From a virus: a stretch of 63,156 bases of DNA. The notes beneath the pieces were generated by a model. The model had not been told where the DNA came from. It worked only from the letters and a program-made list of their open reading frames with translations, and searched no databases. The stretch lies in IMG/VR virus record IMGVR_UViG_3300044715_000242, positions 1-63,156 of that record; one strand, given 5' to 3'. Position 1 is the stretch's first letter. Every line of letters starts with the position of its first letter. Shown here one piece after another: positions 1-63,156 of this stretch. The translations under genes and the position numbers were made by a program.

Positions 1-81
1 TTGTGTCAGCAACACTATCAACAAGTAATGAACGCATGGCATATTCAATATGAAGAAATTCGACGTGCCCGCAAAGTCTAA
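1..81 (+). CDS. 3' end of an upstream gene (partial)
   Basis: Frame 1 is open from the first base and stops with TAA at 79-81, giving about 26 residues rich in Q, H and R. It overlaps the next gene by 32 bases, as other genes in this island overlap. The start lies outside the window, so no function can be given. It could be chance open frame, but the unbroken frame and the overlap style support a real gene tail. Confidence 0.4.
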   Translation: MCQQHYQQVMNAWHIQYEEIRRARKV

Positions 82-826
82 AGGTGTTGTACTATTTGCT
101 GTTAACACTGCCACAGTTGATTATGTTAGAATCGCTGAGCAAGCCGCACGACTAATAAAACATACATTAAACTTACCTACTACCATTATCACAGATCTGG
201 GCGTACCTAGTTTAGCTAACTATCGCACTGGCTATGCTGGTGGTACAGAATGGAAGAATGGTGGTAGATATCGTGCATACGAACTTAGCCCTTATGACGA
301 AACTATCTTACTTGACAGTGACTATCTACAGTTAGACTCAAGTTTATTAACTATACTTGATACAACAGTTGATTATAAGTTAATGCACAATAATCAAAGC
401 CCTGAACAGTCAATGTCGGGCAACATGGGTCAGTTAAGTTTAGATTATGTATGGGCAACTGCTATAACATTTAAGCGTACAGATAAAACACAAATGTTAT
501 TTGATTTAGTTGGTCGTATTGAACGTAACTATGCTTACTATCAAAAACTATATCACTTAAGAGAACGTAATTTCCGCAATGATTATGCGTTTGCTATTGC
601 TAACAACATCATTAATGGGTACACTACTAACACCACACAAAGTATACCTTGGACTATGTTAACCCTGGATAAACTAATTAAAAACATTGAAATAACGGGC
701 GAAAAGATGATTATACGCGAAGAAAATTCTGCACATGTCATTGCCCTGCAAAACATACACGTGATGGATAAAGATTATTTGCTTAGTGAAAATTTTAATC
801 AGTTGGTAGATACAGTATGCGCATAA
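50..826 (+). CDS. Glycosyltransferase-like protein (GT-A type, DxD motif)
   Basis: This 258-residue protein looks like a nucleotide-sugar transferase of GT-A fold. The N-terminal part has an alternating beta/alpha pattern (VVLFAVN near residue 15). A hydrophobic strand followed by LLDSDYL near residues 87-93 carries the DxD-type motif that binds metal and nucleotide sugar in such enzymes. The next gene has the same architecture (YxLTPFKETIKLESD compared with YELSPYDETILLDSD here), so the two are paralogues. No signal peptide is seen, so it is probably cytoplasmic. The donor and acceptor are unknown. It opens a + strand run of overlapping genes (10-base overlap with the next), consistent with a glycan-building operon. 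Confidence 0.6.
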   Translation: MKKFDVPAKSKGVVLFAVNTATVDYVRIAEQAARLIKHTLNLPTTIITDLGVPSLANYRTGYAGGTEWKNGGRYRAYELSPYDETILLDSDYLQLDSSLLTILDTTVDYKLMHNNQSPEQSMSGNMGQLSLDYVWATAITFKRTDKTQMLFDLVGRIERNYAYYQKLYHLRERNFRNDYAFAIANNIINGYTTNTTQSIPWTMLTLDKLIKNIEITGEKMIIREENSAHVIALQNIHVMDKDYLLSENFNQLVDTVCA

Positions 827-1674
827 CACCACATCAAGCACAGCAGGGTTTTATGACCATTGCGCAGAATACCACAGAGGTTGATTACTTACAGCTTGCT
901 TACGTGCAAGCAATGAGTATTAAACTGACCATGCCTGATAGTTTATACGCAGTAGCAGTTGATAAACATACACTTGAACAGATAACAGAACAACATCGAC
1001 GGGTGTTTGATTATGTTGTTACTATTGAGAATGACCTAGCTGAAAACGAAACATGGAAGTTATCAAATGAATGGCAGGCATTTTATCTCACTCCATTCAA
1101 AGAAACAATTAAACTTGAAAGTGACATTGTATTCACTAGAAGTATTGCACATTGGTGGACTGCTTTTAGATTAAAAAATGTTGTACTAAGCACCGGCTGT
1201 AGAAACTATCAGCAGGAGTTAAGCGTATCACGAGAATACAGAAAGTTATTTGACGATAATGAATTGCCCGATACCTACAATGGGCTAATGTATTTTAGAT
1301 ACAGTCGTGAAGCTACGCAATTCTTTGCCTTAGCAGAACAAATATTTAAAAATTGGGCCTACATACGTGACAATGTATTACTTAACTGCCGTGATGATAA
1401 TCCCACTACTGATGTTGTCTATGCTCTAGCTGCAAAGTTACTTGGTGTAGAAGATTGTACACTACCTAGCCTAGACTTTATTAATTTTGTGCATATGAAG
1501 CCAGCAATTAATGCATGGACTAGTACACCCTGGCCCGAGTTAGTCATGTGTGAAACAGAACTGCCAATGATACGCATAGCAAACACCAATCAATATCACC
1601 CCGTTCACTATCATGAAAAGTCTTGGGTAACGGATCAATTAGTCAAGGAGTATGAACATGAACTCTTTAAGTGA
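817..1674 (+). CDS. Glycosyltransferase-like protein, paralogue of preceding gene
   Basis: This 285-residue protein shares its layout with the upstream gene: an N-terminal NTTEVDYLQLA segment matching NTATVDYVRIA, and a central strand ending in ESD where the neighbour has DSD. The replacement of the first Asp by Glu keeps an acidic metal-binding position. The C-terminus has conserved His and Trp residues (HMKP, STPWPE) that could close the active site. Start ATG overlaps the previous stop region by 10 bases. Likely GT-A fold sugar transferase; substrate unknown. Confidence 0.55.
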   Translation: MRITPHQAQQGFMTIAQNTTEVDYLQLAYVQAMSIKLTMPDSLYAVAVDKHTLEQITEQHRRVFDYVVTIENDLAENETWKLSNEWQAFYLTPFKETIKLESDIVFTRSIAHWWTAFRLKNVVLSTGCRNYQQELSVSREYRKLFDDNELPDTYNGLMYFRYSREATQFFALAEQIFKNWAYIRDNVLLNCRDDNPTTDVVYALAAKLLGVEDCTLPSLDFINFVHMKPAINAWTSTPWPELVMCETELPMIRIANTNQYHPVHYHEKSWVTDQLVKEYEHELFK

Positions 1675-2008
1675 ATTTGAAAAAGCATTGGCAATGCTCA
1701 AACCTACTGTAGAAGAAGTTAAAGAATATAGATTACACTACAATGAACTTGGAATCATTACAATGTGTACAATGATGAACCACCCAGCAGATACGCAGTA
1801 TGTTGTTGTTAGTCAAGATGAATATGAGAATTATTTCCGCTATACAATTGTAGACTGCCGTCTAAAAAAGATTGACAACAACCCGGGTTATCGTGTACAA
1901 TTAACTAGTAGTATCACAGGCTACGCTACTGTAAAGAAACATGCAGGACTAATAATAGAATCAACTGACACCTACCAGGATATAGAATACTATGACACAA
2001 ATCGTTGA
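1658..2008 (+). CDS. Hypothetical protein
   Basis: About 116 residues, not recognised. Two in-frame ATGs (1652 and 1658) are available. AGGAG at 1646-1650 is only 1 base from the first but 7 bases from the second, so 1658 is preferred. The protein has an acidic helical N-terminus followed by short beta-strand-like segments and an acidic, Tyr-rich C-terminus. It overlaps the glycosyltransferase genes on both sides, so it is probably co-translated with them and may be a partner protein. Confidence 0.65.
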   Translation: MNSLSEFEKALAMLKPTVEEVKEYRLHYNELGIITMCTMMNHPADTQYVVVSQDEYENYFRYTIVDCRLKKIDNNPGYRVQLTSSITGYATVKKHAGLIIESTDTYQDIEYYDTNR

Positions 2009-2888
2009 TATTGCAGATTTAGACTGCATCTACCTAAGTTACGATGAACCTAAAAAAGAAGAGTTTTGGATTAAAATTCAAAACATGGTGCCGTGGGCTA
2101 AACGAGTAGACGGTGTCAAGGGCAGTGATGCTGCACATAAAGCCGCGGCCGCCGCAAGTGATACTGAACGCTTTGTATTAATAGATGGTGATAACTTACC
2201 CGATCCAGAGTTCTTTAACCTACAGCTTACACTGGATGATACTAATCGAGATGTAGTATTCCGTTGGAAAGCACGTAACATTATCAACGGACTTATGTAC
2301 GGCAATGGTGGTATGAGTTGCTGGACCAAGGATTTTGTAAACAATATGCGTACACACGAAGCCAGCGATGGTGCAGATGATACCGCAGTTGAGTTTTGTT
2401 TTGATCCACGATATTGGGCAATGAATGATTGCTACAGCACAACATATCCAAATCAAAGTCCTTATCAAGCATGGCGAGCTGGCTTTAGAGAAGGTGTTAA
2501 GATGTGTTTGGATCGTGGTGCCAAACCTACACTACAAGAATTTGAAAAACGTGTACACGAACGTAACTATGATCATCTAAGCATATGGCACAATGTGGGC
2601 ATAGATGTAGAGAACGGTGACTGGGCCATGTACGGTGCTAAACTAGGCACATACATGACTATGATTACAGATTGGGATTATAGAGAAGTGCAGGACTTCG
2701 ATGCACTAAACAATATATGGCATCAACATAAAGTATATAATCTAGTAGAAGAATGTAGTGAAATGTCACATACATTAAGCGTAAAACTAGGATTACCTGC
2801 TCCACATTTCACAGCTGATCAAAGTAGATTCTTTAAACATCACTACAAAAGTGTGTTTAAAAACCGAGGCCCAATGTCACGTGAGTAG
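1992..2888 (+). CDS. Glycosyltransferase-like protein, related to the C-terminal module of the 872-residue protein
   Basis: This 298-residue protein contains FVLIDGDNLPD near residue 62, a DxD-like motif typical of GT-A enzymes, preceded by a helix that would pack against the nucleotide. Two later segments match the last module of the large protein at 16400-19018: NIINGLMYGNGGM compared with NPVNGLEYGHMGV, and AWRAGFREGVKM compared with TWRTAFRECIKL. The two therefore share a fold and probably a catalytic scheme. It is translated from an ATG inside the preceding gene's end. The donor and acceptor sugars are unknown. Confidence 0.55.
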   Translation: MTQIVDIADLDCIYLSYDEPKKEEFWIKIQNMVPWAKRVDGVKGSDAAHKAAAAASDTERFVLIDGDNLPDPEFFNLQLTLDDTNRDVVFRWKARNIINGLMYGNGGMSCWTKDFVNNMRTHEASDGADDTAVEFCFDPRYWAMNDCYSTTYPNQSPYQAWRAGFREGVKMCLDRGAKPTLQEFEKRVHERNYDHLSIWHNVGIDVENGDWAMYGAKLGTYMTMITDWDYREVQDFDALNNIWHQHKVYNLVEECSEMSHTLSVKLGLPAPHFTADQSRFFKHHYKSVFKNRGPMSRE

Positions 2889-2895
2889 TAATTTC

Positions 2896-4278
2896 ATGTC
2901 TGCCGCAGAAGAAATGAAGGACAAGTTAGGTCCGGCACTCTGCTTGGCTAAGTGGCAACAGGTAAGTCTACATTTACCAACGGGCTTAACTAACAGTTGT
3001 TATCATCCGCCTTTACATGAAATTGATAGCGCACCATTACTATTCAATCCCAGTGCCTTACACAATACTGACTATAAGAAACAGCAACGTAAACTTATGC
3101 TAGAGCAAACACGTCCGGCAGAATGCAGCTACTGTTGGAGTGCAGAAGATAACCAGCAACTAAGCGATAGGCATTATCGCAGTGGCGAACCATGGGCTGC
3201 TGAACACTACGAAACTATAGTTAATGCACCTTGGGATCAGGACGTTACGCCAAGTTATGTAGAAGTAAACTTCAGTCATGGCTGTAATTTGGCATGTAGC
3301 TATTGCAGTCCGCAGTACAGTACTAAGTGGGGTACAGATATTGACCGATGGGGAGCATATCCAACTAGTACTCCGCACAATGCGCCTGAACATTTTGAAG
3401 GTCGACGTAAGCCAATTCCAGTACGTGCAGAAAATCCTTATGTAGATGCATTTTGGTCTTGGTGGCCTGAACTATATCCTAAACTAAAACACTTCCGTAT
3501 GACAGGTGGCGAACCACTTATGGATAAGAATACGCATCGTGTGTTTGACTACATACTTGCCTTGCCTAAGAGTGACTTGCACGTTGATGTAACCAGTAAC
3601 TTTAGTGTCGAGCCTGAACTGTTTGACAAGTATCTAGACAAAGTAAAACAGCTATGCGAAGGTGAACGCATCGAACACTTTATGCAGTATGTTAGTTTAG
3701 ATTCGGGTGACACCAGACAGTCGGAGTATATTCGTCGTGGTTTAAATCAACATAGAGTAAATTCATATGTACATCGTTATCTTACACATATACCTTATCG
3801 CAATAGCCTAACCTATATCATCACGATGAGTAATTTAAATATTTTAGGACTAAAACAATTATTGCAGACTGTATTAGATCAACGTGAATTGTATAGCGAA
3901 ACTTATCAACGTGTTTGGTTTGATACACCTTTACTACGTAGTCCAACTTGGCAAAGTTTACAGATACTTCCAGCAAGTTACCAGACAGTATTAGAAGATG
4001 TTATAGCATTTATGCGGGCTAACCTAATGCCCAACGATAGTTTTGTTGGCTTTAAAGATTATGAAATACAGCGTATGGAACGCAACTTACTTTGGATGCG
4101 AGATGGTAGCAAGTTAGATGCAAAGTATGTTACACTACAACGTGCGGACTTCTATCGATTCTTTAGCGAATACGATAAACGTCGCGGCGCATACGAAACT
4201 GACATAGGACATTTTACAGACATATTCCCACAGATGCGAGAATTTTGGAACGAATGCAAATATCATGCCGAAAATTAA
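2896..4278 (+). CDS. Radical SAM protein with N-terminal twitch-type domain
   Basis: About 460 residues if started at ATG 2896. A GTG at 2881 or 2851 in the same frame is possible, but these lie inside the previous gene. The radical SAM cluster motif CNLACSYC is at residues 130-137 (CX3CX2C), followed by the GGE motif (MTGGEPL) that contacts SAM. Before it lies a cysteine-containing module (CLAKW, NSCYHP, CSYCW) laid out like the auxiliary-cluster twitch/SPASM domain but placed N-terminally, as in the N-Twi-rSAM family. The enzyme would cleave SAM to a 5'-deoxyadenosyl radical. The substrate is unknown. It overlaps the next gene by 14 bases and starts a run of four such genes. Confidence 0.8.
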   Translation: MSAAEEMKDKLGPALCLAKWQQVSLHLPTGLTNSCYHPPLHEIDSAPLLFNPSALHNTDYKKQQRKLMLEQTRPAECSYCWSAEDNQQLSDRHYRSGEPWAAEHYETIVNAPWDQDVTPSYVEVNFSHGCNLACSYCSPQYSTKWGTDIDRWGAYPTSTPHNAPEHFEGRRKPIPVRAENPYVDAFWSWWPELYPKLKHFRMTGGEPLMDKNTHRVFDYILALPKSDLHVDVTSNFSVEPELFDKYLDKVKQLCEGERIEHFMQYVSLDSGDTRQSEYIRRGLNQHRVNSYVHRYLTHIPYRNSLTYIITMSNLNILGLKQLLQTVLDQRELYSETYQRVWFDTPLLRSPTWQSLQILPASYQTVLEDVIAFMRANLMPNDSFVGFKDYEIQRMERNLLWMRDGSKLDAKYVTLQRADFYRFFSEYDKRRGAYETDIGHFTDIFPQMREFWNECKYHAEN

Positions 4279-5617
4279 TAACGAAACAGACTTAGAATAC
4301 AAGCGTAGAGTAATTGACATTAAGTCAGAATCATTCTGTGCGGCCAAGTGGTACAATGCTACTATATGGTTGGGTTCGGGTATGACTACTAGCTGTCATC
4401 ATCCACTACCGCACAAAGTGTCACTTGAGGATATTGCTGCTAATCCCAAAGCCCTGCACAACAGCATACGTAAGAAAGAAGAACGTCGTATGATGCAACA
4501 AGGTGAACGACCCGCGGGCTGTGAATACTGCTGGAAGATTGAAGACATGGGCACAGCGGCAGTCAGTGACCGTGTGTACAAAACTGTAATTTATAAAGAT
4601 GAGGATTTAGATTATGCATATAATTTACCCGCGGACCAAGACGTGGATCTGCAGACATTGGAAATTTCTTTTGACCGTACTTGTCAATTTGCTTGTAGTT
4701 ACTGCAATCCTGCTTTTAGTAGCGCCTGGGTCAGAGATATTAAAACAAATGGTGCTTACACAAACTTGGTATCAGACGGTAGGAATCACTTTACTCATGT
4801 TCATGATAGTAGTCAACTTTACACACTCAATGAAGTTAATCCTTATGTGGAAGCGTTCTTTAAGTGGTGGGAAACAGACCTACACAAGACGTTAAAAGAA
4901 CTGCGCATCACAGGTGGTGAACCCTTGATGTCGGGTTATACATGGCGTCTAATAGATTGGTTTAAAGAACATAAAGGTGCCAGTACTACACGCCTAGCTA
5001 TCAATAGTAATCTTGGCTTTAAACGTGATGTACTCGAACGCTTGCTGGATAGCACACAGGGTATCGAACTTGATATCTACACCAGTAACGAAGCTATGGG
5101 CGCACAAGCAGAGTATATACGTGATGGATTAGAATGGAAACAATGGGTCAAAAATTTAGTATTTCTATTAGAATCCAAACAGGTGCGCGGCGTGCATATC
5201 ATGGGCACAATCAATGCCCTGTGTTTATCAAGCCTCAGTGAATTTTTGTACAATATAATGAAACTCAAAGAGAAATACGGACGTGATTCATTGTCGTTTA
5301 CTCTAAATATTCTGCGCTTTCCAAGTTTCCAAAGCCCTTTAATATTACCCTTAGAACTACGTAAAAAATATAGTTTAGAACTTGAAACTTTTTTAGCTAA
5401 CAATAATAAGAATACAGTATTTCATGAGCACGAATTTGAGCACATTAAACGACTAATTGAATATTTGACCATGGTAGATATTCCGCATGCTGAAGCATTT
5501 GATTTGCCTAAATTACAAAACGATTTTAAACAATTTTATCAGCAATACGACCAACGTCGAGGCAAAGACTTTAAATATACATTTACACAATTAACTAACT
5601 GGTACGACACCTTATGA
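4265..5617 (+). CDS. Radical SAM protein with N-terminal twitch-type domain
   Basis: 450 residues, a close architectural match to the previous gene. It has an N-terminal Cys module (CAAKW, TSCHHP, CEYCW) and then CQFACSYC at residues 140-147 with ITGGEPL further on. These two genes form a subtype: a single Cys followed by His-Pro in the N-terminal module, and CSYC in the cluster motif. The next two genes have a CC pair and CRxC instead. The divergence suggests different substrates or steps rather than a recent duplication. It is coupled to its neighbours by overlaps of 14 and 4 bases (ATGA). Confidence 0.8.
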   Translation: MPKINNETDLEYKRRVIDIKSESFCAAKWYNATIWLGSGMTTSCHHPLPHKVSLEDIAANPKALHNSIRKKEERRMMQQGERPAGCEYCWKIEDMGTAAVSDRVYKTVIYKDEDLDYAYNLPADQDVDLQTLEISFDRTCQFACSYCNPAFSSAWVRDIKTNGAYTNLVSDGRNHFTHVHDSSQLYTLNEVNPYVEAFFKWWETDLHKTLKELRITGGEPLMSGYTWRLIDWFKEHKGASTTRLAINSNLGFKRDVLERLLDSTQGIELDIYTSNEAMGAQAEYIRDGLEWKQWVKNLVFLLESKQVRGVHIMGTINALCLSSLSEFLYNIMKLKEKYGRDSLSFTLNILRFPSFQSPLILPLELRKKYSLELETFLANNNKNTVFHEHEFEHIKRLIEYLTMVDIPHAEAFDLPKLQNDFKQFYQQYDQRRGKDFKYTFTQLTNWYDTL

Positions 5618-8169
5618 GCGATGAGCCAAGCAAAAAATTAACTGTACATCATAAAAATCACAATTACAATACACGTAAACCTGTGTATATACATGAAGAT
5701 GAGTTAACAGAAGATCAAACATATAAACTAATAGAAAGCAAGCACTTCTGTATGATACCATGGACGCACATGCATGGAATTCCCGATGGTCGTGCATATC
5801 CATGTTGTTTAGGTGAAATGCATTTGCCGATTGGTAACTTCAAAGAGAATACCATGGCAGAAGTATGGAATGGAACCCCATACAAACAGATGCGTCTAAA
5901 TATGTTAGAGGATAAACCCAGTAAAGAATGTACACGTTGTTACGAACAAGAAGACAACGGATTCTTTTCGATGCGCAACAGTCAAAATAAGAACTTTGGA
6001 CATCATATTGCCTTAGCAGATAAAACTAATGCCGACGGTAGTTTAGATGACTTTAAACTACGCTACTATGATGTACGTTTTAGTAATCTATGTAACTTTA
6101 GTTGCCGTACTTGTGGTAGTTTATTCAGCAGTAGTTGGTTTGCAGAAGAAACTAAACTATTCGGTAAATTAAATCATCCGCAGATTATGTTTGCAGGTAA
6201 AAATAAAGATGACATGTGGGAACAGATGCAGGAACACATTCCCTATCTAGAACAGATTTACTTTGCCGGCGGCGAGCCATTAATCATGGAAGAACATTAT
6301 CGCATATTAGAAGAACTGGTTAAGCGTGAAATGTTCCATGTTAGGTTAATCTACAACACAAACTTCAGTCACATACGTCTTAAAGATAAGATGGTATTTG
6401 AATATTGGAAACTGTTTGATGTAGTAAGTGTGGGTGCTAGTTTAGATGATTCATATCTTCGCGGAGAATACATCCGCAAGGGCACAGACTGGGCAGAAAC
6501 AGTAGAAAATCGACGCAAAATGATTGAAATTTGTCCTAAAGTTGACTTTTATGTCAGCAGTACAGTTAGTATACTTAATGCTTGGCATTTAACTGAATTT
6601 CATAAAGAATGGGTTGAACTTGGCTTAATTAAAGCAATGGATTGGAATGTTAACATTCTACAAAGTCCAGAACGTGATCGAATCGATGTATTACCAATTC
6701 AGTTTAAAGATAGAATTAAGCAACGTGTTGAAGAACATATTGCTTGGCTTGACCCACAGGATCATTTACAACGAGCTATATCGGGTTATCGAGCTATTAT
6801 CACATTTATGTATCAAGACGATAAGAGCCATTTATTAAAAGAATTTTTTAAGATAAATGATCAAACCGATGAGTTTAGAAAAGAAACATTCGAAGAAGTG
6901 TTTCCAGAATATCAAGAGTTGAGAGACCATTTGGGAATCAATAAGACACATGATAATATCTGTATGTTGCCGTGGGTCAGTATTGAAGCAAGTCCAGTCG
7001 GCACAGCCCGTCCGTGTTGTCTGGCTAAAGATGAAATTACTAAACCCGATGGTACTCCGTATAAACTTAGAGAAAGCTCCTTGGCTGAAATTTACAATAG
7101 TGAATACATGCAGGACCTGCGCCAACAATTCCGTCGAGGTGAAAAGCCTAGTACATGCAATCGTTGCTGGAGTGAAGAAGATGCGGGCATAGTTAGTAAA
7201 CGTATCAACAGCAGAATTAGACTTAAAGAATTCTATCCAATAGTTGATTGGCGTAATGATACACCGGATCAACTTTGGTTCATTGATCTTAAACTAGGCA
7301 ACATCTGTAATCTTAAATGTCGTATATGCGGATCATGGAGTAGCAGTAAATGGGCTAAAGAAGAAATTGATTACGAAGCTAGAAAATATAAAGACGTGCA
7401 GGGATATGACCGTAAACAACACGGTGCATATATGTTCCTACAAGAAGGAACCTGGCCGAGGGAAAGCGAAGTATTTTGGGAAAATTTAAAAGAACTATTA
7501 CCAAACATTAAGTACTTTGAATTCACAGGCGGCGAACCATTCCTAATCGAAGAGCATTTTAAACTATTACGCTATGCAGTTGAGCATGGATATAGTAAAC
7601 GTATTGATATACACTATAATACTAACGGTACAGTATACCCAAGCGACGAAGAAGTTGCCTTATGGAGTAAATTTAGAAATGTTGAAATTGCAGTTAGTAT
7701 TGATAATACCGAAGCACGTTTTGAATACGAACGCTATGGTGCTGTGTGGGAAGAAGTAAAAACTAATGTTATAAAATTTAATGCCATGAAAACTAATTTA
7801 ATTCAGACACAGGTTTGCATGACCGTTAACATACAAAATGTTTATTATCTGCCCGAGCTATGTGACTGGGTTAATACTCAACAATTTGATATGGTGCATT
7901 TTAATATGTTGCATGACCCGAGTGTTATGTGTATCAATCGAATGACAACGGATGCACAAAAGTTAGTAATTGATAGATTATCTGCTTATCCATTTAATGT
8001 TAAGCATCGAGTTGAAATTGATAAGATAATTCAATTTATCGAAAATGGTGGTGGTAGTGATGGCACAGAATTCCTACATAAGATGCAACAGACAGACGCA
8101 TACCGTGAGCAGAGTATGTTAACTACTCATAGAGAGATTGCTGTAGCAATGGGCTATGTCGAAGCCTAG
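5614..8169 (+). CDS. Tandem double radical SAM protein (two twitch plus radical SAM modules)
   Basis: This 851-residue protein is twice the length of its neighbours and contains two complete copies of the same module. Module 1 has a Cys set (C46, C64-C65, C106, C109), then CX3CX2C at C160/C164/C167 and FAGGEPL. Module 2 restarts near residue 450 with CMLPW, CC and CNRC, then C565/C569/C572 and FTGGEPF. Both SAM-binding sets look intact, so both halves may be active. The translation is unbroken across the junction, so this is a real fusion and not a missed stop. It could carry out two consecutive radical steps on one substrate, or work as a built-in dimer. Substrate unknown. Confidence 0.85.
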   Translation: MSDEPSKKLTVHHKNHNYNTRKPVYIHEDELTEDQTYKLIESKHFCMIPWTHMHGIPDGRAYPCCLGEMHLPIGNFKENTMAEVWNGTPYKQMRLNMLEDKPSKECTRCYEQEDNGFFSMRNSQNKNFGHHIALADKTNADGSLDDFKLRYYDVRFSNLCNFSCRTCGSLFSSSWFAEETKLFGKLNHPQIMFAGKNKDDMWEQMQEHIPYLEQIYFAGGEPLIMEEHYRILEELVKREMFHVRLIYNTNFSHIRLKDKMVFEYWKLFDVVSVGASLDDSYLRGEYIRKGTDWAETVENRRKMIEICPKVDFYVSSTVSILNAWHLTEFHKEWVELGLIKAMDWNVNILQSPERDRIDVLPIQFKDRIKQRVEEHIAWLDPQDHLQRAISGYRAIITFMYQDDKSHLLKEFFKINDQTDEFRKETFEEVFPEYQELRDHLGINKTHDNICMLPWVSIEASPVGTARPCCLAKDEITKPDGTPYKLRESSLAEIYNSEYMQDLRQQFRRGEKPSTCNRCWSEEDAGIVSKRINSRIRLKEFYPIVDWRNDTPDQLWFIDLKLGNICNLKCRICGSWSSSKWAKEEIDYEARKYKDVQGYDRKQHGAYMFLQEGTWPRESEVFWENLKELLPNIKYFEFTGGEPFLIEEHFKLLRYAVEHGYSKRIDIHYNTNGTVYPSDEEVALWSKFRNVEIAVSIDNTEARFEYERYGAVWEEVKTNVIKFNAMKTNLIQTQVCMTVNIQNVYYLPELCDWVNTQQFDMVHFNMLHDPSVMCINRMTTDAQKLVIDRLSAYPFNVKHRVEIDKIIQFIENGGGSDGTEFLHKMQQTDAYREQSMLTTHREIAVAMGYVEA

Positions 8170-9445
8170 TACACTTTGTCTAGCACCGTGGGTACATACA
8201 TATCTTAGTCCGCAAACTGAGCGACGTATGTGCTGTGCTAGTCGCGAGCCCGCACAGAACTTTGAACAGTACATAGATACTAAAGCTGGTACTGGCACAT
8301 ATATTCCTATTACACTTGAAGAACATTGGAATAGCGAACACATGAAAAGTGTACGTCGCCGTATGATGGCAGGTGAAACACTACCTGAGTGCGAAGTGTG
8401 CAATGACAAATTACTTAACACTAGCATTTACCGTAGTTATTTTGATAGTCTGTTTGGCCATAAGTATTTGCAAGTACTAGAGAATACCCAACCAGACGGA
8501 ACTACTACACTTCGTCCTGTAAGCTGGGATTATCGCTTTAGTAACTTATGCAATTTCAAATGTCGTATGTGTGGTGATATGTTAAGCAGTGCATGGGAGT
8601 CTGAACAAAGACAATATGACATGATTAACTGGCATAATCCAAAGAACAATTGGATGCGGCCCGAAGTAAGAAATGAAATATCAAAATTTCAAGATAGTCA
8701 AATTGAACAGGAGTTTGCTCAAGCAGTTGAAGATCATCAAGTAGAAGAAGTATATTGGGTGGGTGGTGAACCCTTGATGTATGAACAACATTGGCGCTAT
8801 ATGCAGCGCATTGTTGAACTAGGAGATGGCAAAAATGTTTACGCAAGATACAATACAAATCTTAGCCGCGTCGACTATCGTGGCGTCAATCTCTATAGGG
8901 ATATTCTATCTGGGCTACGTGACTGGCAAATCTGTGCCAGTCTCGACGGAACTGGTCGAATTGGAGAATATATTAGAACAGGACTTGACTACAATACATG
9001 GCTTGCAAATTTCCGTGAAGGAGTTAGAACAGCAAGTCATAGAAGGCAAATGCGAATTGACTTTACTCTCACACTGCCCGGCATGTTTGAAGTCACAAAC
9101 ATTACCCAGCTTGCTGAAAAAGAAAACGTAGATGTCTTGGCTAAAGTTATTTTTAGCTTTAGCCCTGACATCATCCTTAGTCCGCTGGCACTACCACGCG
9201 ACTTACTACATCCTTGGCTAGATGAACTAATACCACAAACTTCTGGTGCTATGCAGGATATACTTGTGCAGTTAAAATCACGACCAACGTTTGATGAGCA
9301 ATGGCCAGATACATATAAAGTAAGTCTTGCAAAAGGTAAGGCTCGTGTGCTACAATTAGAAAGTATACGTAAAGATACCTATACGCTAGCAGACATATTA
9401 AAAGAGAGACCGGCTGTATATGAATGGTACAACAACATTGCTTGA
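8156..9445 (+). CDS. Radical SAM protein with N-terminal twitch-type domain
   Basis: 429 residues. The N-terminal module shows CLAPW, MCCAS and CEVCND. The cluster motif CNFKCRMC is at residues 132-139 and the SAM-contacting VGGEPL follows. It resembles the modules of the fused protein upstream (RFSNLCNF is shared with module 1) more than the first two radical SAM genes. It overlaps the fused gene by 14 bases and the next gene by 26, so all are likely made from one message. Function beyond radical SAM chemistry cannot be assigned. Confidence 0.8.
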   Translation: MSKPSTLCLAPWVHTYLSPQTERRMCCASREPAQNFEQYIDTKAGTGTYIPITLEEHWNSEHMKSVRRRMMAGETLPECEVCNDKLLNTSIYRSYFDSLFGHKYLQVLENTQPDGTTTLRPVSWDYRFSNLCNFKCRMCGDMLSSAWESEQRQYDMINWHNPKNNWMRPEVRNEISKFQDSQIEQEFAQAVEDHQVEEVYWVGGEPLMYEQHWRYMQRIVELGDGKNVYARYNTNLSRVDYRGVNLYRDILSGLRDWQICASLDGTGRIGEYIRTGLDYNTWLANFREGVRTASHRRQMRIDFTLTLPGMFEVTNITQLAEKENVDVLAKVIFSFSPDIILSPLALPRDLLHPWLDELIPQTSGAMQDILVQLKSRPTFDEQWPDTYKVSLAKGKARVLQLESIRKDTYTLADILKERPAVYEWYNNIA

Positions 9446-10505
9446 TCAAATTGAAATTGATTTAAAAAACAATAAAACCAACGAACTGTTAACTGTATAC
9501 ATTGATGTATTTGACAGCTCACTTAGTCGTAAATGGTTATCAGCATTAAATCATCTAGTAGAAAATAACTATCACTTAGAAAAGAATTATTGTTTTCACG
9601 GCTTTATCGAATCTGAACGTAATGCAGAGTATATAACTGATCAAATGAATCAGTCAATTGCTGCAATTAATCAAGCTAATATTGGCTATCAAATTGATGA
9701 TCATTTCACAGTGGCTAATACAATAATGCCCGGACCGGTAGGTGATGATTTACCAGGTGGTATGATTATACATGATAAATTAAATCAATTGCATCGATAT
9801 TTTGAAGACCTGCAGGGCACTAGCGGCCATATGACAGAATATTACAACCGTGCTGATAATCAAACTAAATGGCACATTCGACAATTAAATTTATTATGTC
9901 ATGAATACGAATCGCTGGTGTTGAGCATGCGCAAAGCCGCGCACGCACCAGAATGGCGAAGACCAAGTCAGCTAATGTGTTGGTTAAATGCACCAAGATT
10001 TGTATTAGATGCAGATGATTTTGAATTGTTTGGAATTAACAGCATAAACCGACCACTGGGTGGTGTATTCGCTGGAGTCAACAAAGCAGTGGGCAAACAT
10101 CATTATGAAGTATTTCGAGATGAAGGCGCAGCAGGGCATAGAATAGATGAATTGACTACTACAACATTGCGTTCGCAAACAGAAGCCGCCGGAGACTTTG
10201 ATATTGAATGGGCCAATGACCCGGGCAAATATCATTGGCAAATACGAAGTCTTGAAGCGTTTAGAACATGGTTAATTGACAATGGATTCGATCCAGAAGA
10301 TAAAACATTAACAATTGGTCACCCACAGGTCGGACAAGTTGATTTAATTAGAAGTTTTGGATCAACAGACTATAACGTTATATGGGCACAGCTCGGCCTA
10401 CACTTAAATGTACACAGCATACGAACTAGTAGTGCTACTGTAACTTATACATACGATTGGTCAGACAGTGACTATCGAGATCAACAGATCCTAAGGATAT
10501 CCTAA
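9420..10505 (+). CDS. Hypothetical protein in the radical SAM operon
   Basis: 361 residues, family not recognised. It has no transmembrane segment or signal peptide and no obvious cofactor motif. It is rich in His, Asp and aromatic residues (for example HWQIRSLEAF, IRSFGSTDYN). Its placement between the radical SAM genes and the SGNH/carbamoyltransferase genes, with a 26-base overlap upstream and one base to the next ATG, suggests a dedicated role in the same pathway. It could be a carrier, partner or modifying enzyme; nothing in the sequence decides between these. Confidence 0.7.
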   Translation: MNGTTTLLDQIEIDLKNNKTNELLTVYIDVFDSSLSRKWLSALNHLVENNYHLEKNYCFHGFIESERNAEYITDQMNQSIAAINQANIGYQIDDHFTVANTIMPGPVGDDLPGGMIIHDKLNQLHRYFEDLQGTSGHMTEYYNRADNQTKWHIRQLNLLCHEYESLVLSMRKAAHAPEWRRPSQLMCWLNAPRFVLDADDFELFGINSINRPLGGVFAGVNKAVGKHHYEVFRDEGAAGHRIDELTTTTLRSQTEAAGDFDIEWANDPGKYHWQIRSLEAFRTWLIDNGFDPEDKTLTIGHPQVGQVDLIRSFGSTDYNVIWAQLGLHLNVHSIRTSSATVTYTYDWSDSDYRDQQILRIS

Positions 10506-10506
10506 G

Positions 10507-11334
10507 ATGATTTTACTATCAGGCGGTGATAGTTTTACTTATGGCAGTGAACTAACCGATAGTGTTACTCATAGAGATACTACTAACCCTGACCCTGCCC
10601 ATCAGATAGTCAGTTTAAGTACTTACCCGGCACTCTTAGCCCAAAACTTTGGTATGCACTATGAATGTGCAGCATATCCCGGATTTAGTAACAGTGCTAT
10701 TCGTCGGACTACGATGAACGCCTGTGAAAAATTACAAGACGTTGGATTAGTGATTGTGACATGGACCTTTCCTGGTAGATACGAATTTAGATTTAATTAT
10801 GATACAGAAGAACGTTGGGGTAATTGGTACAACCTTACTTCTTGGTCAATCATTGATGATATAGAAGATATTAAACGCGAATTTAAAACAGATGATCCTG
10901 ATATACTCGAACATCACGTTACACATTTAAATCGAGCAAAACGTTCAGGCGTAACTGAATTTGCCAAAACATTTTATAAGCACATCGGTGCATCAAAAGA
11001 ACAGTATTGGGAAACTTATAATTCGCTGACAGAAATAATTATGTTACAGCAATATCTACAGTTAAGAAAGATACCCTATATATTTTCAATGGTGGATGAA
11101 GCACTATTAAATAACTGTATGCATCTAATGAATGATGAAAGTATAGCATTATTATACAATCAAATTGACTTCGATCGTTGGATTACTTTCCCAAATAATC
11201 AAGGATTTTATACCTGGGCAAGAGACTTTAAATATCCTATAGGCACAACACATCCGTTGGAACCTGCGCATATTGATGCTGCAAAATATATTCGGGAGAA
11301 TTATCATGAACTGGTTAAAGAATTTATACAGTAG
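10507..11334 (+). CDS. SGNH-hydrolase-like protein
   Basis: 275 residues. The N-terminal strand ends in SGGDSFTYG, the GDS block whose Ser is the nucleophile of SGNH/GDSL hydrolases. A later NSAIRR segment fits the Gly/Asn blocks, and the C-terminal THPLEPAH supplies the catalytic His. Members hydrolyse or transfer acyl esters, including on polysaccharides. No secretion signal is seen. AAGGA lies upstream of the ATG at good distance. It is the first of three SGNH genes around the carbamoyltransferase, which suggests acyl or carbamoyl ester editing of a glycan. Confidence 0.7.
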   Translation: MILLSGGDSFTYGSELTDSVTHRDTTNPDPAHQIVSLSTYPALLAQNFGMHYECAAYPGFSNSAIRRTTMNACEKLQDVGLVIVTWTFPGRYEFRFNYDTEERWGNWYNLTSWSIIDDIEDIKREFKTDDPDILEHHVTHLNRAKRSGVTEFAKTFYKHIGASKEQYWETYNSLTEIIMLQQYLQLRKIPYIFSMVDEALLNNCMHLMNDESIALLYNQIDFDRWITFPNNQGFYTWARDFKYPIGTTHPLEPAHIDAAKYIRENYHELVKEFIQ

Positions 11335-11407
11335 AATTCGATTAGAAATAAACTATCGTAAAAAATTAAAAGAATTACGTAAACGCGATCCTTTTATCTA
11401 TAAATGA
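11306..11407 (+). CDS. Small basic protein (33 residues)
   Basis: A 33-residue frame lies between two SGNH genes. GGAG at 11294-11297 sits 8 bases before its ATG. It overlaps the upstream gene by 29 bases and its TGA overlaps the next ATG as ATGA. The product is strongly basic and amphipathic, ending in RKRDPFIYK. The tight coupling at both ends and the ribosome site argue that it is translated. At minimum it acts as a translational coupler; it may also be a small membrane- or nucleic-acid-binding peptide. Confidence 0.55.
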   Translation: MNWLKNLYSRIRLEINYRKKLKELRKRDPFIYK

Positions 11408-11952
11408 TTTTAGTCAATGGCGATAGTTTTACCGCAGGTGAAGAAAGCGAAGTTGCATGGCCTGATTTAATCAGTGGCACTGTAAACATTAGTGTTCCTG
11501 GTGCTAGTAATGATTACATACTTAGATCAACAGTTGACTATGTCGACACACATTCAGTTGATTATGTAATCGTAGCATGGACTAGTCCTAACCGTATTGA
11601 ATTGCCTGGCAAACATTTAACATCGGCTAGTTATAAAAAATATGGTCCTGTAGTCAATAGTGTATTTGCTGACTGGGACACTGCATGGGCTTATAAAAAA
11701 TTTATAGTACAGACTAAGTTATTAGATGCCTATTTACACAATATACCACACGTGTTTGTAAGTACCTTTGATATACAACAACAAGCAACTGACACAGGAT
11801 TATCATGTTGGCTAGGCTGGCCAAACCAAGGCATAGTAGAATGGATGGGTGATTGTCCAAAAGGACCGGGTGGACATCCACTGGAACTAGGGCATCAACG
11901 AATAGCGGAAGTAATCAATGAACATATTAGGCATCTCGGCTGGGTTTCATGA
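11404..11952 (+). CDS. SGNH-hydrolase-like protein (short form)
   Basis: 182 residues. NGDSFTAGE near residue 5 is the nucleophile block; GASNDYI fits block III with Asn; GGHPLELGHQ near the end supplies the catalytic His. It is about 90 residues shorter than the upstream SGNH protein but retains all blocks. It overlaps the following carbamoyltransferase gene by 35 bases. Expected activity is ester hydrolysis or acyl transfer; the substrate is unknown. Confidence 0.7.
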   Translation: MILVNGDSFTAGEESEVAWPDLISGTVNISVPGASNDYILRSTVDYVDTHSVDYVIVAWTSPNRIELPGKHLTSASYKKYGPVVNSVFADWDTAWAYKKFIVQTKLLDAYLHNIPHVFVSTFDIQQQATDTGLSCWLGWPNQGIVEWMGDCPKGPGGHPLELGHQRIAEVINEHIRHLGWVS

Positions 11953-13408
11953 CGCAGCAATTACATTAATCAAAGGCGATGACATTGTCTTTGCGGGCCA
12001 TGCTGAACGTTACAGCAAGATTAAACACGATCCAAATTTAAACAGTGAACTGTTTAAAGATTGCATATTTAATCATGGCGAACCTGATCTAATTGCCTAC
12101 TACGAAAGACCCTGGGTTAAAAAGACACGTCAACTCTATGCTGGCCAGTACAGCGAACTAACTAAAGGCTGGAGTGTGCGCAACATGATACACAAAGTCG
12201 CTCCGTGGTTGAGTTCTACTCCGATTAATACATACAATCATCATTTAAGTCATGCAGCGGCCGGCTTTCAAACTAGCCCGTTTGACAGCGCAACAGTTGT
12301 GGTAATCGATGCCATCGGCGAGTGGGACACCATAAGCATATGGTCAGCTAAGTATGTCAATGGCCGTGCTGAATACACCCGAGTATGGCGACAACTATAT
12401 CCACACAGCATCGGCTTGATGTACAGTGCATTTACTAAAGAAGTTGGACTTAAACCACTAGATGAAGAATACATCTTGATGGGTATGGCAGGTTGGGCAA
12501 AACAAAATACCACACGTCTAAGTGATCAACTGTCAACTTGGTTAGTTGACCATGAGTTTAATCTAACATTAAAACACAATCTACATATTGGTCTACCCGA
12601 TAATGACATGCGAGCTCGTTGGAATGATTTTGAAATTGCTAATGCGGCACAGACATTAACAGAACAATTGATACATAATATTATGTACAAGGCAAAGAAG
12701 CTAGCACCTAATAGTAATTTAGTATATGCTGGCGGAGTTGCTCTTAATTGCAGTGCTAATAGAGATCTAGGAGAATACTTTGATGAAATATGGATTATGC
12801 CTAATCCTGGTGATGCTGGTAGCAGCCTTGGAGCGGCGGCATTGGCACACGGGGGTAAACTTAATTGGAATAATGCTTTTCTTGGCCATAATATTAGTGG
12901 CAGTTATCCTGTCACCGATGTTGTCTCTGAGCTAATGACCAATAAGATCGTTGGCGTTGCTAGCGGCCGTGCAGAGTTTGGCCCTAGAGCATTGGGCAAT
13001 CGTAGTTTATTAGCCGACCCACGTGGCCCTGACATTAAAGATGCAGTTAATCAAATTAAACGTAGACAGAAGTTTAGACCATTCGCTCCTATAATACTAG
13101 AGGAGTTTGTTGATGAGTATTTTGAAATGCCCAACGGATTTGCCACAAGCAGATACATGCAAACAACTGCAAAGTGCCTGCGACCCGATGAATTTCCTGC
13201 TATAATACATGTAGATGGTACAAGTCGTGTACAGACTGTGCCCAGAGATGGCAGTGGTATACGTGAACTATTGTGCTTGTGGTATACTTGGACAGGTTGT
13301 CCTATGTTACTTAATACAAGTTTAAATGTACGTGGTGAACCGATGGTTAACGATCGTGCAGATGCTGACCGCTTTGAGCAGTTATACGGAATTCGAGTTT
13401 TATCTTGA
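11918..13408 (+). CDS. Carbamoyltransferase (NodU/CmcH/TobZ family)
   Basis: 496 residues. The N-terminus GISAGFHDAA and the later HHLSHAAAGF and DAIGEWDT segments are the ASKHA-fold signature of O-carbamoyltransferases. The C-terminal GRAEFGPRALGNRS block is the hallmark of the family. Such enzymes use carbamoyl phosphate and ATP to make carbamoyl-adenylate and then carbamoylate a hydroxyl on a sugar or antibiotic. The context (glycosyltransferases, SGNH hydrolases, radical SAM enzymes) points to carbamoylation of a glycan or a small molecule. The length is slightly below the usual 530-570. It overlaps both neighbours. Confidence 0.88.
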   Translation: MNILGISAGFHDAAITLIKGDDIVFAGHAERYSKIKHDPNLNSELFKDCIFNHGEPDLIAYYERPWVKKTRQLYAGQYSELTKGWSVRNMIHKVAPWLSSTPINTYNHHLSHAAAGFQTSPFDSATVVVIDAIGEWDTISIWSAKYVNGRAEYTRVWRQLYPHSIGLMYSAFTKEVGLKPLDEEYILMGMAGWAKQNTTRLSDQLSTWLVDHEFNLTLKHNLHIGLPDNDMRARWNDFEIANAAQTLTEQLIHNIMYKAKKLAPNSNLVYAGGVALNCSANRDLGEYFDEIWIMPNPGDAGSSLGAAALAHGGKLNWNNAFLGHNISGSYPVTDVVSELMTNKIVGVASGRAEFGPRALGNRSLLADPRGPDIKDAVNQIKRRQKFRPFAPIILEEFVDEYFEMPNGFATSRYMQTTAKCLRPDEFPAIIHVDGTSRVQTVPRDGSGIRELLCLWYTWTGCPMLLNTSLNVRGEPMVNDRADADRFEQLYGIRVLS

Positions 13409-14253
13409 TACTACCAGATTTTATATTAACTACCAGACAACATAAAGTATGGAATGAATCTGGTATAGATTCTGAGAAATATTGCACGGATAAACATCAT
13501 TTTAATTCTTATCCTTATGCCATTGAATACAATTACAATTCTCGAGGATTCAGAGACAGTGAATGGCCCGATAACATAACCGATGCAATATGGTGCTTTG
13601 GTGATAGTTTTACAGTAGGATTGGGTAGCCCATTAGAGCATACTTGGGTAAACATATTACAAAATAAAACTAACATTCGGTGTATTAATGTTAGTATGGA
13701 CGGCGCCAGCAATGATTGGATCGCAAGAAAAGTACTACGCTTGTTAGAAACTATAACTCCTCGATGTATAATTATCCAGTGGACTTATGTTGAACGAGCT
13801 GAAGACACAGATGACACTAAGATTGACGAGAATCGCCGCCTGGCATATACTGATTTAGATAATAAAGTTTATTTACATAATTTTGATAAAAATTTAGATG
13901 CCGTTAATACCGCTGTAACCACTACTAAATTAATTCATTCAATGATTCCTGGTGCGTACCGTATAGAAAATGAAGAATTTTTCAATATTAAATGGAAAAA
14001 ACTTAGTGGAGATACATGGCCCACTGCACCTCGCACAAAACTAGAATTTGATTCCCTTCCTGTGAACATTAAAGAAGAGTTAAGTACGTATGATTTTTAT
14101 AATGATTACTACGAGTACATACATCTAACCGATTCGGCAATTCGTAATAATATTATTCAGTTGACACAGGTTGATCTAGCAAGAGATGGTCACCATTATG
14201 ACAAAGCTACTGCAACTAATTTTGTGTCAGACCTTATGAAAGTAATTTACTAA
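13405..14253 (+). CDS. SGNH-hydrolase-like protein
   Basis: 282 residues starting with TTG at 13405, four bases before the end of the preceding gene; no ATG occurs before the catalytic block. WCFGDSFTVG near residue 67 is the nucleophile block, GASNDWI is the Gly/Asn block, and DGHHYDK near the C-terminus supplies His. The 65 residues before the GDS block include RGFRDSEWP, a pattern seen in SGNH proteins with an N-terminal extension. It is the last gene of the co-transcribed run and converges with the next gene, overlapping it by 20 bases. Confidence 0.68.
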   Translation: MILPDFILTTRQHKVWNESGIDSEKYCTDKHHFNSYPYAIEYNYNSRGFRDSEWPDNITDAIWCFGDSFTVGLGSPLEHTWVNILQNKTNIRCINVSMDGASNDWIARKVLRLLETITPRCIIIQWTYVERAEDTDDTKIDENRRLAYTDLDNKVYLHNFDKNLDAVNTAVTTTKLIHSMIPGAYRIENEEFFNIKWKKLSGDTWPTAPRTKLEFDSLPVNIKEELSTYDFYNDYYEYIHLTDSAIRNNIIQLTQVDLARDGHHYDKATATNFVSDLMKVIY

Positions 14254-15475
14254 CAGTCACTAAAGGCAATGTCAATCGAGTATCTTCAATGATGCATAAT
14301 TGACTTATGTCTTCCGCAGAATATTTCTTTCCATAGGAATTATCCACAGTCCACTCATTATACCAATCGACACATTCGTTAAAGTTTCTAACAATAGATT
14401 TCTTTTCACTGAACGACTGTAGTTTAATTGGAATGCCTGTTACTAAGAATCCATCTTGTACTAGTTTGTTCAGTTGGTCATCTGTGTCTTTATACTGTGC
14501 AACATGCTGGTTTAAAAAATTGTAAACATCAGCAGTAACTGATACTGAATACTTGTTTGGGTTATAGCCAAATTCAGTAAGTTCTGATTGTATAGGTGCT
14601 GGCAGTTTATTAAATGATTCAACAGTTACATCATCGTACTCTGGCCAATCTTTCCCTTTAACAGTATTCCAATTTAATTCATTAAGCGACTCAGAATTCC
14701 ACGCCCACTGTGGACGACTGATTTTTGTTGTATCGGCAGTAACATTATTAGACAACAATAAATCTGGAATAAGTTTGTGACAGGTATTATAGTCGACGAA
14801 GCTTTGCCCAAACATATCCTGCCAGGAGTTGTTGGCGTGCCCTTGCATAAAATCTAAATTTAAAATATAATCTTCAATCTTAGGCACATCATTTTCATAA
14901 TAAAAATGTGACTGTATGTTAAAATATCTGTCAGACCAATCGATATATTCTTTATATTTTTTTAAATGAGCATACATAGTATCTCGTTGAACTTCTATAC
15001 CGTTACGATAGATATCATAAAATGAATTAATCTTTTCGTGTGGACTGTATACATTTAATTTTTTACTATGCGCATTAATTGACCAGCTTAGTGCATGCTC
15101 CAATAGATTTTCTCTACGACAGCTGATTATATAAAAATTCTTATTGAGATAATCATAAAACTTTAATTGTTCGGCAATAGAATCCTGTCTATTAACAATA
15201 TGATAGTGTGCTAGTCTACTAGTTTTATAATGGTCTGTTGAAGATAGCAATTCAATAACTTCGGACAAGGATTGATGGTATCCCCAGTCTTGACCTTCGG
15301 GTTTACCCAGAACAGTTTGATTTATGGTAGTATTGTAATATTGTACTAGTCCGTTGGTTAACTCATGTAGGTTAATTACTGGTTTATCAAACCCTTTTCT
15401 TAACATATACACGGTAAGCAATCTTTGTAGCAGGGTTGACCCAACTCTGTCGGGTGTAAGAATTAGTACATTCAT
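14234..15475 (-). CDS. Sulfotransferase-like protein
   Basis: 413 residues. The N-terminal VLILTPDRVGSTLLQRLL matches the 5'-phosphosulfate-binding loop (R-x-G-S/T-T-LL) of sulfotransferases. Later ISCRRENLLEHALSW matches the 3'-phosphate-binding region (R...S). The family transfers sulfate from PAPS to hydroxyls of glycans or small molecules. The gene is on the strand opposite the island, visibly AT-richer than its neighbours, and divergent from an APS-kinase-like gene that could supply the donor. It could instead be another P-loop kinase-like enzyme. Confidence 0.55.
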   Translation of the reverse strand: MNVLILTPDRVGSTLLQRLLTVYMLRKGFDKPVINLHELTNGLVQYYNTTINQTVLGKPEGQDWGYHQSLSEVIELLSSTDHYKTSRLAHYHIVNRQDSIAEQLKFYDYLNKNFYIISCRRENLLEHALSWSINAHSKKLNVYSPHEKINSFYDIYRNGIEVQRDTMYAHLKKYKEYIDWSDRYFNIQSHFYYENDVPKIEDYILNLDFMQGHANNSWQDMFGQSFVDYNTCHKLIPDLLLSNNVTADTTKISRPQWAWNSESLNELNWNTVKGKDWPEYDDVTVESFNKLPAPIQSELTEFGYNPNKYSVSVTADVYNFLNQHVAQYKDTDDQLNKLVQDGFLVTGIPIKLQSFSEKKSIVRNFNECVDWYNEWTVDNSYGKKYSAEDISQLCIIEDTRLTLPLVTVSKLLS

Positions 15476-15480
15476 GCTTG

Positions 15481-15488
15481 TATTTATT
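15481..15488 (-). promoter_or_regulatory. T4-late-like promoter octamer (AATAAATA)
   Basis: On the minus strand this reads AATAAATA, one mismatch from the T4 late -10 element TATAAATA. It lies 5 bases upstream of the ATG of the sulfotransferase-like gene. In AT-rich DNA this can occur by chance. Confidence 0.25.
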
Positions 15489-15517
15489 ATTTGGGGCAGC
15501 TACATGATATTAAATAC

Positions 15518-15546
15518 TTGACGTACATTAAAAATGGTTGTATAAT
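15518..15546 (+). promoter_or_regulatory. Sigma70 promoter for the APS-kinase-like gene
   Basis: TTGACG at 15518-15523 and TATAAT at 15541-15546 are separated by exactly 17 bases. The ATG of the downstream gene begins 8 bases after the -10 box, so the predicted transcription start coincides with the start codon and the mRNA would be leaderless. Confidence 0.75.
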
Positions 15547-15553
15547 AACTAAT

Positions 15554-15988
15554 ATGAAAATCTTAATTTGTGGCCTACCCGGCTCAGGTAAAACTACGTT
15601 AGCTGAACGGTTAACAGAAGAAATAGCCAATAACTTTGCTGTAGAGTGGGTTAATGCCGACGAAGTCCGACAGGCCACCAACGATTGGGATTTTACCAGT
15701 GAAGGTAGACTACGACAAGCACATCGCATGCGACATATCGCAACTGCAATTGAGCAACGAGATATAATTGCCATATGCGATTTTGTCTGTCCCACACGGG
15801 AACTGAGAAAAATATTTGATGCTGATCTAGTGGTTTGGATGGATACTATTCGGTCTGGTCGTTACGAAGATACTAATCAATTGTTTGAACCTTTGTCCAT
15901 TGAAGAATATGATTTCCGTATTACTACATTTGATGATATTGATCAATGGAGTAAGACCTTGGCTGATTTAGTTTGGATACTAGAATGA
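15554..15988 (+). CDS. cysC: Adenylylsulfate-kinase-like P-loop kinase
   Basis: 144 residues from ATG 15554; a TTG at 15491 in frame lies upstream of the promoter and is rejected. GLPGSGKT at residues 7-14 is a Walker A loop. WVNADEVR and the later EGRLRQAHRM and CDFVCP segments resemble APS kinase (NADxxR and the following arginines). The reaction would be APS plus ATP to PAPS. It is shorter than host CysC (about 200 residues) but similar to phage and archaeal short forms. ATGA overlap couples it to dCMP deaminase. With sulfotransferase-like genes and a SulP transporter in the window, a PAPS role is reasonable. A generic nucleotide or sugar kinase is the alternative. Confidence 0.65.
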   Translation: MKILICGLPGSGKTTLAERLTEEIANNFAVEWVNADEVRQATNDWDFTSEGRLRQAHRMRHIATAIEQRDIIAICDFVCPTRELRKIFDADLVVWMDTIRSGRYEDTNQLFEPLSIEEYDFRITTFDDIDQWSKTLADLVWILE

Positions 15989-16407
15989 AAACAAAATATA
16001 AACTAGCACACATGCGAGCTGCACATCTCTACAGTGATCTAAGCACAGCACGTAGACTTAAAGTTGGTGCACTAGTAGTTAAAGACGACAGAATTATTTC
16101 AATTGGCTACAATGGTATGCCTACTGGTTGGGATAATAACTGCGAGTATGAACTTGACGATGGCACGATTAAAACTAAACCGGAAGTCCTACATGCTGAA
16201 ACTAACGCACTTGCAAAACTAGCCAGGAGCACTGAGTCTGGACTTGATGCTGACTTATTTGTTACTCATAGTCCTTGTTTGGATTGTGCCAAGCTCATAT
16301 ACCAAAGTGGTATCAAACGAGTTTACTACGCTACTAGTTATCGCGATGATAGTGGAGTCAATTTCCTTAAGGCTTCGGGAGTGGAAGTAGAACAGTTAGA
16401 TGTTTGA
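15985..16407 (+). CDS. dCMP deaminase
   Basis: 140 residues from ATG 15985, which overlaps the upstream TGA. HAETN at residues 70-74 and PCLDC at 97-101 are the zinc-binding and proton-relay motifs of the cytidine/deoxycytidylate deaminase fold. The N-terminal SxARRLKVGALVVKD segment fits the dCMP deaminase family (T4 Cd, ComEB). It converts dCMP to dUMP, which feeds the phage thymidylate synthase at 22408-23241. Allosteric dCTP/dTTP control is usual in the family but cannot be seen here. Confidence 0.88.
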   Translation: MKTKYKLAHMRAAHLYSDLSTARRLKVGALVVKDDRIISIGYNGMPTGWDNNCEYELDDGTIKTKPEVLHAETNALAKLARSTESGLDADLFVTHSPCLDCAKLIYQSGIKRVYYATSYRDDSGVNFLKASGVEVEQLDV

Positions 16408-19018
16408 TGTATTCTATAAGGGCCCTAAGCCCAACTTATTTCCTTTTGAACTGCCGGCCGATACACTAGCCAAAGCGGCTGAACTAAGTCGCACTAAATT
16501 CTTTTGGTACATAGATGGACAGAATGACTACACAGGATTTGATTTTAATTTCCGTGCAGTGCCTTGGGAACAGCATCAAATACATACGTGGGCAAACCAA
16601 TGGCAACAGGATGGTGGCACCTACTTTGCTAACAAGTATACTGTACAAGATAAAGTACACAACTACCATAAAGAAACATACACACATCGTCTGCCTAATT
16701 TAGACTATTGGCATGTACCTGATAACATAGATCCCGCCAGTATTGATCAAAGATGGGCACCTGATCCATTGGATCCACCATACGTATATCAGTTCCCTGT
16801 TAAGTGGGGATGGGAGCGTATTGGTGGTCCAGAATATCGTGTACCTGGTGCAACTGCTGTTAAGTTTGTAGATGATTTCTTTGCTCGCACACTCAGTGAC
16901 ATGAGTCGTTGGCAGGTACCTGCTAATATAGACAAAGAATCATTTGACTTTAGTTGGGTACCACACCCAGCAGAAGAACCCTATATATATAAATTCCCTA
17001 CAGTGTGGAATGCAGTGGGCGGTCCTGAATATCACGTACCGGGTGCTACACAAGAAAAATATATTGATGTAGTGGTAGCACGTACCTTACCTGATCGTAC
17101 CTTATGGACTATACCAGAAGAAGTCAATGCAGATACTGTAGACTTTGGATGGGTGCCGCATCCGCAGGATCCTCCCTACATCTATCATTTTGGCTCAGAG
17201 TTTCAATCTAGTATCGGACTGACCTATACTGCGCCGGGTGCAACCGAAGTTAAGTTTGCTGGAGATATTCCTACTATAGGACAACACGATAACCCGGTGA
17301 TACAAGTATTAGATATATTCTTTATTGACCGGAGCAATGCTAGTTCGGCCGCACGTTATGAAAAATTAGTTGAACAGTATCCACAGGTACAACGAGTACG
17401 CTATGTTAATTCAATGATTGACACAATTCGTCGTTGTGTAGCACGAGCAAAGACCAGTAAGTTTTGGGTTATCAGTAGTGAAAACGTCTACGATGACTTT
17501 AACTTTGCATGGCATGCTGAACCGTGGCAAAGTTACATGACACATGTATTTGGTTCACAACATCAAAAGTGGAGTGATACCTATTTAATTAATCGTTGGG
17601 AATTTGAACGTACATCCGCATGGGCTAACAGCTTAGAAGAATTTCCAAACCTAAACTTTGTACAAGATCAAAGTATTATAATACCAGACGACCTGCATGA
17701 CATTTACTTTGTGGATCATGGCAATGATAATGATCAACTTGAGCAACTACAAAAGAAACACCCCGATATTAAATCGACTCGATATGTTGACAACTACCTT
17801 GATACCTTTAAACGTATTATGGCAACTGCCTCAACAGAACACGTATGGATAATCAGCAGTCTATGTGATTATGCCCGCTTTGACTTTAGCTGGCAACCAG
17901 AACCCTGGCAGAAAGAAATGATACACGTGTTTCCTAGTGCCAATCAAGCACGTGGTGATACATTCTACATACACGTAGAAAGTTTTAAACTGCAAATGGT
18001 TGAGCTCGAGATGTTGGATTGGTTTAATGTTATTAACTACTGCGAAGAACAACGAGTGCCCCGCTTGCCTATCCCCGGACAACAGTATGAAGGTGACAAT
18101 TTAATTGCGGCAATTAAGTCGCATGAATTTAAACATCCGTTTACATACTTTTTTAACTATGATCGTGGTGTACAGTATAATCCCAGCATTTGGTACGCAA
18201 AAGACCGTCAAATCGTTGGTTTTTCAGCCGGAAACAGCTATATTTTAGCCCCTAGAGACGCCAAATCTGCCATCAATACACAAGCATACGATTATCCTTA
18301 TATTACTAAAATGCCTATGTTCGATGAACATGCATTGGATATTATCTACATCAGCAATGGTGAGCCAGATGCAGAACGTTGGTATGAACATTTAATTAGT
18401 ACCGTAGACCTGACACGTAGATCAGTTAAACGTGTGCAAAATGTTGATGGTCGAGCTAACGCTTACAAAGCCGCCGCTGAACTTAGTACAACACCTTGGT
18501 TCTTTGCTGTGTTTGCTAAATTAGAAGTTAACACAGCGTTTGATTGGAATTGGCAACCAGACTACTTACAAGGTCCTAAGCACTACATATTCCATAGTAA
18601 GAATCCGGTTAACGGATTAGAGTACGGACACATGGGTGTAATTGCGTATAACAAACGCCTAGTAATCGAAACAACAGACACGGGACTAGACTTCACATTG
18701 AGCAAAGCACATGCTGTAGTGCCTCTACTAAGTGCTACAGCGCATTATAATACTACACCTGAGCTAACATGGCGTACTGCGTTTAGAGAGTGTATTAAAC
18801 TTAAAGATGATGTCGAACGCACTGGCAGTATCGAAAGTCGTTATCGATTGGACAGATGGTTAACAACAGCTGAAGGTAACTGTGCAGAATCGAGTTTACA
18901 AGGTGCACAGGACGCACTAGAATATTATAATGATGTTGCTGGTGATTACGCTAAACTAATGCTGACGTTTGAATGGGCGTGGTTGAAACAGTATTACGCT
19001 ACCAAGTACACTCTTTAA
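16400..19018 (+). CDS. Modular repeat protein with glycosyltransferase-like modules
   Basis: 872 residues. Residues 101-288 hold three tandem repeats of about 60 residues (W-x-VP-x-NID, then WxPHP, PPYIY-F, GGPEY-x-VPGA). From about residue 305 come three larger repeats, each beginning with DIFFID / DIYFVD / DIIYIS, then a YVN-type segment, a strand such as FWVISSE or VWIISS, and a DFxFAW-x-PEPWQ block. The last module matches the gene at 1992-2888. The acidic pairs after the beta-strand could serve as a DxD-like site. The protein looks like a chain of GT-A-like domains, some perhaps only binding sugars. No signal peptide. It overlaps dCMP deaminase by 8 bases. Confidence 0.6.
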   Translation: MFDVFYKGPKPNLFPFELPADTLAKAAELSRTKFFWYIDGQNDYTGFDFNFRAVPWEQHQIHTWANQWQQDGGTYFANKYTVQDKVHNYHKETYTHRLPNLDYWHVPDNIDPASIDQRWAPDPLDPPYVYQFPVKWGWERIGGPEYRVPGATAVKFVDDFFARTLSDMSRWQVPANIDKESFDFSWVPHPAEEPYIYKFPTVWNAVGGPEYHVPGATQEKYIDVVVARTLPDRTLWTIPEEVNADTVDFGWVPHPQDPPYIYHFGSEFQSSIGLTYTAPGATEVKFAGDIPTIGQHDNPVIQVLDIFFIDRSNASSAARYEKLVEQYPQVQRVRYVNSMIDTIRRCVARAKTSKFWVISSENVYDDFNFAWHAEPWQSYMTHVFGSQHQKWSDTYLINRWEFERTSAWANSLEEFPNLNFVQDQSIIIPDDLHDIYFVDHGNDNDQLEQLQKKHPDIKSTRYVDNYLDTFKRIMATASTEHVWIISSLCDYARFDFSWQPEPWQKEMIHVFPSANQARGDTFYIHVESFKLQMVELEMLDWFNVINYCEEQRVPRLPIPGQQYEGDNLIAAIKSHEFKHPFTYFFNYDRGVQYNPSIWYAKDRQIVGFSAGNSYILAPRDAKSAINTQAYDYPYITKMPMFDEHALDIIYISNGEPDAERWYEHLISTVDLTRRSVKRVQNVDGRANAYKAAAELSTTPWFFAVFAKLEVNTAFDWNWQPDYLQGPKHYIFHSKNPVNGLEYGHMGVIAYNKRLVIETTDTGLDFTLSKAHAVVPLLSATAHYNTTPELTWRTAFRECIKLKDDVERTGSIESRYRLDRWLTTAEGNCAESSLQGAQDALEYYNDVAGDYAKLMLTFEWAWLKQYYATKYTL
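16700..17263 (+). repeat. Three tandem ~60-residue protein repeats
   Basis: Within the 872-residue protein, residues about 101-165, 166-231 and 232-288 align to each other by the landmarks WxVP, DFxWVPHP, PPYIYxF, GGPEY and PGAT. The repeats are diverged at DNA level, so they are old. Confidence 0.8.
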
Positions 19019-20090
19019 TAGCATCAACAACTGCTTCAACTTCTGCATCAGTCATCTCTGGATAGATGGGCAAACTCAAACAAGTTTTACTAAACTGTTC
19101 GGCACCTACTAGTACTTCATGTCCACCGACAACACCCATCATGTGCAATGGTGCAGTATAATGTATTTTAGTTTCTATACCCATATAGTGTAAATCTGAG
19201 AATAAACGCGAACGTTCTGGATAGTGTATAACAAACTTATGCCATGCATGTTCAACATTATGGTCTACAGGAATCATCTGCACAGGGCCATCTAGTTCTT
19301 CTGTGTAATATTCTGCAATGTTTTTACGACGCTGTTGCCATGCATCAAAGTGTCTTAACTTGACCAGCATCTGCGCACAATCGACTTCACTCATCTTACT
19401 ATTAGTGCCAACTGTATAATGCTCTGACACCTTGCCGTTGTCGCGCATATTAATACACAGCTCAGCTAATTCGTAGTCGTCTGTGAGTATCATTCCTCCC
19501 GATCCGTAGTTAGGGAAATTCTTAGTTGGGTCAAAACTTAAACAACTAAGGTCTCCCAACTTGCCACTGGGTACTCCTCGATAGTAAGCACCAAATGATT
19601 GTGCGGCATCTTCGATTACAGGTATGCGATGATTATTAAAGAACGTAACATACGTTTGTAATTTATCGTAGTCGATGATATTGCCAAACAAGTTAACATA
19701 CATAACAGCTGCAACTTCATCTGGTTTAACTGGAATACTGTTAAGATCAATTAATCCTGAGATAGGATCAACATCACAGAACACAGGTTCAAAGCCGGCT
19801 TCGTATACAACATTAACTGTAGCGGCAAAACTTTGACTTGGAATTAATACTTTGTTTTTGTGAAATAAGGAATAAAAGTCAATTGATCGTAGGGCAAACA
19901 CTAATGCCTGTGTACAACTATTAACAGCCACACCATACTTGCGTTCTGTTAGTTTGGCTATAGTCTGTTCAAACGTATTGGTATATTGTCCGTCTAAGAC
20001 CTGTCCGCTAGAGTATACAAGATCTGTTACATCGAGTATCTCTTCACGTATTGTTTTATATTGACGATCTACACCGAAGAATGGAATCAT
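18999..20090 (-). CDS. DegT/DnrJ/EryC1/StrS-type sugar aminotransferase
   Basis: 363 residues from ATG 20090, which overlaps the upstream stop as ATGA. The N-terminal MIPFFGVDRQY and the VNSCTQAL segment are typical of the family. LSFDPTKNF carries the Lys that would bind PLP, followed by GSGGMI. These enzymes transaminate keto-sugar nucleotides to make amino sugars. The partner epimerase/dehydratase-like gene lies just upstream, so together they would make an amino-sugar nucleotide for the glycosyltransferases. The end converges with the 872-residue gene and overlaps it by 20 bases. Confidence 0.85.
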   Translation of the reverse strand: MIPFFGVDRQYKTIREEILDVTDLVYSSGQVLDGQYTNTFEQTIAKLTERKYGVAVNSCTQALVFALRSIDFYSLFHKNKVLIPSQSFAATVNVVYEAGFEPVFCDVDPISGLIDLNSIPVKPDEVAAVMYVNLFGNIIDYDKLQTYVTFFNNHRIPVIEDAAQSFGAYYRGVPSGKLGDLSCLSFDPTKNFPNYGSGGMILTDDYELAELCINMRDNGKVSEHYTVGTNSKMSEVDCAQMLVKLRHFDAWQQRRKNIAEYYTEELDGPVQMIPVDHNVEHAWHKFVIHYPERSRLFSDLHYMGIETKIHYTAPLHMMGVVGGHEVLVGAEQFSKTCLSLPIYPEMTDAEVEAVVDAIKECTW

Positions 20091-21073
20091 TTTGCGAGTT
20101 GTTTGTTCCAAAAAGGTGATGTAGTAAACCATTCATGATAACGAGCAAAACCATCTTCTACGTTAACTAGGGGATTATACCCAAAGTCTGCTCTTGCATT
20201 CATAATATTCAATCTACCACGTGTAGGAAATGCCAAGTCACGGTCTGCAATTTCTATACTACCCTTGCCTGCAATCTTAACAGCAAGCTGAGCAGCATCT
20301 AGTAGTGTATATTCTACGTCCGATGAACGTGTTATATTATAAATTTTATTGTTGGCATTGTCGCTTAGTGCGGCCTGTGCAATACCCATGGCAGTATCTT
20401 CAACGTATGTAAAGTCCAGAACTTCATTGGCACCTTTGACTTTTAATACTTCTCCACGTAGGGCCGCTAGCATAAACTTACTAACAACTCTGTCTTCAAC
20501 GTCCCACGGTCCGTATACAGCACTAGGACGAATGATAGTGTGCGAAAAACAAACACGTCGAGTATAATCAGCTACAAGTTTCTCGCCCATGTATTTCATA
20601 ATGCCATACTGCCCAATTGGATTGCATTCAACATATTCACCGATGCCATCAAACGATTCATTATTGAAGTCACCGTAGACCATACTTGAACTAATGTAGA
20701 CAAACTTATTGATGTTATAACGTGTGCTGGCTTCCAGCAGATTAATCAATCCAGTGGTCATTACTTCTGACCCAAGTATTGGATCCTGACTGACTATTTT
20801 TTGTCTAGGAAAGCTAGCAAGATGTATTACTAGCTCTGGACGTACTGCGCTAAAAATACTGTCGATATGATTAACGCTACATATATCAGTATGTATAACA
20901 CGTGAGTTAAAACGTTCTTTACGCGAAGATTTGAGATAAGTTAATTCCTTTTTTGGTATAAAGCCATAGTCTGTTGCGGTGTCAATGACATAACATTCGT
21001 GACCTTGCTGTTCTAATATGCGAGTTACATTGTGTCCAATGAATCCTGCACCACCTGTGATTAGTATTTTCAT
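20087..21073 (-). CDS. NAD-dependent sugar-nucleotide epimerase/dehydratase (extended SDR)
   Basis: 328 residues. GGAGFIGH near residues 7-14 is the NAD-binding loop, followed by the DIC and YISSSMVYG segments and YGIMK (the YxxxK catalytic pair). The C-terminus has the FTYVEDTA and RPSAVYGP signatures of GalE/RmlB-like enzymes. It would epimerise or dehydrate an NDP-sugar. ATGA overlaps on both sides place it in a three-gene unit with the aminotransferase and the sulfotransferase-like gene. Confidence 0.85.
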   Translation of the reverse strand: MKILITGGAGFIGHNVTRILEQQGHECYVIDTATDYGFIPKKELTYLKSSRKERFNSRVIHTDICSVNHIDSIFSAVRPELVIHLASFPRQKIVSQDPILGSEVMTTGLINLLEASTRYNINKFVYISSSMVYGDFNNESFDGIGEYVECNPIGQYGIMKYMGEKLVADYTRRVCFSHTIIRPSAVYGPWDVEDRVVSKFMLAALRGEVLKVKGANEVLDFTYVEDTAMGIAQAALSDNANNKIYNITRSSDVEYTLLDAAQLAVKIAGKGSIEIADRDLAFPTRGRLNIMNARADFGYNPLVNVEDGFARYHEWFTTSPFWNKQLAK

Positions 21074-22137
21074 GATAGCCCTTTTAACATGCCATATACA
21101 TCTTCCACCGGGTGAATATTTGGTTCTAGTAACAGATGTAATTCTTGTGTATTAGTTGGCAATGTTTCTAATCCCCAGGCTTTAAATGTTACATTGTGTT
21201 TATAAATTAAATTGTGTTGTATAATTGCTTCGTGCCATAGGTCTAAATTATATGAGCTAATATCATAATAATAATTATTAACGATACAATTACATATATG
21301 GTCGATGTTCCAACTAAATTTTAAAATACCTAATTGTTTTTGTTGCCATTCATAATATACAGGTAACCACGATGTTAATCTGCCAGCGTCTACAGTTAAA
21401 CCTAGATACTGCATAATATTAATTAGTGTATTTTTTCCGTTGTACCATAATTCTTGAGCATCTACATAATAATGCGAGGCAGAAAAATCAATATATTTGT
21501 CAATGTCGTTGTAATAATAGGGACGAATATTTAATGCAATAAATTCACGGTGATCCCAGTTATTAGTTAGACCAAGTTTATTCCAGTATAGTTGACTGTC
21601 TTTAAAAAATGTATTTAAATAGTTAGCTTGTACTTCTTTTGTTGTTTGTAATTGATTGGATAAATTTGGAGCATTTCTATCCAGCTGTCTAACTGATTGG
21701 GTGTATAAACAATTACTAGTTAATTTAATATAAACAATAGAGATATTATTAACTGCCAATTGCTGCCAAATGTCGGCATAGTCATGTTGTTGATATTGTG
21801 TTATTTTATCATCATAAAAGTCAGTAGGTTGATTTATTACGAGATTTATTTGTTTAGCCGCTAGTTCTTCGTGTATTGGAACAGGATAAAATGAAAGCGG
21901 TACTGTAGCACTAACATTAGTTAATTTGTCTATTACTTTGTTGGTTAATTCAACACCGTTAGGATGATTCTTTGGGTGTGCGTGAGCGTTGGACGAGTCT
22001 AAAGGAGTAGTTACTAAATCACTCCAGCCAGATTCAACATTATAAAATTTAGTAGAACCTGATAGATAGTGAATACTCCAATCTAAAAATGTACACCCAA
22101 CTGAGTCAGTTGACGTTACGCAAAATATCTTGTTCAT
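21070..22137 (-). CDS. Possible sulfotransferase-like protein
   Basis: 355 residues from ATG 22137, which overlaps the upstream TGA; a GTG at 22143 is less likely. The N-terminus FCVTSTDSVGCTFLDWSI resembles the phosphosulfate-binding loop seen in the gene at 14234-15475, with Cys in the usual Thr/Ser place. The Arg-Ser pattern for the 3'-phosphate site is less clear. The gene is visibly AT-rich, full of Asn, Tyr and Ile codons, and unlike the nearby thyA in composition, suggesting separate acquisition. The assignment is weak. Confidence 0.35.
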   Translation of the reverse strand: MNKIFCVTSTDSVGCTFLDWSIHYLSGSTKFYNVESGWSDLVTTPLDSSNAHAHPKNHPNGVELTNKVIDKLTNVSATVPLSFYPVPIHEELAAKQINLVINQPTDFYDDKITQYQQHDYADIWQQLAVNNISIVYIKLTSNCLYTQSVRQLDRNAPNLSNQLQTTKEVQANYLNTFFKDSQLYWNKLGLTNNWDHREFIALNIRPYYYNDIDKYIDFSASHYYVDAQELWYNGKNTLINIMQYLGLTVDAGRLTSWLPVYYEWQQKQLGILKFSWNIDHICNCIVNNYYYDISSYNLDLWHEAIIQHNLIYKHNVTFKAWGLETLPTNTQELHLLLEPNIHPVEDVYGMLKGLS

Positions 22138-22448
22138 TTCCACTCAGACTGATGTTGAAAGAATCGTAGACTATAATCTACATATTGTCTTTCAGTTAAG
22201 TCACCGTATATAATACACATCTTGCCGAATGAGTAGTATATGTCATCTTCCATCCACGCTAGTGTAATATCATTATCTTTAACCCATTGGGCCTGTGGAG
22301 TTAGTTTAAATTCTTCAGCAATCCGCCAGAATCTGTCAGACATTTGTGTGTCAACATCGTCAGTGAATGTGCTGGTAAAGAATCTTACACGATGGGTATC
22401 GGGTTTCTTAGACTGCCATTGGTGCTTTAATGCTTGCGTATGATTCAT
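22134..22448 (-). CDS. Hypothetical protein
   Basis: About 104 residues, rich in aromatic and charged residues; not recognised. Two in-frame ATGs (22454 and 22448) lie inside the 3' end of thyA, giving an overlap of 41-47 bases. No good ribosome site is visible, so translation may be coupled to thyA. A segment WMEDDIYYSFGKM suggests a small globular protein. It joins thyA to the sulfotransferase-like gene by an ATGA overlap. Confidence 0.6.
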   Translation of the reverse strand: MNHTQALKHQWQSKKPDTHRVRFFTSTFTDDVDTQMSDRFWRIAEEFKLTPQAQWVKDNDITLAWMEDDIYYSFGKMCIIYGDLTERQYVDYSLRFFQHQSEWK

Positions 22449-23241
22449 AGCCATTTAATTTAAAGTCTTCCATGGTAAATTTAGTGATGTCTCGAACATC
22501 TGGGTTAATCCAAAGTTGTGGTGCAGGTAAGGGTTCACGTTTCAATTGTTCGTTTACCTGATCTATATGATTCAAATATATATGAGCATCACCGAGTACG
22601 TGAACGAATTCGCCTACCCCAAGGCCACACACTTGGGCTACCATATGCGTTAGCAGGCTGTAGGATGCTATGTTAAAAGGAACTCCTAAGAACATATCGC
22701 ATGATCGCTGATACATTTGACACGACAACTTATTATCTGCACTGACATAAAACTGTGCAAAACAATGACATGGAGGTAAGGCCATTTGATCCAATTCGCC
22801 CGGGTTCCACGCTGTTAGAATGTGTCTACGACCAAACGGATCCTTTTTAATGCCTTCTACCAATTGCAGTAGTTGGTCTACGCCACCAAAGTCACGCCAT
22901 TGTACTCCGTAGACACGACCTAGGTCACCGTCGAACTTTGCTTTAGGAGTCCAGTAAGTTGCTGTAGCATTGGCAGTCCAGATGGTACTCTTTTCAGAGT
23001 CCCTACTACCATGTAATAACTCTCGTAGGCGCTTTTCATCACCTGAACCTTCAATAAACCACAACAACTCACTGAGACAGGCTTTGAACGCTAATCGCTT
23101 GGTAGTAACAGCTGGAAAGCCCTTACTTAAATCATAGCGTTGTTGCATACCAAACACACCAACAGTACCTGTTGATGTACGGTCTGGTCTTATTGTACCA
23201 TTGTCTAGGACAAATTTTAAAGAATCAAGATATGTTTTCAT
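22408..23241 (-). CDS. thyA: Thymidylate synthase
   Basis: 277 residues of the ThyA family. The catalytic Cys158 is in LPPCHCF, and the folate/dUMP segments FGRRHILTAWNP, QRSCDMFLGVPFN and HVLGDAHIYLNH are present. It methylates dUMP to dTMP with methylene-tetrahydrofolate, making dihydrofolate that DHFR (next gene upstream) recycles. The promoter at 23248-23276 puts the transcription start at or next to the ATG, so the message appears leaderless. Confidence 0.95.
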   Translation of the reverse strand: MKTYLDSLKFVLDNGTIRPDRTSTGTVGVFGMQQRYDLSKGFPAVTTKRLAFKACLSELLWFIEGSGDEKRLRELLHGSRDSEKSTIWTANATATYWTPKAKFDGDLGRVYGVQWRDFGGVDQLLQLVEGIKKDPFGRRHILTAWNPGELDQMALPPCHCFAQFYVSADNKLSCQMYQRSCDMFLGVPFNIASYSLLTHMVAQVCGLGVGEFVHVLGDAHIYLNHIDQVNEQLKREPLPAPQLWINPDVRDITKFTMEDFKLNGYESYASIKAPMAV

Positions 23242-23247
23242 ATTATT

Positions 23248-23276
23248 AGTATAACAGAGATAGTTCTATAAGTCAA
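23248..23276 (-). promoter_or_regulatory. Sigma70 promoter for thyA
   Basis: On the minus strand TTGACT (23276-23271), a 17-base spacer and TATACT (23253-23248). Six bases separate the -10 box from the thyA ATG. The -35 directly abuts the stop codon of the DHFR gene. Confidence 0.7.
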
Positions 23277-23780
23277 CTACTTAAAAAACATTATGCGATC
23301 CCACGTTTCGTAGGTACAGTTATCGCCAGGCTTGACTGATTTGATTTGAAAGCATGCCAGCATACTTTCTAATTGAATACGTGTATCAGTAAACCAAGCA
23401 CCTTTGATACGTGTAAGATAAACTCGATCAACAATACTTTCTGTTGCTTCGTATAACTGTCGACCACCAATAACATACACATCCTTAGCGGGATTATCCT
23501 TTTGTAACTGTAGTATATTCTCTACAGGATTACTAGGAATCCATTTAACCAAGTGTTGATATTGTTGTGCTACATGTCGACTACTGACAACATAGTTTTC
23601 ACGATTAGGCAATGGTTTGGGCATCTTAGGATCATCCCAGGTGTTACGACCCATGACTACAATATTACCTGTAGTGTGTTGAGCAAACCACCGCATGTCT
23701 TCTTTATTATGAGGCCAAGGCAAGGTACCTCTATTACCAATACCGCCGGTACTGGTGCTAGCTAGAATAGATATAATCAT
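23277..23780 (-). CDS. Dihydrofolate reductase
   Basis: 167 residues. ILASTSTGGIGNRGTLPWP is the N-terminal cofactor and substrate strand with the Met20-type loop; GNIVVMGRNTWDD and DVYVIGGRQLY are the NADPH-binding motifs. It reduces dihydrofolate to tetrahydrofolate and complements thyA immediately downstream. Start ATG overlaps the stop of the upstream gene by 4 bases. Confidence 0.93.
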   Translation of the reverse strand: MIISILASTSTGGIGNRGTLPWPHNKEDMRWFAQHTTGNIVVMGRNTWDDPKMPKPLPNRENYVVSSRHVAQQYQHLVKWIPSNPVENILQLQKDNPAKDVYVIGGRQLYEATESIVDRVYLTRIKGAWFTDTRIQLESMLACFQIKSVKPGDNCTYETWDRIMFFK

Positions 23781-24133
23781 AGATTCTTTAGTACCTTGTC
23801 AGTCTCAGGTTGAACTGCACCAACTACTTTATCAATGTCGATAAAGAAGTCTACAGTTTCGATATACTCATCTAGGTCTTGAAACTTGGCATTGAGTAAC
23901 TCTTCGATTTCATCTGGATCTTGTCCATCATCGAGTAATTGTTTAACGTCAATACTAAGGTCAGTGCCATCAACGAGCTTAACGATAATACGCTGTAGCA
24001 CAGTAACTGGCACTTCCTTTTTATCAACGTCTCTAACAATATCTTGCCAACGTTTCTTAACACTCATGTTAAGTTTTTTGCCTGGTGTAGCCTTACGCCG
24101 CGGCTTTTTTGGTTGTGGTAGGTTTTCTGGCAT
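23777..24133 (-). CDS. Conserved phage hypothetical protein
   Basis: 118 residues: a basic, Pro/Lys-rich N-terminus (PKKPRRKATPGKK) followed by an acidic C-terminal half with VDGTDLSIDVKQLLDDG and a final hydrophobic helix. The shape suggests a nucleic-acid- or protein-binding adaptor. The gene overlaps the upstream gene by 41 bases. I associate this type of protein with T4-like phages of marine bacteria, but know no function. Confidence 0.75.
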   Translation of the reverse strand: MPENLPQPKKPRRKATPGKKLNMSVKKRWQDIVRDVDKKEVPVTVLQRIIVKLVDGTDLSIDVKQLLDDGQDPDEIEELLNAKFQDLDEYIETVDFFIDIDKVVGAVQPETDKVLKNL

Positions 24134-24797
24134 TTGTTTTCTTCGCAGTAGTTGTTGTATTTGTAGTTGCTTTTGCTACTTTTGCCTTAGTTACCTTAGG
24201 TGCTAGTGCGTTTGCTTCTTCTTTTAAACGTTTAGCTTCAGCTAATAAACTTTTAGCTTCAGCTTCCATTTTTGTAGCTTGTGCTATGCGTTGATTTGCA
24301 ATATCAGCATCAGACAACACGCCATCTGTATTAACACTAGCTGATGTAGTATTTACACTTTCTGCTGTAGTTCTTGCCGGCTCACCTAACTCTCTGCCTT
24401 CCCATCTTTGTCCTGCATCTGCCTTGGCTAATTTTTCAGTTGCGGCTTCGCCTTTGGCAATTTCATTTAATAGTGTGTTTAACTCATCTAAGCGTACTGA
24501 ACTAGCTGAAGTTGGTGTTACAATAACTTGGTTAGTTGGTACTTTGGATAATAAGCCACCACGGTGAATTGCATTTAAGCAATTAACACCATCTGCCATA
24601 GTATGACGGAATAGTGCATCGGCAAAGTCGTTGGCCTGTTGACCAATATCGCTTTCTAATACTTTCATTACTTCATCATGAATACGCATTGGTAATGTTT
24701 CACTGTAGATCACCAAACACATGTGATCTTCATCTGGTACTTGTCTATATGCAATAACAACTCGCTTGTTATTATGTCTACCTACGTGCTTAATCAT
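24093..24797 (-). CDS. Conserved T4-like phage hypothetical protein
   Basis: 234 residues from ATG 24797, preceded by AGGAG; a start at 24842 would run through the previous gene and is rejected. The N-terminal 110 residues form a conserved globular domain (VGRHNNKRVVIAYRQVP, then NQVIVTPT). The rest is a long Ala/Lys/Glu coiled coil and a Thr/Lys-rich basic tail. I recall this domain as a conserved gene of T4-like cyanophages and related marine phages without assigned function. The tail could bind nucleic acid. Confidence 0.75.
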   Translation of the reverse strand: MIKHVGRHNNKRVVIAYRQVPDEDHMCLVIYSETLPMRIHDEVMKVLESDIGQQANDFADALFRHTMADGVNCLNAIHRGGLLSKVPTNQVIVTPTSASSVRLDELNTLLNEIAKGEAATEKLAKADAGQRWEGRELGEPARTTAESVNTTSASVNTDGVLSDADIANQRIAQATKMEAEAKSLLAEAKRLKEEANALAPKVTKAKVAKATTNTTTTAKKTNARKPTTTKKAAA

Positions 24798-24801
24798 AGT
24801 A

Positions 24802-25050
24802 TTACTCCTGTGCAGCAGTTTCTGGTTTAGAAATTGCACCAACGCTGTCTAAAAATGCAATTAATTTATTGTATAACGCACCAACGTTGGCTAACTCTTC
24901 GGCACGATAAGCGCCGCGTTGTGAGGTAAGTTGGATGATTTGTGCAACAAGAACTAAATCTTGCAGCGTTAAACTCGGTGCTGGTTGTTGTGCTTCTGTG
25001 GATGCAACAGGCGTTGAATCTTCTGTTGCGGTTGTTTCTGCTTTGGCCAT
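24802..25050 (-). CDS. Conserved small phage protein
   Basis: 82 residues: an Ala/Thr/Pro-rich leader of about 25 residues, then a compact helical domain with LTLQDLVLVAQIIQL and ELANVGALYNKLIAFL. AAGGAG lies upstream of the ATG. The helical domain is familiar from T4-like marine phages, where it is annotated only as hypothetical. It is next to the gene above in a likely conserved pair. Confidence 0.75.
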   Translation of the reverse strand: MAKAETTATEDSTPVASTEAQQPAPSLTLQDLVLVAQIIQLTSQRGAYRAEELANVGALYNKLIAFLDSVGAISKPETAAQE

Positions 25051-25110
25051 TAAAAAGTTCTCCTTGGGATAACTTTATTTACCATGGTCTAAACAGGTGG
25101 AAATATTTTA

Positions 25111-25401
25111 TTACCACATAATATTGGATTGATTAAGTTGGGGCAGGAATAAGGCAAAGTAACTGGCCTCAGAAGCCAGTTCGAAGGCAATGCAATGTTG
25201 ACGTGCAATAACACCGGACTCTTGCCTAACGTCAATTTGTCCAGAATAGAAACGTCCTTCTAAGTTTTCATACAGCCAATCTACTAGGTCTTTGTCTTGC
25301 ACAGCAAGATCAAATATCACGGGAGTGAAGTGTGGCGGGCAATGACCTAGCTGTCTTAGCCCGTGTACGTTTAGGGGATTTGGTTCGTTATGCTTGAGCA
25401 T
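25111..25401 (-). CDS. Hypothetical protein
   Basis: 96 residues, not recognised. It has a short His/Pro-rich N-terminus (CPPHFTPV) and a compact alpha/beta remainder (DLVDWLYENLEGRF). It is separated by 4 bases from the HIT gene upstream, so the two are probably in one message. No motif points to a function. Confidence 0.7.
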   Translation of the reverse strand: MLKHNEPNPLNVHGLRQLGHCPPHFTPVIFDLAVQDKDLVDWLYENLEGRFYSGQIDVRQESGVIARQHCIAFELASEASYFALFLPQLNQSNIMW

Positions 25402-25405
25402 TTAA

Positions 25406-25879
25406 CTAGTCTCTCGCATCACCAAAATCGCCATACCATTTGTTTACTTCGTCGTAGGCATCAGTAACCCTGTCTTTAAAATAATTGCCAAAACGTGGAA
25501 TGACATTGCGCACACCACCGCGTGGATCAGTTACATCACCCACACGTCGTGGAATCATGTGTACATGTGGCCAAGCAACTGTTTGTCCGGCCGCTTCGCC
25601 AACGTTAATGCCAATGTTATATCCATCACAGTTACCTTCAGCAACTATACGTTGTCCGTGCGCAATAGCATCTGCCACTGCATCGGCTAATACGTCTGCG
25701 GTATTATACTTGGGCACAAACAGCAGGTGTCCGTTACTAACAGGAAAGCCGTCTTTAAAAATAGCAATATGGAAATCTTCTTCTACTAATGTAGTCCACG
25801 GTGCTTGCTCTGTAGTACACTCGCTTAATTCATACGGCAATGATTCGATTATTTTTGTCATAGTCATTACTTTTGTCAT
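25406..25879 (-). CDS. HIT-family nucleotide hydrolase/transferase
   Basis: 157 residues. The WPHVHMIPR motif (H105, H107) is the histidine triad, here in the form HxHxxP/R found in Fhit/GalT-like members. Upstream segments NGHLLFVPK and GYNIGINVGEAAGQ are typical of HIT proteins. These enzymes hydrolyse dinucleoside polyphosphates or nucleoside phosphoramidates. AGGAG lies 6 bases before the ATG at 25879, which supports this start over two nearby Met codons. Confidence 0.88.
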   Translation of the reverse strand: MTKVMTMTKIIESLPYELSECTTEQAPWTTLVEEDFHIAIFKDGFPVSNGHLLFVPKYNTADVLADAVADAIAHGQRIVAEGNCDGYNIGINVGEAAGQTVAWPHVHMIPRRVGDVTDPRGGVRNVIPRFGNYFKDRVTDAYDEVNKWYGDFGDARD

Positions 25880-25888
25880 TATATTCTC

Positions 25889-26335
25889 CTAAAATGGTAT
25901 TGCATCGTAATCGACGTCATCGTCGATATCGTACTCTTCTTCAAGATGCAAGCGCCATTCGTCAACACTGGTACATCCAATAGTACCTTTAACTTCACGA
26001 CCAGTTTTAATGGTGCGTAGTAATTGTCGATTACGCTCAACTTGTTCTTTTTCCTTACGTTTCTTATCATTGCCGAGTTTAAGCATCTCTTCGTAGCCAC
26101 GAGCCCATTCAACGCCAGTTAACCAGGTATTGATCTCCTCAAGTGTGCCTATAAAGACATCGGCATCACGACTGTAGTGTGGTAAACAATCTTCCTTGGG
26201 TTTTAAACAGATATAACTTATATTGTTGTTACTACCGTAGTTATAATTAGCTGAAGAAGAAAACTTAAACCCAAGCTCTTCTGCTCGAGCTTCTACACGC
26301 TTTACACGCTGTACATCTTCCCAACCTAAGGCCAT
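25889..26335 (-). CDS. Hypothetical protein
   Basis: 148 residues: an N-terminal alpha/beta part, a central basic coiled-coil-like helix (NDKKRKEKEQVERNRQLL) and an acidic tail rich in Asp (DIDDDVDYDAIPF). Not recognised. It overlaps the upstream gene by one base and lies 9 bases from the HIT gene, so it belongs to the same operon. Confidence 0.75.
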   Translation of the reverse strand: MALGWEDVQRVKRVEARAEELGFKFSSSANYNYGSNNNISYICLKPKEDCLPHYSRDADVFIGTLEEINTWLTGVEWARGYEEMLKLGNDKKRKEKEQVERNRQLLRTIKTGREVKGTIGCTSVDEWRLHLEEEYDIDDDVDYDAIPF

Positions 26336-26793
26336 TATCGTTTTTCCAATTCTTTTATGAAGTCTTCAGCAAGCATACCAGAACTTGCGCCTTTATAGTT
26401 AGGATCATCACCGGCACTCCAACTCGGTCCCCACATAGGAGTTGGTTTAGAAGTAGTTGGTGTACCAACCGGACCAAACGGACTGCCTGGATTATATGGT
26501 GGTGTAAATGGTTCAACTTGACGCTTTTGTTGATCCCATTTAATCTTGTTTAGGTCATCTTCTAAACGACCTAAACGCTGATTAAGATTGCGCATGTCCT
26601 CAAACACACGTGCCAGCGGACCGTTGCGTAGCATTTGATCAGGATGTTCTGCGGTACACAGCACAGTTATAGTCATAAGCGCACGTAAGGCGTCCTTAAT
26701 GCGTTGATCATCTGACTCTAGTGCTTGATCTATTACTTGAACGATCTGTTCAAGATCAAAGTCTTTTTGGTCTTTCATTCTACCTGTGCTCAT
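26335..26793 (-). CDS. Hypothetical protein
   Basis: 152 residues. The N-terminal half is helical with a coiled-coil segment (RNLNQRLGRLEDDLNKI). The C-terminal half is a Pro/Gly-rich low-complexity linker that ends in a short helix (LAEDFIKELEKR). Such a layout suggests a scaffold or adaptor with a peptide that binds a partner. Family unknown. One-base overlaps on both sides. Confidence 0.75.
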   Translation of the reverse strand: MSTGRMKDQKDFDLEQIVQVIDQALESDDQRIKDALRALMTITVLCTAEHPDQMLRNGPLARVFEDMRNLNQRLGRLEDDLNKIKWDQQKRQVEPFTPPYNPGSPFGPVGTPTTSKPTPMWGPSWSAGDDPNYKGASSGMLAEDFIKELEKR

Positions 26794-27128
26794 TACTCAA
26801 CAATCTCTAACTTAGGTTTACTGTTAAGTTTAGTTACATTCTTTGGCTTTTCTGGTGTAGCAGGTCTATAGTGGGTCGCCACTTCTACAATAGGGAATAC
26901 CCAAGAATTCTCTTCTTTATTATCACCAAAAAAGTATTCTAACAGTTTCTTACCAAACCCTTTACGATTTGGTACAGCCATAACCATTATTTTACCTGAC
27001 AATTCATTATACTGTTCGGTAGTGATGTATTTGTACTTCCACAGATAAGCCAGTGTGTCGTGTGTAGCACTAGACATTTGCTCTGCTAACTCTGTAGGAC
27101 TATAACTAAAACTTTGATATACTGACAT
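26793..27128 (-). CDS. Hypothetical protein
   Basis: 111 residues, helical N-terminus, then IMVMAVPNRKGFGKKLLEYFFG, and a Pro/Lys-rich tail. Not recognised. It overlaps the VWA gene upstream by one base and the next gene by one base, so it is probably translated with the VWA/MoxR module and may be part of it. Confidence 0.75.
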   Translation of the reverse strand: MSVYQSFSYSPTELAEQMSSATHDTLAYLWKYKYITTEQYNELSGKIMVMAVPNRKGFGKKLLEYFFGDNKEENSWVFPIVEVATHYRPATPEKPKNVTKLNSKPKLEIVE

Positions 27129-28399
27129 TAATTGGATCCTTTCGATAAATCATAATAAGCTGTAATACCAAATGGTGCTTCAATACTAGTAGTACCGTGT
27201 ATTACAAATAAGGTGTCTGCGTAACTTTCGTCACCCCACCCACCACCTGGGTAACCATCTGTAAACATAATAAACAATTTTGGCGCAATTTCATTTTCAC
27301 GCATAAATTCCCAATTACATTCAAAGTCTGTACCGCCACCACCTTGTAGTTCGTAAGTGTCAATATCGTCAATGTTGTCTGGTGTGAATTTTTCGTAACC
27401 ATAAACATCTGTATCAAAAGACCATACATCAAGTTTAAAGTCGTCAAACGACTCCATAATACCTTTAACTTCACTTAGGATATCACGCAACATACCTTCA
27501 CTCATACTGCCCGACGCATCAATACTAACACTAACATCAATTGTTTCTGCAAAGTTGCTACCTGGCAAAATTGCATCTAAATGTTGCCCTTTTCTATTCA
27601 TACGTGCCCAAGTAAAGTCAGCACGTACTAAACTCTGTACCTGTTGTCTAATAAGTTCACGCCAGTTTAACTGTGGGTTCGTCAGTGTGTTAATCATACG
27701 TTTAACACCTGCTGGCAAGTTACCAGCACCCGCCGCTTCTGCCGCCTGTAGTACAGCTTCGCGTATTTCGTCACGCAATGCTTTCTTTTCTTCAGCAGTC
27801 ATTTTACCCGGACGTCCACCTTCTCCCGCACCTTCACCTTCTTCGCTGTCGTCGTCGCCGTCATCTAAATGTTCATCTAACATTTGTTTAATCAAATCGT
27901 CGACGTTAATTTTTTCAGCATTTTCGTACAGCAAGTCGTACACTTCTTCCGAGCTCATGCCAGCGTATTTTCTATCATACAAAATAGGCACACTTGTAAT
28001 TTTCTCACCAATCTTGCTGTCAATTAAATCAGCATTAACACAATAGTCTGCCGCAACGTTATACAACTGCCCATCTCTATCCTGCCTACGTCCCATGTGA
28101 TCGTAAACTACGTGTAACACTTCATGCCCTACTAAAAACTCCACTTGTTTCTGAGGCAGTTTGTTTACAAATTCACTATTATAGTAAAAATTACGCCCGT
28201 CTGTAGCCGCAGTGCTACACCACTCGTCTGCGTTAATTAATTTTAAACGTGTTGCTAAGTTACCAAAAAACGGCGCTTTAAGTAATAGCGCAATACGTGC
28301 CGTAATAAGTTTTTCACGTACAGCCGCATCAATACGTGCATCTGTTACAGTAACTACTTTTTTCTTTTCTGCACTAGTTGTTGCCGTTGCTGTTGCCAT
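27128..28399 (-). CDS. VWA-like protein with N-terminal metallopeptidase-like domain
   Basis: 423 residues. Residues 91-101 hold GHEVLHVVYDH, an HExxH zinc motif, followed by NVAADYCVNADLI, as in the putative metallopeptidase domain attached to VWA-like proteins (DUF2201 type). An acidic linker (180-195) leads to a von Willebrand A domain with the MIDAS motif DASGS at 294-298 and FTDGYPGG later. The MoxR ATPase is encoded just upstream; MoxR-VWA pairs act as chaperones or complex-remodelling machines. Target unknown. It has its own consensus promoter at 28431-28459 and an AGGAG ribosome site. Confidence 0.82.
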   Translation of the reverse strand: MATATATTSAEKKKVVTVTDARIDAAVREKLITARIALLLKAPFFGNLATRLKLINADEWCSTAATDGRNFYYNSEFVNKLPQKQVEFLVGHEVLHVVYDHMGRRQDRDGQLYNVAADYCVNADLIDSKIGEKITSVPILYDRKYAGMSSEEVYDLLYENAEKINVDDLIKQMLDEHLDDGDDDSEEGEGAGEGGRPGKMTAEEKKALRDEIREAVLQAAEAAGAGNLPAGVKRMINTLTNPQLNWRELIRQQVQSLVRADFTWARMNRKGQHLDAILPGSNFAETIDVSVSIDASGSMSEGMLRDILSEVKGIMESFDDFKLDVWSFDTDVYGYEKFTPDNIDDIDTYELQGGGGTDFECNWEFMRENEIAPKLFIMFTDGYPGGGWGDESYADTLFVIHGTTSIEAPFGITAYYDLSKGSN

Positions 28400-28430
28400 A
28401 TGTTACTCCTAATTGTTTACTATAACAGCT

Positions 28431-28459
28431 ATTATACATTCAAATGTGAAGTTTGTCAA
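28431..28459 (-). promoter_or_regulatory. Consensus sigma70 promoter for the VWA gene
   Basis: On the minus strand TTGACA (28459-28454), 17-base spacer, TATAAT (28436-28431): a perfect consensus. The TGA stop of the upstream gene is embedded in the -35 box. Confidence 0.85.
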
Positions 28460-28767
28460 GCTGAATGTGTTAACAGAAAGAAGTCTAGGGCCTTTTCTGA
28501 TACATATATTCTTAGTAGGTTATGTTCAGTTTGCCAAGCCCATAATGGGGTTTGGTGATCGATACTGTTTAGTCGATGACATTTACCAAGTTCGCTACTT
28601 GGACCAAACTTTTCCCAAAACCAAACACGGGCTTTGAGAAAGTTTACTTCATTCTCAGAGACAGGATTAAAGTTTCTACGAGTATAAACATTATAATTTA
28701 TATAATGATTAAACAGTTCGTGACCTGTATGTCTACCATCCATCTTAGTTATTTTATAATTACTCAT
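28456..28767 (-). CDS. Hypothetical protein
   Basis: 103 residues from ATG 28767; the longer frame starting at 28854 would read through the terminator hairpin and is rejected. It contains many Trp, Arg and His residues (ARVWFWEKFG, TPLWAWQTEHN) and HTGHELFNHYINY. Not recognised. It lies between the MoxR terminator and the VWA promoter, so it may depend on read-through. Confidence 0.65.
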   Translation of the reverse strand: MSNYKITKMDGRHTGHELFNHYINYNVYTRRNFNPVSENEVNFLKARVWFWEKFGPSSELGKCHRLNSIDHQTPLWAWQTEHNLLRIYVSEKALDFFLLTHSA

Positions 28768-28774
28768 ACATGTA

Positions 28775-28796
28775 AAAAGCCCCTTGCGGGGCTTTT
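28775..28796 (-). terminator. Rho-independent terminator after the MoxR gene
   Basis: A 9-bp stem (AAAAGCCCC paired with GGGGCTTTT) closes a 4-base loop that reads GCAA, a GNRA tetraloop, on the minus strand, and is followed by T residues. It lies 6 bases after the MoxR stop. The A/T flanks are symmetrical, so it could also act on the + strand. Confidence 0.88.
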
Positions 28797-28801
28797 CCTT
28801 A

Positions 28802-29899
28802 TTATGCGACCGCAGCCACAACATATTTGCCAAAGCGTTTGTGGAACTCATCAAAGTTTTTCAACTTGTTAGGCACAAAAGGCAAGTTAAAAGTTGTTAA
28901 CGCTACACGTGCGCCCATAACAGTAACTTCTGTAGTAAAGTTCTCCATCATAAACTTAAAGAAGTAATCTGCCATAGTGTGCCATTTAGCATTGTCTTCC
29001 TTGCCAATTTTAGTGTACGCATCTTTCAACTCGTAACACATACTCATTGTCAAACTATACATAGCACTAATTTCTTTAACAGCAAGTTCTGTAACCTTAC
29101 CATTTAAAATGTCACTTGGGTTAGGCATTTTAGCAGAAATTTTTCTATGTGCCATAAACTTAACCGCAGTACCTTCACCAATAGTACCTGCTACAATATC
29201 TGTAGTAGTGCCATCTGCCATGCCATCGTCTAACAATTCACTAACAAATGTCCAGCTACGAGGTGTTGCAAAACTACGACTTGAACTTTTTGGATCAAAG
29301 TCATACAAGTCTTGTTTAGCAAAACTAATGTAACCAATCACGTCTTTGTTAATACGATTTTCAGTAGCCCAACCTAACCAGCTCTCAAAGTCTACACGCA
29401 TTTCCAAATGCACAAACCTGTTAGCAAGTGGACTTGGCATTCTGTAGCTAACACCTTTGTCACCATCCCTGTTACCTGCCGCTACCATAACAACGTTATC
29501 AGGCAGTTTGTACTTGCCTACACGTCTGTTTAGTACAAGTTGATAAGCAACTGCCTGCACACTCGGCGCCGCACTGTTCATCTCATCTAAAAACAACACC
29601 ACAATCGGATATTGTGCCGCAAGTTCTTCTGTGGGCAAATCAATTGGCGGAGCCCAATCCATTACACCCAAGTCTTTATTAAAATAAGGAATACCACGTA
29701 TGTCCGTCGGGTCCATCTGTGCCAAGCGCAAGTCAATCATCAACCCGCCCATGTCCTTAGTAATACCTTCTACTAATTCACTTTTACCAATACCGGGAGG
29801 ACCCCATAAAAATAATGGGCGTTGTTTTGTAAAGCAACGTAGTATTGCCGCCTTTGCTTCTGTTGCAGTAACAGTTCTATTTTCAGTAATTGCCGCCAT
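28802..29899 (-). CDS. MoxR-type AAA+ ATPase
   Basis: 365 residues. Walker A GPPGIGKS at residues 33-40, Walker B VVLFLDEMN at about 100-108, sensor region VVMVAAGNRDGD, and a PSPLANRFVHL arginine-finger segment. These mark the MoxR branch of AAA+ proteins, which remodel target complexes together with a VWA partner. The VWA/metallopeptidase gene lies two genes downstream. The gene has its own promoter (29932-29960), an AGGAG site, and a terminator right after it. Confidence 0.88.
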   Translation of the reverse strand: MAAITENRTVTATEAKAAILRCFTKQRPLFLWGPPGIGKSELVEGITKDMGGLMIDLRLAQMDPTDIRGIPYFNKDLGVMDWAPPIDLPTEELAAQYPIVVLFLDEMNSAAPSVQAVAYQLVLNRRVGKYKLPDNVVMVAAGNRDGDKGVSYRMPSPLANRFVHLEMRVDFESWLGWATENRINKDVIGYISFAKQDLYDFDPKSSSRSFATPRSWTFVSELLDDGMADGTTTDIVAGTIGEGTAVKFMAHRKISAKMPNPSDILNGKVTELAVKEISAMYSLTMSMCYELKDAYTKIGKEDNAKWHTMADYFFKFMMENFTTEVTVMGARVALTTFNLPFVPNKLKNFDEFHKRFGKYVVAAVA

Positions 29900-29931
29900 T
29901 TGTCACTCCTAATAATTAATGTAAAACCACA

Positions 29932-29960
29932 TTGTACTATCAAATTTTTGTTTTGTCAAG
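29932..29960 (-). promoter_or_regulatory. Sigma70 promoter for the MoxR gene
   Basis: On the minus strand TTGACA (29960-29955), 17-base spacer, TACAAT (29937-29932), then AGGAG before the ATG at 29899. Confidence 0.8.
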
Positions 29961-29966
29961 TGCTCG

Positions 29967-30131
29967 TTAATCACCAACAATACCTGCGGCAATTTCCCAA
30001 ACTACCCAACCGACAGCAAAGTTACCTAGTAGGTCATGTAACATCAAACCATTCTCACCAAGTAATCCTAATGTTACATAACCAATGATTAACATCACTG
30101 AAATTAAAATACGTTGTAAATTTTTACTCAT
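29967..30131 (-). CDS. Small membrane protein
   Basis: 54 residues from ATG 30131, which overlaps the upstream TAA by one base and has AAGGAG before it. Two hydrophobic stretches (ILISVMLIIGYVTLGLL and FAVGWVVWEIAAGIVG) would cross the inner membrane as a hairpin. Family not recognised. It shares the operon with the LPD29-like gene. Confidence 0.7.
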   Translation of the reverse strand: MSKNLQRILISVMLIIGYVTLGLLGENGLMLHDLLGNFAVGWVVWEIAAGIVGD

Positions 30132-30541
30132 TATGCAAACTCCTTTTCTTTTGTGCAGGTATATGGCTCGTCCCACTCACCTACGTTTAAATGAATGTAA
30201 TAGGCAATATGGAAATAATCTATTTGCGAATCACTTTTATCAAACCAAGCACGACCACCAGCGCGAGCCGGAGCACACTTGATAATTTCTAATACTTGTT
30301 CAAAGAACGCTTCGTACTTGCCATAGTTATATAAATGATATTCGTTGATTTGAACATATTTACGTTTAGTAGGTAAATGGCCTTCGTTGAACACTTCAGC
30401 AAAGTCAACTGGACCTTGTTTAATAGTTACATCAACTGAACTGCCTTCATAACCTTTACGTACACCAAACTTGAATTTAGGAAAAGTTGCTTTAAGTTCG
30501 TCACGTATTGCTTTAACATCTTGTGCGTTAATATAAGCCAT
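30131..30541 (-). CDS. LPD29-like domain protein
   Basis: 136 residues. The segments VKAIRDELKATFPKFKF, GSSVDVTIKQGP and WFDKSDSQIDYFHIAYYIHLNVGEW resemble the large-polyvalent-protein-associated domain 29 found in phage and conjugative-element proteins, usually with unknown role. Start ATG has AGGAG upstream and a perfect promoter at 30575-30603. The identification is from memory of the domain pattern. Confidence 0.6.
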   Translation of the reverse strand: MAYINAQDVKAIRDELKATFPKFKFGVRKGYEGSSVDVTIKQGPVDFAEVFNEGHLPTKRKYVQINEYHLYNYGKYEAFFEQVLEIIKCAPARAGGRAWFDKSDSQIDYFHIAYYIHLNVGEWDEPYTCTKEKEFA

Positions 30542-30574
30542 TTATTGCTCCTGTGTTGTTAGTGTATGTGTAAC

Positions 30575-30603
30575 ATTATACAGTCATTTTACCAATTTGT
30601 CAA
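30575..30603 (-). promoter_or_regulatory. Consensus sigma70 promoter for the LPD29-like gene
   Basis: On the minus strand TTGACA (30603-30598), 17-base spacer, TATAAT (30580-30575): a perfect consensus. The -35 lies within the 3' end of the upstream HD-hydrolase gene. Confidence 0.85.
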
Positions 30604-31111
30604 GTGATTTAGACAGTGTATCAGTGGCGCGAGCCAACAAAGTTGCATCACCTTCCGTTAATACTTTGAGTAAGGCTGTTTTTTCTTTAAGATACACACG
30701 GGCAAAGCCAGGGTCGTAGGCAACAATACTAGCAGTGTTTGACAGCAAGTCGGCAAGTTTAATTGTTTTAGCATCGGCGCAGGCCTTGGCAGTATGTGCT
30801 AAATCAATGGCCTTGCGTACAGCCCTGTTGCCATCATCGGCACGGCTAACATCAGTTAGGTCTGCTACATACATTGCAACAATTGGACCAAACTCCTCAC
30901 GGATAGTTTCAATGGCTACACCCGTGTCCTCTACGGTGTCGTGCAACAAGGCCGCCGCTAACATTTCAGCTGTGTGGGGAACAGTGGCAACAATAGCCGC
31001 AACTTCACGAGGGTGAACAATGTAGTCGTCACCTGTGTATTTTCGTTTGTGTTTGATTGCGCCATGTGCGGCAGCAGCAAATGCGTCTGCTCTGGCTACA
31101 AGGTCTGTCAT
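30584..31111 (-). CDS. Small alarmone ((p)ppGpp) hydrolase-like HD protein
   Basis: 175 residues, about the size of MESH1/SAH proteins. GDDYIVHPREVA (H33), LLHDTVEDT (H57-D58, E61-D62) and TIKLADLLSN (D121) are the HD-fold hydrolase motifs of SpoT/MESH1. No synthetase domain is present. It would hydrolyse (p)ppGpp and could blunt the host's stringent response during infection. A different nucleotide pyrophosphohydrolase activity is possible. AGGAG site and a sigma70 promoter at 31140-31167. Confidence 0.8.
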   Translation of the reverse strand: MTDLVARADAFAAAAHGAIKHKRKYTGDDYIVHPREVAAIVATVPHTAEMLAAALLHDTVEDTGVAIETIREEFGPIVAMYVADLTDVSRADDGNRAVRKAIDLAHTAKACADAKTIKLADLLSNTASIVAYDPGFARVYLKEKTALLKVLTEGDATLLARATDTLSKSLDKLVK

Positions 31112-31139
31112 GATTAACTCCTACTTAACTAATAGTGCT

Positions 31140-31167
31140 ATTATACACTCTTTGTAGTAGAAGTCAA
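31140..31167 (-). promoter_or_regulatory. Sigma70 promoter for the HD hydrolase gene
   Basis: On the minus strand TTGACT (31167-31162), 16-base spacer, TATAAT (31145-31140), followed by AGGAG and the ATG at 31111. Confidence 0.75.
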
Positions 31168-31170
31168 TCG

Positions 31171-31464
31171 TTAATTGATTTGAACCAAAACTCGACGATA
31201 ACAAGCACAATTACCATCATAAATGTTCTGATATTGATAGATTGGTTCGTTGTTAGCTGGCACATAGCTTGGTAGCGGTGTGTATTGTGGTTGCTGTACT
31301 ACTATAGTACGAGGTTGGGCTATAATATAACCGAGTGTGCCACCGACAATTAGTGGAAGTAACACGTCATTACCGTTACCATGATAGTTTCGATTATGGT
31401 ATCCATCTGCTATTGCTGTGGTACTAAGCGTTGCTAATAGTAATGCTAAAAGTGTTTTCTTCAT
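31171..31464 (-). CDS. Small secreted protein
   Basis: 97 residues. MKKTLLALLLATLSTTAIA is a clear Sec signal peptide with an AxA-like cleavage site. The mature part begins with a His/Asn/Gly-rich stretch, has a short Gly-containing hydrophobic segment (LPLIVGGTLGYII), then Pro/Gln/Tyr-rich sequence, and ends with CACY. It would be exported to the periplasm. It resembles host-type small glycine-zipper periplasmic proteins and may be host-derived. Function unknown. Confidence 0.7.
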   Translation of the reverse strand: MKKTLLALLLATLSTTAIADGYHNRNYHGNGNDVLLPLIVGGTLGYIIAQPRTIVVQQPQYTPLPSYVPANNEPIYQYQNIYDGNCACYRRVLVQIN

Positions 31465-31500
31465 AATAGTTATTCCTTGGATTGTATTTAATACACAGCA

Positions 31501-31529
31501 ATTATAACATAAACATATTCAAAAGTCAA
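31501..31529 (-). promoter_or_regulatory. Sigma70 promoter for the secreted-protein gene
   Basis: On the minus strand TTGACT (31529-31524), 17-base spacer, TATAAT (31506-31501). The ATG is at 31464. Confidence 0.75.
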
Positions 31530-31534
31530 TCAAC

Positions 31535-32089
31535 TTAAATTCGCAATTTTTTTAAATATTTTTTAATTATAGTATTGTCTTGTTCAGCGGTTAGATATCC
31601 TCGAATTTCGTCAACAGGGTGAGTATAGTGCGCCCTGAGAATATGTTCTGCTTGTATACAAATCGGATTAGATATGGATAATGACAATATACCATATGAT
31701 TCCACACAGGTATCTACCCATTGTTGATTGTTCTGCGTGACTGTAATTAGTTCTGATATAGGATATTCTAACATATTAATCCCTTGTAATTTACATTTTG
31801 TTAATTTTATTTTACGTTGACTATCCCCGTCGATTAACTGAATTAACAACTCACCAGTAGACCATAGCCAATCAGTGGCTGATATAGTTTGTACTAAGGA
31901 AAATTCTTCATTGATAATTCCCGAGAACAAAATTTGATCTAATAGAGTTATTACAATATCTGCTGGCCCTAATTCAGACTGAATAGTTAAGTCAATTGAG
32001 ATAGTGTCATCTGCTAAAGCTTTCTTTAAGAAATCTGGGTCATCAGCCGCCGCTTCAGCTGTGGGGTAATAAAGTTTGGTAAAATTCAT
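31535..32089 (-). CDS. Hypothetical protein paired with a radical SAM enzyme
   Basis: 184 residues, acidic, rich in Ile, Leu and Thr with alternating strand-like segments; it ends in a basic KKYLKKLRI tail. Not recognised. It overlaps the radical SAM gene upstream by 35 bases, so the two are translationally linked. It could be a substrate-binding partner or the protein substrate, but there is no leader/core signature that would support a RiPP precursor. The DNA is AT-rich like its partner. Confidence 0.65.
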   Translation of the reverse strand: MNFTKLYYPTAEAAADDPDFLKKALADDTISIDLTIQSELGPADIVITLLDQILFSGIINEEFSLVQTISATDWLWSTGELLIQLIDGDSQRKIKLTKCKLQGINMLEYPISELITVTQNNQQWVDTCVESYGILSLSISNPICIQAEHILRAHYTHPVDEIRGYLTAEQDNTIIKKYLKKLRI

Positions 32090-33587
32090 TTATTTCCTTG
32101 GTATTTGATTTTAAATATTTAATAATATGTTCATGACTTCTAAACGCATCACCTAGTGAATAATTTAATTTAGTAACTACCGCGTCTAATAATAATTTTC
32201 TATAATAACGTTCTTTTAATGTCAAGCGAGGATTTAATTCGCTCCACCACATGTGCGCATGATCAGTAGCATATGGACCGGTGTGCAATTTATATTCTTC
32301 TCGTCGATCCCATAAAGGTGTTCGATCATATATTACCAAAGGTAGTAATATGGCAATATTAGCAACTGTGCCGTCTTTAACATAGGGGTATATATCTTTA
32401 AGGAATTTAACAGTTTCTAAAAAGTTATCCCACGACTCATTCCAATATCCAGGGATAATATTAGTTGAACAAGTTATTCCAAACTCACTAAAAATTCGTA
32501 GTTCATCTAATACATCTTCGATTGTGACTTTTTTGTTGATTGATTTTAATACATCGTTGCTGCCACTCTCAACTCCTATTAGCATATTAATAGCGCCACT
32601 TTGCCGCATAAGCTGATAGACTTCTCGTTTGACCTGTGATTGTGGTCGTGATATATACTGTCCGCTCCATGTTATTTTATCAGTTGCAGTTTGATTATAT
32701 TCTGCCAGAACTGTGACAAATTCTGTAAATGCTTTTAAGGATCCGTTTACCAGACTATCATTTAGGAAAAAGTTTGAAATACTATATCTATTAGCTAAAG
32801 CAATCATTTCATTGGCTACGTCAACTCCTGATCTGTATTTAAATTTACCATACTGTTTATTAACATCGCAGAATTCACAATTTCGTACACACCCTTTACT
32901 ACCAGTTACGGGTAACCATACTCCGTCACCGTAGTCATCAAATTTATAGTCATCGAAGTTAGGTATAGGTACACTGAACATATCATTAGTTTGTCGCTCG
33001 TCGATACTGTCAACTTGCTGTAGTATTTTTACAATAGCTTCTTCACCATCTCCAACAATAGTGTAATCGGCAAGATTAGTATCTATTAAAAATTTACAAA
33101 ATGGAGTGAACATATCTCTCATTTTAGTTGGTAGCCCAAGATCCTGATTCATTTGTTTAATTGGAACATCAACTCCTCTACCACCGATTATAATCTTTAT
33201 GTTGGGGGATAATTCTTTAAGTTTTTGACATAACAAATAAGTTGATTTATGCATGTATGAACTAAACACACTTAACCCAACATAAGTTGGGTTGAGTTCT
33301 AATATTTTATTAGCCGCATTAACGATGAACTTTTGGGTAGCTAGTTGTTCTTTAAGGGGTAATTGAGTAAAATTAATAAATGGAGTGAGTGCATCTGCAA
33401 CTATAGTATATTTTTTCTTAGATTTTTTACATTCAGTTACGTATAGATATTGATTTAAATCAATTGTTCTGGCAGAAAAACCGTGCTGTTCTACACACCC
33501 TCGTAGTATACCGGGTGCTGCAGGCGGTGCCCCTGTGGGATACGGTGGCAATGAACAGATAACTATATCATGGGCTTTCATTAACAT
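32055..33587 (-). CDS. Radical SAM enzyme with N-terminal B12-binding-like domain
   Basis: 510 residues. Residues 1-200 have the Rossmann-like layout of B12-binding domains (PPYPTGAPPAAPGIL, VGLSVFSS, IIIGGRG, YTIVGDGEEA). GSKGCVRNCEFC at 230-240 is the CX3CX2C cluster motif and MLIGVESGS follows. The DxHxxG cobalamin His motif is not visible, so cobalamin may bind base-off without His ligation or not at all. Relatives include methyltransferases, cyclases and methylthiotransferase-like enzymes. Substrate unknown. It forms a two-gene AT-rich unit with the next gene, inserted among conserved phage genes. Confidence 0.8.
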   Translation of the reverse strand: MLMKAHDIVICSLPPYPTGAPPAAPGILRGCVEQHGFSARTIDLNQYLYVTECKKSKKKYTIVADALTPFINFTQLPLKEQLATQKFIVNAANKILELNPTYVGLSVFSSYMHKSTYLLCQKLKELSPNIKIIIGGRGVDVPIKQMNQDLGLPTKMRDMFTPFCKFLIDTNLADYTIVGDGEEAIVKILQQVDSIDERQTNDMFSVPIPNFDDYKFDDYGDGVWLPVTGSKGCVRNCEFCDVNKQYGKFKYRSGVDVANEMIALANRYSISNFFLNDSLVNGSLKAFTEFVTVLAEYNQTATDKITWSGQYISRPQSQVKREVYQLMRQSGAINMLIGVESGSNDVLKSINKKVTIEDVLDELRIFSEFGITCSTNIIPGYWNESWDNFLETVKFLKDIYPYVKDGTVANIAILLPLVIYDRTPLWDRREEYKLHTGPYATDHAHMWWSELNPRLTLKERYYRKLLLDAVVTKLNYSLGDAFRSHEHIIKYLKSNTKEINEFYQTLLPHS

Positions 33588-33589
33588 AT

Positions 33590-33925
33590 TTAGTTGGTGC
33601 CGCTTTGGTTATCTAAGTATTGTTGTAAATTATTTGCGTGTAGGCTTAACATCATAGCATCACGGTCGCTGACAATGTGTATAGTCTTACGATTTTGTAC
33701 GTAATATGGTTCTTTAAACCACCGCTCTAGCTGTATAAACGTTTTAGGACGTATATCGTGACTAAGTTCAAACTTGTAGAATTTAATGTGTTTACGCACT
33801 TCCAAATAGGCTTTTTGAGTTAAACGTAAACTGTTGTGATTAGTTGGATTATACCACCAACTGCTAGGGCTTACTGAGTATGGAGTTAAAGCGTAAAACT
33901 TAGCCTGCCATTCTGCTTGTAACAT
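33590..33925 (-). CDS. Conserved phage hypothetical protein
   Basis: 111 residues, rich in aromatic and basic residues (SSWWYNPTNHNSLRLT, KHIKFYKFEL). The pattern is a small alpha/beta protein ending with an amphipathic helix (MMLSLHANNLQQYL). Family not recognised. It lies two bases from the radical SAM gene and two bases from the gene upstream. Confidence 0.7.
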   Translation of the reverse strand: MLQAEWQAKFYALTPYSVSPSSWWYNPTNHNSLRLTQKAYLEVRKHIKFYKFELSHDIRPKTFIQLERWFKEPYYVQNRKTIHIVSDRDAMMLSLHANNLQQYLDNQSGTN

Positions 33926-33927
33926 GA

Positions 33928-34215
33928 TTATGGATAGATGGTATCGCCGGCTTTAAGTAGCACAACTGAAAACTTTTCTGACTTAAACAGCGTATTAAGT
34001 TTCTTAGCGAGATTGATTGCGTGACCGGGATTACTAAATGAAACTTTCTTATACTTTGGGCCTGGATAGGCTACTAAGATATTTTGTGTTTTTAGATTGA
34101 TTGGTTGATTGTCGAAGAAGACTGCCCAGATACCTTCTGAATCCAGAATCTGATCACTCTTGTAATTTGTTTTATTAACATGCTCTAACAGTACTGTTGG
34201 CTTTGGTCTTGACAT
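33928..34215 (-). CDS. Hypothetical protein
   Basis: 95 residues of mixed alpha/beta pattern with a basic overall charge; SNPGHAINLAKKLNTLF is a likely helix. Not recognised. AAGGA lies upstream of the ATG and a late-promoter-like octamer stands at 34235-34242. Confidence 0.7.
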   Translation of the reverse strand: MSRPKPTVLLEHVNKTNYKSDQILDSEGIWAVFFDNQPINLKTQNILVAYPGPKYKKVSFSNPGHAINLAKKLNTLFKSEKFSVVLLKAGDTIYP

Positions 34216-34234
34216 AAAGTATCCTTGCTACGTT

Positions 34235-34242
34235 TATTTATG
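34235..34242 (-). promoter_or_regulatory. T4-late-like promoter octamer (CATAAATA)
   Basis: Minus strand CATAAATA, one mismatch from TATAAATA, 19 bases before the ATG at 34215, which is the expected distance for a T4-type late start with a short leader. No -35 box is present, as expected of gp55-type promoters. Confidence 0.35.
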
Positions 34243-34264
34243 CCAATTAACTACATATATAATT

Positions 34265-34486
34265 CTAAAAACCTCCGCCATCCATCTCAACGTTAACTAC
34301 TGCTTCGGCTTCTTCTGCTTCTTTAATAGCAGTTAATGCCGCAATTTGTGCTAGTAATTCAAATATATCGTTATGTAAATTTCTAACATCTGCAGCAGAC
34401 AGTGTTAGATCCTTACTGTTAGTTTGATTCATTACCTTAACGCGATTGTTAAATGCTTTTAAGTGTAGACTAAGTTGATTCTCCAT
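34265..34486 (-). CDS. Conserved small phage protein
   Basis: 73 residues, helical: two amphipathic helices (LHLKAFNNRVKVM and ADVRNLHNDIFELLAQIAAL) followed by a Glu/Ala stretch and a DGGGF tail. I associate this kind of protein with T4-like marine phages, function unknown. GGAGG-like sequence lies upstream and it overlaps the next gene by 17 bases. Confidence 0.72.
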   Translation of the reverse strand: MENQLSLHLKAFNNRVKVMNQTNSKDLTLSAADVRNLHNDIFELLAQIAALTAIKEAEEAEAVVNVEMDGGGF

Positions 34487-35036
34487 CGTGGCCTCCGTTG
34501 GCTATTTTTAGTTGAATATTTCTTTCTTCTTGGGTTTTAAACGGACCTTGATAGGGATATCGATTAAGTGTAATCAATTTAGGGCAATAACTCTTAACCC
34601 AACCATTGTTAAACTGTACAATGTAATAGCCGGCACAGAAAAAACTCTTACTCTTACTACCTTTGGTAAACACCGGTAGCTTGTGCTGTACGTCCCATAA
34701 GGCATTCTGCGGTTTGTTTTCGCAGGGATAACCGTATACCTCATGTGATTCTTTCGCTACTTTAGTTACTTTGGTCTTGTCAATGATAATATTATAACGA
34801 GCACTTAATAACTTCAAACTGCTGAATCTTTCTCGCTGCCCGTCGTGTACTAGTGTGACTCCGCTGTTACCATCGTTAGCAAGTATAGTAGCAACCTTAG
34901 TACCATCACTTTCAACAACCCAACATTTGTTTTTTACAATAGTTTTCGCTAATAACGTAAAGGTTGGTCCAGCGCAGGCAGCTGCATCTGCGCAGGTTTT
35001 TTCAAATTCACAAAAACGTTTATATTGTTCCGACAT
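34470..35036 (-). CDS. Conserved phage hypothetical protein
   Basis: 188 residues with five or more Cys (KTCADAAACAGP, FFCAGYY) and a C-terminal block KSYCPKLITLNRY followed by YQGPFKTQEE. The last block is familiar from T4-like marine phages. No known function; the Cys pattern could bind a metal. It overlaps both neighbours by 17 bases. Confidence 0.72.
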   Translation of the reverse strand: MSEQYKRFCEFEKTCADAAACAGPTFTLLAKTIVKNKCWVVESDGTKVATILANDGNSGVTLVHDGQRERFSSLKLLSARYNIIIDKTKVTKVAKESHEVYGYPCENKPQNALWDVQHKLPVFTKGSKSKSFFCAGYYIVQFNNGWVKSYCPKLITLNRYPYQGPFKTQEERNIQLKIANGGHDGEST

Positions 35037-35385
35037 AGATAATTCCTATATATGTTAAGTAATGCAGGCCTTGATCGGCACCCATCCAGACCCAAAACAT
35101 GCGATCAGCTGAGGTTAGCCCTCGATTTAGTTGTTGTTTAACCCAATCGATATGGTAATGAATAACTCCATCTGCCAGGGCAAGAAGAATAATAGCATTG
35201 GCACTATGCGCAAAGAATACAAGAATAAAGAGAGTGAGTGCCGCATGTACAGCCGCGTGATGCAATCCACCTTCCGCACCATATATACCTTTTTCACGTA
35301 GCATATACTCATACTGCATTAAAAAGTCAGCAATAAAATGCTTAATACCAAATAACACCAGTAGAATGAAAACAGTTATAGTCAT
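35020..35385 (-). CDS. DUF3307-type membrane protein
   Basis: 121 residues with about four hydrophobic segments. KHFIADFLMQ near the N-terminus, GLHHAAVHAALT and DGVIHYHIDWVKQQ are the conserved His/Asp-containing motifs of the DUF3307 inner-membrane family. Its function is not established; the His/Asp clusters in membrane helices hint at metal binding. It overlaps the next gene by 17 bases. Confidence 0.8.
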   Translation of the reverse strand: MTITVFILLVLFGIKHFIADFLMQYEYMLREKGIYGAEGGLHHAAVHAALTLFILVFFAHSANAIILLALADGVIHYHIDWVKQQLNRGLTSADRMFWVWMGADQGLHYLTYIGIIYVGTI

Positions 35386-35386
35386 G

Positions 35387-36028
35387 TTAGTCCTTTAGTA
35401 CAGTTGATTGTATATAGTTACATAAATTATTAATATCAGTTTCTCTATGATCACTTTCACCATTTTGTTCCCAGGCAATAAAAGGATCAATAAATTCAAA
35501 CCCAACAAGTTCAAACACATTTTTTAAATGAACTAATAATTCGTGTTTATCTCTAAAGTTCTGCAACATCATTTCTTCAGAAGCCGACGCAGTCAGAGAC
35601 AAAATTACTCGTTTGCCTTTAAATAGTCGAAATGGCAATGTAGTATCAAATGCATGGTGTGGTGTTGTAAATACTGTATTAAATATAAAAACACTTTCCA
35701 TATATGATTTTAATATTGCAGGTGGGCTCCACAACCATATGGGAGACTGAATATACAATATATCACATTCTTTTAATTTTTCTAATTCTCCTATAGTAAA
35801 TTCTGGCAATAGATCTAACTTTTCGGCTCTGGTCCATTTTTGATCATACGATGAATTAGATAAATTTACTATATTGTTGGTTAATTCACGTGGGTCAAAT
35901 TGACTATGATACAAGTCAATAGTTTTTACAGTATGCCCGTTATCAGCAAATACTGTATTTGCCGCAGAAAACATTTCCTTATTGAAACTGTGTTCTGAGG
36001 GATGAATTAACATTGAATAAATCTTCAC
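35387..36028 (-). CDS. NAD(P)H dehydrogenase (quinone), flavodoxin-like fold
   Basis: 213 residues from GTG 36028, two bases after the QueD stop; this gives the family's usual beginning VKIYSMLIHPSEHSFNKEM. The next visible ATG (36013) would cut into the first strand. YIQSPIWLWSPPAILKSYMESVF is the FMN-binding/dimer segment of MdaB/Kef-like quinone reductases. It would reduce quinones with NAD(P)H. Its role in a phage is unclear. Confidence 0.75.
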   Translation of the reverse strand: MKIYSMLIHPSEHSFNKEMFSAANTVFADNGHTVKTIDLYHSQFDPRELTNNIVNLSNSSYDQKWTRAEKLDLLPEFTIGELEKLKECDILYIQSPIWLWSPPAILKSYMESVFIFNTVFTTPHHAFDTTLPFRLFKGKRVILSLTASASEEMMLQNFRDKHELLVHLKNVFELVGFEFIDPFIAWEQNGESDHRETDINNLCNYIQSTVLKD

Positions 36029-36029
36029 A

Positions 36030-36581
36030 CTAGCCTCTAATAAAAGTACTACGCGACTTGGGAGTTTCCCACCAGTCAATGCGATCTACTGTTACATTTA
36101 GTTTCTTCATTTTAGCATCCACTAACTCTGCCATCCAACTTGATAAGTTTTCGCTAGTAGGAACAAAGTCTACAATAAAGAAACCTTCAAAGTATTCATA
36201 CTCTGGCGTATTAGGTTCTAAATCACTCAAATCAAGCGTACTACCTGCGTATTGATCTGTTTCTGGAATGTACACAGGAATCATTGTGCGTGTGCCAATC
36301 AGTTGACTAAACAATGGATCATTAACATCCAGCATAAATTGATGGTCAATGTATTCATTGATCCACTTCTTTAACCACTCTAGGTGTCTAAAGTCAGTTA
36401 CCATACCTGTTGAATCTAAAACGCCAGTTGGGCTCTTCAAGAACACCTGCATCTTACCTTCATGTCCATGTAAGTGCCGGCAAGCACACTTTAAGTCTGC
36501 CGCATATTCACCATTTAGTCGTTGTGTGTGTACTCTGTGTCCATAACAGAATTCAAATGTTTTATCAATTACGTGTGTCAT
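36030..36581 (-). CDS. queD: 6-carboxy-5,6,7,8-tetrahydropterin synthase (QueD)
   Basis: 183 residues. H15 (CYGHRV), C34 and the HLHGH motif (H38, H40) match the zinc ligands and catalytic Cys of the QueD/PTPS fold; MVTDFRHLEW, DHQFMLD and VPTSENLSSW complete it. It converts 7,8-dihydroneopterin triphosphate to CPH4, the second step of 7-deazaguanine synthesis. FolE (43335), QueE (39205) and DpdA (51354) are on the same strand. A sigma70 promoter is at 36605-36633. Confidence 0.9.
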   Translation of the reverse strand: MTHVIDKTFEFCYGHRVHTQRLNGEYAADLKCACRHLHGHEGKMQVFLKSPTGVLDSTGMVTDFRHLEWLKKWINEYIDHQFMLDVNDPLFSQLIGTRTMIPVYIPETDQYAGSTLDLSDLEPNTPEYEYFEGFFIVDFVPTSENLSSWMAELVDAKMKKLNVTVDRIDWWETPKSRSTFIRG

Positions 36582-36604
36582 AAGTTTTCCTTGTCTATAT
36601 TACT

Positions 36605-36633
36605 ATTGTATTTAGGTTTTTGCATAAAGTCAA
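36605..36633 (-). promoter_or_regulatory. Sigma70 promoter for queD
   Basis: On the minus strand TTGACT (36633-36628), 17-base spacer, TACAAT (36610-36605). The TGA stop of the upstream lipoprotein gene lies inside the -35 box. Confidence 0.72.
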
Positions 36634-37139
36634 TTGATTATTTTGCCATCTTCGATAATTACCGGCCATAACTGTTCTACACTATCAAACATATGATGTA
36701 TACGATCTGTATCATATCCATATGAGTTTAACTTTTTTAGTATACGTTCGTTATACTCTGGTGCCGCCAGTACTTGATGATGACCTCGAGAATAGAATGA
36801 ATGTAGTTTAAACTCACCGTAGGCATGATGTGTGGCCAATGCCATAATAGCACAAGCACTATCGCAGTATTCTACAGCATACCAATTTACTTGTCCGTGT
36901 TGATGTACAGTGTCCATAGCATCTAACAAATCTTCACTGGTACCACCAATTGATGTAACATAAAAATTCAAAGGTTGGTTGGGGTGTTGTCGAACTATAG
37001 TGATTATTTCATCGTATTCTTCTTTATGAAGTTTACCTACAACTTTATAGTCCTGCTCACCGAGTTTGGTTATTTCTGGAGTAGCACAGCCAACTAACAT
37101 AACGGCCAGTATTAGCGAACTATATAACTTTAGCATCAT
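36630..37139 (-). CDS. ClpP-like serine-protease-fold lipoprotein
   Basis: About 168 residues from ATG 37139 (or 37136). The N-terminus is a lipoprotein signal with the lipobox LVGC, so it should be anchored in the periplasm. YVTSIGGTSEDLLDAM matches the strand-GG-helix of the ClpP/crotonase fold, and YCDSACAIMAL places Ser before Ala-Cys as in ClpP-like proteins with a catalytic Ser; FKLHSF could give the His. A surface or periplasmic protease or a degenerate relative is possible. The start overlaps the upstream exonuclease gene by about 20 bases. It resembles a superinfection-exclusion or host-envelope factor in location only. Confidence 0.62.
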   Translation of the reverse strand: MMLKLYSSLILAVMLVGCATPEITKLGEQDYKVVGKLHKEEYDEIITIVRQHPNQPLNFYVTSIGGTSEDLLDAMDTVHQHGQVNWYAVEYCDSACAIMALATHHAYGEFKLHSFYSRGHHQVLAAPEYNERILKKLNSYGYDTDRIHHMFDSVEQLWPVIIEDGKIIN

Positions 37140-37704
37140 GTAATAAGTTTTCAAGACCACGTTGTCGTTCGAGGAACTTAAAGAATAGTGCAAGAGTATT
37201 AACTGCATCAACGTCTGCTCTGTGTGCAGTACCTTTAAAATGCAGTTTGAATGTGCCCATGGCACTAGCAAGTCCACCACTTGGATTCTTACCACGTGCA
37301 AACATCATAAACGTATAGAATGTTTTACAATCAATCCAACGTCTACCAAAGTGTGGAAAGTCGGCATAGTTTTTGCAGAACTCATCTAATAGTTCTCTAC
37401 TATCGCCACCACCCCATGTAATAGGATTGATCCATGTGTTGTGCTGTTTGATTAAGTCACTGAGCTCACGTGCAACTGTAACATGACTTACGCAGTTTAA
37501 TCTAATGTCGTGATCAGTGATACCAGTCAAGTCAATAATAAATTGGTCAATTGGTTCGTTTGGATCAATATACCATTTTTTAGTTATGTAATTTTCAAAC
37601 TTATCATTTGCACTGCCAATGGCAATGCCAACCTGAATGATCTTGCCACTGGGTTGGTTTAATTCTAAGTCTAACGCTAAAAACTTCTGTGATTTGTCTA
37701 TCAA
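37120..37704 (-). CDS. DnaQ-like 3'-5' exonuclease (DEDDh)
   Basis: 194 residues. FLALDLELN (D12, E14) is exonuclease motif I; TGITDHDIR and the WGGGDSREL region fit motif II; AHRADVDAVNTLALF is motif III with the His and Asp of the DEDDh class. It would remove nucleotides from 3' ends of DNA or RNA. The phage DNA polymerase has its own proofreading site, so this may act in repair or RNA turnover. It lies 10 bases downstream of the 5'-3' exonuclease gene. Confidence 0.85.
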   Translation of the reverse strand: MIDKSQKFLALDLELNQPSGKIIQVGIAIGSANDKFENYITKKWYIDPNEPIDQFIIDLTGITDHDIRLNCVSHVTVARELSDLIKQHNTWINPITWGGGDSRELLDEFCKNYADFPHFGRRWIDCKTFYTFMMFARGKNPSGGLASAMGTFKLHFKGTAHRADVDAVNTLALFFKFLERQRGLENLLHDAKVI

Positions 37705-37714
37705 AATTTACTTT

Positions 37715-38737
37715 CTAACTATTAATTAAATGATATAATGTTACTGCTGACGATGGATAACTAGCACACATCCATTCTGCCATATTGCTGGCATTGTCGC
37801 TTAGTTTAACTAGGTCATATCTGCCGCAGAACTTTAAGAACTGTGCACCTACCATAGGACGATTAAGTGCAGTTGCATTAGCTTTGATAGTTTCTTCTAT
37901 CATAAGTTTATATTCTTCAGGCTGTGCCGCCAAGTCTACTAAAGTAACATTACGATTGTAGTCATCCAACACACGATGTTCATCACCGTTATGATCAGTC
38001 CAACGTTGTAACATTAGATTATTCCAAGCATAACCTTGTCGATCCTTATCACCGAACGCTTCTTCTAAACCAACTTTGTTCTTAGTGCCTTTAGTGCGCA
38101 CACCAGGATAAGCACTAAAGATATTATCAGTAGGATCACCACGCATACATTTTTCAAATAGAATAAACTTAGGGTCCGGAATCTTCTTAGGCTCTTTAGT
38201 TTTCTTATCGATAACTAGTTTACCTTTCTTATCATATATACCAGTAAGCGTGTGTAATTCGTCTGCAATACCATTATACTGATTAACGTTATCACTTAAC
38301 AGTTGATAAAAGTCTGTGTCGCTACTAACAATAGTATGGTGGTCAGTTGGGTGTGTTTGAATCCAGCCAGCAATCAAATCATCTGCTTCGAGCTCACTGT
38401 GTTGCAATACAGTACAGTTAGTCTTTTCAGCTAGGAATGTTTTCATAGCATCAAAGGCGTCCCAGAACATTTGTTCTTCTTCTTGCTCTGCTTCAGTCTT
38501 GGCAGCACGTGCCACAGCGCGATTGGCTTTATACGGAGTATAAAAGTCCTTGCGCCAGCTACGACCCTCTAGACACACGATAACGTGATCTGCACGTTGA
38601 TCGCGCCATGCTTTGTTAATTGATGCTAAGGTAACGTGTATAGCAAAGCCTAACTTATCCCAAGTATCGCTTTGTCTATGTGCGCTGTGTCTAGCACGGA
38701 AAAATGTGTTTGCTGCATCTACGATTAAGTATCTCAT
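37715..38737 (-). CDS. 5'-3' exonuclease/RNase H (FEN-like)
   Basis: 340 residues. MRYLIVDAANTFFRA (first catalytic Asp), CLEGRSWRKDFYTPYKANR (the arch-forming basic segment), ELEADDLIAGW and IVSSDTDFYQLL (acidic metal sites) define the FEN/T4 RNase H family. A helix-hairpin-helix-like region follows around GDPTDNIFSAYPGVRTKG. It removes RNA primers and flaps during lagging-strand synthesis. The promoter at 38744-38772 places the transcript start on the ATG, suggesting a leaderless mRNA. Confidence 0.87.
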   Translation of the reverse strand: MRYLIVDAANTFFRARHSAHRQSDTWDKLGFAIHVTLASINKAWRDQRADHVIVCLEGRSWRKDFYTPYKANRAVARAAKTEAEQEEEQMFWDAFDAMKTFLAEKTNCTVLQHSELEADDLIAGWIQTHPTDHHTIVSSDTDFYQLLSDNVNQYNGIADELHTLTGIYDKKGKLVIDKKTKEPKKIPDPKFILFEKCMRGDPTDNIFSAYPGVRTKGTKNKVGLEEAFGDKDRQGYAWNNLMLQRWTDHNGDEHRVLDDYNRNVTLVDLAAQPEEYKLMIEETIKANATALNRPMVGAQFLKFCGRYDLVKLSDNASNMAEWMCASYPSSAVTLYHLINS

Positions 38738-38743
38738 GTAGCT

Positions 38744-38772
38744 ATTATACTTTCAATTTGGTTAAATGTCAA
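38744..38772 (-). promoter_or_regulatory. Consensus sigma70 promoter for the 5'-3' exonuclease gene
   Basis: On the minus strand TTGACA (38772-38767), 17-base spacer, TATAAT (38749-38744): perfect consensus. Only 6 bases separate the -10 box from the ATG. The upstream gene's TGA is inside the -35 box. Confidence 0.88.
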
Positions 38773-39203
38773 GAGACTTCTGTACGGCCATTACCTAAAT
38801 CACGTCTACGTTCATTGCGTTTTGCTGGATCAGCTTGGTCTTGTTCGTATGATTCAGTGATTACATTGCGGCATATTGCTTTGAACCAGTTGTCTACAAT
38901 ATCAGCATCTGTTCGACCTTGATAGCCTGCACGTATTAAGTTAGCTACGAATTTATCATTCCAATCTAATTCAAATGCTCCGTTGCCTGGGTCGTTAGGA
39001 TCTAAATCCATACTTAATATTTTTACCCAAGGTTCACCCTTTGCAGTTGCTTCATCTTTAGCTGATACTACTTTAACTTTGGCTTTGGCTTTGGCTTCTG
39101 CACGTTTAGCCGCTGCTTCAAGTGCAGCTAATGCCTTGGCTTCAGCTTCTGCCGCAAGTTCTGCTTTGTTTAATCCTAGTGACGCTTTAATTTTCTTCCA
39201 CAT
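38769..39203 (-). CDS. Conserved T4-like phage hypothetical protein
   Basis: 144 residues from ATG 39203, overlapping QueE's end; a start at 39266 would be inside queE and is rejected. The N-terminus is a basic, Ala/Glu/Lys-rich coiled-coil helix. The C-terminal part (EPWVKILSMDLDPNDPGNGAF, GYQGRTDADIVDNWFKAICRNV) is a conserved domain I recall from T4-like cyanophages and other marine phages, with no known function. Confidence 0.75.
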   Translation of the reverse strand: MWKKIKASLGLNKAELAAEAEAKALAALEAAAKRAEAKAKAKVKVVSAKDEATAKGEPWVKILSMDLDPNDPGNGAFELDWNDKFVANLIRAGYQGRTDADIVDNWFKAICRNVITESYEQDQADPAKRNERRRDLGNGRTEVS

Positions 39204-39204
39204 A

Positions 39205-40065
39205 CTATTTCCCCCAAGAATTGCCCCAAAGATCAACGTGCAATCTAGGACTGTAATAATAACCACGTTTCATTGCTTCATCTGCTATATGGAACTTATT
39301 ACCATCATATACGCTAACAACACCACCAACGGGCATAACATATACTACGCCTGTAAAGCCTGCCGCTCTATATGCTACGACAGCACAATCAACTTCATCG
39401 AAGTCTTTAGGTGTTTCGATAACAAACTTGAGATATGTTGTACCAACCTTTTCGTAACTTGCTACAATTTCGGGCTTAATAGCATCTTCCCAAGTTTCAC
39501 CACTGGCACTTAACTTTGGACTTACACTAAATGTAATCTCACGTGCTTGTCTTTTCCACAGTTTCAAATAGGCCGCAAAGTCATCATGTAATGCCTGAGT
39601 ACCATTTGTTTCAAATGTTAAGTTAAGCAGGTTAAACATATCATCATGTGCTAACAGTTTAGGAAACGCACGTTGCCAACCTAATAACGGCTCGCCGCCT
39701 GTAATAACCAAATGCACATTATTACCATTTGCCTGATGCCAATTGTTATTAGGAACAACATCTAGCATTTGTTTAACTGTTTCGTCTACGGATAACAATG
39801 GACTTAAACTTTTAAAGCGAGGATCCCAGCTTGCGTAACTATCACAGCCTGTATTAACCAAAGGCAGGTCATTGTATGTCTTGTACTGCTCTACTTTGAT
39901 TACATTTCGCTCTGTACTAACTTCGCCACGAGGCATCCCAAATCCACCGCAGGTAAAGTTACAGCCAAATGTACGCAGAAACAACGACGGGACACCAATA
40001 AAGCGTCCTTCACCTTGCGCACTGTAGAATATTTCACTGACTTTTAATTTCATTTGTTTATCCAT
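39205..40065 (-). CDS. queE: 7-carboxy-7-deazaguanine synthase (QueE-like radical SAM)
   Basis: 286 residues. The N-terminus SEIFYSAQGEGRFIGVPSLF is the hallmark of QueE, followed by RTFGCNFTC (C35, C39) and VITGGEPLL. The third cluster Cys is not two residues on; instead GCDSYASW supplies Cys 74, giving CX3CX34C with an insertion in the cluster loop. QueE converts CPH4 to CDG, the 7-deazaguanine core. It acts after QueD (36030) and FolE (43335). Promoter at 40084-40112. Confidence 0.88.
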   Translation of the reverse strand: MDKQMKLKVSEIFYSAQGEGRFIGVPSLFLRTFGCNFTCGGFGMPRGEVSTERNVIKVEQYKTYNDLPLVNTGCDSYASWDPRFKSLSPLLSVDETVKQMLDVVPNNNWHQANGNNVHLVITGGEPLLGWQRAFPKLLAHDDMFNLLNLTFETNGTQALHDDFAAYLKLWKRQAREITFSVSPKLSASGETWEDAIKPEIVASYEKVGTTYLKFVIETPKDFDEVDCAVVAYRAAGFTGVVYVMPVGGVVSVYDGNKFHIADEAMKRGYYYSPRLHVDLWGNSWGK

Positions 40066-40083
40066 TCTTCGATTAATATTTTA

Positions 40084-40112
40084 ATTATACTATACTTCTA
40101 TCATTCGATCAA
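40084..40112 (-). promoter_or_regulatory. Sigma70 promoter for queE
   Basis: On the minus strand TTGATC (40112-40107), 17-base spacer, TATAAT (40089-40084). The -35 lies inside the 3' end of the upstream radical SAM gene, so queE can be expressed on its own. Confidence 0.68.
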
Positions 40113-42132
40113 CCGTTTTTTTACCTTTGTGTACATCGGCTATTAATTCTATATACTTAACTATGTATTCAACAGAATTCTTCGAATATTGAATATGATC
40201 AAGTGGCATACTGTAACCGTATCTATCAATTGAGGTATCTAATAATTGATAGGTTTTGGCTGATTTTTCTAATACAGCAGTTTCGATGTATTTAGGCCAG
40301 TTGTATTGTGTGGTAAATATTTTTCCTGGGCGATACGTGATATCTTTAAGTCTATTTTTAGAAAACTCGCATAAATCAATAATTTCATCAGTTACTGGTG
40401 TTAATTTTGATATAGATAGTAATACACCTTTAAAAAACTCGTCCGTCTGCGTTAACGCTAAAAATATGTAGTATATCGATGGAGACAGTAAAAACGAAAA
40501 TTCCTTGCAATAATCAATATACAAATCTCCAGTCGCCCCATCTAACCAATTTAATAGTTTATTACGATATAACAATACATCGTGTTGTAATTTTTGATCA
40601 ACGTGTTGGTCAGTTAACAAGGTCTGCATACATGTATCAAAAAACTCGCCATATTTAATATTATAAGTTTGCCACAAATAATCAGCTATTAAATTTAAGA
40701 TTTCCGAGCCTTGAACTGATGCAGTAAAAAGCTGTAATAGATGCATATTAATCCACTCGTCTGTTGTATAAGAAAATGATCCTACAACAAATTCAGTGGT
40801 TATATCATCTGTAATACAGATTGATTTTTCCCTAAGTGCGCTGCTACCGGCATCGGCTCCGTAGGATGTTTTACCGTTAACTGTGACTAATTTATATTTT
40901 TCTCGATAGACGGGATTATATGCAGGAGTTGTTGGCAGCAATGCCCAAAAATGCCCTACTGGTGATGCTAATTTTTCTAAGCTGATTTTGTGTATACTAT
41001 CTTTAACTGTGGCCAACGAACTACCTGGTAATCCAAGAATCATTTCGATATACACTGGTAGATATTTGTGCTGTTGTAGTTGGTGGAACATTGATATTTG
41101 CTCTTCGAAAGAAAAATCAATGCGATCAACATTCTTCTTTACATTATCGTCTAGGTCCTGAATAGAAATTTGATAATGTGATAATAAGTTAGCATCAGCT
41201 AACATTGAATATATTTTAAATAGATTGTGTATTTTTGACTTGGTGGGTTGTATTTTAACGCCTGATGGGAATCCATATTTTTTATTAACATCAATCAGAT
41301 GTTTTATATATTCTATATCAATATCAAATGCACCAAAATTGGCATCAGTAAAAGATAACATATCGATTGCATTCTCACCAGCCCATGTAATCTCATCAAG
41401 TACCGTGGCAAATTCTTTTTTAACTACTTTAGTAAATACTCCGCCTCCCCAATCACAAAAACTACATTTATATGGACAGCCTCTCGAAGTCTCAATTAAG
41501 ATCATAATGAAATAATCACGATTATCAATCAATGATTTTATATATGATTCCTGTGCTCTAAATGGATTAGACGGCCATTTAAATTCTCTTTTCTTTGGTG
41601 CTAAACTGTTGAATTTTATATTGCCTTGACTATCAGGATAATAACTATATTGTAGGTTATCCCACTTTGGAGTTGAGGTAGATTCTGTAATAGTATCCAA
41701 AATATCTAATATAGATCTTTCTCCATAAGCATCACTTGGGATTACCAAGTCAACATACGGGTGAAGTTTAAAATAATCAGTGTTGTATTGTATATCAGCT
41801 TGTGGCCCACCAACAACTATGATAGTATCTTTAAGATGATGTTTTAATTCTTTGGCTAGTTTGAGAGAGAATGTTTCATTCCATACATATAGACTAAAAC
41901 CCACCACAGTAGGTCTTTCATCTATCAAGAATGCCAATAGTTGATCAAAGTCGTTGTAATTTAAATCTGGAGTGCCCCACTCCCATTGTGCAGAGTGCTT
42001 ACTATTTTCTTCGTAGTATGTTTTTGCACTTGCCCACAGTAACGGAATAGGAAAAGTTGTAGTACCGGGTCTGTTAACAATAAAGATTTTATTTTTATTA
42101 ACAGCTATCTCTCCCATGGATAAACGATCCAT
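40090..42132 (-). CDS. Large radical SAM enzyme with B12-binding-like domain
   Basis: 680 residues (ATG 42132; ATG 42117 also possible). The N-terminal 200 residues have the B12-binding-like Rossmann pattern (VVGFSLYVWNETF, IIVVGGPQAD, DLVIPSDAYGERS) but no DxHxxG His. SRGCPYKCSFCDWGGG at about 217-231 is the cluster motif (C219, C223, C226), followed by SFTDANFGAFD. A 250-residue C-terminal helical part has no recognised match. The layout resembles cobalamin-type radical SAM methyltransferases of the KedN5 kind, but the reaction is unknown. The DNA is AT-rich compared with queE and the phosphoribosyltransferase on either side. Confidence 0.78.
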   Translation of the reverse strand: MDRLSMGEIAVNKNKIFIVNRPGTTTFPIPLLWASAKTYYEENSKHSAQWEWGTPDLNYNDFDQLLAFLIDERPTVVGFSLYVWNETFSLKLAKELKHHLKDTIIVVGGPQADIQYNTDYFKLHPYVDLVIPSDAYGERSILDILDTITESTSTPKWDNLQYSYYPDSQGNIKFNSLAPKKREFKWPSNPFRAQESYIKSLIDNRDYFIMILIETSRGCPYKCSFCDWGGGVFTKVVKKEFATVLDEITWAGENAIDMLSFTDANFGAFDIDIEYIKHLIDVNKKYGFPSGVKIQPTKSKIHNLFKIYSMLADANLLSHYQISIQDLDDNVKKNVDRIDFSFEEQISMFHQLQQHKYLPVYIEMILGLPGSSLATVKDSIHKISLEKLASPVGHFWALLPTTPAYNPVYREKYKLVTVNGKTSYGADAGSSALREKSICITDDITTEFVVGSFSYTTDEWINMHLLQLFTASVQGSEILNLIADYLWQTYNIKYGEFFDTCMQTLLTDQHVDQKLQHDVLLYRNKLLNWLDGATGDLYIDYCKEFSFLLSPSIYYIFLALTQTDEFFKGVLLSISKLTPVTDEIIDLCEFSKNRLKDITYRPGKIFTTQYNWPKYIETAVLEKSAKTYQLLDTSIDRYGYSMPLDHIQYSKNSVEYIVKYIELIADVHKGKKTVDRMIEV

Positions 42133-42653
42133 ACATCTTTTTCTGCTTTATTAATCTCTTTAGCGGAATAATCAACTTTACGACTAAAGTTACTACTTAA
42201 ATTATCAATTAGCACAGCAAAGCGCACGTTGTTGCCCCAAACGCTTTCCCAAAGCGGATCATCGGGTAAGCAGCTTGATTGCCAATCTTGGATAATCCAA
42301 TCTAGTGTAGCGCCTGTATCGTTGATGTCATCTAAGATAAGAATTTTCTTGCGTGTACCGTGTACCATAACTTTTCTATCTTCCACAGCATGATCAACTA
42401 CTTGACCAAACGCATCTTCCGCCATCCATAAGTTACTTTCCGGACCGGTGTCGCTATCACGTAGACTAACCTTTAAAGTCTCCATTGGAATATGATAAAC
42501 ATTGCTCATAACCACAGCCGGAATCAATCCACCGCGGGTAAGTCCAACAATGTAGTCTGGACGCCAGTTGTCCTTGTACATTTGAGATACAATATTAGCA
42601 ACCATATCGTGTATATGTAGATATTCGTAGTACACTTTTTCAACATTATTCAT
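42105..42653 (-). CDS. Purine-type phosphoribosyltransferase
   Basis: 182 residues. PDYIVGLTRGGLIPAVV is the N-terminal PRTase segment and ILILDDINDTGATL is the PRPP-binding loop. Length and loop resemble hypoxanthine/xanthine-guanine PRTases (Gpt). It would make a purine nucleotide from a base and PRPP; in this setting it could salvage guanine or a deazapurine base. ATGA overlap with the upstream gene. Confidence 0.82.
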   Translation of the reverse strand: MNNVEKVYYEYLHIHDMVANIVSQMYKDNWRPDYIVGLTRGGLIPAVVMSNVYHIPMETLKVSLRDSDTGPESNLWMAEDAFGQVVDHAVEDRKVMVHGTRKKILILDDINDTGATLDWIIQDWQSSCLPDDPLWESVWGNNVRFAVLIDNLSSNFSRKVDYSAKEINKAEKDVWIVYPWER

Positions 42654-42991
42654 CGCATATACTCCATAGTAACAATTTTACTTAAACTTTCTGCCATATC
42701 TGCGTTTTCGTCAATGACATAACGTCTGATACTTTCGTTATCTTTCTTTTCATCGTAGCGTGATGTTTCTACAATCTTACCACCATTGGCACCATAGATT
42801 TTAAATGTAATAACACTGTCATCATCATAGTTATGCTCTACTCTACGTGTGCCATTACTTATAGGCCCTCCTTTACCAAGACGCCCACGACGACTACGTT
42901 TTGGTTCATCCCAGCCGTCGACATCAATAAGTTCATCACGTTCACGAGCACGATTGTAGCAACGTTGAATCCAATTATCAAACCATTTCAT
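42650..42991 (-). CDS. Conserved phage hypothetical protein
   Basis: 113 residues: a basic N-terminal half (RARERDEL, KRSRRGRLGKGG) and a conserved C-terminal domain (VITFKIYGANGGKIVE, MAESLSKIVTMEYMR). The C-terminal part is familiar from T4-like cyanophages and relatives; no function is known. It is overlapped by four bases with the phosphoribosyltransferase gene. Confidence 0.75.
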   Translation of the reverse strand: MKWFDNWIQRCYNRARERDELIDVDGWDEPKRSRRGRLGKGGPISNGTRRVEHNYDDDSVITFKIYGANGGKIVETSRYDEKKDNESIRRYVIDENADMAESLSKIVTMEYMR

Positions 42992-42993
42992 AA

Positions 42994-43338
42994 CTATTCC
43001 TTATTACTATTCTTAAACGTTCTAATTTCTTTGAACAGCCCTTGCTCGTCAACAGTAATGAACACTGCCATTTCGTATGCGGCCGCACCATTCTCATGAA
43101 CATTAAATCTACAGGCCACAGTATCTTCGTCAAAGTATGTGTACAATGGCAACACCTGTAGTTTGTCAAACTGTGCAAATAGTTTTTCGTGTGCAGATAA
43201 TACATTAGCCTTCATTAGTCCAGGGATCCATCTACCGTAACTAACTACATCATCGTGTAAGAACTCTGCAACTTTATCTAACTTCTTGTCGCAGAGTGCC
43301 CAACAATATTCTTTTACTGTGCGTTTGATATTGTTCAT
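42994..43338 (-). CDS. SnoaL/NTF2-like protein
   Basis: 114 residues with the cone-shaped NTF2-like pattern: an N-terminal helix pair (VKEYCWALCDKKLDKVAEFLHDDV), an Arg/Trp strand (YGRWIPG), then four beta strands ending in FITVDEQGLFKEIRTF. Such domains bind or isomerise small molecules. Substrate unknown. Start overlaps folE's stop by four bases, so the two are co-translated. Confidence 0.7.
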   Translation of the reverse strand: MNNIKRTVKEYCWALCDKKLDKVAEFLHDDVVSYGRWIPGLMKANVLSAHEKLFAQFDKLQVLPLYTYFDEDTVACRFNVHENGAAAYEMAVFITVDEQGLFKEIRTFKNSNKE

Positions 43339-44036
43339 CGTGGTGCAAACTGCTGTTGAAGTTTTACATTATCAAAGAATTCTTGTTTAGTACCTGGGTC
43401 ATTATTAAATGCACCTTTGAGTACTGTAGTTTGTGTAAGCGAGCTATGTGCTAGAATACCACGATTCTCACAGCAACCATGTGTTGCTTGAATATATACA
43501 GCAACATCGTTACTACCAGTTGCCTTCATAATCTCTCTTGAAATATCATTACACAATTCTTCTTGTAATGTGCCACGTGTAGCACACCATTGCGCGATAC
43601 GTGTATACTTACTTAGACCAATTAGTTTTTGTGCAGCAATAATACCAATATAGGCTACACCTTTAACTGGCTGATGGTGATGACTGCACATACTACGTAG
43701 TTCACTACGTACCACTAGCATACCTTCATAGCGATCCGTGCTGTCATTTGGAAATGCAGTTGCATCTGGTGCTGGATCATATCTACCTGCCATAATTTCA
43801 TGATAGTACATCTTAGCAAGTCTACGTGCTGTACCTTTACTGTTAGGATCATTCTCACGATCAATAAGCAATGTGTCTAATACAGTTTCAAAAGCTTCTG
43901 TTGCTTCATCGATTAATAGTTGTTTATCTTCTTCGGTGATGTATTCTGATACATTGTCACCTGCCCAGAAGCGTTTGTTCTTCGCTTTTAAGTTACTGCG
44001 AATTCGTTCGCTTACTGCATATTTAATTTCTGACAT
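43335..44036 (-). CDS. folE: GTP cyclohydrolase I
   Basis: 233 residues. MCSHHHQPVKGVAYIGI (C117, H119-H121) and ATHGCCENRGI (H186, C188) hold the zinc ligands and active-site His of FolE; LSKYTRIAQWCATR completes the family signature. It turns GTP into dihydroneopterin triphosphate, the first step toward 7-deazaguanine (QueD/QueE) and also folate. A sigma70-type promoter lies upstream. Confidence 0.93.
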   Translation of the reverse strand: MSEIKYAVSERIRSNLKAKNKRFWAGDNVSEYITEEDKQLLIDEATEAFETVLDTLLIDRENDPNSKGTARRLAKMYYHEIMAGRYDPAPDATAFPNDSTDRYEGMLVVRSELRSMCSHHHQPVKGVAYIGIIAAQKLIGLSKYTRIAQWCATRGTLQEELCNDISREIMKATGSNDVAVYIQATHGCCENRGILAHSSLTQTTVLKGAFNNDPGTKQEFFDNVKLQQQFAPR

Positions 44037-44082
44037 TTATTGCTCCTATGTTAAGCCAGTGGATATTGGCGACTGATATATT

Positions 44083-44112
44083 AGTGTAACACTATTATTT
44101 AGGCGGTGTCAA
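44083..44112 (-). promoter_or_regulatory. Sigma70 promoter for folE
   Basis: On the minus strand TTGACA (44112-44107), 18-base spacer, TACACT (44088-44083); AGGAG precedes the ATG at 44036. The -35 nearly abuts the stop of the upstream gene. Confidence 0.62.
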
Positions 44113-44113
44113 A

Positions 44114-44698
44114 TTATTTGATAATAATTTCACGTAGGTCCGGATATTCATAGTATTTAGGTGATTGATCTACTGAGGGTAATTTTTCTAATGCTTGTTG
44201 TGCTTCTTCTATTGTAGGGCGGTAGTGATAGCCAACTTCAAATACCTTTTGACTTTGCCAAGGTGTTATCTTTAGGTCTCTACCGTCGCTACGTTGCTGT
44301 ATAAGTTTATTGTAGGCAACTTCATCGTCTAGTAGTATTGCACCACCACGACCGATGTCTAATGGTTTGCTGTGGCCAAAACTCAAACACTGCATCTGCC
44401 CCGCACGATACATGCCCGTACGTAGTAATCTTGCACTATCCCATATCCGTGTACCAAGTATAGGATATTCTCCGACCCATTCATTATCGCCCAATAAACC
44501 ATAAGAAATGTCTAATTTATGCATGGTCATTGGCACACTAAGGTAGGTAAATGCTGTAAAAAGACATCGTTTTACCTTGTCGTAACGTAGACACAGTTCT
44601 AGTGCATGTGTACATGAATCTGTCATAACAACAAAAGGTGCGCCTGTAAGCTCACCTAATGCTCGTTCAAACTGGTATATTGGATCAAATGCTGACAT
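44114..44698 (-). CDS. Short DegT/DnrJ-type aminotransferase-like protein
   Basis: 194 residues, about half the normal length of a DegT/DnrJ/EryC1 enzyme (compare 363 residues at 18999-20090). It has TGAPFVVMTDSCTHALEL (PLP-phosphate region), TAFTYLSVPM and LSFGHSKPLDIGRGG, which carries the Lys that would hold PLP. The C-terminal small domain is largely missing, and there are several internal contractions. No frameshift remnant is seen next to it, so it looks like a stable short form, not a broken gene. Activity is uncertain. Its start touches the stop of the glycosyltransferase gene. Confidence 0.68.
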   Translation of the reverse strand: MSAFDPIYQFERALGELTGAPFVVMTDSCTHALELCLRYDKVKRCLFTAFTYLSVPMTMHKLDISYGLLGDNEWVGEYPILGTRIWDSARLLRTGMYRAGQMQCLSFGHSKPLDIGRGGAILLDDEVAYNKLIQQRSDGRDLKITPWQSQKVFEVGYHYRPTIEEAQQALEKLPSVDQSPKYYEYPDLREIIIK

Positions 44699-45795
44699 TA
44701 CTTAATATTCTTTAATAGTCCAGTTGCCGAAAAGAAATCGTGATGTAGACTACGTGCCTGTTGCGGTACTAACTTAGCATATTCATCATAGTCAGTCATG
44801 AACTCTACAATCTTATCGCATAGTGCTTGCTTATTATGTAAGAAACTACTATAGGATTCAGTCCACTCACTAGGATACTTCCATATCTCAGCATACATCT
44901 CTGTATAACTTAGTCTATCTGGTACCATAGGTATAGCATCTACTAGGGCACCTTCATACATACTAATGCCTAGAGTTTCTTGTAGGTTGGCACTAAACAC
45001 CAACTTAGCTTCGCCCAGTAAGGTATGATATGCTTCTTTAGTTAGATTCTGTTCTTGGCAAACAATCCACTCGTATTGTGGTAATGCAGTCGCTAGTTCT
45101 TTAAAGATTTCAACTTGCTTTTCTGGTGCTATACGATGTGGGAATAAGATTAGGTCACGCTTCTCAGTCTTGAACGGACTAATAGTAGTAGGCATATATT
45201 CCATAGGCCAACCTGTACGTACAATCTTATCTGTCAAGGTACCTGCACGTAGTTCTGCCAAGTCCTCGTCAAACCAAGGATTTTCGCTAGGGTAATCATT
45301 TAATAGATTAGTAAAGAACATCTCGATATGAAAGTCTGTAGCAAAGTAGTTATAGTCAATAGCATGAAAGAAACTCTTTTCTGCGTGACGTACCCACGGA
45401 GCATTACCAATTAAACGACCTAAGAAGTCCTGTGGATCATAACTGCCAGCATGCCATAATGCGTGTATGGTTACAGGAATCTGTAACAGCTCGCTCATGT
45501 ACTTTAAGTTAATGATGCCAGGATGCCAAGCATCAGTAAAGATGAAGTGGTCACCTTTATGAATTTGACCTTCAGTGAATAGTCTAGCCATTTGCTCAAC
45601 CTGTGCGGCTTTGTAAATGTTAGTACCACCAAAGTTAAGGAAAGCGCCGGGGGTAGTAGCACTAGGAATATCATGAGGGCCGCTAATTACAAATACTTCG
45701 TGCCCATGATCTTCAAGTAACATAGGTACATGAGTCTTCCATTGACCCGTGTACCTTGTATCCACCGCTTCTAAATCAACGATGTAGACAGTCAT
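44698..45795 (-). CDS. Glycosyltransferase (GT-B, GT4-like)
   Basis: 365 residues from ATG 45795; a longer frame from 45915 runs into the next gene. MTVYIVDLEAVDTRYTGQWKTH is the N-terminal strand/loop of the GT-B fold, LFPHRIAPEKQ is the linker to the C-terminal domain, and VFSANLQETLGISMYEG is the E-x7-E donor-binding motif of GT4 enzymes. It transfers a sugar from a nucleotide donor, perhaps to phage DNA, to virion protein or to host envelope. The short DegT-type gene follows directly. Confidence 0.78.
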   Translation of the reverse strand: MTVYIVDLEAVDTRYTGQWKTHVPMLLEDHGHEVFVISGPHDIPSATTPGAFLNFGGTNIYKAAQVEQMARLFTEGQIHKGDHFIFTDAWHPGIINLKYMSELLQIPVTIHALWHAGSYDPQDFLGRLIGNAPWVRHAEKSFFHAIDYNYFATDFHIEMFFTNLLNDYPSENPWFDEDLAELRAGTLTDKIVRTGWPMEYMPTTISPFKTEKRDLILFPHRIAPEKQVEIFKELATALPQYEWIVCQEQNLTKEAYHTLLGEAKLVFSANLQETLGISMYEGALVDAIPMVPDRLSYTEMYAEIWKYPSEWTESYSSFLHNKQALCDKIVEFMTDYDEYAKLVPQQARSLHHDFFSATGLLKNIK

Positions 45796-45796
45796 G

Positions 45797-46027
45797 CTAT
45801 CTACGTCCTTGATAACCCTGCGTTTGTCCTTGCTGTTGACGCCATTGTTCACGACGTTTGCGTTTTTCCTGCCATTCTTTGTAAGCTGGGCTAACATATA
45901 AATCAGCCTCGTCATACTTGATCATGTGGAAACGACAGTAGTTGCACCATGCATCTAAGTCGTTGTAGATTTGTCTTACTTCAGGCTTCATAGTAAGATA
46001 CTTTTTAAGCCAAACTGGATTTGCCAC
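45797..46027 (-). CDS. Conserved small phage protein
   Basis: 76 residues from GTG 46027, preceded by AAGGAG at proper distance. MANPVWLKKYLTMKPEVRQIYNDLDAW is familiar from T4-like cyanophages and relatives; the C-terminus is basic and Gln/Arg-rich. Function unknown. The GTG start is supported by the ribosome site and the absence of a closer ATG. Confidence 0.75.
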   Translation of the reverse strand: MANPVWLKKYLTMKPEVRQIYNDLDAWCNYCRFHMIKYDEADLYVSPAYKEWQEKRKRREQWRQQQGQTQGYQGRR

Positions 46028-46057
46028 GGAAAATTCTCCTTAAATAGTGACGGCTGA

Positions 46058-46065
46058 GATAAATA
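46058..46065 (+). promoter_or_regulatory. T4-late-like promoter octamer (GATAAATA)
   Basis: GATAAATA is one mismatch from the T4 late element and lies 22 bases upstream of the ATG of the + strand HNH endonuclease gene. Several T4 homing endonuclease genes are known to use late promoters, so it is plausible here. Confidence 0.33.
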
Positions 46066-46087
46066 ATAACAATAGAGAGATAGAACT

Positions 46088-46825
46088 ATGCCTAAACTTA
46101 CTAATGTTAATGTTAATAATACGTGTTATTTGTGCGGATGTCAAGCCTTTTACATAAGTTATAATTCCAAAAAAATGAGATGTGTTGAGAAAATTACTCA
46201 ATGTCCTGGTTTTATTAAAAAAGCACAAGCATCTAGAGATAGTAAAATTACTCCAGAACAACGACGTGCTCATATGAAACTGATGAGCGAGAGAGGAAAT
46301 GCTGTTCTTAAAGAACGACATAACGATCGTAGTTGGCTTGCTACAAAGGGTAATAAAATTTCGAAAGCAATTGCTACTAGAGGCGGGCATTCCGGCGAAA
46401 ATAATCCTATGTATAATAAGACTCATAGTAATGAGACTAAACAAAAACAATCAGCTAAGGCCATTAAACGAAATCCTTCTTGCTACATCGAAGCAACATA
46501 TACAAAAATTAAAAATGGTATTGCTATTTCCAAGGAACTAAAAACTGAGTGGGAATTGTATAGAGAACAAGTCCTTAATCATACTTATAAGAGTTGGACA
46601 CACTATCAAAATAAAATTAATCCTCAAAATTTAGAACGAGGTGCTAACTTTGAATTAGATCATAAATTTAGCATTACTGAAGGGTTTAAACAAAATATTT
46701 CTCCAGAAATTATAGGGCATTATGCTAATTTAGAATTACTACCTAAGTTTGATAATAGATCTAAACGTATAAGTTGTTCAATAACTTTAGAAGAACTAAT
46801 TAAAGCTGTGGAACAAATTCAATAA
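46088..46825 (+). mobile_element. Free-standing HNH homing endonuclease with NUMOD3-like motif
   Basis: 245 residues. The N-terminus has a zinc-ribbon-like Cys set (CYLCGC and MRCVEKITQC). GENNPMYNKTHSNET is the NUMOD3-type DNA-binding motif of phage homing endonucleases. The C-terminus carries FELDHKFSITEG and NLELLPKFDNRSK, the HNH-type core (DH, then N, then N/K). It sits on the strand opposite all its neighbours and overlaps the next gene by 26 bases. Such genes spread by cutting endonuclease-free alleles. Confidence 0.82.
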
Positions 46826-47204
46826 TACCATCTGATTCCCCATCCTCGGATACTACTACAGTATAAGATCTATTACCATACAATGGTATTAAATGATTTT
46901 CTAAAATGTTAACAGCAATCATTTCACACGATTTGTGATTTTGATTACCTGCTTTAATAAATTCTTGTAAAGCCCATTTAACTAAGAAAAATTCTAATTC
47001 ACGGTCGAGGTGCGTAACTGATATTTTCACCTCAACTTTGAATATATGTCGATGTTCATTCTCAAGAAATTTGATACGCGAATCAATAGTACCTGCGTTA
47101 GGGTAGTAATGAAACCCTTCAAATTCAGTTCTAACTTTAATATAAGTTGTACGTATTCCATTGGACTTAATACGTTCTAGTTGTTCACGTTCTGCTTGTA
47201 TCAT
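46800..47204 (-). CDS. Possible T-fold (QueD-like) protein
   Basis: 134 residues. The pattern HRHIFKVEVKISVTHLDRELEFFLVKWAL resembles the HxH strand and following helix of QueD/PTPS, and SCEMIAVNILENHL then VVVSEDGESD resembles the PT-x-EN and V-x-ET blocks. The first zinc His and the catalytic Cys are not evident, so catalysis is doubtful. It could be a degenerate paralogue of QueD or another tunnelling-fold protein. Homing endonuclease genes lie on both sides, which often mark conserved phage genes. Confidence 0.5.
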   Translation of the reverse strand: MIQAEREQLERIKSNGIRTTYIKVRTEFEGFHYYPNAGTIDSRIKFLENEHRHIFKVEVKISVTHLDRELEFFLVKWALQEFIKAGNQNHKSCEMIAVNILENHLIPLYGNRSYTVVVSEDGESDGIIEFVPQL

Positions 47205-47673
47205 TTATTAATCCCAAATTTATTGAAGAACTTTTAATCATACTCTCAAAGACATTAAAATCCCATGTGCTTTTAGCATTGTTAGCCCAGTGAGTGAGTA
47301 ATCTAACATTACCTTTGATATACCCTTGGCTGTTATCAATTCGGTCAATTGAACACGATAGCGGGTTTTTATTCCATTGGTTTCCTGGTTGAAAACTCAT
47401 AATTTGACCAGTTAATTGACATCGTCCTTTTTGTTTAATCCATAGATCTGTCATATATCTTAAATCTAAATTATAGTCAAATCCCATTTTGGCTGCTCTT
47501 TTTTTACTGTCAGTGCATTTTCCGCTTAGTCCGATGACTACTTGATACCATGGATAGTTAGTTTCAAAAACTTCATTATAATCTCGACTAGTAAGTTTAG
47601 CAGATGTTGGTACTAATTTCATTAAATTATTATGTTTGCTTTTTAAGATTTCTGTAACTAATTGTAAGTTCAT
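47185..47673 (-). mobile_element. HNH homing endonuclease
   Basis: 162 residues from ATG 47673, which has AGAAAGG before it; a longer frame from 47730 overlaps the upstream gene. KGRCQLTGQIM, then LSCSIDRIDNSQGYIKGNVRLLTHWANNAKS is the HNH core with the zinc-like Cys, DRID and GY-x-GN-x-N-x-K pattern. It is the second such gene within 1.6 kb and the opposite strand to the first. The region is AT-rich. Confidence 0.82.
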
Positions 47674-47693
47674 ATCAACCTTTCTGTATTTGA

Positions 47694-48212
47694 TTATTTG
47701 ATCTCTGTATCTTGAGTATATTGATCCCAATAGGTAAATTTATCTTTACCCATTAGCGTTTGTAAATGATGTGTCCACACGCCAGGATTAGTTTTACCCC
47801 ACGTAATGTCATCAAGTTTAAGTGTAGCATTGTAGTTAAGTTGATTAATGTAGGGTAATTTAACACTGATCATAGGAACAAATCTAGCGTATTCAGAATA
47901 CCCGCTTTCAATAACACCTTCGATGTGTTCTACACCAAAGTCTAAGCTGACCCAGTAGTCATTCTTTAAACATTCAAGAATAACATCATCCCAGGGCTTG
48001 TATTCTTCATAGGTCATTGCTTGCGGATTAAAACTTTGACTAGTACCAAAGTAAATGTGACTACATTCATTTGCCCGAGCTTTTTCAAATATTTCTTCTA
48101 CAGGTGGAGTGCCCACTACAAACAATGTTTTCATACCATAACATATTGTATGCTCTACTTCATATCCTGTAAAATATACTACTTCCTGACGTTCTTCTGT
48201 GTTTAATCCCAC
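47694..48212 (-). CDS. Conserved phage hypothetical protein
   Basis: 172 residues. VVYFTGYEVEHTICYGMKTLFVVG, HIYFGTSQSF, YWVSLDFGVEHIEG and a C-terminal Trp-rich stretch (GVWTHHLQTL) suggest an alpha/beta fold. I recall similar proteins in T4-like marine phages, unannotated. It overlaps the alcohol dehydrogenase gene by 10 bases; the homing endonuclease lies just after it. Confidence 0.72.
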   Translation of the reverse strand: MGLNTEERQEVVYFTGYEVEHTICYGMKTLFVVGTPPVEEIFEKARANECSHIYFGTSQSFNPQAMTYEEYKPWDDVILECLKNDYWVSLDFGVEHIEGVIESGYSEYARFVPMISVKLPYINQLNYNATLKLDDITWGKTNPGVWTHHLQTLMGKDKFTYWDQYTQDTEIK

Positions 48213-49099
48213 TTAATGTATCCTCTACTGTAGCCTGCTGGTCTATTAACGCCATCTGCAAATGCAGATTGCCACTCTATCTTTCTATTATACGACTTTG
48301 TCCAGAACTTGTCAACGGTTAATTGACCAGAAGCAACCCAATCACGTGCTAACACCATTGCTTCATAAAAGCGTGGTGTTCGTGGGCTTGGGAAACTAAT
48401 AGTAACGGCTTTCCAAATCAATTGTCCAAATGTTTGATTAATATGTTTGTCAGTACCAATAATGATTAAACCATTATTTGCAACACAGTCGCCTTGTAGA
48501 TAATCAGTGCGTTCAGTTAAATCAATAATAACATCATAAACACCAGTAATTTCTTGAGATAATTTACCCTGCCACAAGTCTTGATTACTGCGACCAATTA
48601 CTGTGATATCAAACTCTAAATGATTAATTAACAAGGTGTTATACGCTACCCATGCAAGGAAGCCACTGCCCAATATTAACAAGCGACGACCTTCACCAGA
48701 ACGTTCGGCAACTTCGCGCAAGTTTTGATAGACTACATTAATACCACAAGCAACAGGTTCTAATATGTATTTAGGTTCTGCTGTGGGCACACTGACATAT
48801 TCTCGTGCCCTAACATTGTACATATCTGCATAAGCAGGCTCACCGCGGGTGGCTACGTAATCACCAATGCTGACATCTTTAATATTGGCGCCAACGTTAG
48901 TAACTTGTCCAAGTCCTTCGTGTCCGTGCATACTAATAGGTAATGGACCAAACTCACCCTGCATCATATCAATGTCACTGCGGCATACACCTGTTAATAC
49001 TGCCCGCACTTCAATTTCGTCGTCGGTAATTGCTGGTTTATCCCAATCCATTTCTTGGAATGTACCTTTACCATCTGTAGATAATAGTTTTACGTTCAC
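48203..49099 (-). CDS. Zinc-type (MDR) alcohol/sugar dehydrogenase
   Basis: 298 residues, somewhat short for the family (usually about 340). LTGVCRSDIDMM (C39) and MHGHEGLGQVT (H60-E61) are the catalytic zinc sites; LLILGSGFLAWVAYN is the Rossmann NAD(P) loop. The structural-zinc loop is absent. It would oxidise an alcohol or polyol, or act on a sugar alcohol. The Gfo/Idh-type oxidoreductase gene lies two genes upstream. Three bases separate it from the SulP gene. Confidence 0.85.
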   Translation of the reverse strand: MNVKLLSTDGKGTFQEMDWDKPAITDDEIEVRAVLTGVCRSDIDMMQGEFGPLPISMHGHEGLGQVTNVGANIKDVSIGDYVATRGEPAYADMYNVRAREYVSVPTAEPKYILEPVACGINVVYQNLREVAERSGEGRRLLILGSGFLAWVAYNTLLINHLEFDITVIGRSNQDLWQGKLSQEITGVYDVIIDLTERTDYLQGDCVANNGLIIIGTDKHINQTFGQLIWKAVTISFPSPRTPRFYEAMVLARDWVASGQLTVDKFWTKSYNRKIEWQSAFADGVNRPAGYSRGYIKWD

Positions 49100-49101
49100 T
49101 G

Positions 49102-50283
49102 CTATTCCTTTGTGTTAACATGTTGCCAATAATGTATTAAACTAGTTAATGCGATACCTATTAAAACTGCATAAGCTAAATTAAGTATAACAGTTAGCGT
49201 GGTCACTGTCAATATCAATAAGATATTTTCTTTAGGTTGATTAAGAGTTAGACTTTTCCAGTCAAACGTATGATAGCAAACAACAAACATTACACCGACT
49301 AATGCCGCTATTGGTATATTTTCAATTATAAAACTAGCAAATAGAATATAAGCAAGTATACACAGCGATTGCACTATGCCAGCTAATCTATCGAAGCCGC
49401 CAGCTTCCAAGTTAATTACAGTTTGCCCAATCATAGCACAGCCGCCCATGCCGCCAAATAATCCAGTAAGTAAGTTGCCTGCGCCTTGTGCCATACTTTC
49501 TTTGTTTGGGTGCGTTTTACCAATGGGTTTATGCTGATGCACATAATCATCTACTAATTGTGCAGTTAGTAATGTTTCTATTAAACCAATGGATGCAAGT
49601 ATAAACGAGTATGGAGCAATGATAGCTAAGGTTTGCCATGTAAATGGCACATTAGGTATATGAAAACTAGGAAATGCACCAGATATAGTTGCAATATCCT
49701 TGACATAATGTGTGTCTAGATTAAATGTTAATGCCGCTGTAGTGGCAACAACAATACCGACTAAACTTGCCGGAATACGTTTAATAAGTTTTGTAGCTAA
49801 CAATACTGCCAATACTGTTAATGCTACTAATCCTACAGTAGTATATAATTGCAGTCCTTGTAGCCACATTCCATTCGTTTTAAGCTGATGAAACTGCGCA
49901 AGAAAAATAACCAACGCAAGTCCATTAACAAAGCCAGTCATTACAGTAGGACTGACTAATTTAATCAACTTACCCAATCTAAAATAACCAAATGCCAGTT
50001 GCAGTATACCCATGAGTACTATACAGGCAAATAGGTATTCAACACCGTGTGTTACCACAAGTGCTACGCTGACTACTGCAAGACTACCTGCGCCGCCGCT
50101 AATTAAACCTGGCCTGCCGCCAAACACGGCAGCTACTAAGCCTAGTATAAATGCGGCATACAACCCTACTAGAGGATTAACATGTGCTAATAAAGCAAAA
50201 GCCACTACTTCTGGCACCATAGCCAAACTTGTAGTGACTCCTGCTAGGGTATTTCTAATTATAACATTTCTTGTCAAACTCAA
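49102..50283 (-). CDS. SulP-family anion transporter
   Basis: 393 residues with about 11-12 hydrophobic segments. The N-terminal NTLAGVTTSLAMVPEVVAFALLA and FGGRPGLISGGAGSLAVV match the SulP signature, and QGAGNLLTGLFGGMGGCAMIGQT is the conserved central motif. The usual cytoplasmic STAS domain is missing, so it is a short form. Such proteins import sulfate, bicarbonate or other anions across the inner membrane. With an APS-kinase-like gene and sulfotransferase-like genes nearby, sulfate import is one reading. ATGA-type overlap with the Gfo/Idh gene. Confidence 0.88.
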   Translation of the reverse strand: MSLTRNVIIRNTLAGVTTSLAMVPEVVAFALLAHVNPLVGLYAAFILGLVAAVFGGRPGLISGGAGSLAVVSVALVVTHGVEYLFACIVLMGILQLAFGYFRLGKLIKLVSPTVMTGFVNGLALVIFLAQFHQLKTNGMWLQGLQLYTTVGLVALTVLAVLLATKLIKRIPASLVGIVVATTAALTFNLDTHYVKDIATISGAFPSFHIPNVPFTWQTLAIIAPYSFILASIGLIETLLTAQLVDDYVHQHKPIGKTHPNKESMAQGAGNLLTGLFGGMGGCAMIGQTVINLEAGGFDRLAGIVQSLCILAYILFASFIIENIPIAALVGVMFVVCYHTFDWKSLTLNQPKENILLILTVTTLTVILNLAYAVLIGIALTSLIHYWQHVNTKE

Positions 50284-51167
50284 AGTTGCACTTCAACCAT
50301 GTCATGAATCCATACATCTAATTCAAGTTGGTTTGCCCAAAACGTATCGTTGTCTACGTTTGCTACTGCATCCGCAATCATTGCCTGATATGCTTCTGCT
50401 GGGCACAGACCTAGCTCAAATCGTTCAGTTGTACCATCTACCATTTTAAAAGTAATAGCACGTTCTTCAATACTAGTACTGCGCCAGTCAGCAATTAAAT
50501 TCCATGTACGTTGCGGACCTTGGAATATGAACTTACATACATCGTCTACGTCGTAGATGCCATCTGCTTTAACTGCGCCGTATTCTGTATCGCTAACATC
50601 TTCTAAGCTATAACGTTGTTCTGCACTGGCGCTGATAAGTGGTGTGGACTTGTATGAATAGTTAAGTGCTTGGAATAAACTTAGTAAGTGTGTCATTAAA
50701 TCACGACTAACTCCACCGTAGGCTAGTTCTTTAGTGGTAAACCATGTACCAGGACTAGGTACGCGATTCTTGTTAATCCAACATAAGTTAATAGTAACGG
50801 AATTACTAGCAAGTCTGCGTAACTCTTTAATGTTGTCACGCCATTGATTATTCTTAACCATCATAAAGCGTGTGTGTGGAAATGCTTCGCAAGTAGACTT
50901 CCATTCTAACCAAGTTTTAAATCCTGGTTTTTCTACAAACACAATCTTGGCATATGGCGCGACAGCTCTAGCAATAGGTTCATGTGTAAAATTTGGGGTA
51001 CAAATATGTACAGTATCAAAATATTCATGTGCCGCAATAGCATCTTCCACATTTGTGTACATTGCTTTACTTGGGTCTAAGTCAACTGTTACAATCTCAT
51101 GACCTAAGTTAGTCAATACTTCATTATACAAGTTACCAATACCCATACCTACGATTAAACTTTTCAT
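50280..51167 (-). CDS. Gfo/Idh/MocA-family oxidoreductase
   Basis: 295 residues. SLIVGMGIGNLYNEVL is the Rossmann loop; VHICTPNFTHEPIA and IVFVEKPGF carry the conserved (E)KP motif that contacts the nicotinamide. It would oxidise or reduce a sugar or cyclitol using NAD(P). Substrate unknown. It starts one base pair from the DUF465 gene and is likely co-expressed with the dehydrogenase and SulP genes. Confidence 0.85.
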   Translation of the reverse strand: MKSLIVGMGIGNLYNEVLTNLGHEIVTVDLDPSKAMYTNVEDAIAAHEYFDTVHICTPNFTHEPIARAVAPYAKIVFVEKPGFKTWLEWKSTCEAFPHTRFMMVKNNQWRDNIKELRRLASNSVTINLCWINKNRVPSPGTWFTTKELAYGGVSRDLMTHLLSLFQALNYSYKSTPLISASAEQRYSLEDVSDTEYGAVKADGIYDVDDVCKFIFQGPQRTWNLIADWRSTSIEERAITFKMVDGTTERFELGLCPAEAYQAMIADAVANVDNDTFWANQLELDVWIHDMVEVQL

Positions 51168-51352
51168 TGTTGTGCCTTAAGTTTTGTTTTTGCTTCTACG
51201 ATTTGACGTTTGATTATTAATTTTTCTAACTTCATTTTGCCTAGATGTGCATCATCTAAATAATGAGTGTACCCTTCAGCAATTTGTTGTTTGATTACAC
51301 GGTGTTTTTCTTCTAACTGTGCAATATGATGAGGTAATTTGTCTGCGTCCAT
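51164..51352 (-). CDS. DUF465/YdcH-like small protein
   Basis: 62 residues, helical hairpin: HHIAQLEEKHRVIKQQIAEG and LGKMKLEKLIIKRQIV, with the conserved LKxxKLxLKD-like pattern of YdcH proteins. It is probably a coiled-coil dimer or adaptor. Function unknown. Confidence 0.75.
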   Translation of the reverse strand: MDADKLPHHIAQLEEKHRVIKQQIAEGYTHYLDDAHLGKMKLEKLIIKRQIVEAKTKLKAQQ

Positions 51353-51353
51353 G

Positions 51354-53042
51354 CTAGTCCTCCAATCCTGCTTCTAAGTTATTAAGATTTGTTTCGTCGA
51401 GTCCGCTATCATCTATATGATGTTCTTCTTCAACTTCGGGCGCCGCTACTTCTTCAAATAAATTACCAAATGTAGTACTGGTATTCATAGTCTTCTTACC
51501 AACTGCACCACGCGAACCTGGGATATTCATCCAATATTGATTATAATGTTCTACCATTGCTTCTGCATCTGCTCTATTATCAATAGCAAATATAGCATCA
51601 ACGATATCTCTAAAGTAAATTAAATCATATGCTCTGTGTGATTTTTTATCAGCAGTAATAGCTGACAGCATCGCTGGACGAATACCTTGGTCATATTGTC
51701 TATTTGCTTCTTGCACACTAGTTAAATGACTCCAAACATTATGACCCATTTGTATGGCATAGGCAAAGCTATCCCAACTAGTCTTACCAACCTTGTTAAT
51801 CTTATTAAGTGCAGGCGGCGTGCTATAATGATCTTGATTAGTTACATCAAATGTCTCACCGTTCAATTCTGCAGCAGTTTTGCGTACACCATCGTGATAT
51901 ACACAAACATCATTAATTTTAATACGTGCGCTAACAGGACTTTCTGTAAAAGATTTAAATTTACCATCTTGTAATACAGCATCACGGAAACTACGTGTAT
52001 CTAATGCATACTTCTTATTGTCTACACTAGGTACCATACGATATACCCATTTCTTACCATCTTCAACTTCAGTCTGGGTATAAATTTGCCCGTTTGCACT
52101 AGCAAGGAATGGACTTGCACAGTCAAAGCTGATTGTAAAGTTAGGATTATGATACTTACGCACAGCACGTTGGATGTCAGTCAATAAGCATGCCCACTCT
52201 AGTTTACTTGTACCCAAGAAGTGCATCCAATCATGTAGACCTTCTTCTAATAGGCCATCAAAACGTAAGGCAACAAGTCTGCGCAATACCAAGTGTACAT
52301 CACACATGTTCTGCCCACCCATGGCCCAGCCATTAAAATGACGACCCGGATACTGTTTAGGATCACAATACTTCTTCATACGATCATACCAATCGTCTGC
52401 GTCTGCGTGATTCTCACCCTGTAATACGTTTAAGAACTTACAGTTACCATTACGATTGTTAATAAACCAATCGTTATTAATATAAGTGCCCTGTACAGCT
52501 TCTTCGTATGTATTAATACCAGTTGCTTTTCGACCATTCGGACTACGAGCTACCCAAGCTGGAATATCCAAACACATACCATAGTCCATGTAGGCGTCCA
52601 TCCAAGTAAGAACTAGCTCACGTTTCTTTTGTGCTTTAGGACAGTTAGGATTCTTCCAATCACCTTCCCAAACACCTTTACCAATTTGGAAACCACCAGA
52701 GTCACCTAGGATAAAACTACGTGATCTATCACGATTACGAACCATATCTTCTTTAGGACTAAACTTATTAACATCTAACTCAGCATGCCCTGCTGAATAT
52801 AGACTCCATTGATAAGGAAAGTATGCCGCATCTGGATTAAGCCAGTTAAGACCTTCCATACCATTTTCAAAGTCTGTCGGCATACGAGTAGAATCAACAT
52901 ACAAACCTTTTACAGGATCTGGAAAACGTTGTTTGCCTACGTATGTAGCATAGAAACCACTAAGTGCTGGTAAGAACACTGCATAGTCTAGTTGTTTTGC
53001 GGTTAAATTATCTATTTCATGTGCCACTTGTTTCTTCCTCAT
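51354..53042 (-). CDS. dpdA: DpdA-like 7-deazaguanine DNA transglycosylase
   Basis: 562 residues (ATG 53042; a GTG at 53027 with GAGGA upstream is also possible). ILGDSGGFQIGKG (D114-Q119), WAMGGQ (near 240) and ISFDCASPF (D307) are the base-binding and nucleophile motifs of the tRNA-guanine transglycosylase fold. The large size and the phage setting match DpdA, which swaps guanine in DNA for a 7-deazaguanine base. It lies upstream of the sulfur/oxidoreductase genes and downstream of the clamp. FolE, QueD and QueE supply the base. The exact modified base cannot be read from sequence. Confidence 0.85.
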   Translation of the reverse strand: MRKKQVAHEIDNLTAKQLDYAVFLPALSGFYATYVGKQRFPDPVKGLYVDSTRMPTDFENGMEGLNWLNPDAAYFPYQWSLYSAGHAELDVNKFSPKEDMVRNRDRSRSFILGDSGGFQIGKGVWEGDWKNPNCPKAQKKRELVLTWMDAYMDYGMCLDIPAWVARSPNGRKATGINTYEEAVQGTYINNDWFINNRNGNCKFLNVLQGENHADADDWYDRMKKYCDPKQYPGRHFNGWAMGGQNMCDVHLVLRRLVALRFDGLLEEGLHDWMHFLGTSKLEWACLLTDIQRAVRKYHNPNFTISFDCASPFLASANGQIYTQTEVEDGKKWVYRMVPSVDNKKYALDTRSFRDAVLQDGKFKSFTESPVSARIKINDVCVYHDGVRKTAAELNGETFDVTNQDHYSTPPALNKINKVGKTSWDSFAYAIQMGHNVWSHLTSVQEANRQYDQGIRPAMLSAITADKKSHRAYDLIYFRDIVDAIFAIDNRADAEAMVEHYNQYWMNIPGSRGAVGKKTMNTSTTFGNLFEEVAAPEVEEEHHIDDSGLDETNLNNLEAGLED

Positions 53043-53358
53043 GTACCAATGCTTCTATTATTTTGTATTGCTCGTATGCATGTTTAAGTGATGGGTATTT
53101 CTCCAACTTAGCTTTAAGCGCAGACTCTTCCTTCATCTTTTCCTGTACCCATTGTATAGCTTCGTTGGCAGTCCAGCTTAAGCCGATACTAGCATTTTGA
53201 CTAATGTTAATCCAGTTATTACCGTCTGACACTTCCATTTGTTGTGTCATCATATTCCAGCGCACACTACCAGCACTCTGTCCATTGTTGTTAACGTAGG
53301 GAGTACTGATGAAGTTGCCAGTTAAATGCGGACTAGTAATATCTAAGTTTTTAATCAT
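53017..53358 (-). CDS. Conserved phage hypothetical protein
   Basis: 113 residues. The N-terminus has a short beta-rich repeat typical of virion proteins (GSVRWNMMTQQMEVSDGNNWIN), then a helical coiled coil (EAIQWVQEKMKEESALKAKL). I recall this in T4-like marine phages, sometimes near the clamp gene. No function known. It overlaps dpdA by 26 bases. Confidence 0.7.
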   Translation of the reverse strand: MIKNLDITSPHLTGNFISTPYVNNNGQSAGSVRWNMMTQQMEVSDGNNWINISQNASIGLSWTANEAIQWVQEKMKEESALKAKLEKYPSLKHAYEQYKIIEALVHEEETSGT

Positions 53359-54090
53359 TTATTTGCTTTGTGCAGGTAAGATGTAGTTGTAAGTTGCCAT
53401 ACCGCTGTCAACAGTAATCTGCGCCGCGCCTTCATCACTGATACGGAATGTTTTATCACCTGGCAAGTTAAGAATACTAATAACTGCCGCAACTGGCCAT
53501 GACCAACCTTTAGTTAATGTACCAGCAACATCGCTTTGGAATACAAAGTTACCTGCGTGGCTACTGTGATCACCAAAGAACAATTTTAAGTCTGTACCTT
53601 CTGTTTTTGCAGTAAACGTAGTTTCGTCACTGTTGGCACTTGCTTGGAATTTCAAACGTAGAATGTTAGCAACGGTTGGTTGAAATTCAACATTCCATCT
53701 AACACCTTTGAACTTAACTGTTTTAAGTTTGTCGTTAACAATTTCTGAACTCATAAAACGATAATCGTTTTTAAAGTCACCTGCTTTGTTTTCAAAGTGT
53801 AGGCCCACTGGAACTGATTCACCGTTGCGATCTTGTTTAGTTAAGCTAATCTTAGCATCGTCTTTGTATTCTGGAATGTTAAGAATAGTGCTTAGTTTGC
53901 TTAAATTTGGCATACCAAACGTACCAACAAACTCTGGCACCGGGTTGTTAATTTTTGCCTGCACAATAACTGACCGATCTTCAGCAATTGCTTCTATATT
54001 TGTTTCTGTGTCTGTACCTGTTACCTTAACTAAATCAATAATACCTAAGCCATAAGTATTTTTAACGATGTCTAATAAATGATCACGCAT
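53359..54090 (-). CDS. DNA polymerase sliding clamp (gp45-like)
   Basis: 243 residues with the two-domain pattern of T4 gp45: GLGIIDLVKVTG, VPEFVGTFGMPNLSKLSTILN and the C-terminal GWSWPVAAVISILNLPGDKTFRISDEG. The trimeric ring holds the polymerase on DNA and also activates late transcription in T4. It has an AGGAG site and a TTGCAT-17-TACAAT promoter. T4 gp45 is 228 residues, so it is of normal size. Confidence 0.85.
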   Translation of the reverse strand: MRDHLLDIVKNTYGLGIIDLVKVTGTDTETNIEAIAEDRSVIVQAKINNPVPEFVGTFGMPNLSKLSTILNIPEYKDDAKISLTKQDRNGESVPVGLHFENKAGDFKNDYRFMSSEIVNDKLKTVKFKGVRWNVEFQPTVANILRLKFQASANSDETTFTAKTEGTDLKLFFGDHSSHAGNFVFQSDVAGTLTKGWSWPVAAVISILNLPGDKTFRISDEGAAQITVDSGMATYNYILPAQSK

Positions 54091-54119
54091 GTAGTTCTCC
54101 TAATAAAGTGTTATAATGT

Positions 54120-54148
54120 ATTGTATATGATGTATTTAGAAAATGCAA
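54120..54148 (-). promoter_or_regulatory. Sigma70-type promoter for the sliding clamp gene
   Basis: On the minus strand TTGCAT (54148-54143), 17-base spacer, TACAAT (54125-54120), 29 bases before the ATG at 54090 with AGGAG in between. Confidence 0.62.
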
Positions 54149-54162
54149 GAGATATGGTAAAA

Positions 54163-55302
54163 TTATTTTTCAATTATTGAACCCAATACCTGATGCGCCT
54201 TAGAGGTAGTTAATTCTCCGGGTTTTTGTGCTTCTATTAATATTGCAGATGACCATTCACCTGCAGATAAATCAACAGTTGATATAATTTTATATCTATT
54301 ATTTTCAAAAAACTTAACTATTACTCTATCAACTGCATATTTAAAATAGTCATACTCAACCAAGTTGACAGACGCCATTACATAATTAAAATTAAGTGTA
54401 CATATTAAAGTACCACCCGGCTTCAATAATTCAAAACACCTACGTAGATAATGTTCGATATCTGCTAAAGTAAACTGATTTAAAAAATTACAACATGAAA
54501 TACAGCCAAATGATTCTTGTGGTAGTGCAGAAAAATCTTGATTCTTTATGTTGTATATTCTTAATCGTCGTTGATAATCAATTGTAAATGTCGAAATTGA
54601 TTCTGCAACGGGAATTTCAGGTAATGCTGATAAATTTTTATTATATATAGATATATCGGTGTGATAGGTAAGATACAATGGATCGGCTGTTATCATACAA
54701 TTAATCCATTCTTCTGACATAGGATGCAACTGCAATCCTGGGTATTTCCAATCGCAGTGTGATTTAATTTTAAATGTAGTTATTGATAGTGCATCATCAA
54801 CAGTTTCTACAATGTCACTATTCAAATATTCTATTAAAAAATGTTTTAAATATTCATCTGTATTACATTGATTATATATTTTATCTAAAGTTTTTAGTCT
54901 AGTTAACTCTTTAGTTGTGTTAATAATATCTACGTCAATTGTACCTATTAGGCTTTCTATAGAACTAACACATTGTTTAGTACCAGCTAAATTTAATTTA
55001 TTAAAATTTTTAATATTTTCGTTAGCTAAACGTTGACTTTCTCTAGCCGCCAACTGACTTTCTCTAGCCAATCGTTGGCTTTCTTTAATCTTATTTCGAA
55101 CTTTATTAGTTGCATTATTAAAATTTGTTTTATTTTCCAGCTGACGATCTTGATATTGTTCAGCAATAACCTGCACCTTACTAACATAATTGGATGTACC
55201 GCTGATATTTTTTATACCTGCCAATTCAAAATTGTTAGTTAGATGAACTAATTGTTCTCGTAGTGAGATCAGTTCATCTAATTTTTTCTGAACATCATTC
55301 AT
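54163..55302 (-). CDS. Coiled-coil protein with C-terminal methyltransferase-like domain
   Basis: 379 residues. Residues about 60-100 contain the repeat SQRLARESQLAARESQRLA, a coiled coil with imperfect 7-residue periodicity. The C-terminal third (ISCCNFLNQFTLADIEHYLRRCFELLKPGGTLICTL) resembles the last strands of a class I SAM methyltransferase, but a clear SAM-binding Gly-loop was not found, so it may be inactive. It lies between the clamp and the polymerase genes and is AT-rich compared with both, so it looks inserted into the replication operon. One-base overlap with the polymerase. Confidence 0.6.
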   Translation of the reverse strand: MNDVQKKLDELISLREQLVHLTNNFELAGIKNISGTSNYVSKVQVIAEQYQDRQLENKTNFNNATNKVRNKIKESQRLARESQLAARESQRLANENIKNFNKLNLAGTKQCVSSIESLIGTIDVDIINTTKELTRLKTLDKIYNQCNTDEYLKHFLIEYLNSDIVETVDDALSITTFKIKSHCDWKYPGLQLHPMSEEWINCMITADPLYLTYHTDISIYNKNLSALPEIPVAESISTFTIDYQRRLRIYNIKNQDFSALPQESFGCISCCNFLNQFTLADIEHYLRRCFELLKPGGTLICTLNFNYVMASVNLVEYDYFKYAVDRVIVKFFENNRYKIISTVDLSAGEWSSAILIEAQKPGELTTSKAHQVLGSIIEK

Positions 55303-57965
55303 TAATCAAAACTAAACAATGCATCAAATGTAGTTTTAATGTCTGTGCTTTCTGTAATGTTCCATTTAAGCACACCGAGTAAGTTTTCTACTTTTTGATC
55401 AACAATTGTCGACTCCATTAGGTCATTGTCGAAAGGTAAGTCTTTGAACCATTGCGGAATATGAGTGCCATCTGTTGGATAGCCCACACTGGTAAATCCA
55501 ATTGGATTATCTTTTAACTTACACACAATAGTTTTCATACCATCGACAATGTTAATTGAATAGTTATCACCGTGCATGCGTTTTAGGTTATTCCAGTTCA
55601 TAGCCGCACGTACATGTCCGGGCATATTGGCACGACCTTCACGTTCTTCTGCTTTGGTAAACTTGGTTAGATTGTTTACACGTTTGGGTGTACCTTTCTC
55701 CCAAGCAGGTCTATCTTGGAACGCAATCTTAAACTCGCGCACCATGTCAATAATAGCAGTTTTGTCTACACCAGTAAGTGCCGCTAGTAAAATCTCACTT
55801 AAGAAATCCTGCACTACTTTTGGAGTATCACTGCGTTTCAAGTCTAGGCCCATAGCCTTAACCTTGCCAGGCTTGCCGTGGGTATCCATGCGTTTGCCAT
55901 CTAAGTCTGTAATCAGCACAGCATAGCGTTTCTTCTTAATGAATAAGCCTTTACTTGCAACCAGTTCACGCCCGCCTTTGATCACACTGCCCATACTGCG
56001 TGGCACGTGAAAGCTACGTTCCATCATTGCGGGAAAACTTTCATTGACCTGGTCCGAAATATCGTCATACAGCTTAATAGCAATACTGGCATTCCACTCC
56101 ATGTTACCAGCTTCAACTTCATCTTTGATCATAGGCCAAGCACTAAAATAACATGAGTCTGTATCACCATAGATAATAGCATCACCAGTGTGATCATATA
56201 CACCAGTGAAGCATTCATTAATAAACGCATCCATGTGTCGAGCAATAGTACGACCAGTTAGTGTAGTTGATTGTCCAATACGCTTATCAAAGAAACGACA
56301 GCCCGGATTCAATAAGGCACCATACAAGCTATTCAAGTTAATCTTCTTAACTAACTGACGCTTATCCCAGAACGCAATCTCTTCTGGATCTGTACATGAA
56401 CGCATCTTAGCCTGTAGTTCTTTACGTTCGGCATACCAACGTTTTAGCAAACCCGGAACAACTGCTTCTTTCTCAAAGCTAAAGATGGTACCATTAGCAC
56501 TGAGTATCCATGGTTGATTGCTATCGAAGATTAGTGTCCATACTTCTGCCGCACTGTGTACAGTACTTTCTCCCGAAGCCTCCCAATCGATTGTAAGTTC
56601 AACACCGGGTTTACTTTCCATAACCGCAGTATACTCTAGGGTAGCGAACAAGCCCTCCCAAGCATCTGCAAAACTTGACTTATTGGCCATCTTTTCATTG
56701 ATATAATGGTCTGTCATAATTGGACGTATCTGTCCAATAATAGTTTCTGGTCCCATGTTAAGCGCACGAATTGCACTAGGATACAGGGAGTTAATATCAA
56801 CCGAACCAATCCAATCATGCATGCCTGCTTTTGGAGTGGCTACATAAGCACCTGCCGCTTGTGTATCGCCCATGTCATCTCTATTCTTACGATTAGGAAC
56901 AATTAACCCTTGTTGATGTGCTTCATTGATGATAGCCTGCTCTGTAACTGCTACAGCACCCATTGTAGTCTGTAGCAACACTGTGTTATCATGCGCAAGT
57001 TCATTGGCTAAGTCTAAGAAGCGTAACTTCTTATCTAGTTTTCCTAGCAACATAGTATCCTGACGGTTATAGTCAATGAACTTAGGAAAGTCTTTGTTGT
57101 ACAGTTGATCCAATGTACCTTCATAGGCAACCTTACGCTCATCTAATTCATATTCACCAATAGCATCTAAACTATAACTATGTCGCTCTTCATAGGTGTA
57201 TTTGCGGTACAACTGCATGTAGTCTAAATGAACCCTGCCAATGAGGTCAAAAGTGATGTTTGCGGCACCAAAACGTTCAAATTCACGCTGTTTTGGATAC
57301 TGACCCCATAGACAAAAGCGTCTAGTGTCATCTTTGCTTAACACACGTGTAACACGCCCAATAGTATATGGAATATCATAGCCCTCACTGTTCCAGCCAC
57401 TTAAGACATCTGCATCATCAATTAGATTAAGGAATGTATCCAACATGTCTGCTTCACGTTCAAACATAAAACAGTTTTCATACTGGTCACATATTTCCTG
57501 TGCAGTTTCCCAACTATAGCTCTTGGGCGGAATAACTAAGGTAACTAACTTGTCTAGCCAATCTAAGTAAACTGATATAGCTGTAATAGGATTAAACGGA
57601 TCGCTGGTAGGAGCATACCCACGTGCTGGGTCAAAGTCTGTTTCAATATCCCAAAACGCAGTTTGTAGTTTAGGTGAATCAATACCAAGATAGTTATCTG
57701 ATAAACAACGGAACACAGGATTGATATCACTTTCCCATATACGCTTGCCCGATTGAATACGTGTTTCTTTGTGGAATTCCTTGCCAACACGTGTGCTGAA
57801 ACGACTTACTGGAGTGTCATATACTGTGCGATACTTACCCTTAGGGTCATCAATGTACATGACATAATTTGCTGGGTATTCGACATACTCGCGCATGCCT
57901 TCTTTTCTTTCTACAACGTAGATACGATCTTTTGCCCTGTCAAACAGTGCGTCAACATAACTCAT
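55302..57965 (-). CDS. DNA polymerase, family B (gp43-like)
   Basis: 887 residues. Exonuclease motif I FWDIETD (D106, E108), motif II LSGWNSEGYDIP and motif III YNRQDTMLL; polymerase motifs DINSLYPSAIRAL (A), KINLNSLYGALLN (B) and YGDTDSCYFS (C). All catalytic Asp residues are present. It is the replicative polymerase with proofreading. The 5' end has AGGAGAG before the ATG. Confidence 0.95.
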   Translation of the reverse strand: MSYVDALFDRAKDRIYVVERKEGMREYVEYPANYVMYIDDPKGKYRTVYDTPVSRFSTRVGKEFHKETRIQSGKRIWESDINPVFRCLSDNYLGIDSPKLQTAFWDIETDFDPARGYAPTSDPFNPITAISVYLDWLDKLVTLVIPPKSYSWETAQEICDQYENCFMFEREADMLDTFLNLIDDADVLSGWNSEGYDIPYTIGRVTRVLSKDDTRRFCLWGQYPKQREFERFGAANITFDLIGRVHLDYMQLYRKYTYEERHSYSLDAIGEYELDERKVAYEGTLDQLYNKDFPKFIDYNRQDTMLLGKLDKKLRFLDLANELAHDNTVLLQTTMGAVAVTEQAIINEAHQQGLIVPNRKNRDDMGDTQAAGAYVATPKAGMHDWIGSVDINSLYPSAIRALNMGPETIIGQIRPIMTDHYINEKMANKSSFADAWEGLFATLEYTAVMESKPGVELTIDWEASGESTVHSAAEVWTLIFDSNQPWILSANGTIFSFEKEAVVPGLLKRWYAERKELQAKMRSCTDPEEIAFWDKRQLVKKINLNSLYGALLNPGCRFFDKRIGQSTTLTGRTIARHMDAFINECFTGVYDHTGDAIIYGDTDSCYFSAWPMIKDEVEAGNMEWNASIAIKLYDDISDQVNESFPAMMERSFHVPRSMGSVIKGGRELVASKGLFIKKKRYAVLITDLDGKRMDTHGKPGKVKAMGLDLKRSDTPKVVQDFLSEILLAALTGVDKTAIIDMVREFKIAFQDRPAWEKGTPKRVNNLTKFTKAEEREGRANMPGHVRAAMNWNNLKRMHGDNYSINIVDGMKTIVCKLKDNPIGFTSVGYPTDGTHIPQWFKDLPFDNDLMESTIVDQKVENLLGVLKWNITESTDIKTTFDALFSFD

Positions 57966-58026
57966 TTACTCTCCTACCGCTTGTGGCCGGTTAACCTTGT
58001 GCTTGTACGTAAAGTGTACGACTCTT

Positions 58027-58317
58027 TTATTGTAACATTAATAGCCGGTAATAGCCTACTAAATCGATTAAAAATATAGTTACGCTGGTCATTAATAAAC
58101 CAAAACTGCCTCGACTAGCTGCAGAATACATACTGATACCCAATGCTGTGAAAAACAATGGATAAATTACCAGTAATGGCACATCGGGCACTGTTAGTGT
58201 AAACAACATAGCTATTACAAAATTCAATGCCCAGTTGACTGTTTCTAATATTAGTCGTATTGGATGACTGTGCCAATCTCGACGAATGAATTCCGCAGTC
58301 TTGTGCCAATCAATCAA
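58027..58317 (-). CDS. Small membrane protein
   Basis: 96 residues with three hydrophobic segments (LETVNWALNFVIAMLFTL, LLVIYPLFFTALGISMY, LLMTSVTIFLIDLVGYY). The N-terminus WHKTAEFIRRDWHSHPIR lies on the cytoplasmic side. Not recognised. It overlaps the next gene by four bases and leads toward the DNA polymerase gene. Confidence 0.72.
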   Translation of the reverse strand: MIDWHKTAEFIRRDWHSHPIRLILETVNWALNFVIAMLFTLTVPDVPLLVIYPLFFTALGISMYSAASRGSFGLLMTSVTIFLIDLVGYYRLLMLQ

Positions 58318-58571
58318 AGTGTGCGGCCAACTGTTTCTAAAATATCAGTAACAGTTTCGTGATCTTCGTTTGTCTCGCCGAATTTACTTTTTTGTGCAAT
58401 CTTAATTGCTTTTTTAAGTAGGCCAGGTTTAATTTCTAATTCTTCTGCTACTGCTTTGATAGTATCACTAAGGCCGGCACTTAAATCTTCTACTTCTTGT
58501 AGTACTTGTACGCCTTCGTTAACAATTTGAATAAGTTTTGCCTTTTGTTCAGCTGAAAACATTAATGCCAT
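58314..58571 (-). CDS. Conserved small helical protein, possibly DsbA-like
   Basis: 85 residues, all helical, acidic: LIQIVNEGVQVLQEVEDL, then DTIKAVAEELEIKPGLLKKAIKIAQ. Size and helix layout recall T4 DsbA, the small dsDNA-binding protein, and similar proteins in T4-like marine phages. The assignment is tentative. It is the first gene after the perfect promoter at 58598-58626, and AAGGA precedes its ATG. Confidence 0.6.
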   Translation of the reverse strand: MALMFSAEQKAKLIQIVNEGVQVLQEVEDLSAGLSDTIKAVAEELEIKPGLLKKAIKIAQKSKFGETNEDHETVTDILETVGRTL

Positions 58572-58597
58572 GATGTCATTCCTTTAGTTAAAAATAT

Positions 58598-58626
58598 ATT
58601 ATATACTATTTACATCTCCATGTCAA
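58598..58626 (-). promoter_or_regulatory. Consensus sigma70 promoter for the polymerase-proximal operon
   Basis: On the minus strand TTGACA (58626-58621), 17-base spacer, TATAAT (58603-58598): perfect consensus, directing transcription toward the 58571 gene and DNA polymerase. Confidence 0.88.
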
Positions 58627-58688
58627 CACTATAAAATTTATTATTACCGACGCTGATATATAAGTATGATAATACAAAGAGGCGCACA

Positions 58689-59441
58689 ATGTTTGGGTTA
58701 ACCGCAGCTATAATTACATTTTTAATAATAATGCATGTAACATTTGTGGTATTTTCCATCTACATACATCGAGGTAAAGGCCATCATTATTTTAGCTTTG
58801 CACCTGGACTAGAACATTTTTTTAGATTTTGGGTATGGATTACCATGCAGTATTCTTGGCCCAATTGGATGCAACACTATGCCGCCCAACACAGAAAACA
58901 TCACAAGTATAGTGATACTGAGCTAGACCCACATAGTCCTTATCAATTAACATTTACGCAGATGCTTGACTATAAACACAATGAACTAGGCCGTCCTTAT
59001 TATATCAGCGACGAGGAAATGAAATTATATGCACCAGATATCATAACTGCCATTGATTGGATTGAACTTAATCTATATAGTAAATATCCAAGATTGGGAA
59101 CAATTATATTGTGGGCTGTGCTGACTATATTATTTGGCGTGCCTGGTGCAGTAATAGGCGCATTTTTTCTTTATGTCTTTAATCCCTGTGCTGTAATATT
59201 ATCAAACTATGGCTATCATAAAATTGGGTTTACCTATGCAGGCAATAGTGGCAAGGATAAATCAAAAATATTTTTTCCGGGTATATTCGGCGGCGGTGAA
59301 GTATTGCATGCGCATCATCATAATGATACAACTACTCCGTACTTCAATCGGTATTGGTGGGAAATTGATACTAGTTGGTTGTATTGCAGGGTGTTAATAG
59401 CAATGAAATTAATGAAATTAACTAATTCTACATCTACGTAG
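58689..59441 (+). CDS. Fatty acid desaturase
   Basis: 250 residues with about four transmembrane segments. The three His boxes are H27-x4-H32 (HRGKGH), HRKHH (68-72) and HAHHH (207-211), which bind the di-iron centre of acyl-CoA/acyl-lipid desaturases. It inserts a double bond into membrane fatty acids. The gene is on the + strand between minus-strand operons, with AGAGG before its ATG and a weak TATGAT -10-like box upstream. It could adapt host membrane fluidity during infection. Confidence 0.92.
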   Translation: MFGLTAAIITFLIIMHVTFVVFSIYIHRGKGHHYFSFAPGLEHFFRFWVWITMQYSWPNWMQHYAAQHRKHHKYSDTELDPHSPYQLTFTQMLDYKHNELGRPYYISDEEMKLYAPDIITAIDWIELNLYSKYPRLGTIILWAVLTILFGVPGAVIGAFFLYVFNPCAVILSNYGYHKIGFTYAGNSGKDKSKIFFPGIFGGGEVLHAHHHNDTTTPYFNRYWWEIDTSWLYCRVLIAMKLMKLTNSTST

Positions 59442-59837
59442 AACCTGTGTAACTGTAGTAAATTCCATAGCCAAATCGTCGTAGATATCTTCTACAGGCC
59501 TAGCCACAACAGCACGTGTAACATAAGCAGATTGCCCCATTTCAGCATAGTAGGTATCAGTAGGCCAACGACGTCGGTTCCATTCCATAGCATTGATTAA
59601 CAAGCATTCATCGCCTACATCTTTGAGTAATATCTTACGTTGTGCTACGGGTAGATTGGTACTGGCCATTAGTTTAATGCCCACAGGTTCTGTATTGACA
59701 TTGGGTTTGTCTAGGAAGTGTGCGAACAAGTGTACAACGTATGCTTCAACATTGTGTTCTAATGTGATTGATAGTGCAGTTTCAGCTTCTTTAATAAGCT
59801 CATAGGATTCTTTAACGTAAGTTTCCCAGTTGGTCAT
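59418..59837 (-). CDS. Hypothetical protein
   Basis: 139 residues from ATG 59837; an in-frame start at 59966 overlaps the upstream gene and is rejected. WETYVKESYELIKEAETAL is an amphipathic N-terminal helix; ATLPVAQRKILLKDVGDE-like central and C-terminal segments suggest an alpha/beta protein. Not recognised. Just one base from the upstream gene. Its 3' end overlaps the desaturase by 24 bases. Confidence 0.7.
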   Translation of the reverse strand: MTNWETYVKESYELIKEAETALSITLEHNVEAYVVHLFAHFLDKPNVNTEPVGIKLMASTNLPVAQRKILLKDVGDECLLINAMEWNRRRWPTDTYYAEMGQSAYVTRAVVARPVEDIYDDLAMEFTTVTQVLRRCRIS

Positions 59838-59838
59838 A

Positions 59839-60516
59839 TTACCACTTGCGGCATGACCAGTAACGTGCTTTAGTGCGTGGACCCGGGTTTGCACAGTTGT
59901 GACGTGCTCTAAATGATTTACGTCTCGCAGGGTTTGACTTCTTAATACGCATATTAGGATCACCAAAGTTTACTTTTTTGATGTTACCTGTGCTAGGATC
60001 TTTAACATATACTTTAAACTTCTTAACATCACCCTGCATTGGTTTACCTAGGGGAACTTTACGTCCGTGATATTCAGCTTCGTCTAATTGTTCATCTTCG
60101 TTAAACCACATTTCGCCGTAGGCTTCGAAGAACTCATCACCGTGGTATGTTTCTTCTAGTTCTTCGTCTATTTGTGGATCGATGCCTGTAGATTTTTGAC
60201 TAACTACATAGTCTTTAACAGCAACTAACATGCTCTTAACTACTGCTAGTTTTTCCTGTGCCCATTCAGCCATGTTGTCATCTTGGCCTAACACTTGATC
60301 TAATTCTTCAGCAGCACGTTTAATTGTTTCTAAATTACTGTCAACCATGCCGGCTTCGTCATCGTACTCATCAATGGATTCTTCCATCTTAACACAGTTG
60401 TCAACAGTCTTGCCACCTTTCTTCTTAGTGCCCATGCGCTTATAACCATCCCAGCAGGCTTTACCGTCAACACCTTTTTGCTTTTCAGATTCTGATAAAA
60501 ATTCATTTGACTTCAT
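59839..60516 (-). CDS. Virion-type conserved phage protein
   Basis: 225 residues. The N-terminus SESEKQKGVDGKACWDGYKRMG and the C-terminus KSFRARHNCANPGPRTKARYW with two Cys form a recognisable phage module often found next to virion genes. An acidic middle section (residues 45-135) is helical. The Cys/His C-terminus probably binds zinc. Four-base overlap with the peptidase gene. Confidence 0.65.
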   Translation of the reverse strand: MKSNEFLSESEKQKGVDGKACWDGYKRMGTKKKGGKTVDNCVKMEESIDEYDDEAGMVDSNLETIKRAAEELDQVLGQDDNMAEWAQEKLAVVKSMLVAVKDYVVSQKSTGIDPQIDEELEETYHGDEFFEAYGEMWFNEDEQLDEAEYHGRKVPLGKPMQGDVKKFKVYVKDPSTGNIKKVNFGDPNMRIKKSNPARRKSFRARHNCANPGPRTKARYWSCRKW

Positions 60517-61178
60517 TTACTTCTCCCTGATTTCATATTAGCGCACCAGTGTGCCATACGTTGCTTTTCGCCACTGCTATTTTTTGCAACGCTTCTTAAT
60601 TTACTTATGCTTTGACCACAGTCAACACCTGAACGTTTGGCTAGTCCTTTACGGCCTGGCTTCTTACCATCTGCAAAGTTCTCATCAGTTTTCTTACGTC
60701 CGGCACAGTGCGCCTTTTGACTGAATCCTTTTGGGTTACTGCAATTAATACTCTTTTTGTATTTTGCACTCCATGCTTCAGGTAATGCTATTGGATCGGC
60801 CTGCATATAGCTAGGATGTTTTTGATTAAACAACCGCATAATAACACCTGCTTCTGCGTTGGCTTCGTTCTCAATTGGACTGCCTGTTTCGCCGGAAGTG
60901 CTATCAAGTTGATCATCTTGACCCTGCGCATAATGTACCATTTCGTGTGCTAGTGTACGCAAGATATCTACAGGATTGCGATTATCAACAACTACATAAA
61001 TTACTTGCTCATCATTGACATAACGACCAAATGTTGTATCATCTAATGATTTAACTAAACGAATTTTAGGAATGTGATCTAATTTTAAATGTTGAACTGC
61101 GATGGGCAAAAAATCACGCAATGCATCTATCAGCGTTGGCTTAGGTGGCCCTTGTTCAAACATTTCAAATAAGTTCAT
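60513..61178 (-). CDS. Zinc metallopeptidase-like protein with Cys-rich C-terminal module
   Basis: 221 residues. TLAHEMVHYAQG (H78, E79, H82) is the HExxH motif and the downstream SPIENEANAEAG supplies the third ligand Glu. This is the minimal gluzincin-like domain found in many phages. The C-terminal 80 residues are Lys/Cys-rich (CSNPKGFSQKAHCAGRKK, GVDCGQSISKL), related in style to the end of the neighbouring gene. A role in virion processing or cell-wall cleavage is possible. It overlaps both neighbours. Confidence 0.72.
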   Translation of the reverse strand: MNLFEMFEQGPPKPTLIDALRDFLPIAVQHLKLDHIPKIRLVKSLDDTTFGRYVNDEQVIYVVVDNRNPVDILRTLAHEMVHYAQGQDDQLDSTSGETGSPIENEANAEAGVIMRLFNQKHPSYMQADPIALPEAWSAKYKKSINCSNPKGFSQKAHCAGRKKTDENFADGKKPGRKGLAKRSGVDCGQSISKLRSVAKNSSGEKQRMAHWCANMKSGRSK

Positions 61179-63156
61179 TATACTAATCCTGCCAATCGGC
61201 GTAATTGTTTTATAGATTCGTTTGTTGTTGGTAATGCTCTAACTGTTAACGCACCACTTTCTAAGCCCAGGTCTTGTTCTAATTCACGTGCTTTACGATG
61301 AGCATAGACCATATCAGCACCTCGTATGTTTGACACCACACTACCATCAGCTTTAACTACTTCAAAATCTGTAGCAGTGGTCTGTGGCACTGCGGGTTCC
61401 AATGGTAATTCCTGTTGTGCAGGGCCAATTCTGCGATACTCGTGATGGAAATCGTAATCTGATTCGTAATTCTGTTCAAATTCACTGAACTTTCTATTTG
61501 CGTCTGTTTCGTTGTCGGCGTGGAATTGGTGTACTACTACTCCGCTGTCTGGCGCATATATCTCATAATTAGGTACTGGAGTTGCGCCTTGTTCGCTAGC
61601 ATCGCGCTCACTGTCGCTGATACCACGACGACGTAGTTCACGTTTAATAATAACTCTAAAGTAAGCAGTCTGTTGATCATTTAATACTGCGGTTGTGCTG
61701 ACATTACGGAATACGTTGATTAGATCCATGTCACTCTTATCGGCTACATTGTCTAACCACTCACGATGTGCTTGGGGCAAACTATCACGCACTGCGTTTT
61801 CGGCACCACCTGCGTTGGCAGCTAATTCGTTATTACTACTACGGCGGCGTATTTCTTGATTAACAGTATTAATAATAAAGTCTTTCTCGTCAAGAGTTAA
61901 GTTGGTATAGTGAGCATTAACACCCTGGGCCATATTATCAAGTATACGCTGTAGATTACCGTCGGTATGTCTACCAACACCCTGAAGCCACTCTTGCCAG
62001 TTATTGGCTAAACCGTCAAACACTTCTCTGTTAGTGGTATTACCAGCGTTTGCTCTATCTGCCGCAGCCTGCGCATCTGCGAAACTAGTGTACGTGCCTG
62101 CACTTGGCGTTGTTTCAACTGGTGTTGCTCTATAGTATCTAGTATCGACATTATTAACACTACCGTATACATGTAGTGCTTCGTCACTGGTTCTTGCGTT
62201 AACAGTACCAGCAGGTTCACCTAGACCGTTTATAATATTCCAAGTTACTTCTGGACGGCCAGCATCTTGTGTGGTAGCAATGGCTTCTAAATCGTGTAGG
62301 CCCACTGATATCCGTTGCTCTCGCATGAATATATCTGCGGCTTTAAGTTTAGCCTGACGAGGACTATCAGCATCGACGAATACCGGGTCTTGATCTACAT
62401 GTCTACCACGAGCAAAATAAACCTTCCAGCGTGTTTCATTGCCGTCGACTACTCCTTGATCCATTCTACTGCGTAGTTCGTTGTCAATCTGTCTAACTAT
62501 CCAACCATTGGCATCTGCATCTAAATTATCTCTGCCATCTTTTATTCTTTCTCTTACAGAATTTGCTGTATCTACAGTAACCGTAGGTAGTGTATCTGTT
62601 ATCCAATCAATCCAACTAAGTGGTACTGATGCTGGCGGTGTATTTTCTTTGTTAGTATCTACAAACAATTCAGCTTTAAGTTTGCTGATACTTTGTTCAC
62701 GGTTCATGCCCATTTGTTTACCGCCTAGGATGATAGCGGCTGTTTCACTAGCGGCAAATACCATTTGCTTACCACCAGTGCCATCTTTATTCATTACCCA
62801 GTACTGTACTTCTTCGCCTTTCTTCTCTTTACGAGCTGTTTGTGCTTGACGAACATTACTTACTAATTCTGATTTGTTGATCTGTCCTAGAGCATAGCGA
62901 CTGAACAATGCTACTGAGTTATTAGGATCAGTCCACTCGCCTTCTGGGCTGATTAGTTTGTATAATTTCTTAGCGTATTCTTGTTTGTATGCTGACTCGT
63001 CTGTGGCAATACGTAGGCTTTGTGCTAGGCGTAGAGCAGTATTAACAAGTTTAGGTATGTCTTCGTTTAGATAATCACCACCTGGACCACGGAATTCTAC
63101 GTAGTTGCCTTTGGTATTGATACTTGTATACTTTTGTGTAACGCCACTGTGTACTA
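61178..63156 (-). CDS. Large virion-associated protein, possible amidoligase C-terminal part (partial)
   Basis: The frame stays open from 62908 to the window end, so the true start lies beyond 63156; a TTG at 62908 is only an apparent start. The extra N-terminal sequence contains YVEFRGPGGDYL and PKLVNTALRLAQSL, a pattern close to the C-terminal part of phage amidoligase-like proteins, then KLYKLISP. The following ~570 residues are low-complexity to modular, and the protein ends in ESIKQLRRLAGLV, a tail I have seen in T4-like marine phage structural proteins. The amidoligase reading is an inference. Confidence 0.5.
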   Translation of the reverse strand, partial: VHSGVTQKYTSINTKGNYVEFRGPGGDYLNEDIPKLVNTALRLAQSLRIATDESAYKQEYAKKLYKLISPEGEWTDPNNSVALFSRYALGQINKSELVSNVRQAQTARKEKKGEEVQYWVMNKDGTGGKQMVFAASETAAIILGGKQMGMNREQSISKLKAELFVDTNKENTPPASVPLSWIDWITDTLPTVTVDTANSVRERIKDGRDNLDADANGWIVRQIDNELRSRMDQGVVDGNETRWKVYFARGRHVDQDPVFVDADSPRQAKLKAADIFMREQRISVGLHDLEAIATTQDAGRPEVTWNIINGLGEPAGTVNARTSDEALHVYGSVNNVDTRYYRATPVETTPSAGTYTSFADAQAAADRANAGNTTNREVFDGLANNWQEWLQGVGRHTDGNLQRILDNMAQGVNAHYTNLTLDEKDFIINTVNQEIRRRSSNNELAANAGGAENAVRDSLPQAHREWLDNVADKSDMDLINVFRNVSTTAVLNDQQTAYFRVIIKRELRRRGISDSERDASEQGATPVPNYEIYAPDSGVVVHQFHADNETDANRKFSEFEQNYESDYDFHHEYRRIGPAQQELPLEPAVPQTTATDFEVVKADGSVVSNIRGADMVYAHRKARELEQDLGLESGALTVRALPTTNESIKQLRRLAGLV

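Follow-up and report, generated by a model that had tools for sequence, protein, structure and literature searches.

A conserved operon of five N-Twi radical SAM domains in a viral contig and its possible role in glycan tailoring

The window, that is, the whole stretch of DNA analysed here, comprises positions 1 to 63,156 of the viral record IMGVR_UViG_3300044715_000242. The initial annotation, made from the letters alone, described four overlapping genes between positions 2896 and 9445 encoding five twitch-type radical SAM domains, each preceded by a cysteine module, and this arrangement is confirmed by the open reading frames and by domain alignment, which shows the modules to be N-terminal twitches with four cysteines. 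The genes (2896-4278, 4265-5617, 5614-8169 and 8156-9445) are all on the plus strand and overlap successively by 4-14 nt; the longest frame of the first begins at a GTG at 2851. In an alignment of the five domains each has the CX3CX2C motif, a GGEP motif and four N-terminal cysteines. The two subtypes proposed earlier are also real: the domains we call types A and B (first and second genes) have a single cysteine followed by YHP or HHP, together with CSYC, while types C1, C2 and D have CC together with CRxC. Type A reads CYHP ... CNLxCSYC, type B CHHP ... CQFACSYC and type D, encoded by the fourth gene, MCCAS ... CNFKCRMCG. The third gene, gene C, is a fusion of C1 (approximately residues 1-444) and C2 (445-851). 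In relatives these are mostly separate genes, with approximately 17 fused versus approximately 127 single C1 and 139 single C2 genes, assigned by best window match. The predicted structure of C1 has a pLDDT of 93.3.

All four genes exceed the curated cut-off (170 bits) of the N-Twi-rSAM profile NF033640 (N_Twi_rSAM), a search proposed with the initial annotation, and match it over nearly its full length, with 274 bits for type A, 294 for type B, 717 in two stretches for gene C and 290 for type D. The Pfam Radical_SAM model (PF04055) has seven matches on the whole record, five of them inside 2896-9445, a concentration that is not due to chance. In a record-wide search with this model A, C1, C2 and D are above the cut-off and B is below it; in a gene-by-gene search gene C is above, and A, B and D score 22-29 bits against the 29.5 required. 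The Pfam SPASM model recognises gene C above its cut-off and D below it (18.4 versus 21.5 bits required), with no match listed for A or B. An identity as ordinary QueE-, PqqE- or MoaA-like enzymes was considered and rejected: type A scores far under the NCBIfam cut-offs (QueE_Clost, 31.5 versus 260; MoaA, 26.7 versus 284), and the other NCBIfam families listed, for gene C among the best 25 of 34 matches, fall far short of theirs. The domains are thus N-Twi-rSAM and not ordinary QueE or PqqE. All of 677 full-length domains, counting the five of the window, keep GGE and the three radical SAM cysteines. Each twitch cysteine is kept in 95-100% of each type, the lowest being the first of type D (115 of 121). 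Motif positions are conserved in 143-144 of 144 type A, 135-139 of 139 type B and 115-121 of 121 type D sequences.

The neighbours of these genes, all on the plus strand, were counted in 155 loci, namely the window and 154 non-redundant viral loci found with the cassette proteins; the loci were selected for N-Twi and come from related phages, so linkage partly reflects common descent. Upstream lie four genes. From a DxD-like motif (LLDSDYL) and a likeness to cl1 we infer that cl2 (50-826, 258 aa, 127/155 loci) is a putative GT8-like glycosyltransferase; it has no Pfam match, and its best PDB profile match, at E 0.3, is a ribosomal protein. The cl1 protein itself (817-1674, 285 aa, 128/155) is GT8-like, more precisely glycogenin-like, its family profile matching glycogenin chains at E 5.5e-5 to 5.4e-3 with partial coverage (profile positions 4-110 of 280). 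A conserved 118-aa protein, cl10 (1652-2008, 96/155), has no Pfam match. The fourth, cl0 (1992-2888, 298 aa, 136/155), is a putative glycosyltransferase-like protein in which a DGDN motif (D65 G66 D67 N68) is invariant in 25 sequences; its Pfam matches are all sub-threshold and a PDB profile search gave no match below E 0.05.

Downstream, cl7 (9420-10505, 361 aa) may be a cyclophilin-like beta-barrel with a helical insertion, judging from a predicted model (pLDDT 87.4). In a VIA-align comparison the first 29 rows have Z 7.3-9.0 with 134-153 residues aligned, and 19 of them bear the name cyclophilin or PPIase, a best Z of 7-8 being common without kinship; Foldseek against the PDB gave nothing at E<=0.001 (all E>=0.9) and a PDB sequence-profile search nothing at E<=1. 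It is followed by two SGNH-hydrolase-like genes, at 10507-11334 (GDSFTYG, family in 82/155 loci) and 11404-11952 (GDSFTAG, 81/155), both recognised by motif with no Pfam match above the cut-off, and by a NodU/NolO-type O-carbamoyltransferase (11918-13408, 99/155) with Carbam_trans_N and Carbam_trans_C above their Pfam cut-offs. The last matches phrog_1601 at E 2.9e-96 and is below the NCBIfam NodU equivalog (147 versus 1000 bits). A third, less conserved SGNH-hydrolase-like gene (13405-14253, TTG start, GDSFTVG) has a sub-threshold Lipase_GDSL_2 match and is found in 18/155 loci. Of the neighbours named in the initial annotation, the carbamoyltransferase is therefore secure in Pfam, the SGNH proteins depend on the GDSFT motif and sub-threshold matches, and the glycosyltransferase-like assignment is weak in Pfam but has the glycogenin match of the cl1 profile. 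Two looser members are an APS-kinase-like P-loop kinase (15554-15988; Pfam APS_kinase above cut-off, 63/155) and a large protein with putative glycosyltransferase-like repeats (16400-19018, 53/155), which has no Pfam match and whose repeats resemble cl0 by eye.

The genes from 50 to 11334 overlap or are at most 7 nt apart, with a 69-nt gap ahead of 11404. The operon starts one gene upstream of the window, downstream of tail-fibre genes, and a sigma-70-like promoter and a hairpin are conserved at this start, the promoter being found in 57 of 93 loci versus 2.6 expected. Within the window the same promoter type occurs in 6 of 20 gap-strand cases, four of them on the minus strand, versus 0.55 expected. 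Ahead of the major capsid gene, too, 8 of 18 stretches reach 10/12 matches, so that the promoter type does not fix the timing of expression; the T4 late motif TATAAATA occurs nowhere in the window.

The operon belongs to large T4-like phages known from uncultivated material. All five types are present in 118 of the 154 viral loci, in the exact order A B C1 C2 D in 71, and 688 of 724 N-Twi starts lie inside, or at most 20 nt past, the preceding gene. The neighbours also co-occur with the cassette in other genomes, so that neither result named beforehand as refuting the initial reading was obtained. In a reverse search with cassette neighbours N-Twi genes were alongside in 79/79 loci (cl7 as query); by a second count the cassette adjoins in 67 of 79, the remaining 12 being interrupted by contig ends. 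That such genes are unusual in a phage, as had been suggested, is not borne out, since viral contigs yielded at least 543 relatives in one scan and 184 in another. Near absence is confined to the 50,697 named phage records, of which 6 have a distant relative of gene C (22-26% identity) and none has a relative of gene B. The multi-step pathway first envisaged is favoured by the fact that five separately conserved types are kept together, which falls short of a demonstration. The five could instead be decoration enzymes with separate jobs, kept together as tail-region islands accumulate such genes. Consistent with this are 7 loci that have type A alone and 8 that have A B, some of which may be cut by contig ends, the additional N-Twi types often inserted in loci, contigs with up to 21 N-Twi matches, and a 362,810-base contig (G014) with a single one. 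The frequency with which all five types occur, their order and their tight packing argue against it, and we consider it quite unlikely.

Positions 26-99 of the C1/C2 profile match residues 181-256 of BtrN (E 5.4e-5), so that the BtrN twitch aligns with the N-terminal module. BtrN is a dehydrogenase of an aminocyclitol. It is similar in being a single-cluster twitch radical SAM enzyme whose four-cysteine module has one CxxC; it differs in that its twitch is C-terminal to the core. The best fold neighbours, BlsE, SuiB, anSME, SkfB, DesII and one that we take to be CteB, are tied at Z 12.2-12.6. The substrates of BlsE and DesII are sugars; the comparison of folds fails to distinguish enzymes that act on sugars from those that act on peptides. 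SuiB, CteB, SkfB and anSME, like the present domains, combine a radical SAM core with an auxiliary cluster. The SPASM/twitch peptide maturases differ, since here no precursor peptide was found and the neighbours are sugar genes.

The main rival to a sugar substrate is direct protein modification on the model of RiPP maturases or anSME, with the five enzymes acting in series on side chains of, most likely, the fibre proteins cl5 or cl3, which are encoded directly upstream of the operon, or else of cl6 or cl10 serving as small carriers, and with cl7 as a folding partner. Closeness in fold to peptide enzymes and the possible cyclophilin-like fold of cl7 are compatible with this, as is the association of cl5 with the cassette. 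This fibre protein is rich in Ser and Thr (25-29% in three copies measured) and has no relative among the 50,697 phage records. N-Twi genes follow in 55 of the 59 cl5 loci that extend 5 kb downstream, and the other four are on contigs carrying N-Twi in other loci; wherever a sampled locus reaches far enough to judge, the cl5 family is confined to operon-bearing contigs. No precursor-like short peptide was found among the conserved families, a survey that covered ORFs of at least 60 aa; the small proteins cl6 and cl10 are conserved along their full length. Protein modification also leaves the glycosyltransferase, carbamoyltransferase and SGNH genes unexplained, and would make the bacterial contexts described next, with GlmU and GlmS, an NTP transferase and FkbM, a coincidence. 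We regard it as unlikely.

Bacterial counterparts give evidence that is independent of phage synteny. One chromosome stretch of a Bdellovibrionota genome has all five types. On a 2.66-Mb Bdellovibrionota contig (L422), D, C2-like, B, B and A-like domains are interspersed with genes for a GT2, an NTP transferase and three proteins that are GDSL-like, one of these above cut-off. In a Bacteroidetes contig the order is N-Twi, NodU, a 122-aa protein and a sub-threshold SGNH-like protein, followed further on by GT1 and an epimerase-like protein, and the N-Twi-NodU-...-epimerase order recurs in two others (L195, L203). Elsewhere a type D gene lies between GlmU and GlmS, both above cut-off, another N-Twi context (L174) has a capsule-phosphatase-like gene (below cut-off) close by, an FkbM methyltransferase is fused to N-Twi (372 bits, above cut-off), and NodU is fused to an N-Twi-like domain (88 bits, under 170). 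In Elusimicrobia and one further MAG the partner fused to N-Twi is a TPR array and is uninformative as to sugars. Among 123 neighbour proteins of 24 bacterial single N-Twi genes, GT2 is the commonest family with 5, followed by DAO with 4, response regulators and GDSL with 3 each and NodU with 2, these being among the best 25 of 141 families. Of six Bdellovibrionota type D contexts, L421 and L422 have sugar genes and the other four, by eye, have none.

From these data it is about as probable as not, with the balance just short of even, that the operon is a self-contained pathway tailoring an unusual glycan, on either the tail fibre or the host surface. The linked sugar genes hint at a glycan substrate: NodU, SGNH and glycosyltransferase-like genes are conserved within the cassette and next to it at the frequencies given above, and cl1 matches glycogenin. 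The sugar-gene contexts in bacteria, the reach of the C1/C2 profile to BtrN, the presence of BlsE and DesII among the fold neighbours and the lack, by simple hydropathy, of a predicted membrane segment in any gene from 50 to 23241 also support a glycan. The mixed bacterial neighbours, the lack of a significant glycosyltransferase match for cl2 and cl0, and the possible fold of cl7, more familiar with protein substrates, weaken this reading, and a recount of the bacterial contexts without sugar genes lowered our confidence slightly from an even chance. In such a pathway the GT8-like transferases (cl1, probably cl2 and cl0) would place sugars, and each N-Twi enzyme would take a hydrogen off a sugar carbon by means of the 5'-deoxyadenosyl radical, with the twitch cluster accepting or relaying an electron. 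The result might be dehydrogenation, epimerisation or deoxygenation, at positions differing per enzyme, and the carbamoyltransferase and SGNH proteins could add or strip carbamoyl and acyl groups.

As the target of glycan tailoring we slightly prefer the phage's own receptor-binding fibre (cl5/cl3) over the surface polysaccharide of the infected cell. We further speculate, doubtful as this is, that jumbo T4-like phages share with Bdellovibrionota a five-step radical SAM line whose enzymes work in a set order on a single fibre glycoconjugate, giving a chemically new virion sugar on cl5. Sugar chemistry on the host polysaccharide or LPS, early in infection and hiding the receptor from competing phages, is one form of the glycan reading rather than an addition to it. 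It draws on the operon's own sigma-70-like promoter, on the proximity of one chromosomal counterpart to GDSL-like and GT2 genes, and on the O-chain alteration proposed for the glycosyltransferases of this region in the accessible text on pelagimyophages (PMC7029224). The promoter leaves the timing unsettled for the reasons given above, however, and the hydropathy test gave no membrane protein for export or polymerisation in the cassette; taken by itself, this version has a small chance of being correct. Hypermodification of phage DNA bases with sugars, involving 7-deazaguanine genes elsewhere on the window, appears highly improbable. The record has QueD-, QueE-, GCH1- and DpdA-like genes (named by eye), a DpdA-like relative is on 24 of 31 large contigs, and phage glycosyltransferases are described as able to glycosylate DNA in the available part of PMC12619734. 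The cassette, however, lies in the tail-fibre region apart from the deazaguanine genes; a 457-kb contig (G013) lacks a DpdA-like match despite its 13 N-Twi matches, and G014 has a DpdA-like match with its one N-Twi.

Both the N-Twi family and the presence of radical SAM cassettes at this place in phage genomes had been named before. NF033640, compared by name and profile, describes the same N-terminal twitch followed by a radical SAM core under a name that carries no function; our literature search found no published function for this family, although its members are present in numerous bacterial genomes and viral contigs, and no description of the ordered five-type system. Virome surveys may list N-Twi genes under heme or cofactor enzymes: a Baltic virome paper lists 261 'ahbD' genes and, in its accessible part, doubts that annotation (PMC9301287), and we infer the link of these to N-Twi. 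Virion glycosylation in mycobacteriophages (Freeman et al. 2023, via PMC12619734) indicates that glycans can decorate virion proteins, and differs in that the available part of its description mentions no step by a radical SAM enzyme. For phages of the Tasman Sea (PMC7150976), genes for radical SAM enzymes and glycosyltransferases are enriched together in viromes, as profile counts, with no operon or family in the accessible text. A further parallel is the host recognition cluster of pelagimyophages (PMC7029224; 13 complete genomes of 132-164 kb, the contigs here reaching 457 kb). Its main text uses 'radical SAM' twice, and subtypes, order, operon and partners were not found in the accessible passages; as in our loci, radical SAM cassettes follow a giant virion gene within the tail-fibre region and are accompanied by glycosyltransferases. 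To this our results add a defined operon of N-Twi enzymes, with its start, its partners, the order of its genes and their intact active-site motifs, and they provide homologues in bacteria that are open to expression or deletion. Should the glycan reading be correct, viruses would build surface sugars by radical chemistry in series, with a bearing on receptor recognition and phage competition in natural waters.

The initial annotation had placed five twitch-type radical SAM domains in four overlapping genes at 2896-9445 of the window, a virus record of 63,156 bases, and this is borne out on its + strand by gene calls, motifs and profiles. In each of the five domains, here types A, B, C1, C2 and D (C1 and C2 being fused in one gene), a four-cysteine module at the N-terminus precedes CX3CX2C and GGEP; the four-cysteine spacing in type A is C-x18-C-x41-C-x2-C. 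With the N_Twi_rSAM profile NF033640 (cut-off 170 bits), A scores 274 bits, B 294, the C1-C2 fusion 717 and D 290, and the NCBIfam profile scores rule out an ordinary QueE/PqqE identity for A to D. The C1/C2 profile matches BtrN in the PDB (E 5.4e-5), with the N-terminal module aligning with the C-terminal twitch of BtrN. Judged from this sequence alignment, the module would fit a twitch that has been relocated to the front. The predicted model of C1 (pLDDT 93.3) is closest to the folds of BlsE, SuiB, CteB, anSME, SkfB and DesII, tied at Z 12.2-12.6; since these six include both sugar and peptide enzymes, the fold does not decide between a sugar and a peptide substrate.

Viral contigs were scanned twice, and the best 80 of at least 543 and the best 80 of 184 relatives gave 160 loci, of which six on already represented contigs (L094, L117, L121, L124, L150 and L159) were removed before counting. 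All five types are present in 118 of the 154 viral loci kept, in exactly the order A B C1 C2 D in 71. About 17 genes carry C1 and C2 as a fusion; elsewhere the two are mostly separate. After exclusion of domains no longer than 360 aa or less than 35% identical to the window type, GGE and all three radical SAM cysteines are kept in 677 of 677 full-length domains (the five of the window counted), and each twitch cysteine is retained in 95-100% of each type. In a quick tree of 55 of the 119 bacterial domains, with 11 viral domains per type and those of the window, C1, C2 and D are each confined to one side of a branch, while the nesting of Bdellovibrionota rows among A and B means that these types need two changes. 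Many of the viruses are T4-like: N-Twi matches occur on all 31 large contigs (1 to 21 each), and 24 of these also have the Gp23 capsid family.

The neighbouring genes recur as well. Per 155 loci, the window counted, the upstream side has the virion-like families cl3 (97) and cl5 (115) and then cl6 (115), the first gene of the operon. These are followed by cl2 (127; window 50-826), the GT8-like cl1 (128; 817-1674), cl10 (96; 1652-2008), the GT-like cl0 (136; 1992-2888) and the N-Twi genes. Downstream are cl7 (108; 9420-10505), SGNH-like genes (82 and 81) and the carbamoyltransferase NodU (99; 11918-13408), then a kinase (63) and a repeat protein (53). The linkage was also checked from the neighbour side, using cl7, cl1 and cl5 instead of N-Twi as queries. 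Among the best matches to these window genes, a sample biased toward window relatives, N-Twi was found in 79 of 79 new loci with cl7, 67 of 79 with cl1 and 56 of 80 with cl5. The contig ends 2 to 2,288 bases after cl1 in the other 12 cl1 loci; less than 5 kb is left in 20 of the 24 cl5 loci with no visible N-Twi, and the contigs of the other four bear N-Twi in other loci. Among 50,697 phage records, gene C has a distant relative in only six, and B, cl7, cl1, cl6, cl0 and cl5 have none. Pfam or PHROGs gave nothing for cl6, cl5 and cl10, and nothing over cut-off for cl0. For the predicted model of cl7 (pLDDT 87.4), Foldseek found no PDB match at E<=0.001, and its nine viral matches at this threshold are all uncharacterised phage proteins. 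With VIA-align, the first 29 rows (Z 7.3-9.0) comprise 19 with a cyclophilin or PPIase name and ten chains not named by their titles. A DegT aminotransferase and an NAD-dependent epimerase (18999-21073, minus) adjoin the cassette on the opposite strand; these nucleotide-sugar genes could feed it.

Over C2, cl1 and a DpdA-like protein, the contig of locus L088 matches the window with 100% identity; it continues farther upstream, where a baseplate wedge protein, a 4,370-aa virion structural protein, a tail-fibre-like protein and more virion-like proteins precede cl5 and cl6. A cl3 relative carries a virion structural or baseplate annotation in two Pseudomonas phage records. The cl5-cl6 gap of L088 (2743-2818), about 240-310 bases upstream of the window, contains TTGACA-17-TATACT together with a T-tailed hairpin of 12 pairs. 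In the 93 loci where this gap is 40-120 nt long, a sigma-70 match of at least 10 of 12 is present in 57 (2.6 expected from shuffling), compared with 7 of 174 other same-strand gaps (4.6 expected). Folding energy is also stronger in the cl5-cl6 gaps (-15.2 vs -6.9 kcal/mol), 96 of 101 falling below their own shuffles. Genes from cl6 onward overlap or almost overlap; given this tight packing and the promoter, the cassette is probably transcribed on its own. The hairpin comes after the promoter in L088 and before it in several other loci printed; because the order varies, its role in terminating the fibre operon is putative. A plain scan of L088 alone gave no excess over shuffles (60 promoters vs 71, 10 terminators vs 11.8); an excess is visible only in the comparison across loci. 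Within the window, 6 of 20 gap-strand combinations show the sigma-70 type (0.55 expected), and a perfect TTGACA-17-TATAAT lies in the intergenic gap at 58571-58689 (minus). As a marker of early or late expression this promoter type was rejected: stretches upstream of capsid genes also reach at least 10 of 12 in 8 of 18 cases (shuffled means 7.9-8.5), so early and late are not told apart. The T4 late promoter TATAAATA was likewise rejected as a sign of late operon expression: it occurs 0 times on both strands of the window (9.3 expected), 1 in locus L409 (5.1), 0 in L088 (3.0) and 1 in 104 cl5-cl6 gaps (0.9). Its absence from the window suggests another late promoter, or avoidance.

A scan of genome contigs with the C1/C2 alignment, which under-represents bacterial types A, B and D, gave 79 loci. 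Six (L168-L172 and L200) are phage-type cassettes in MAG contigs labelled Betaproteobacteria, Flavobacterium, Pelagibacter, Rickettsiales, Verrucomicrobia and Rhodobacteraceae; these are probably phage contigs binned with bacteria and were left out, leaving 73 bacterial loci. In a Bacteriovoracaceae MAG (L174) the order is B, D, C2-like, C1, C2, A, B, A-like, with flanks read by eye as ObgE/L27/L21 on one side and Lgt on the other. Type D matches of at least 298 bits occur in 7 of 290 Bdellovibrionota genomes, and any match at E<=1e-20 in 58. Bdellovibrionota-type genomes (L244, L246, L236, L186, L191) also have N-Twi arrays of mixed or uncertain types, with up to ten within 20 kb (L244).

Of the single readings of the cassette, glycan tailoring is the best, although we favour it tentatively, at slightly below an even chance. 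It is preferred because NodU and glycosyltransferase neighbours in some bacterial loci, the placement of D between GlmU and GlmS in genome G233 and an FkbM + N-Twi fusion (L216, 372 bits) all point to sugars, three lines that do not depend on phage synteny. A Bacteroidetes locus (L190) has NodU, an SGNH-like protein, GT1 and an epimerase-like protein after N-Twi, and genome G086 combines D, one C2-like, two B and one A-like domain with GT2, an NTP transferase and three GDSL-like proteins, of which one is over cut-off. In 5 of the 73 bacterial loci NodU lies within the fetched stretch, and one phylum accounts for three of these (chance about 1% per locus by rough arithmetic), and the family is over cut-off in 36 of 50 N-Twi-bearing genomes (reduced from 57 bacterial loci), mostly with one or two each. 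Locus L188 has a NodU + N-Twi-like fusion (88 bits, below cut-off) and a cl7 relative; two further long NodU proteins (L405, L406) have no N-Twi match. TPR + N-Twi fusions occur in L189, L179 and L197. Evidence on the other side comes from 24 single bacterial N-Twi genes, whose neighbours are mixed, and from four of the six D contexts (L423-L426), in which no sugar genes are seen by eye. Direct modification of a protein, which the tied folds of C1 would accommodate equally, is the main rival; we consider it unlikely. For glycan tailoring, we lean slightly toward the fibre as target, on two weak arguments: cl5 is linked with the operon, and the operon encodes no predicted membrane protein.

Elsewhere on the record, genes named by eye as QueD-, QueE-, GCH1- and DpdA-like (36030-36581, 39205-40065, 43335-44036 and 51354-53042, all minus) are likely a 7-deazaguanine DNA-modification set; the DpdA-like protein has no Pfam match and has relatives on 24 of the 31 large contigs. 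Two more radical SAM proteins (32055-33587 and 40090-42132, minus), with a B12-binding look by eye, bring the Radical_SAM matches on the record to seven. In another locus, L407 (contig G013, 440001-457165), small open frames form a run in which several begin with MNISIKLNYIK and continue into Gly/Asp/Tyr repeats.

We found nothing in the literature searched, largely listings and passages, that describes the five-type operon. Radical SAM cassettes are mentioned for the pelagimyophage 'host recognition cluster' (PMC7029224), and, as far as the passages of that paper describe it, the site of the cassette in L088 and the window resembles this cluster.
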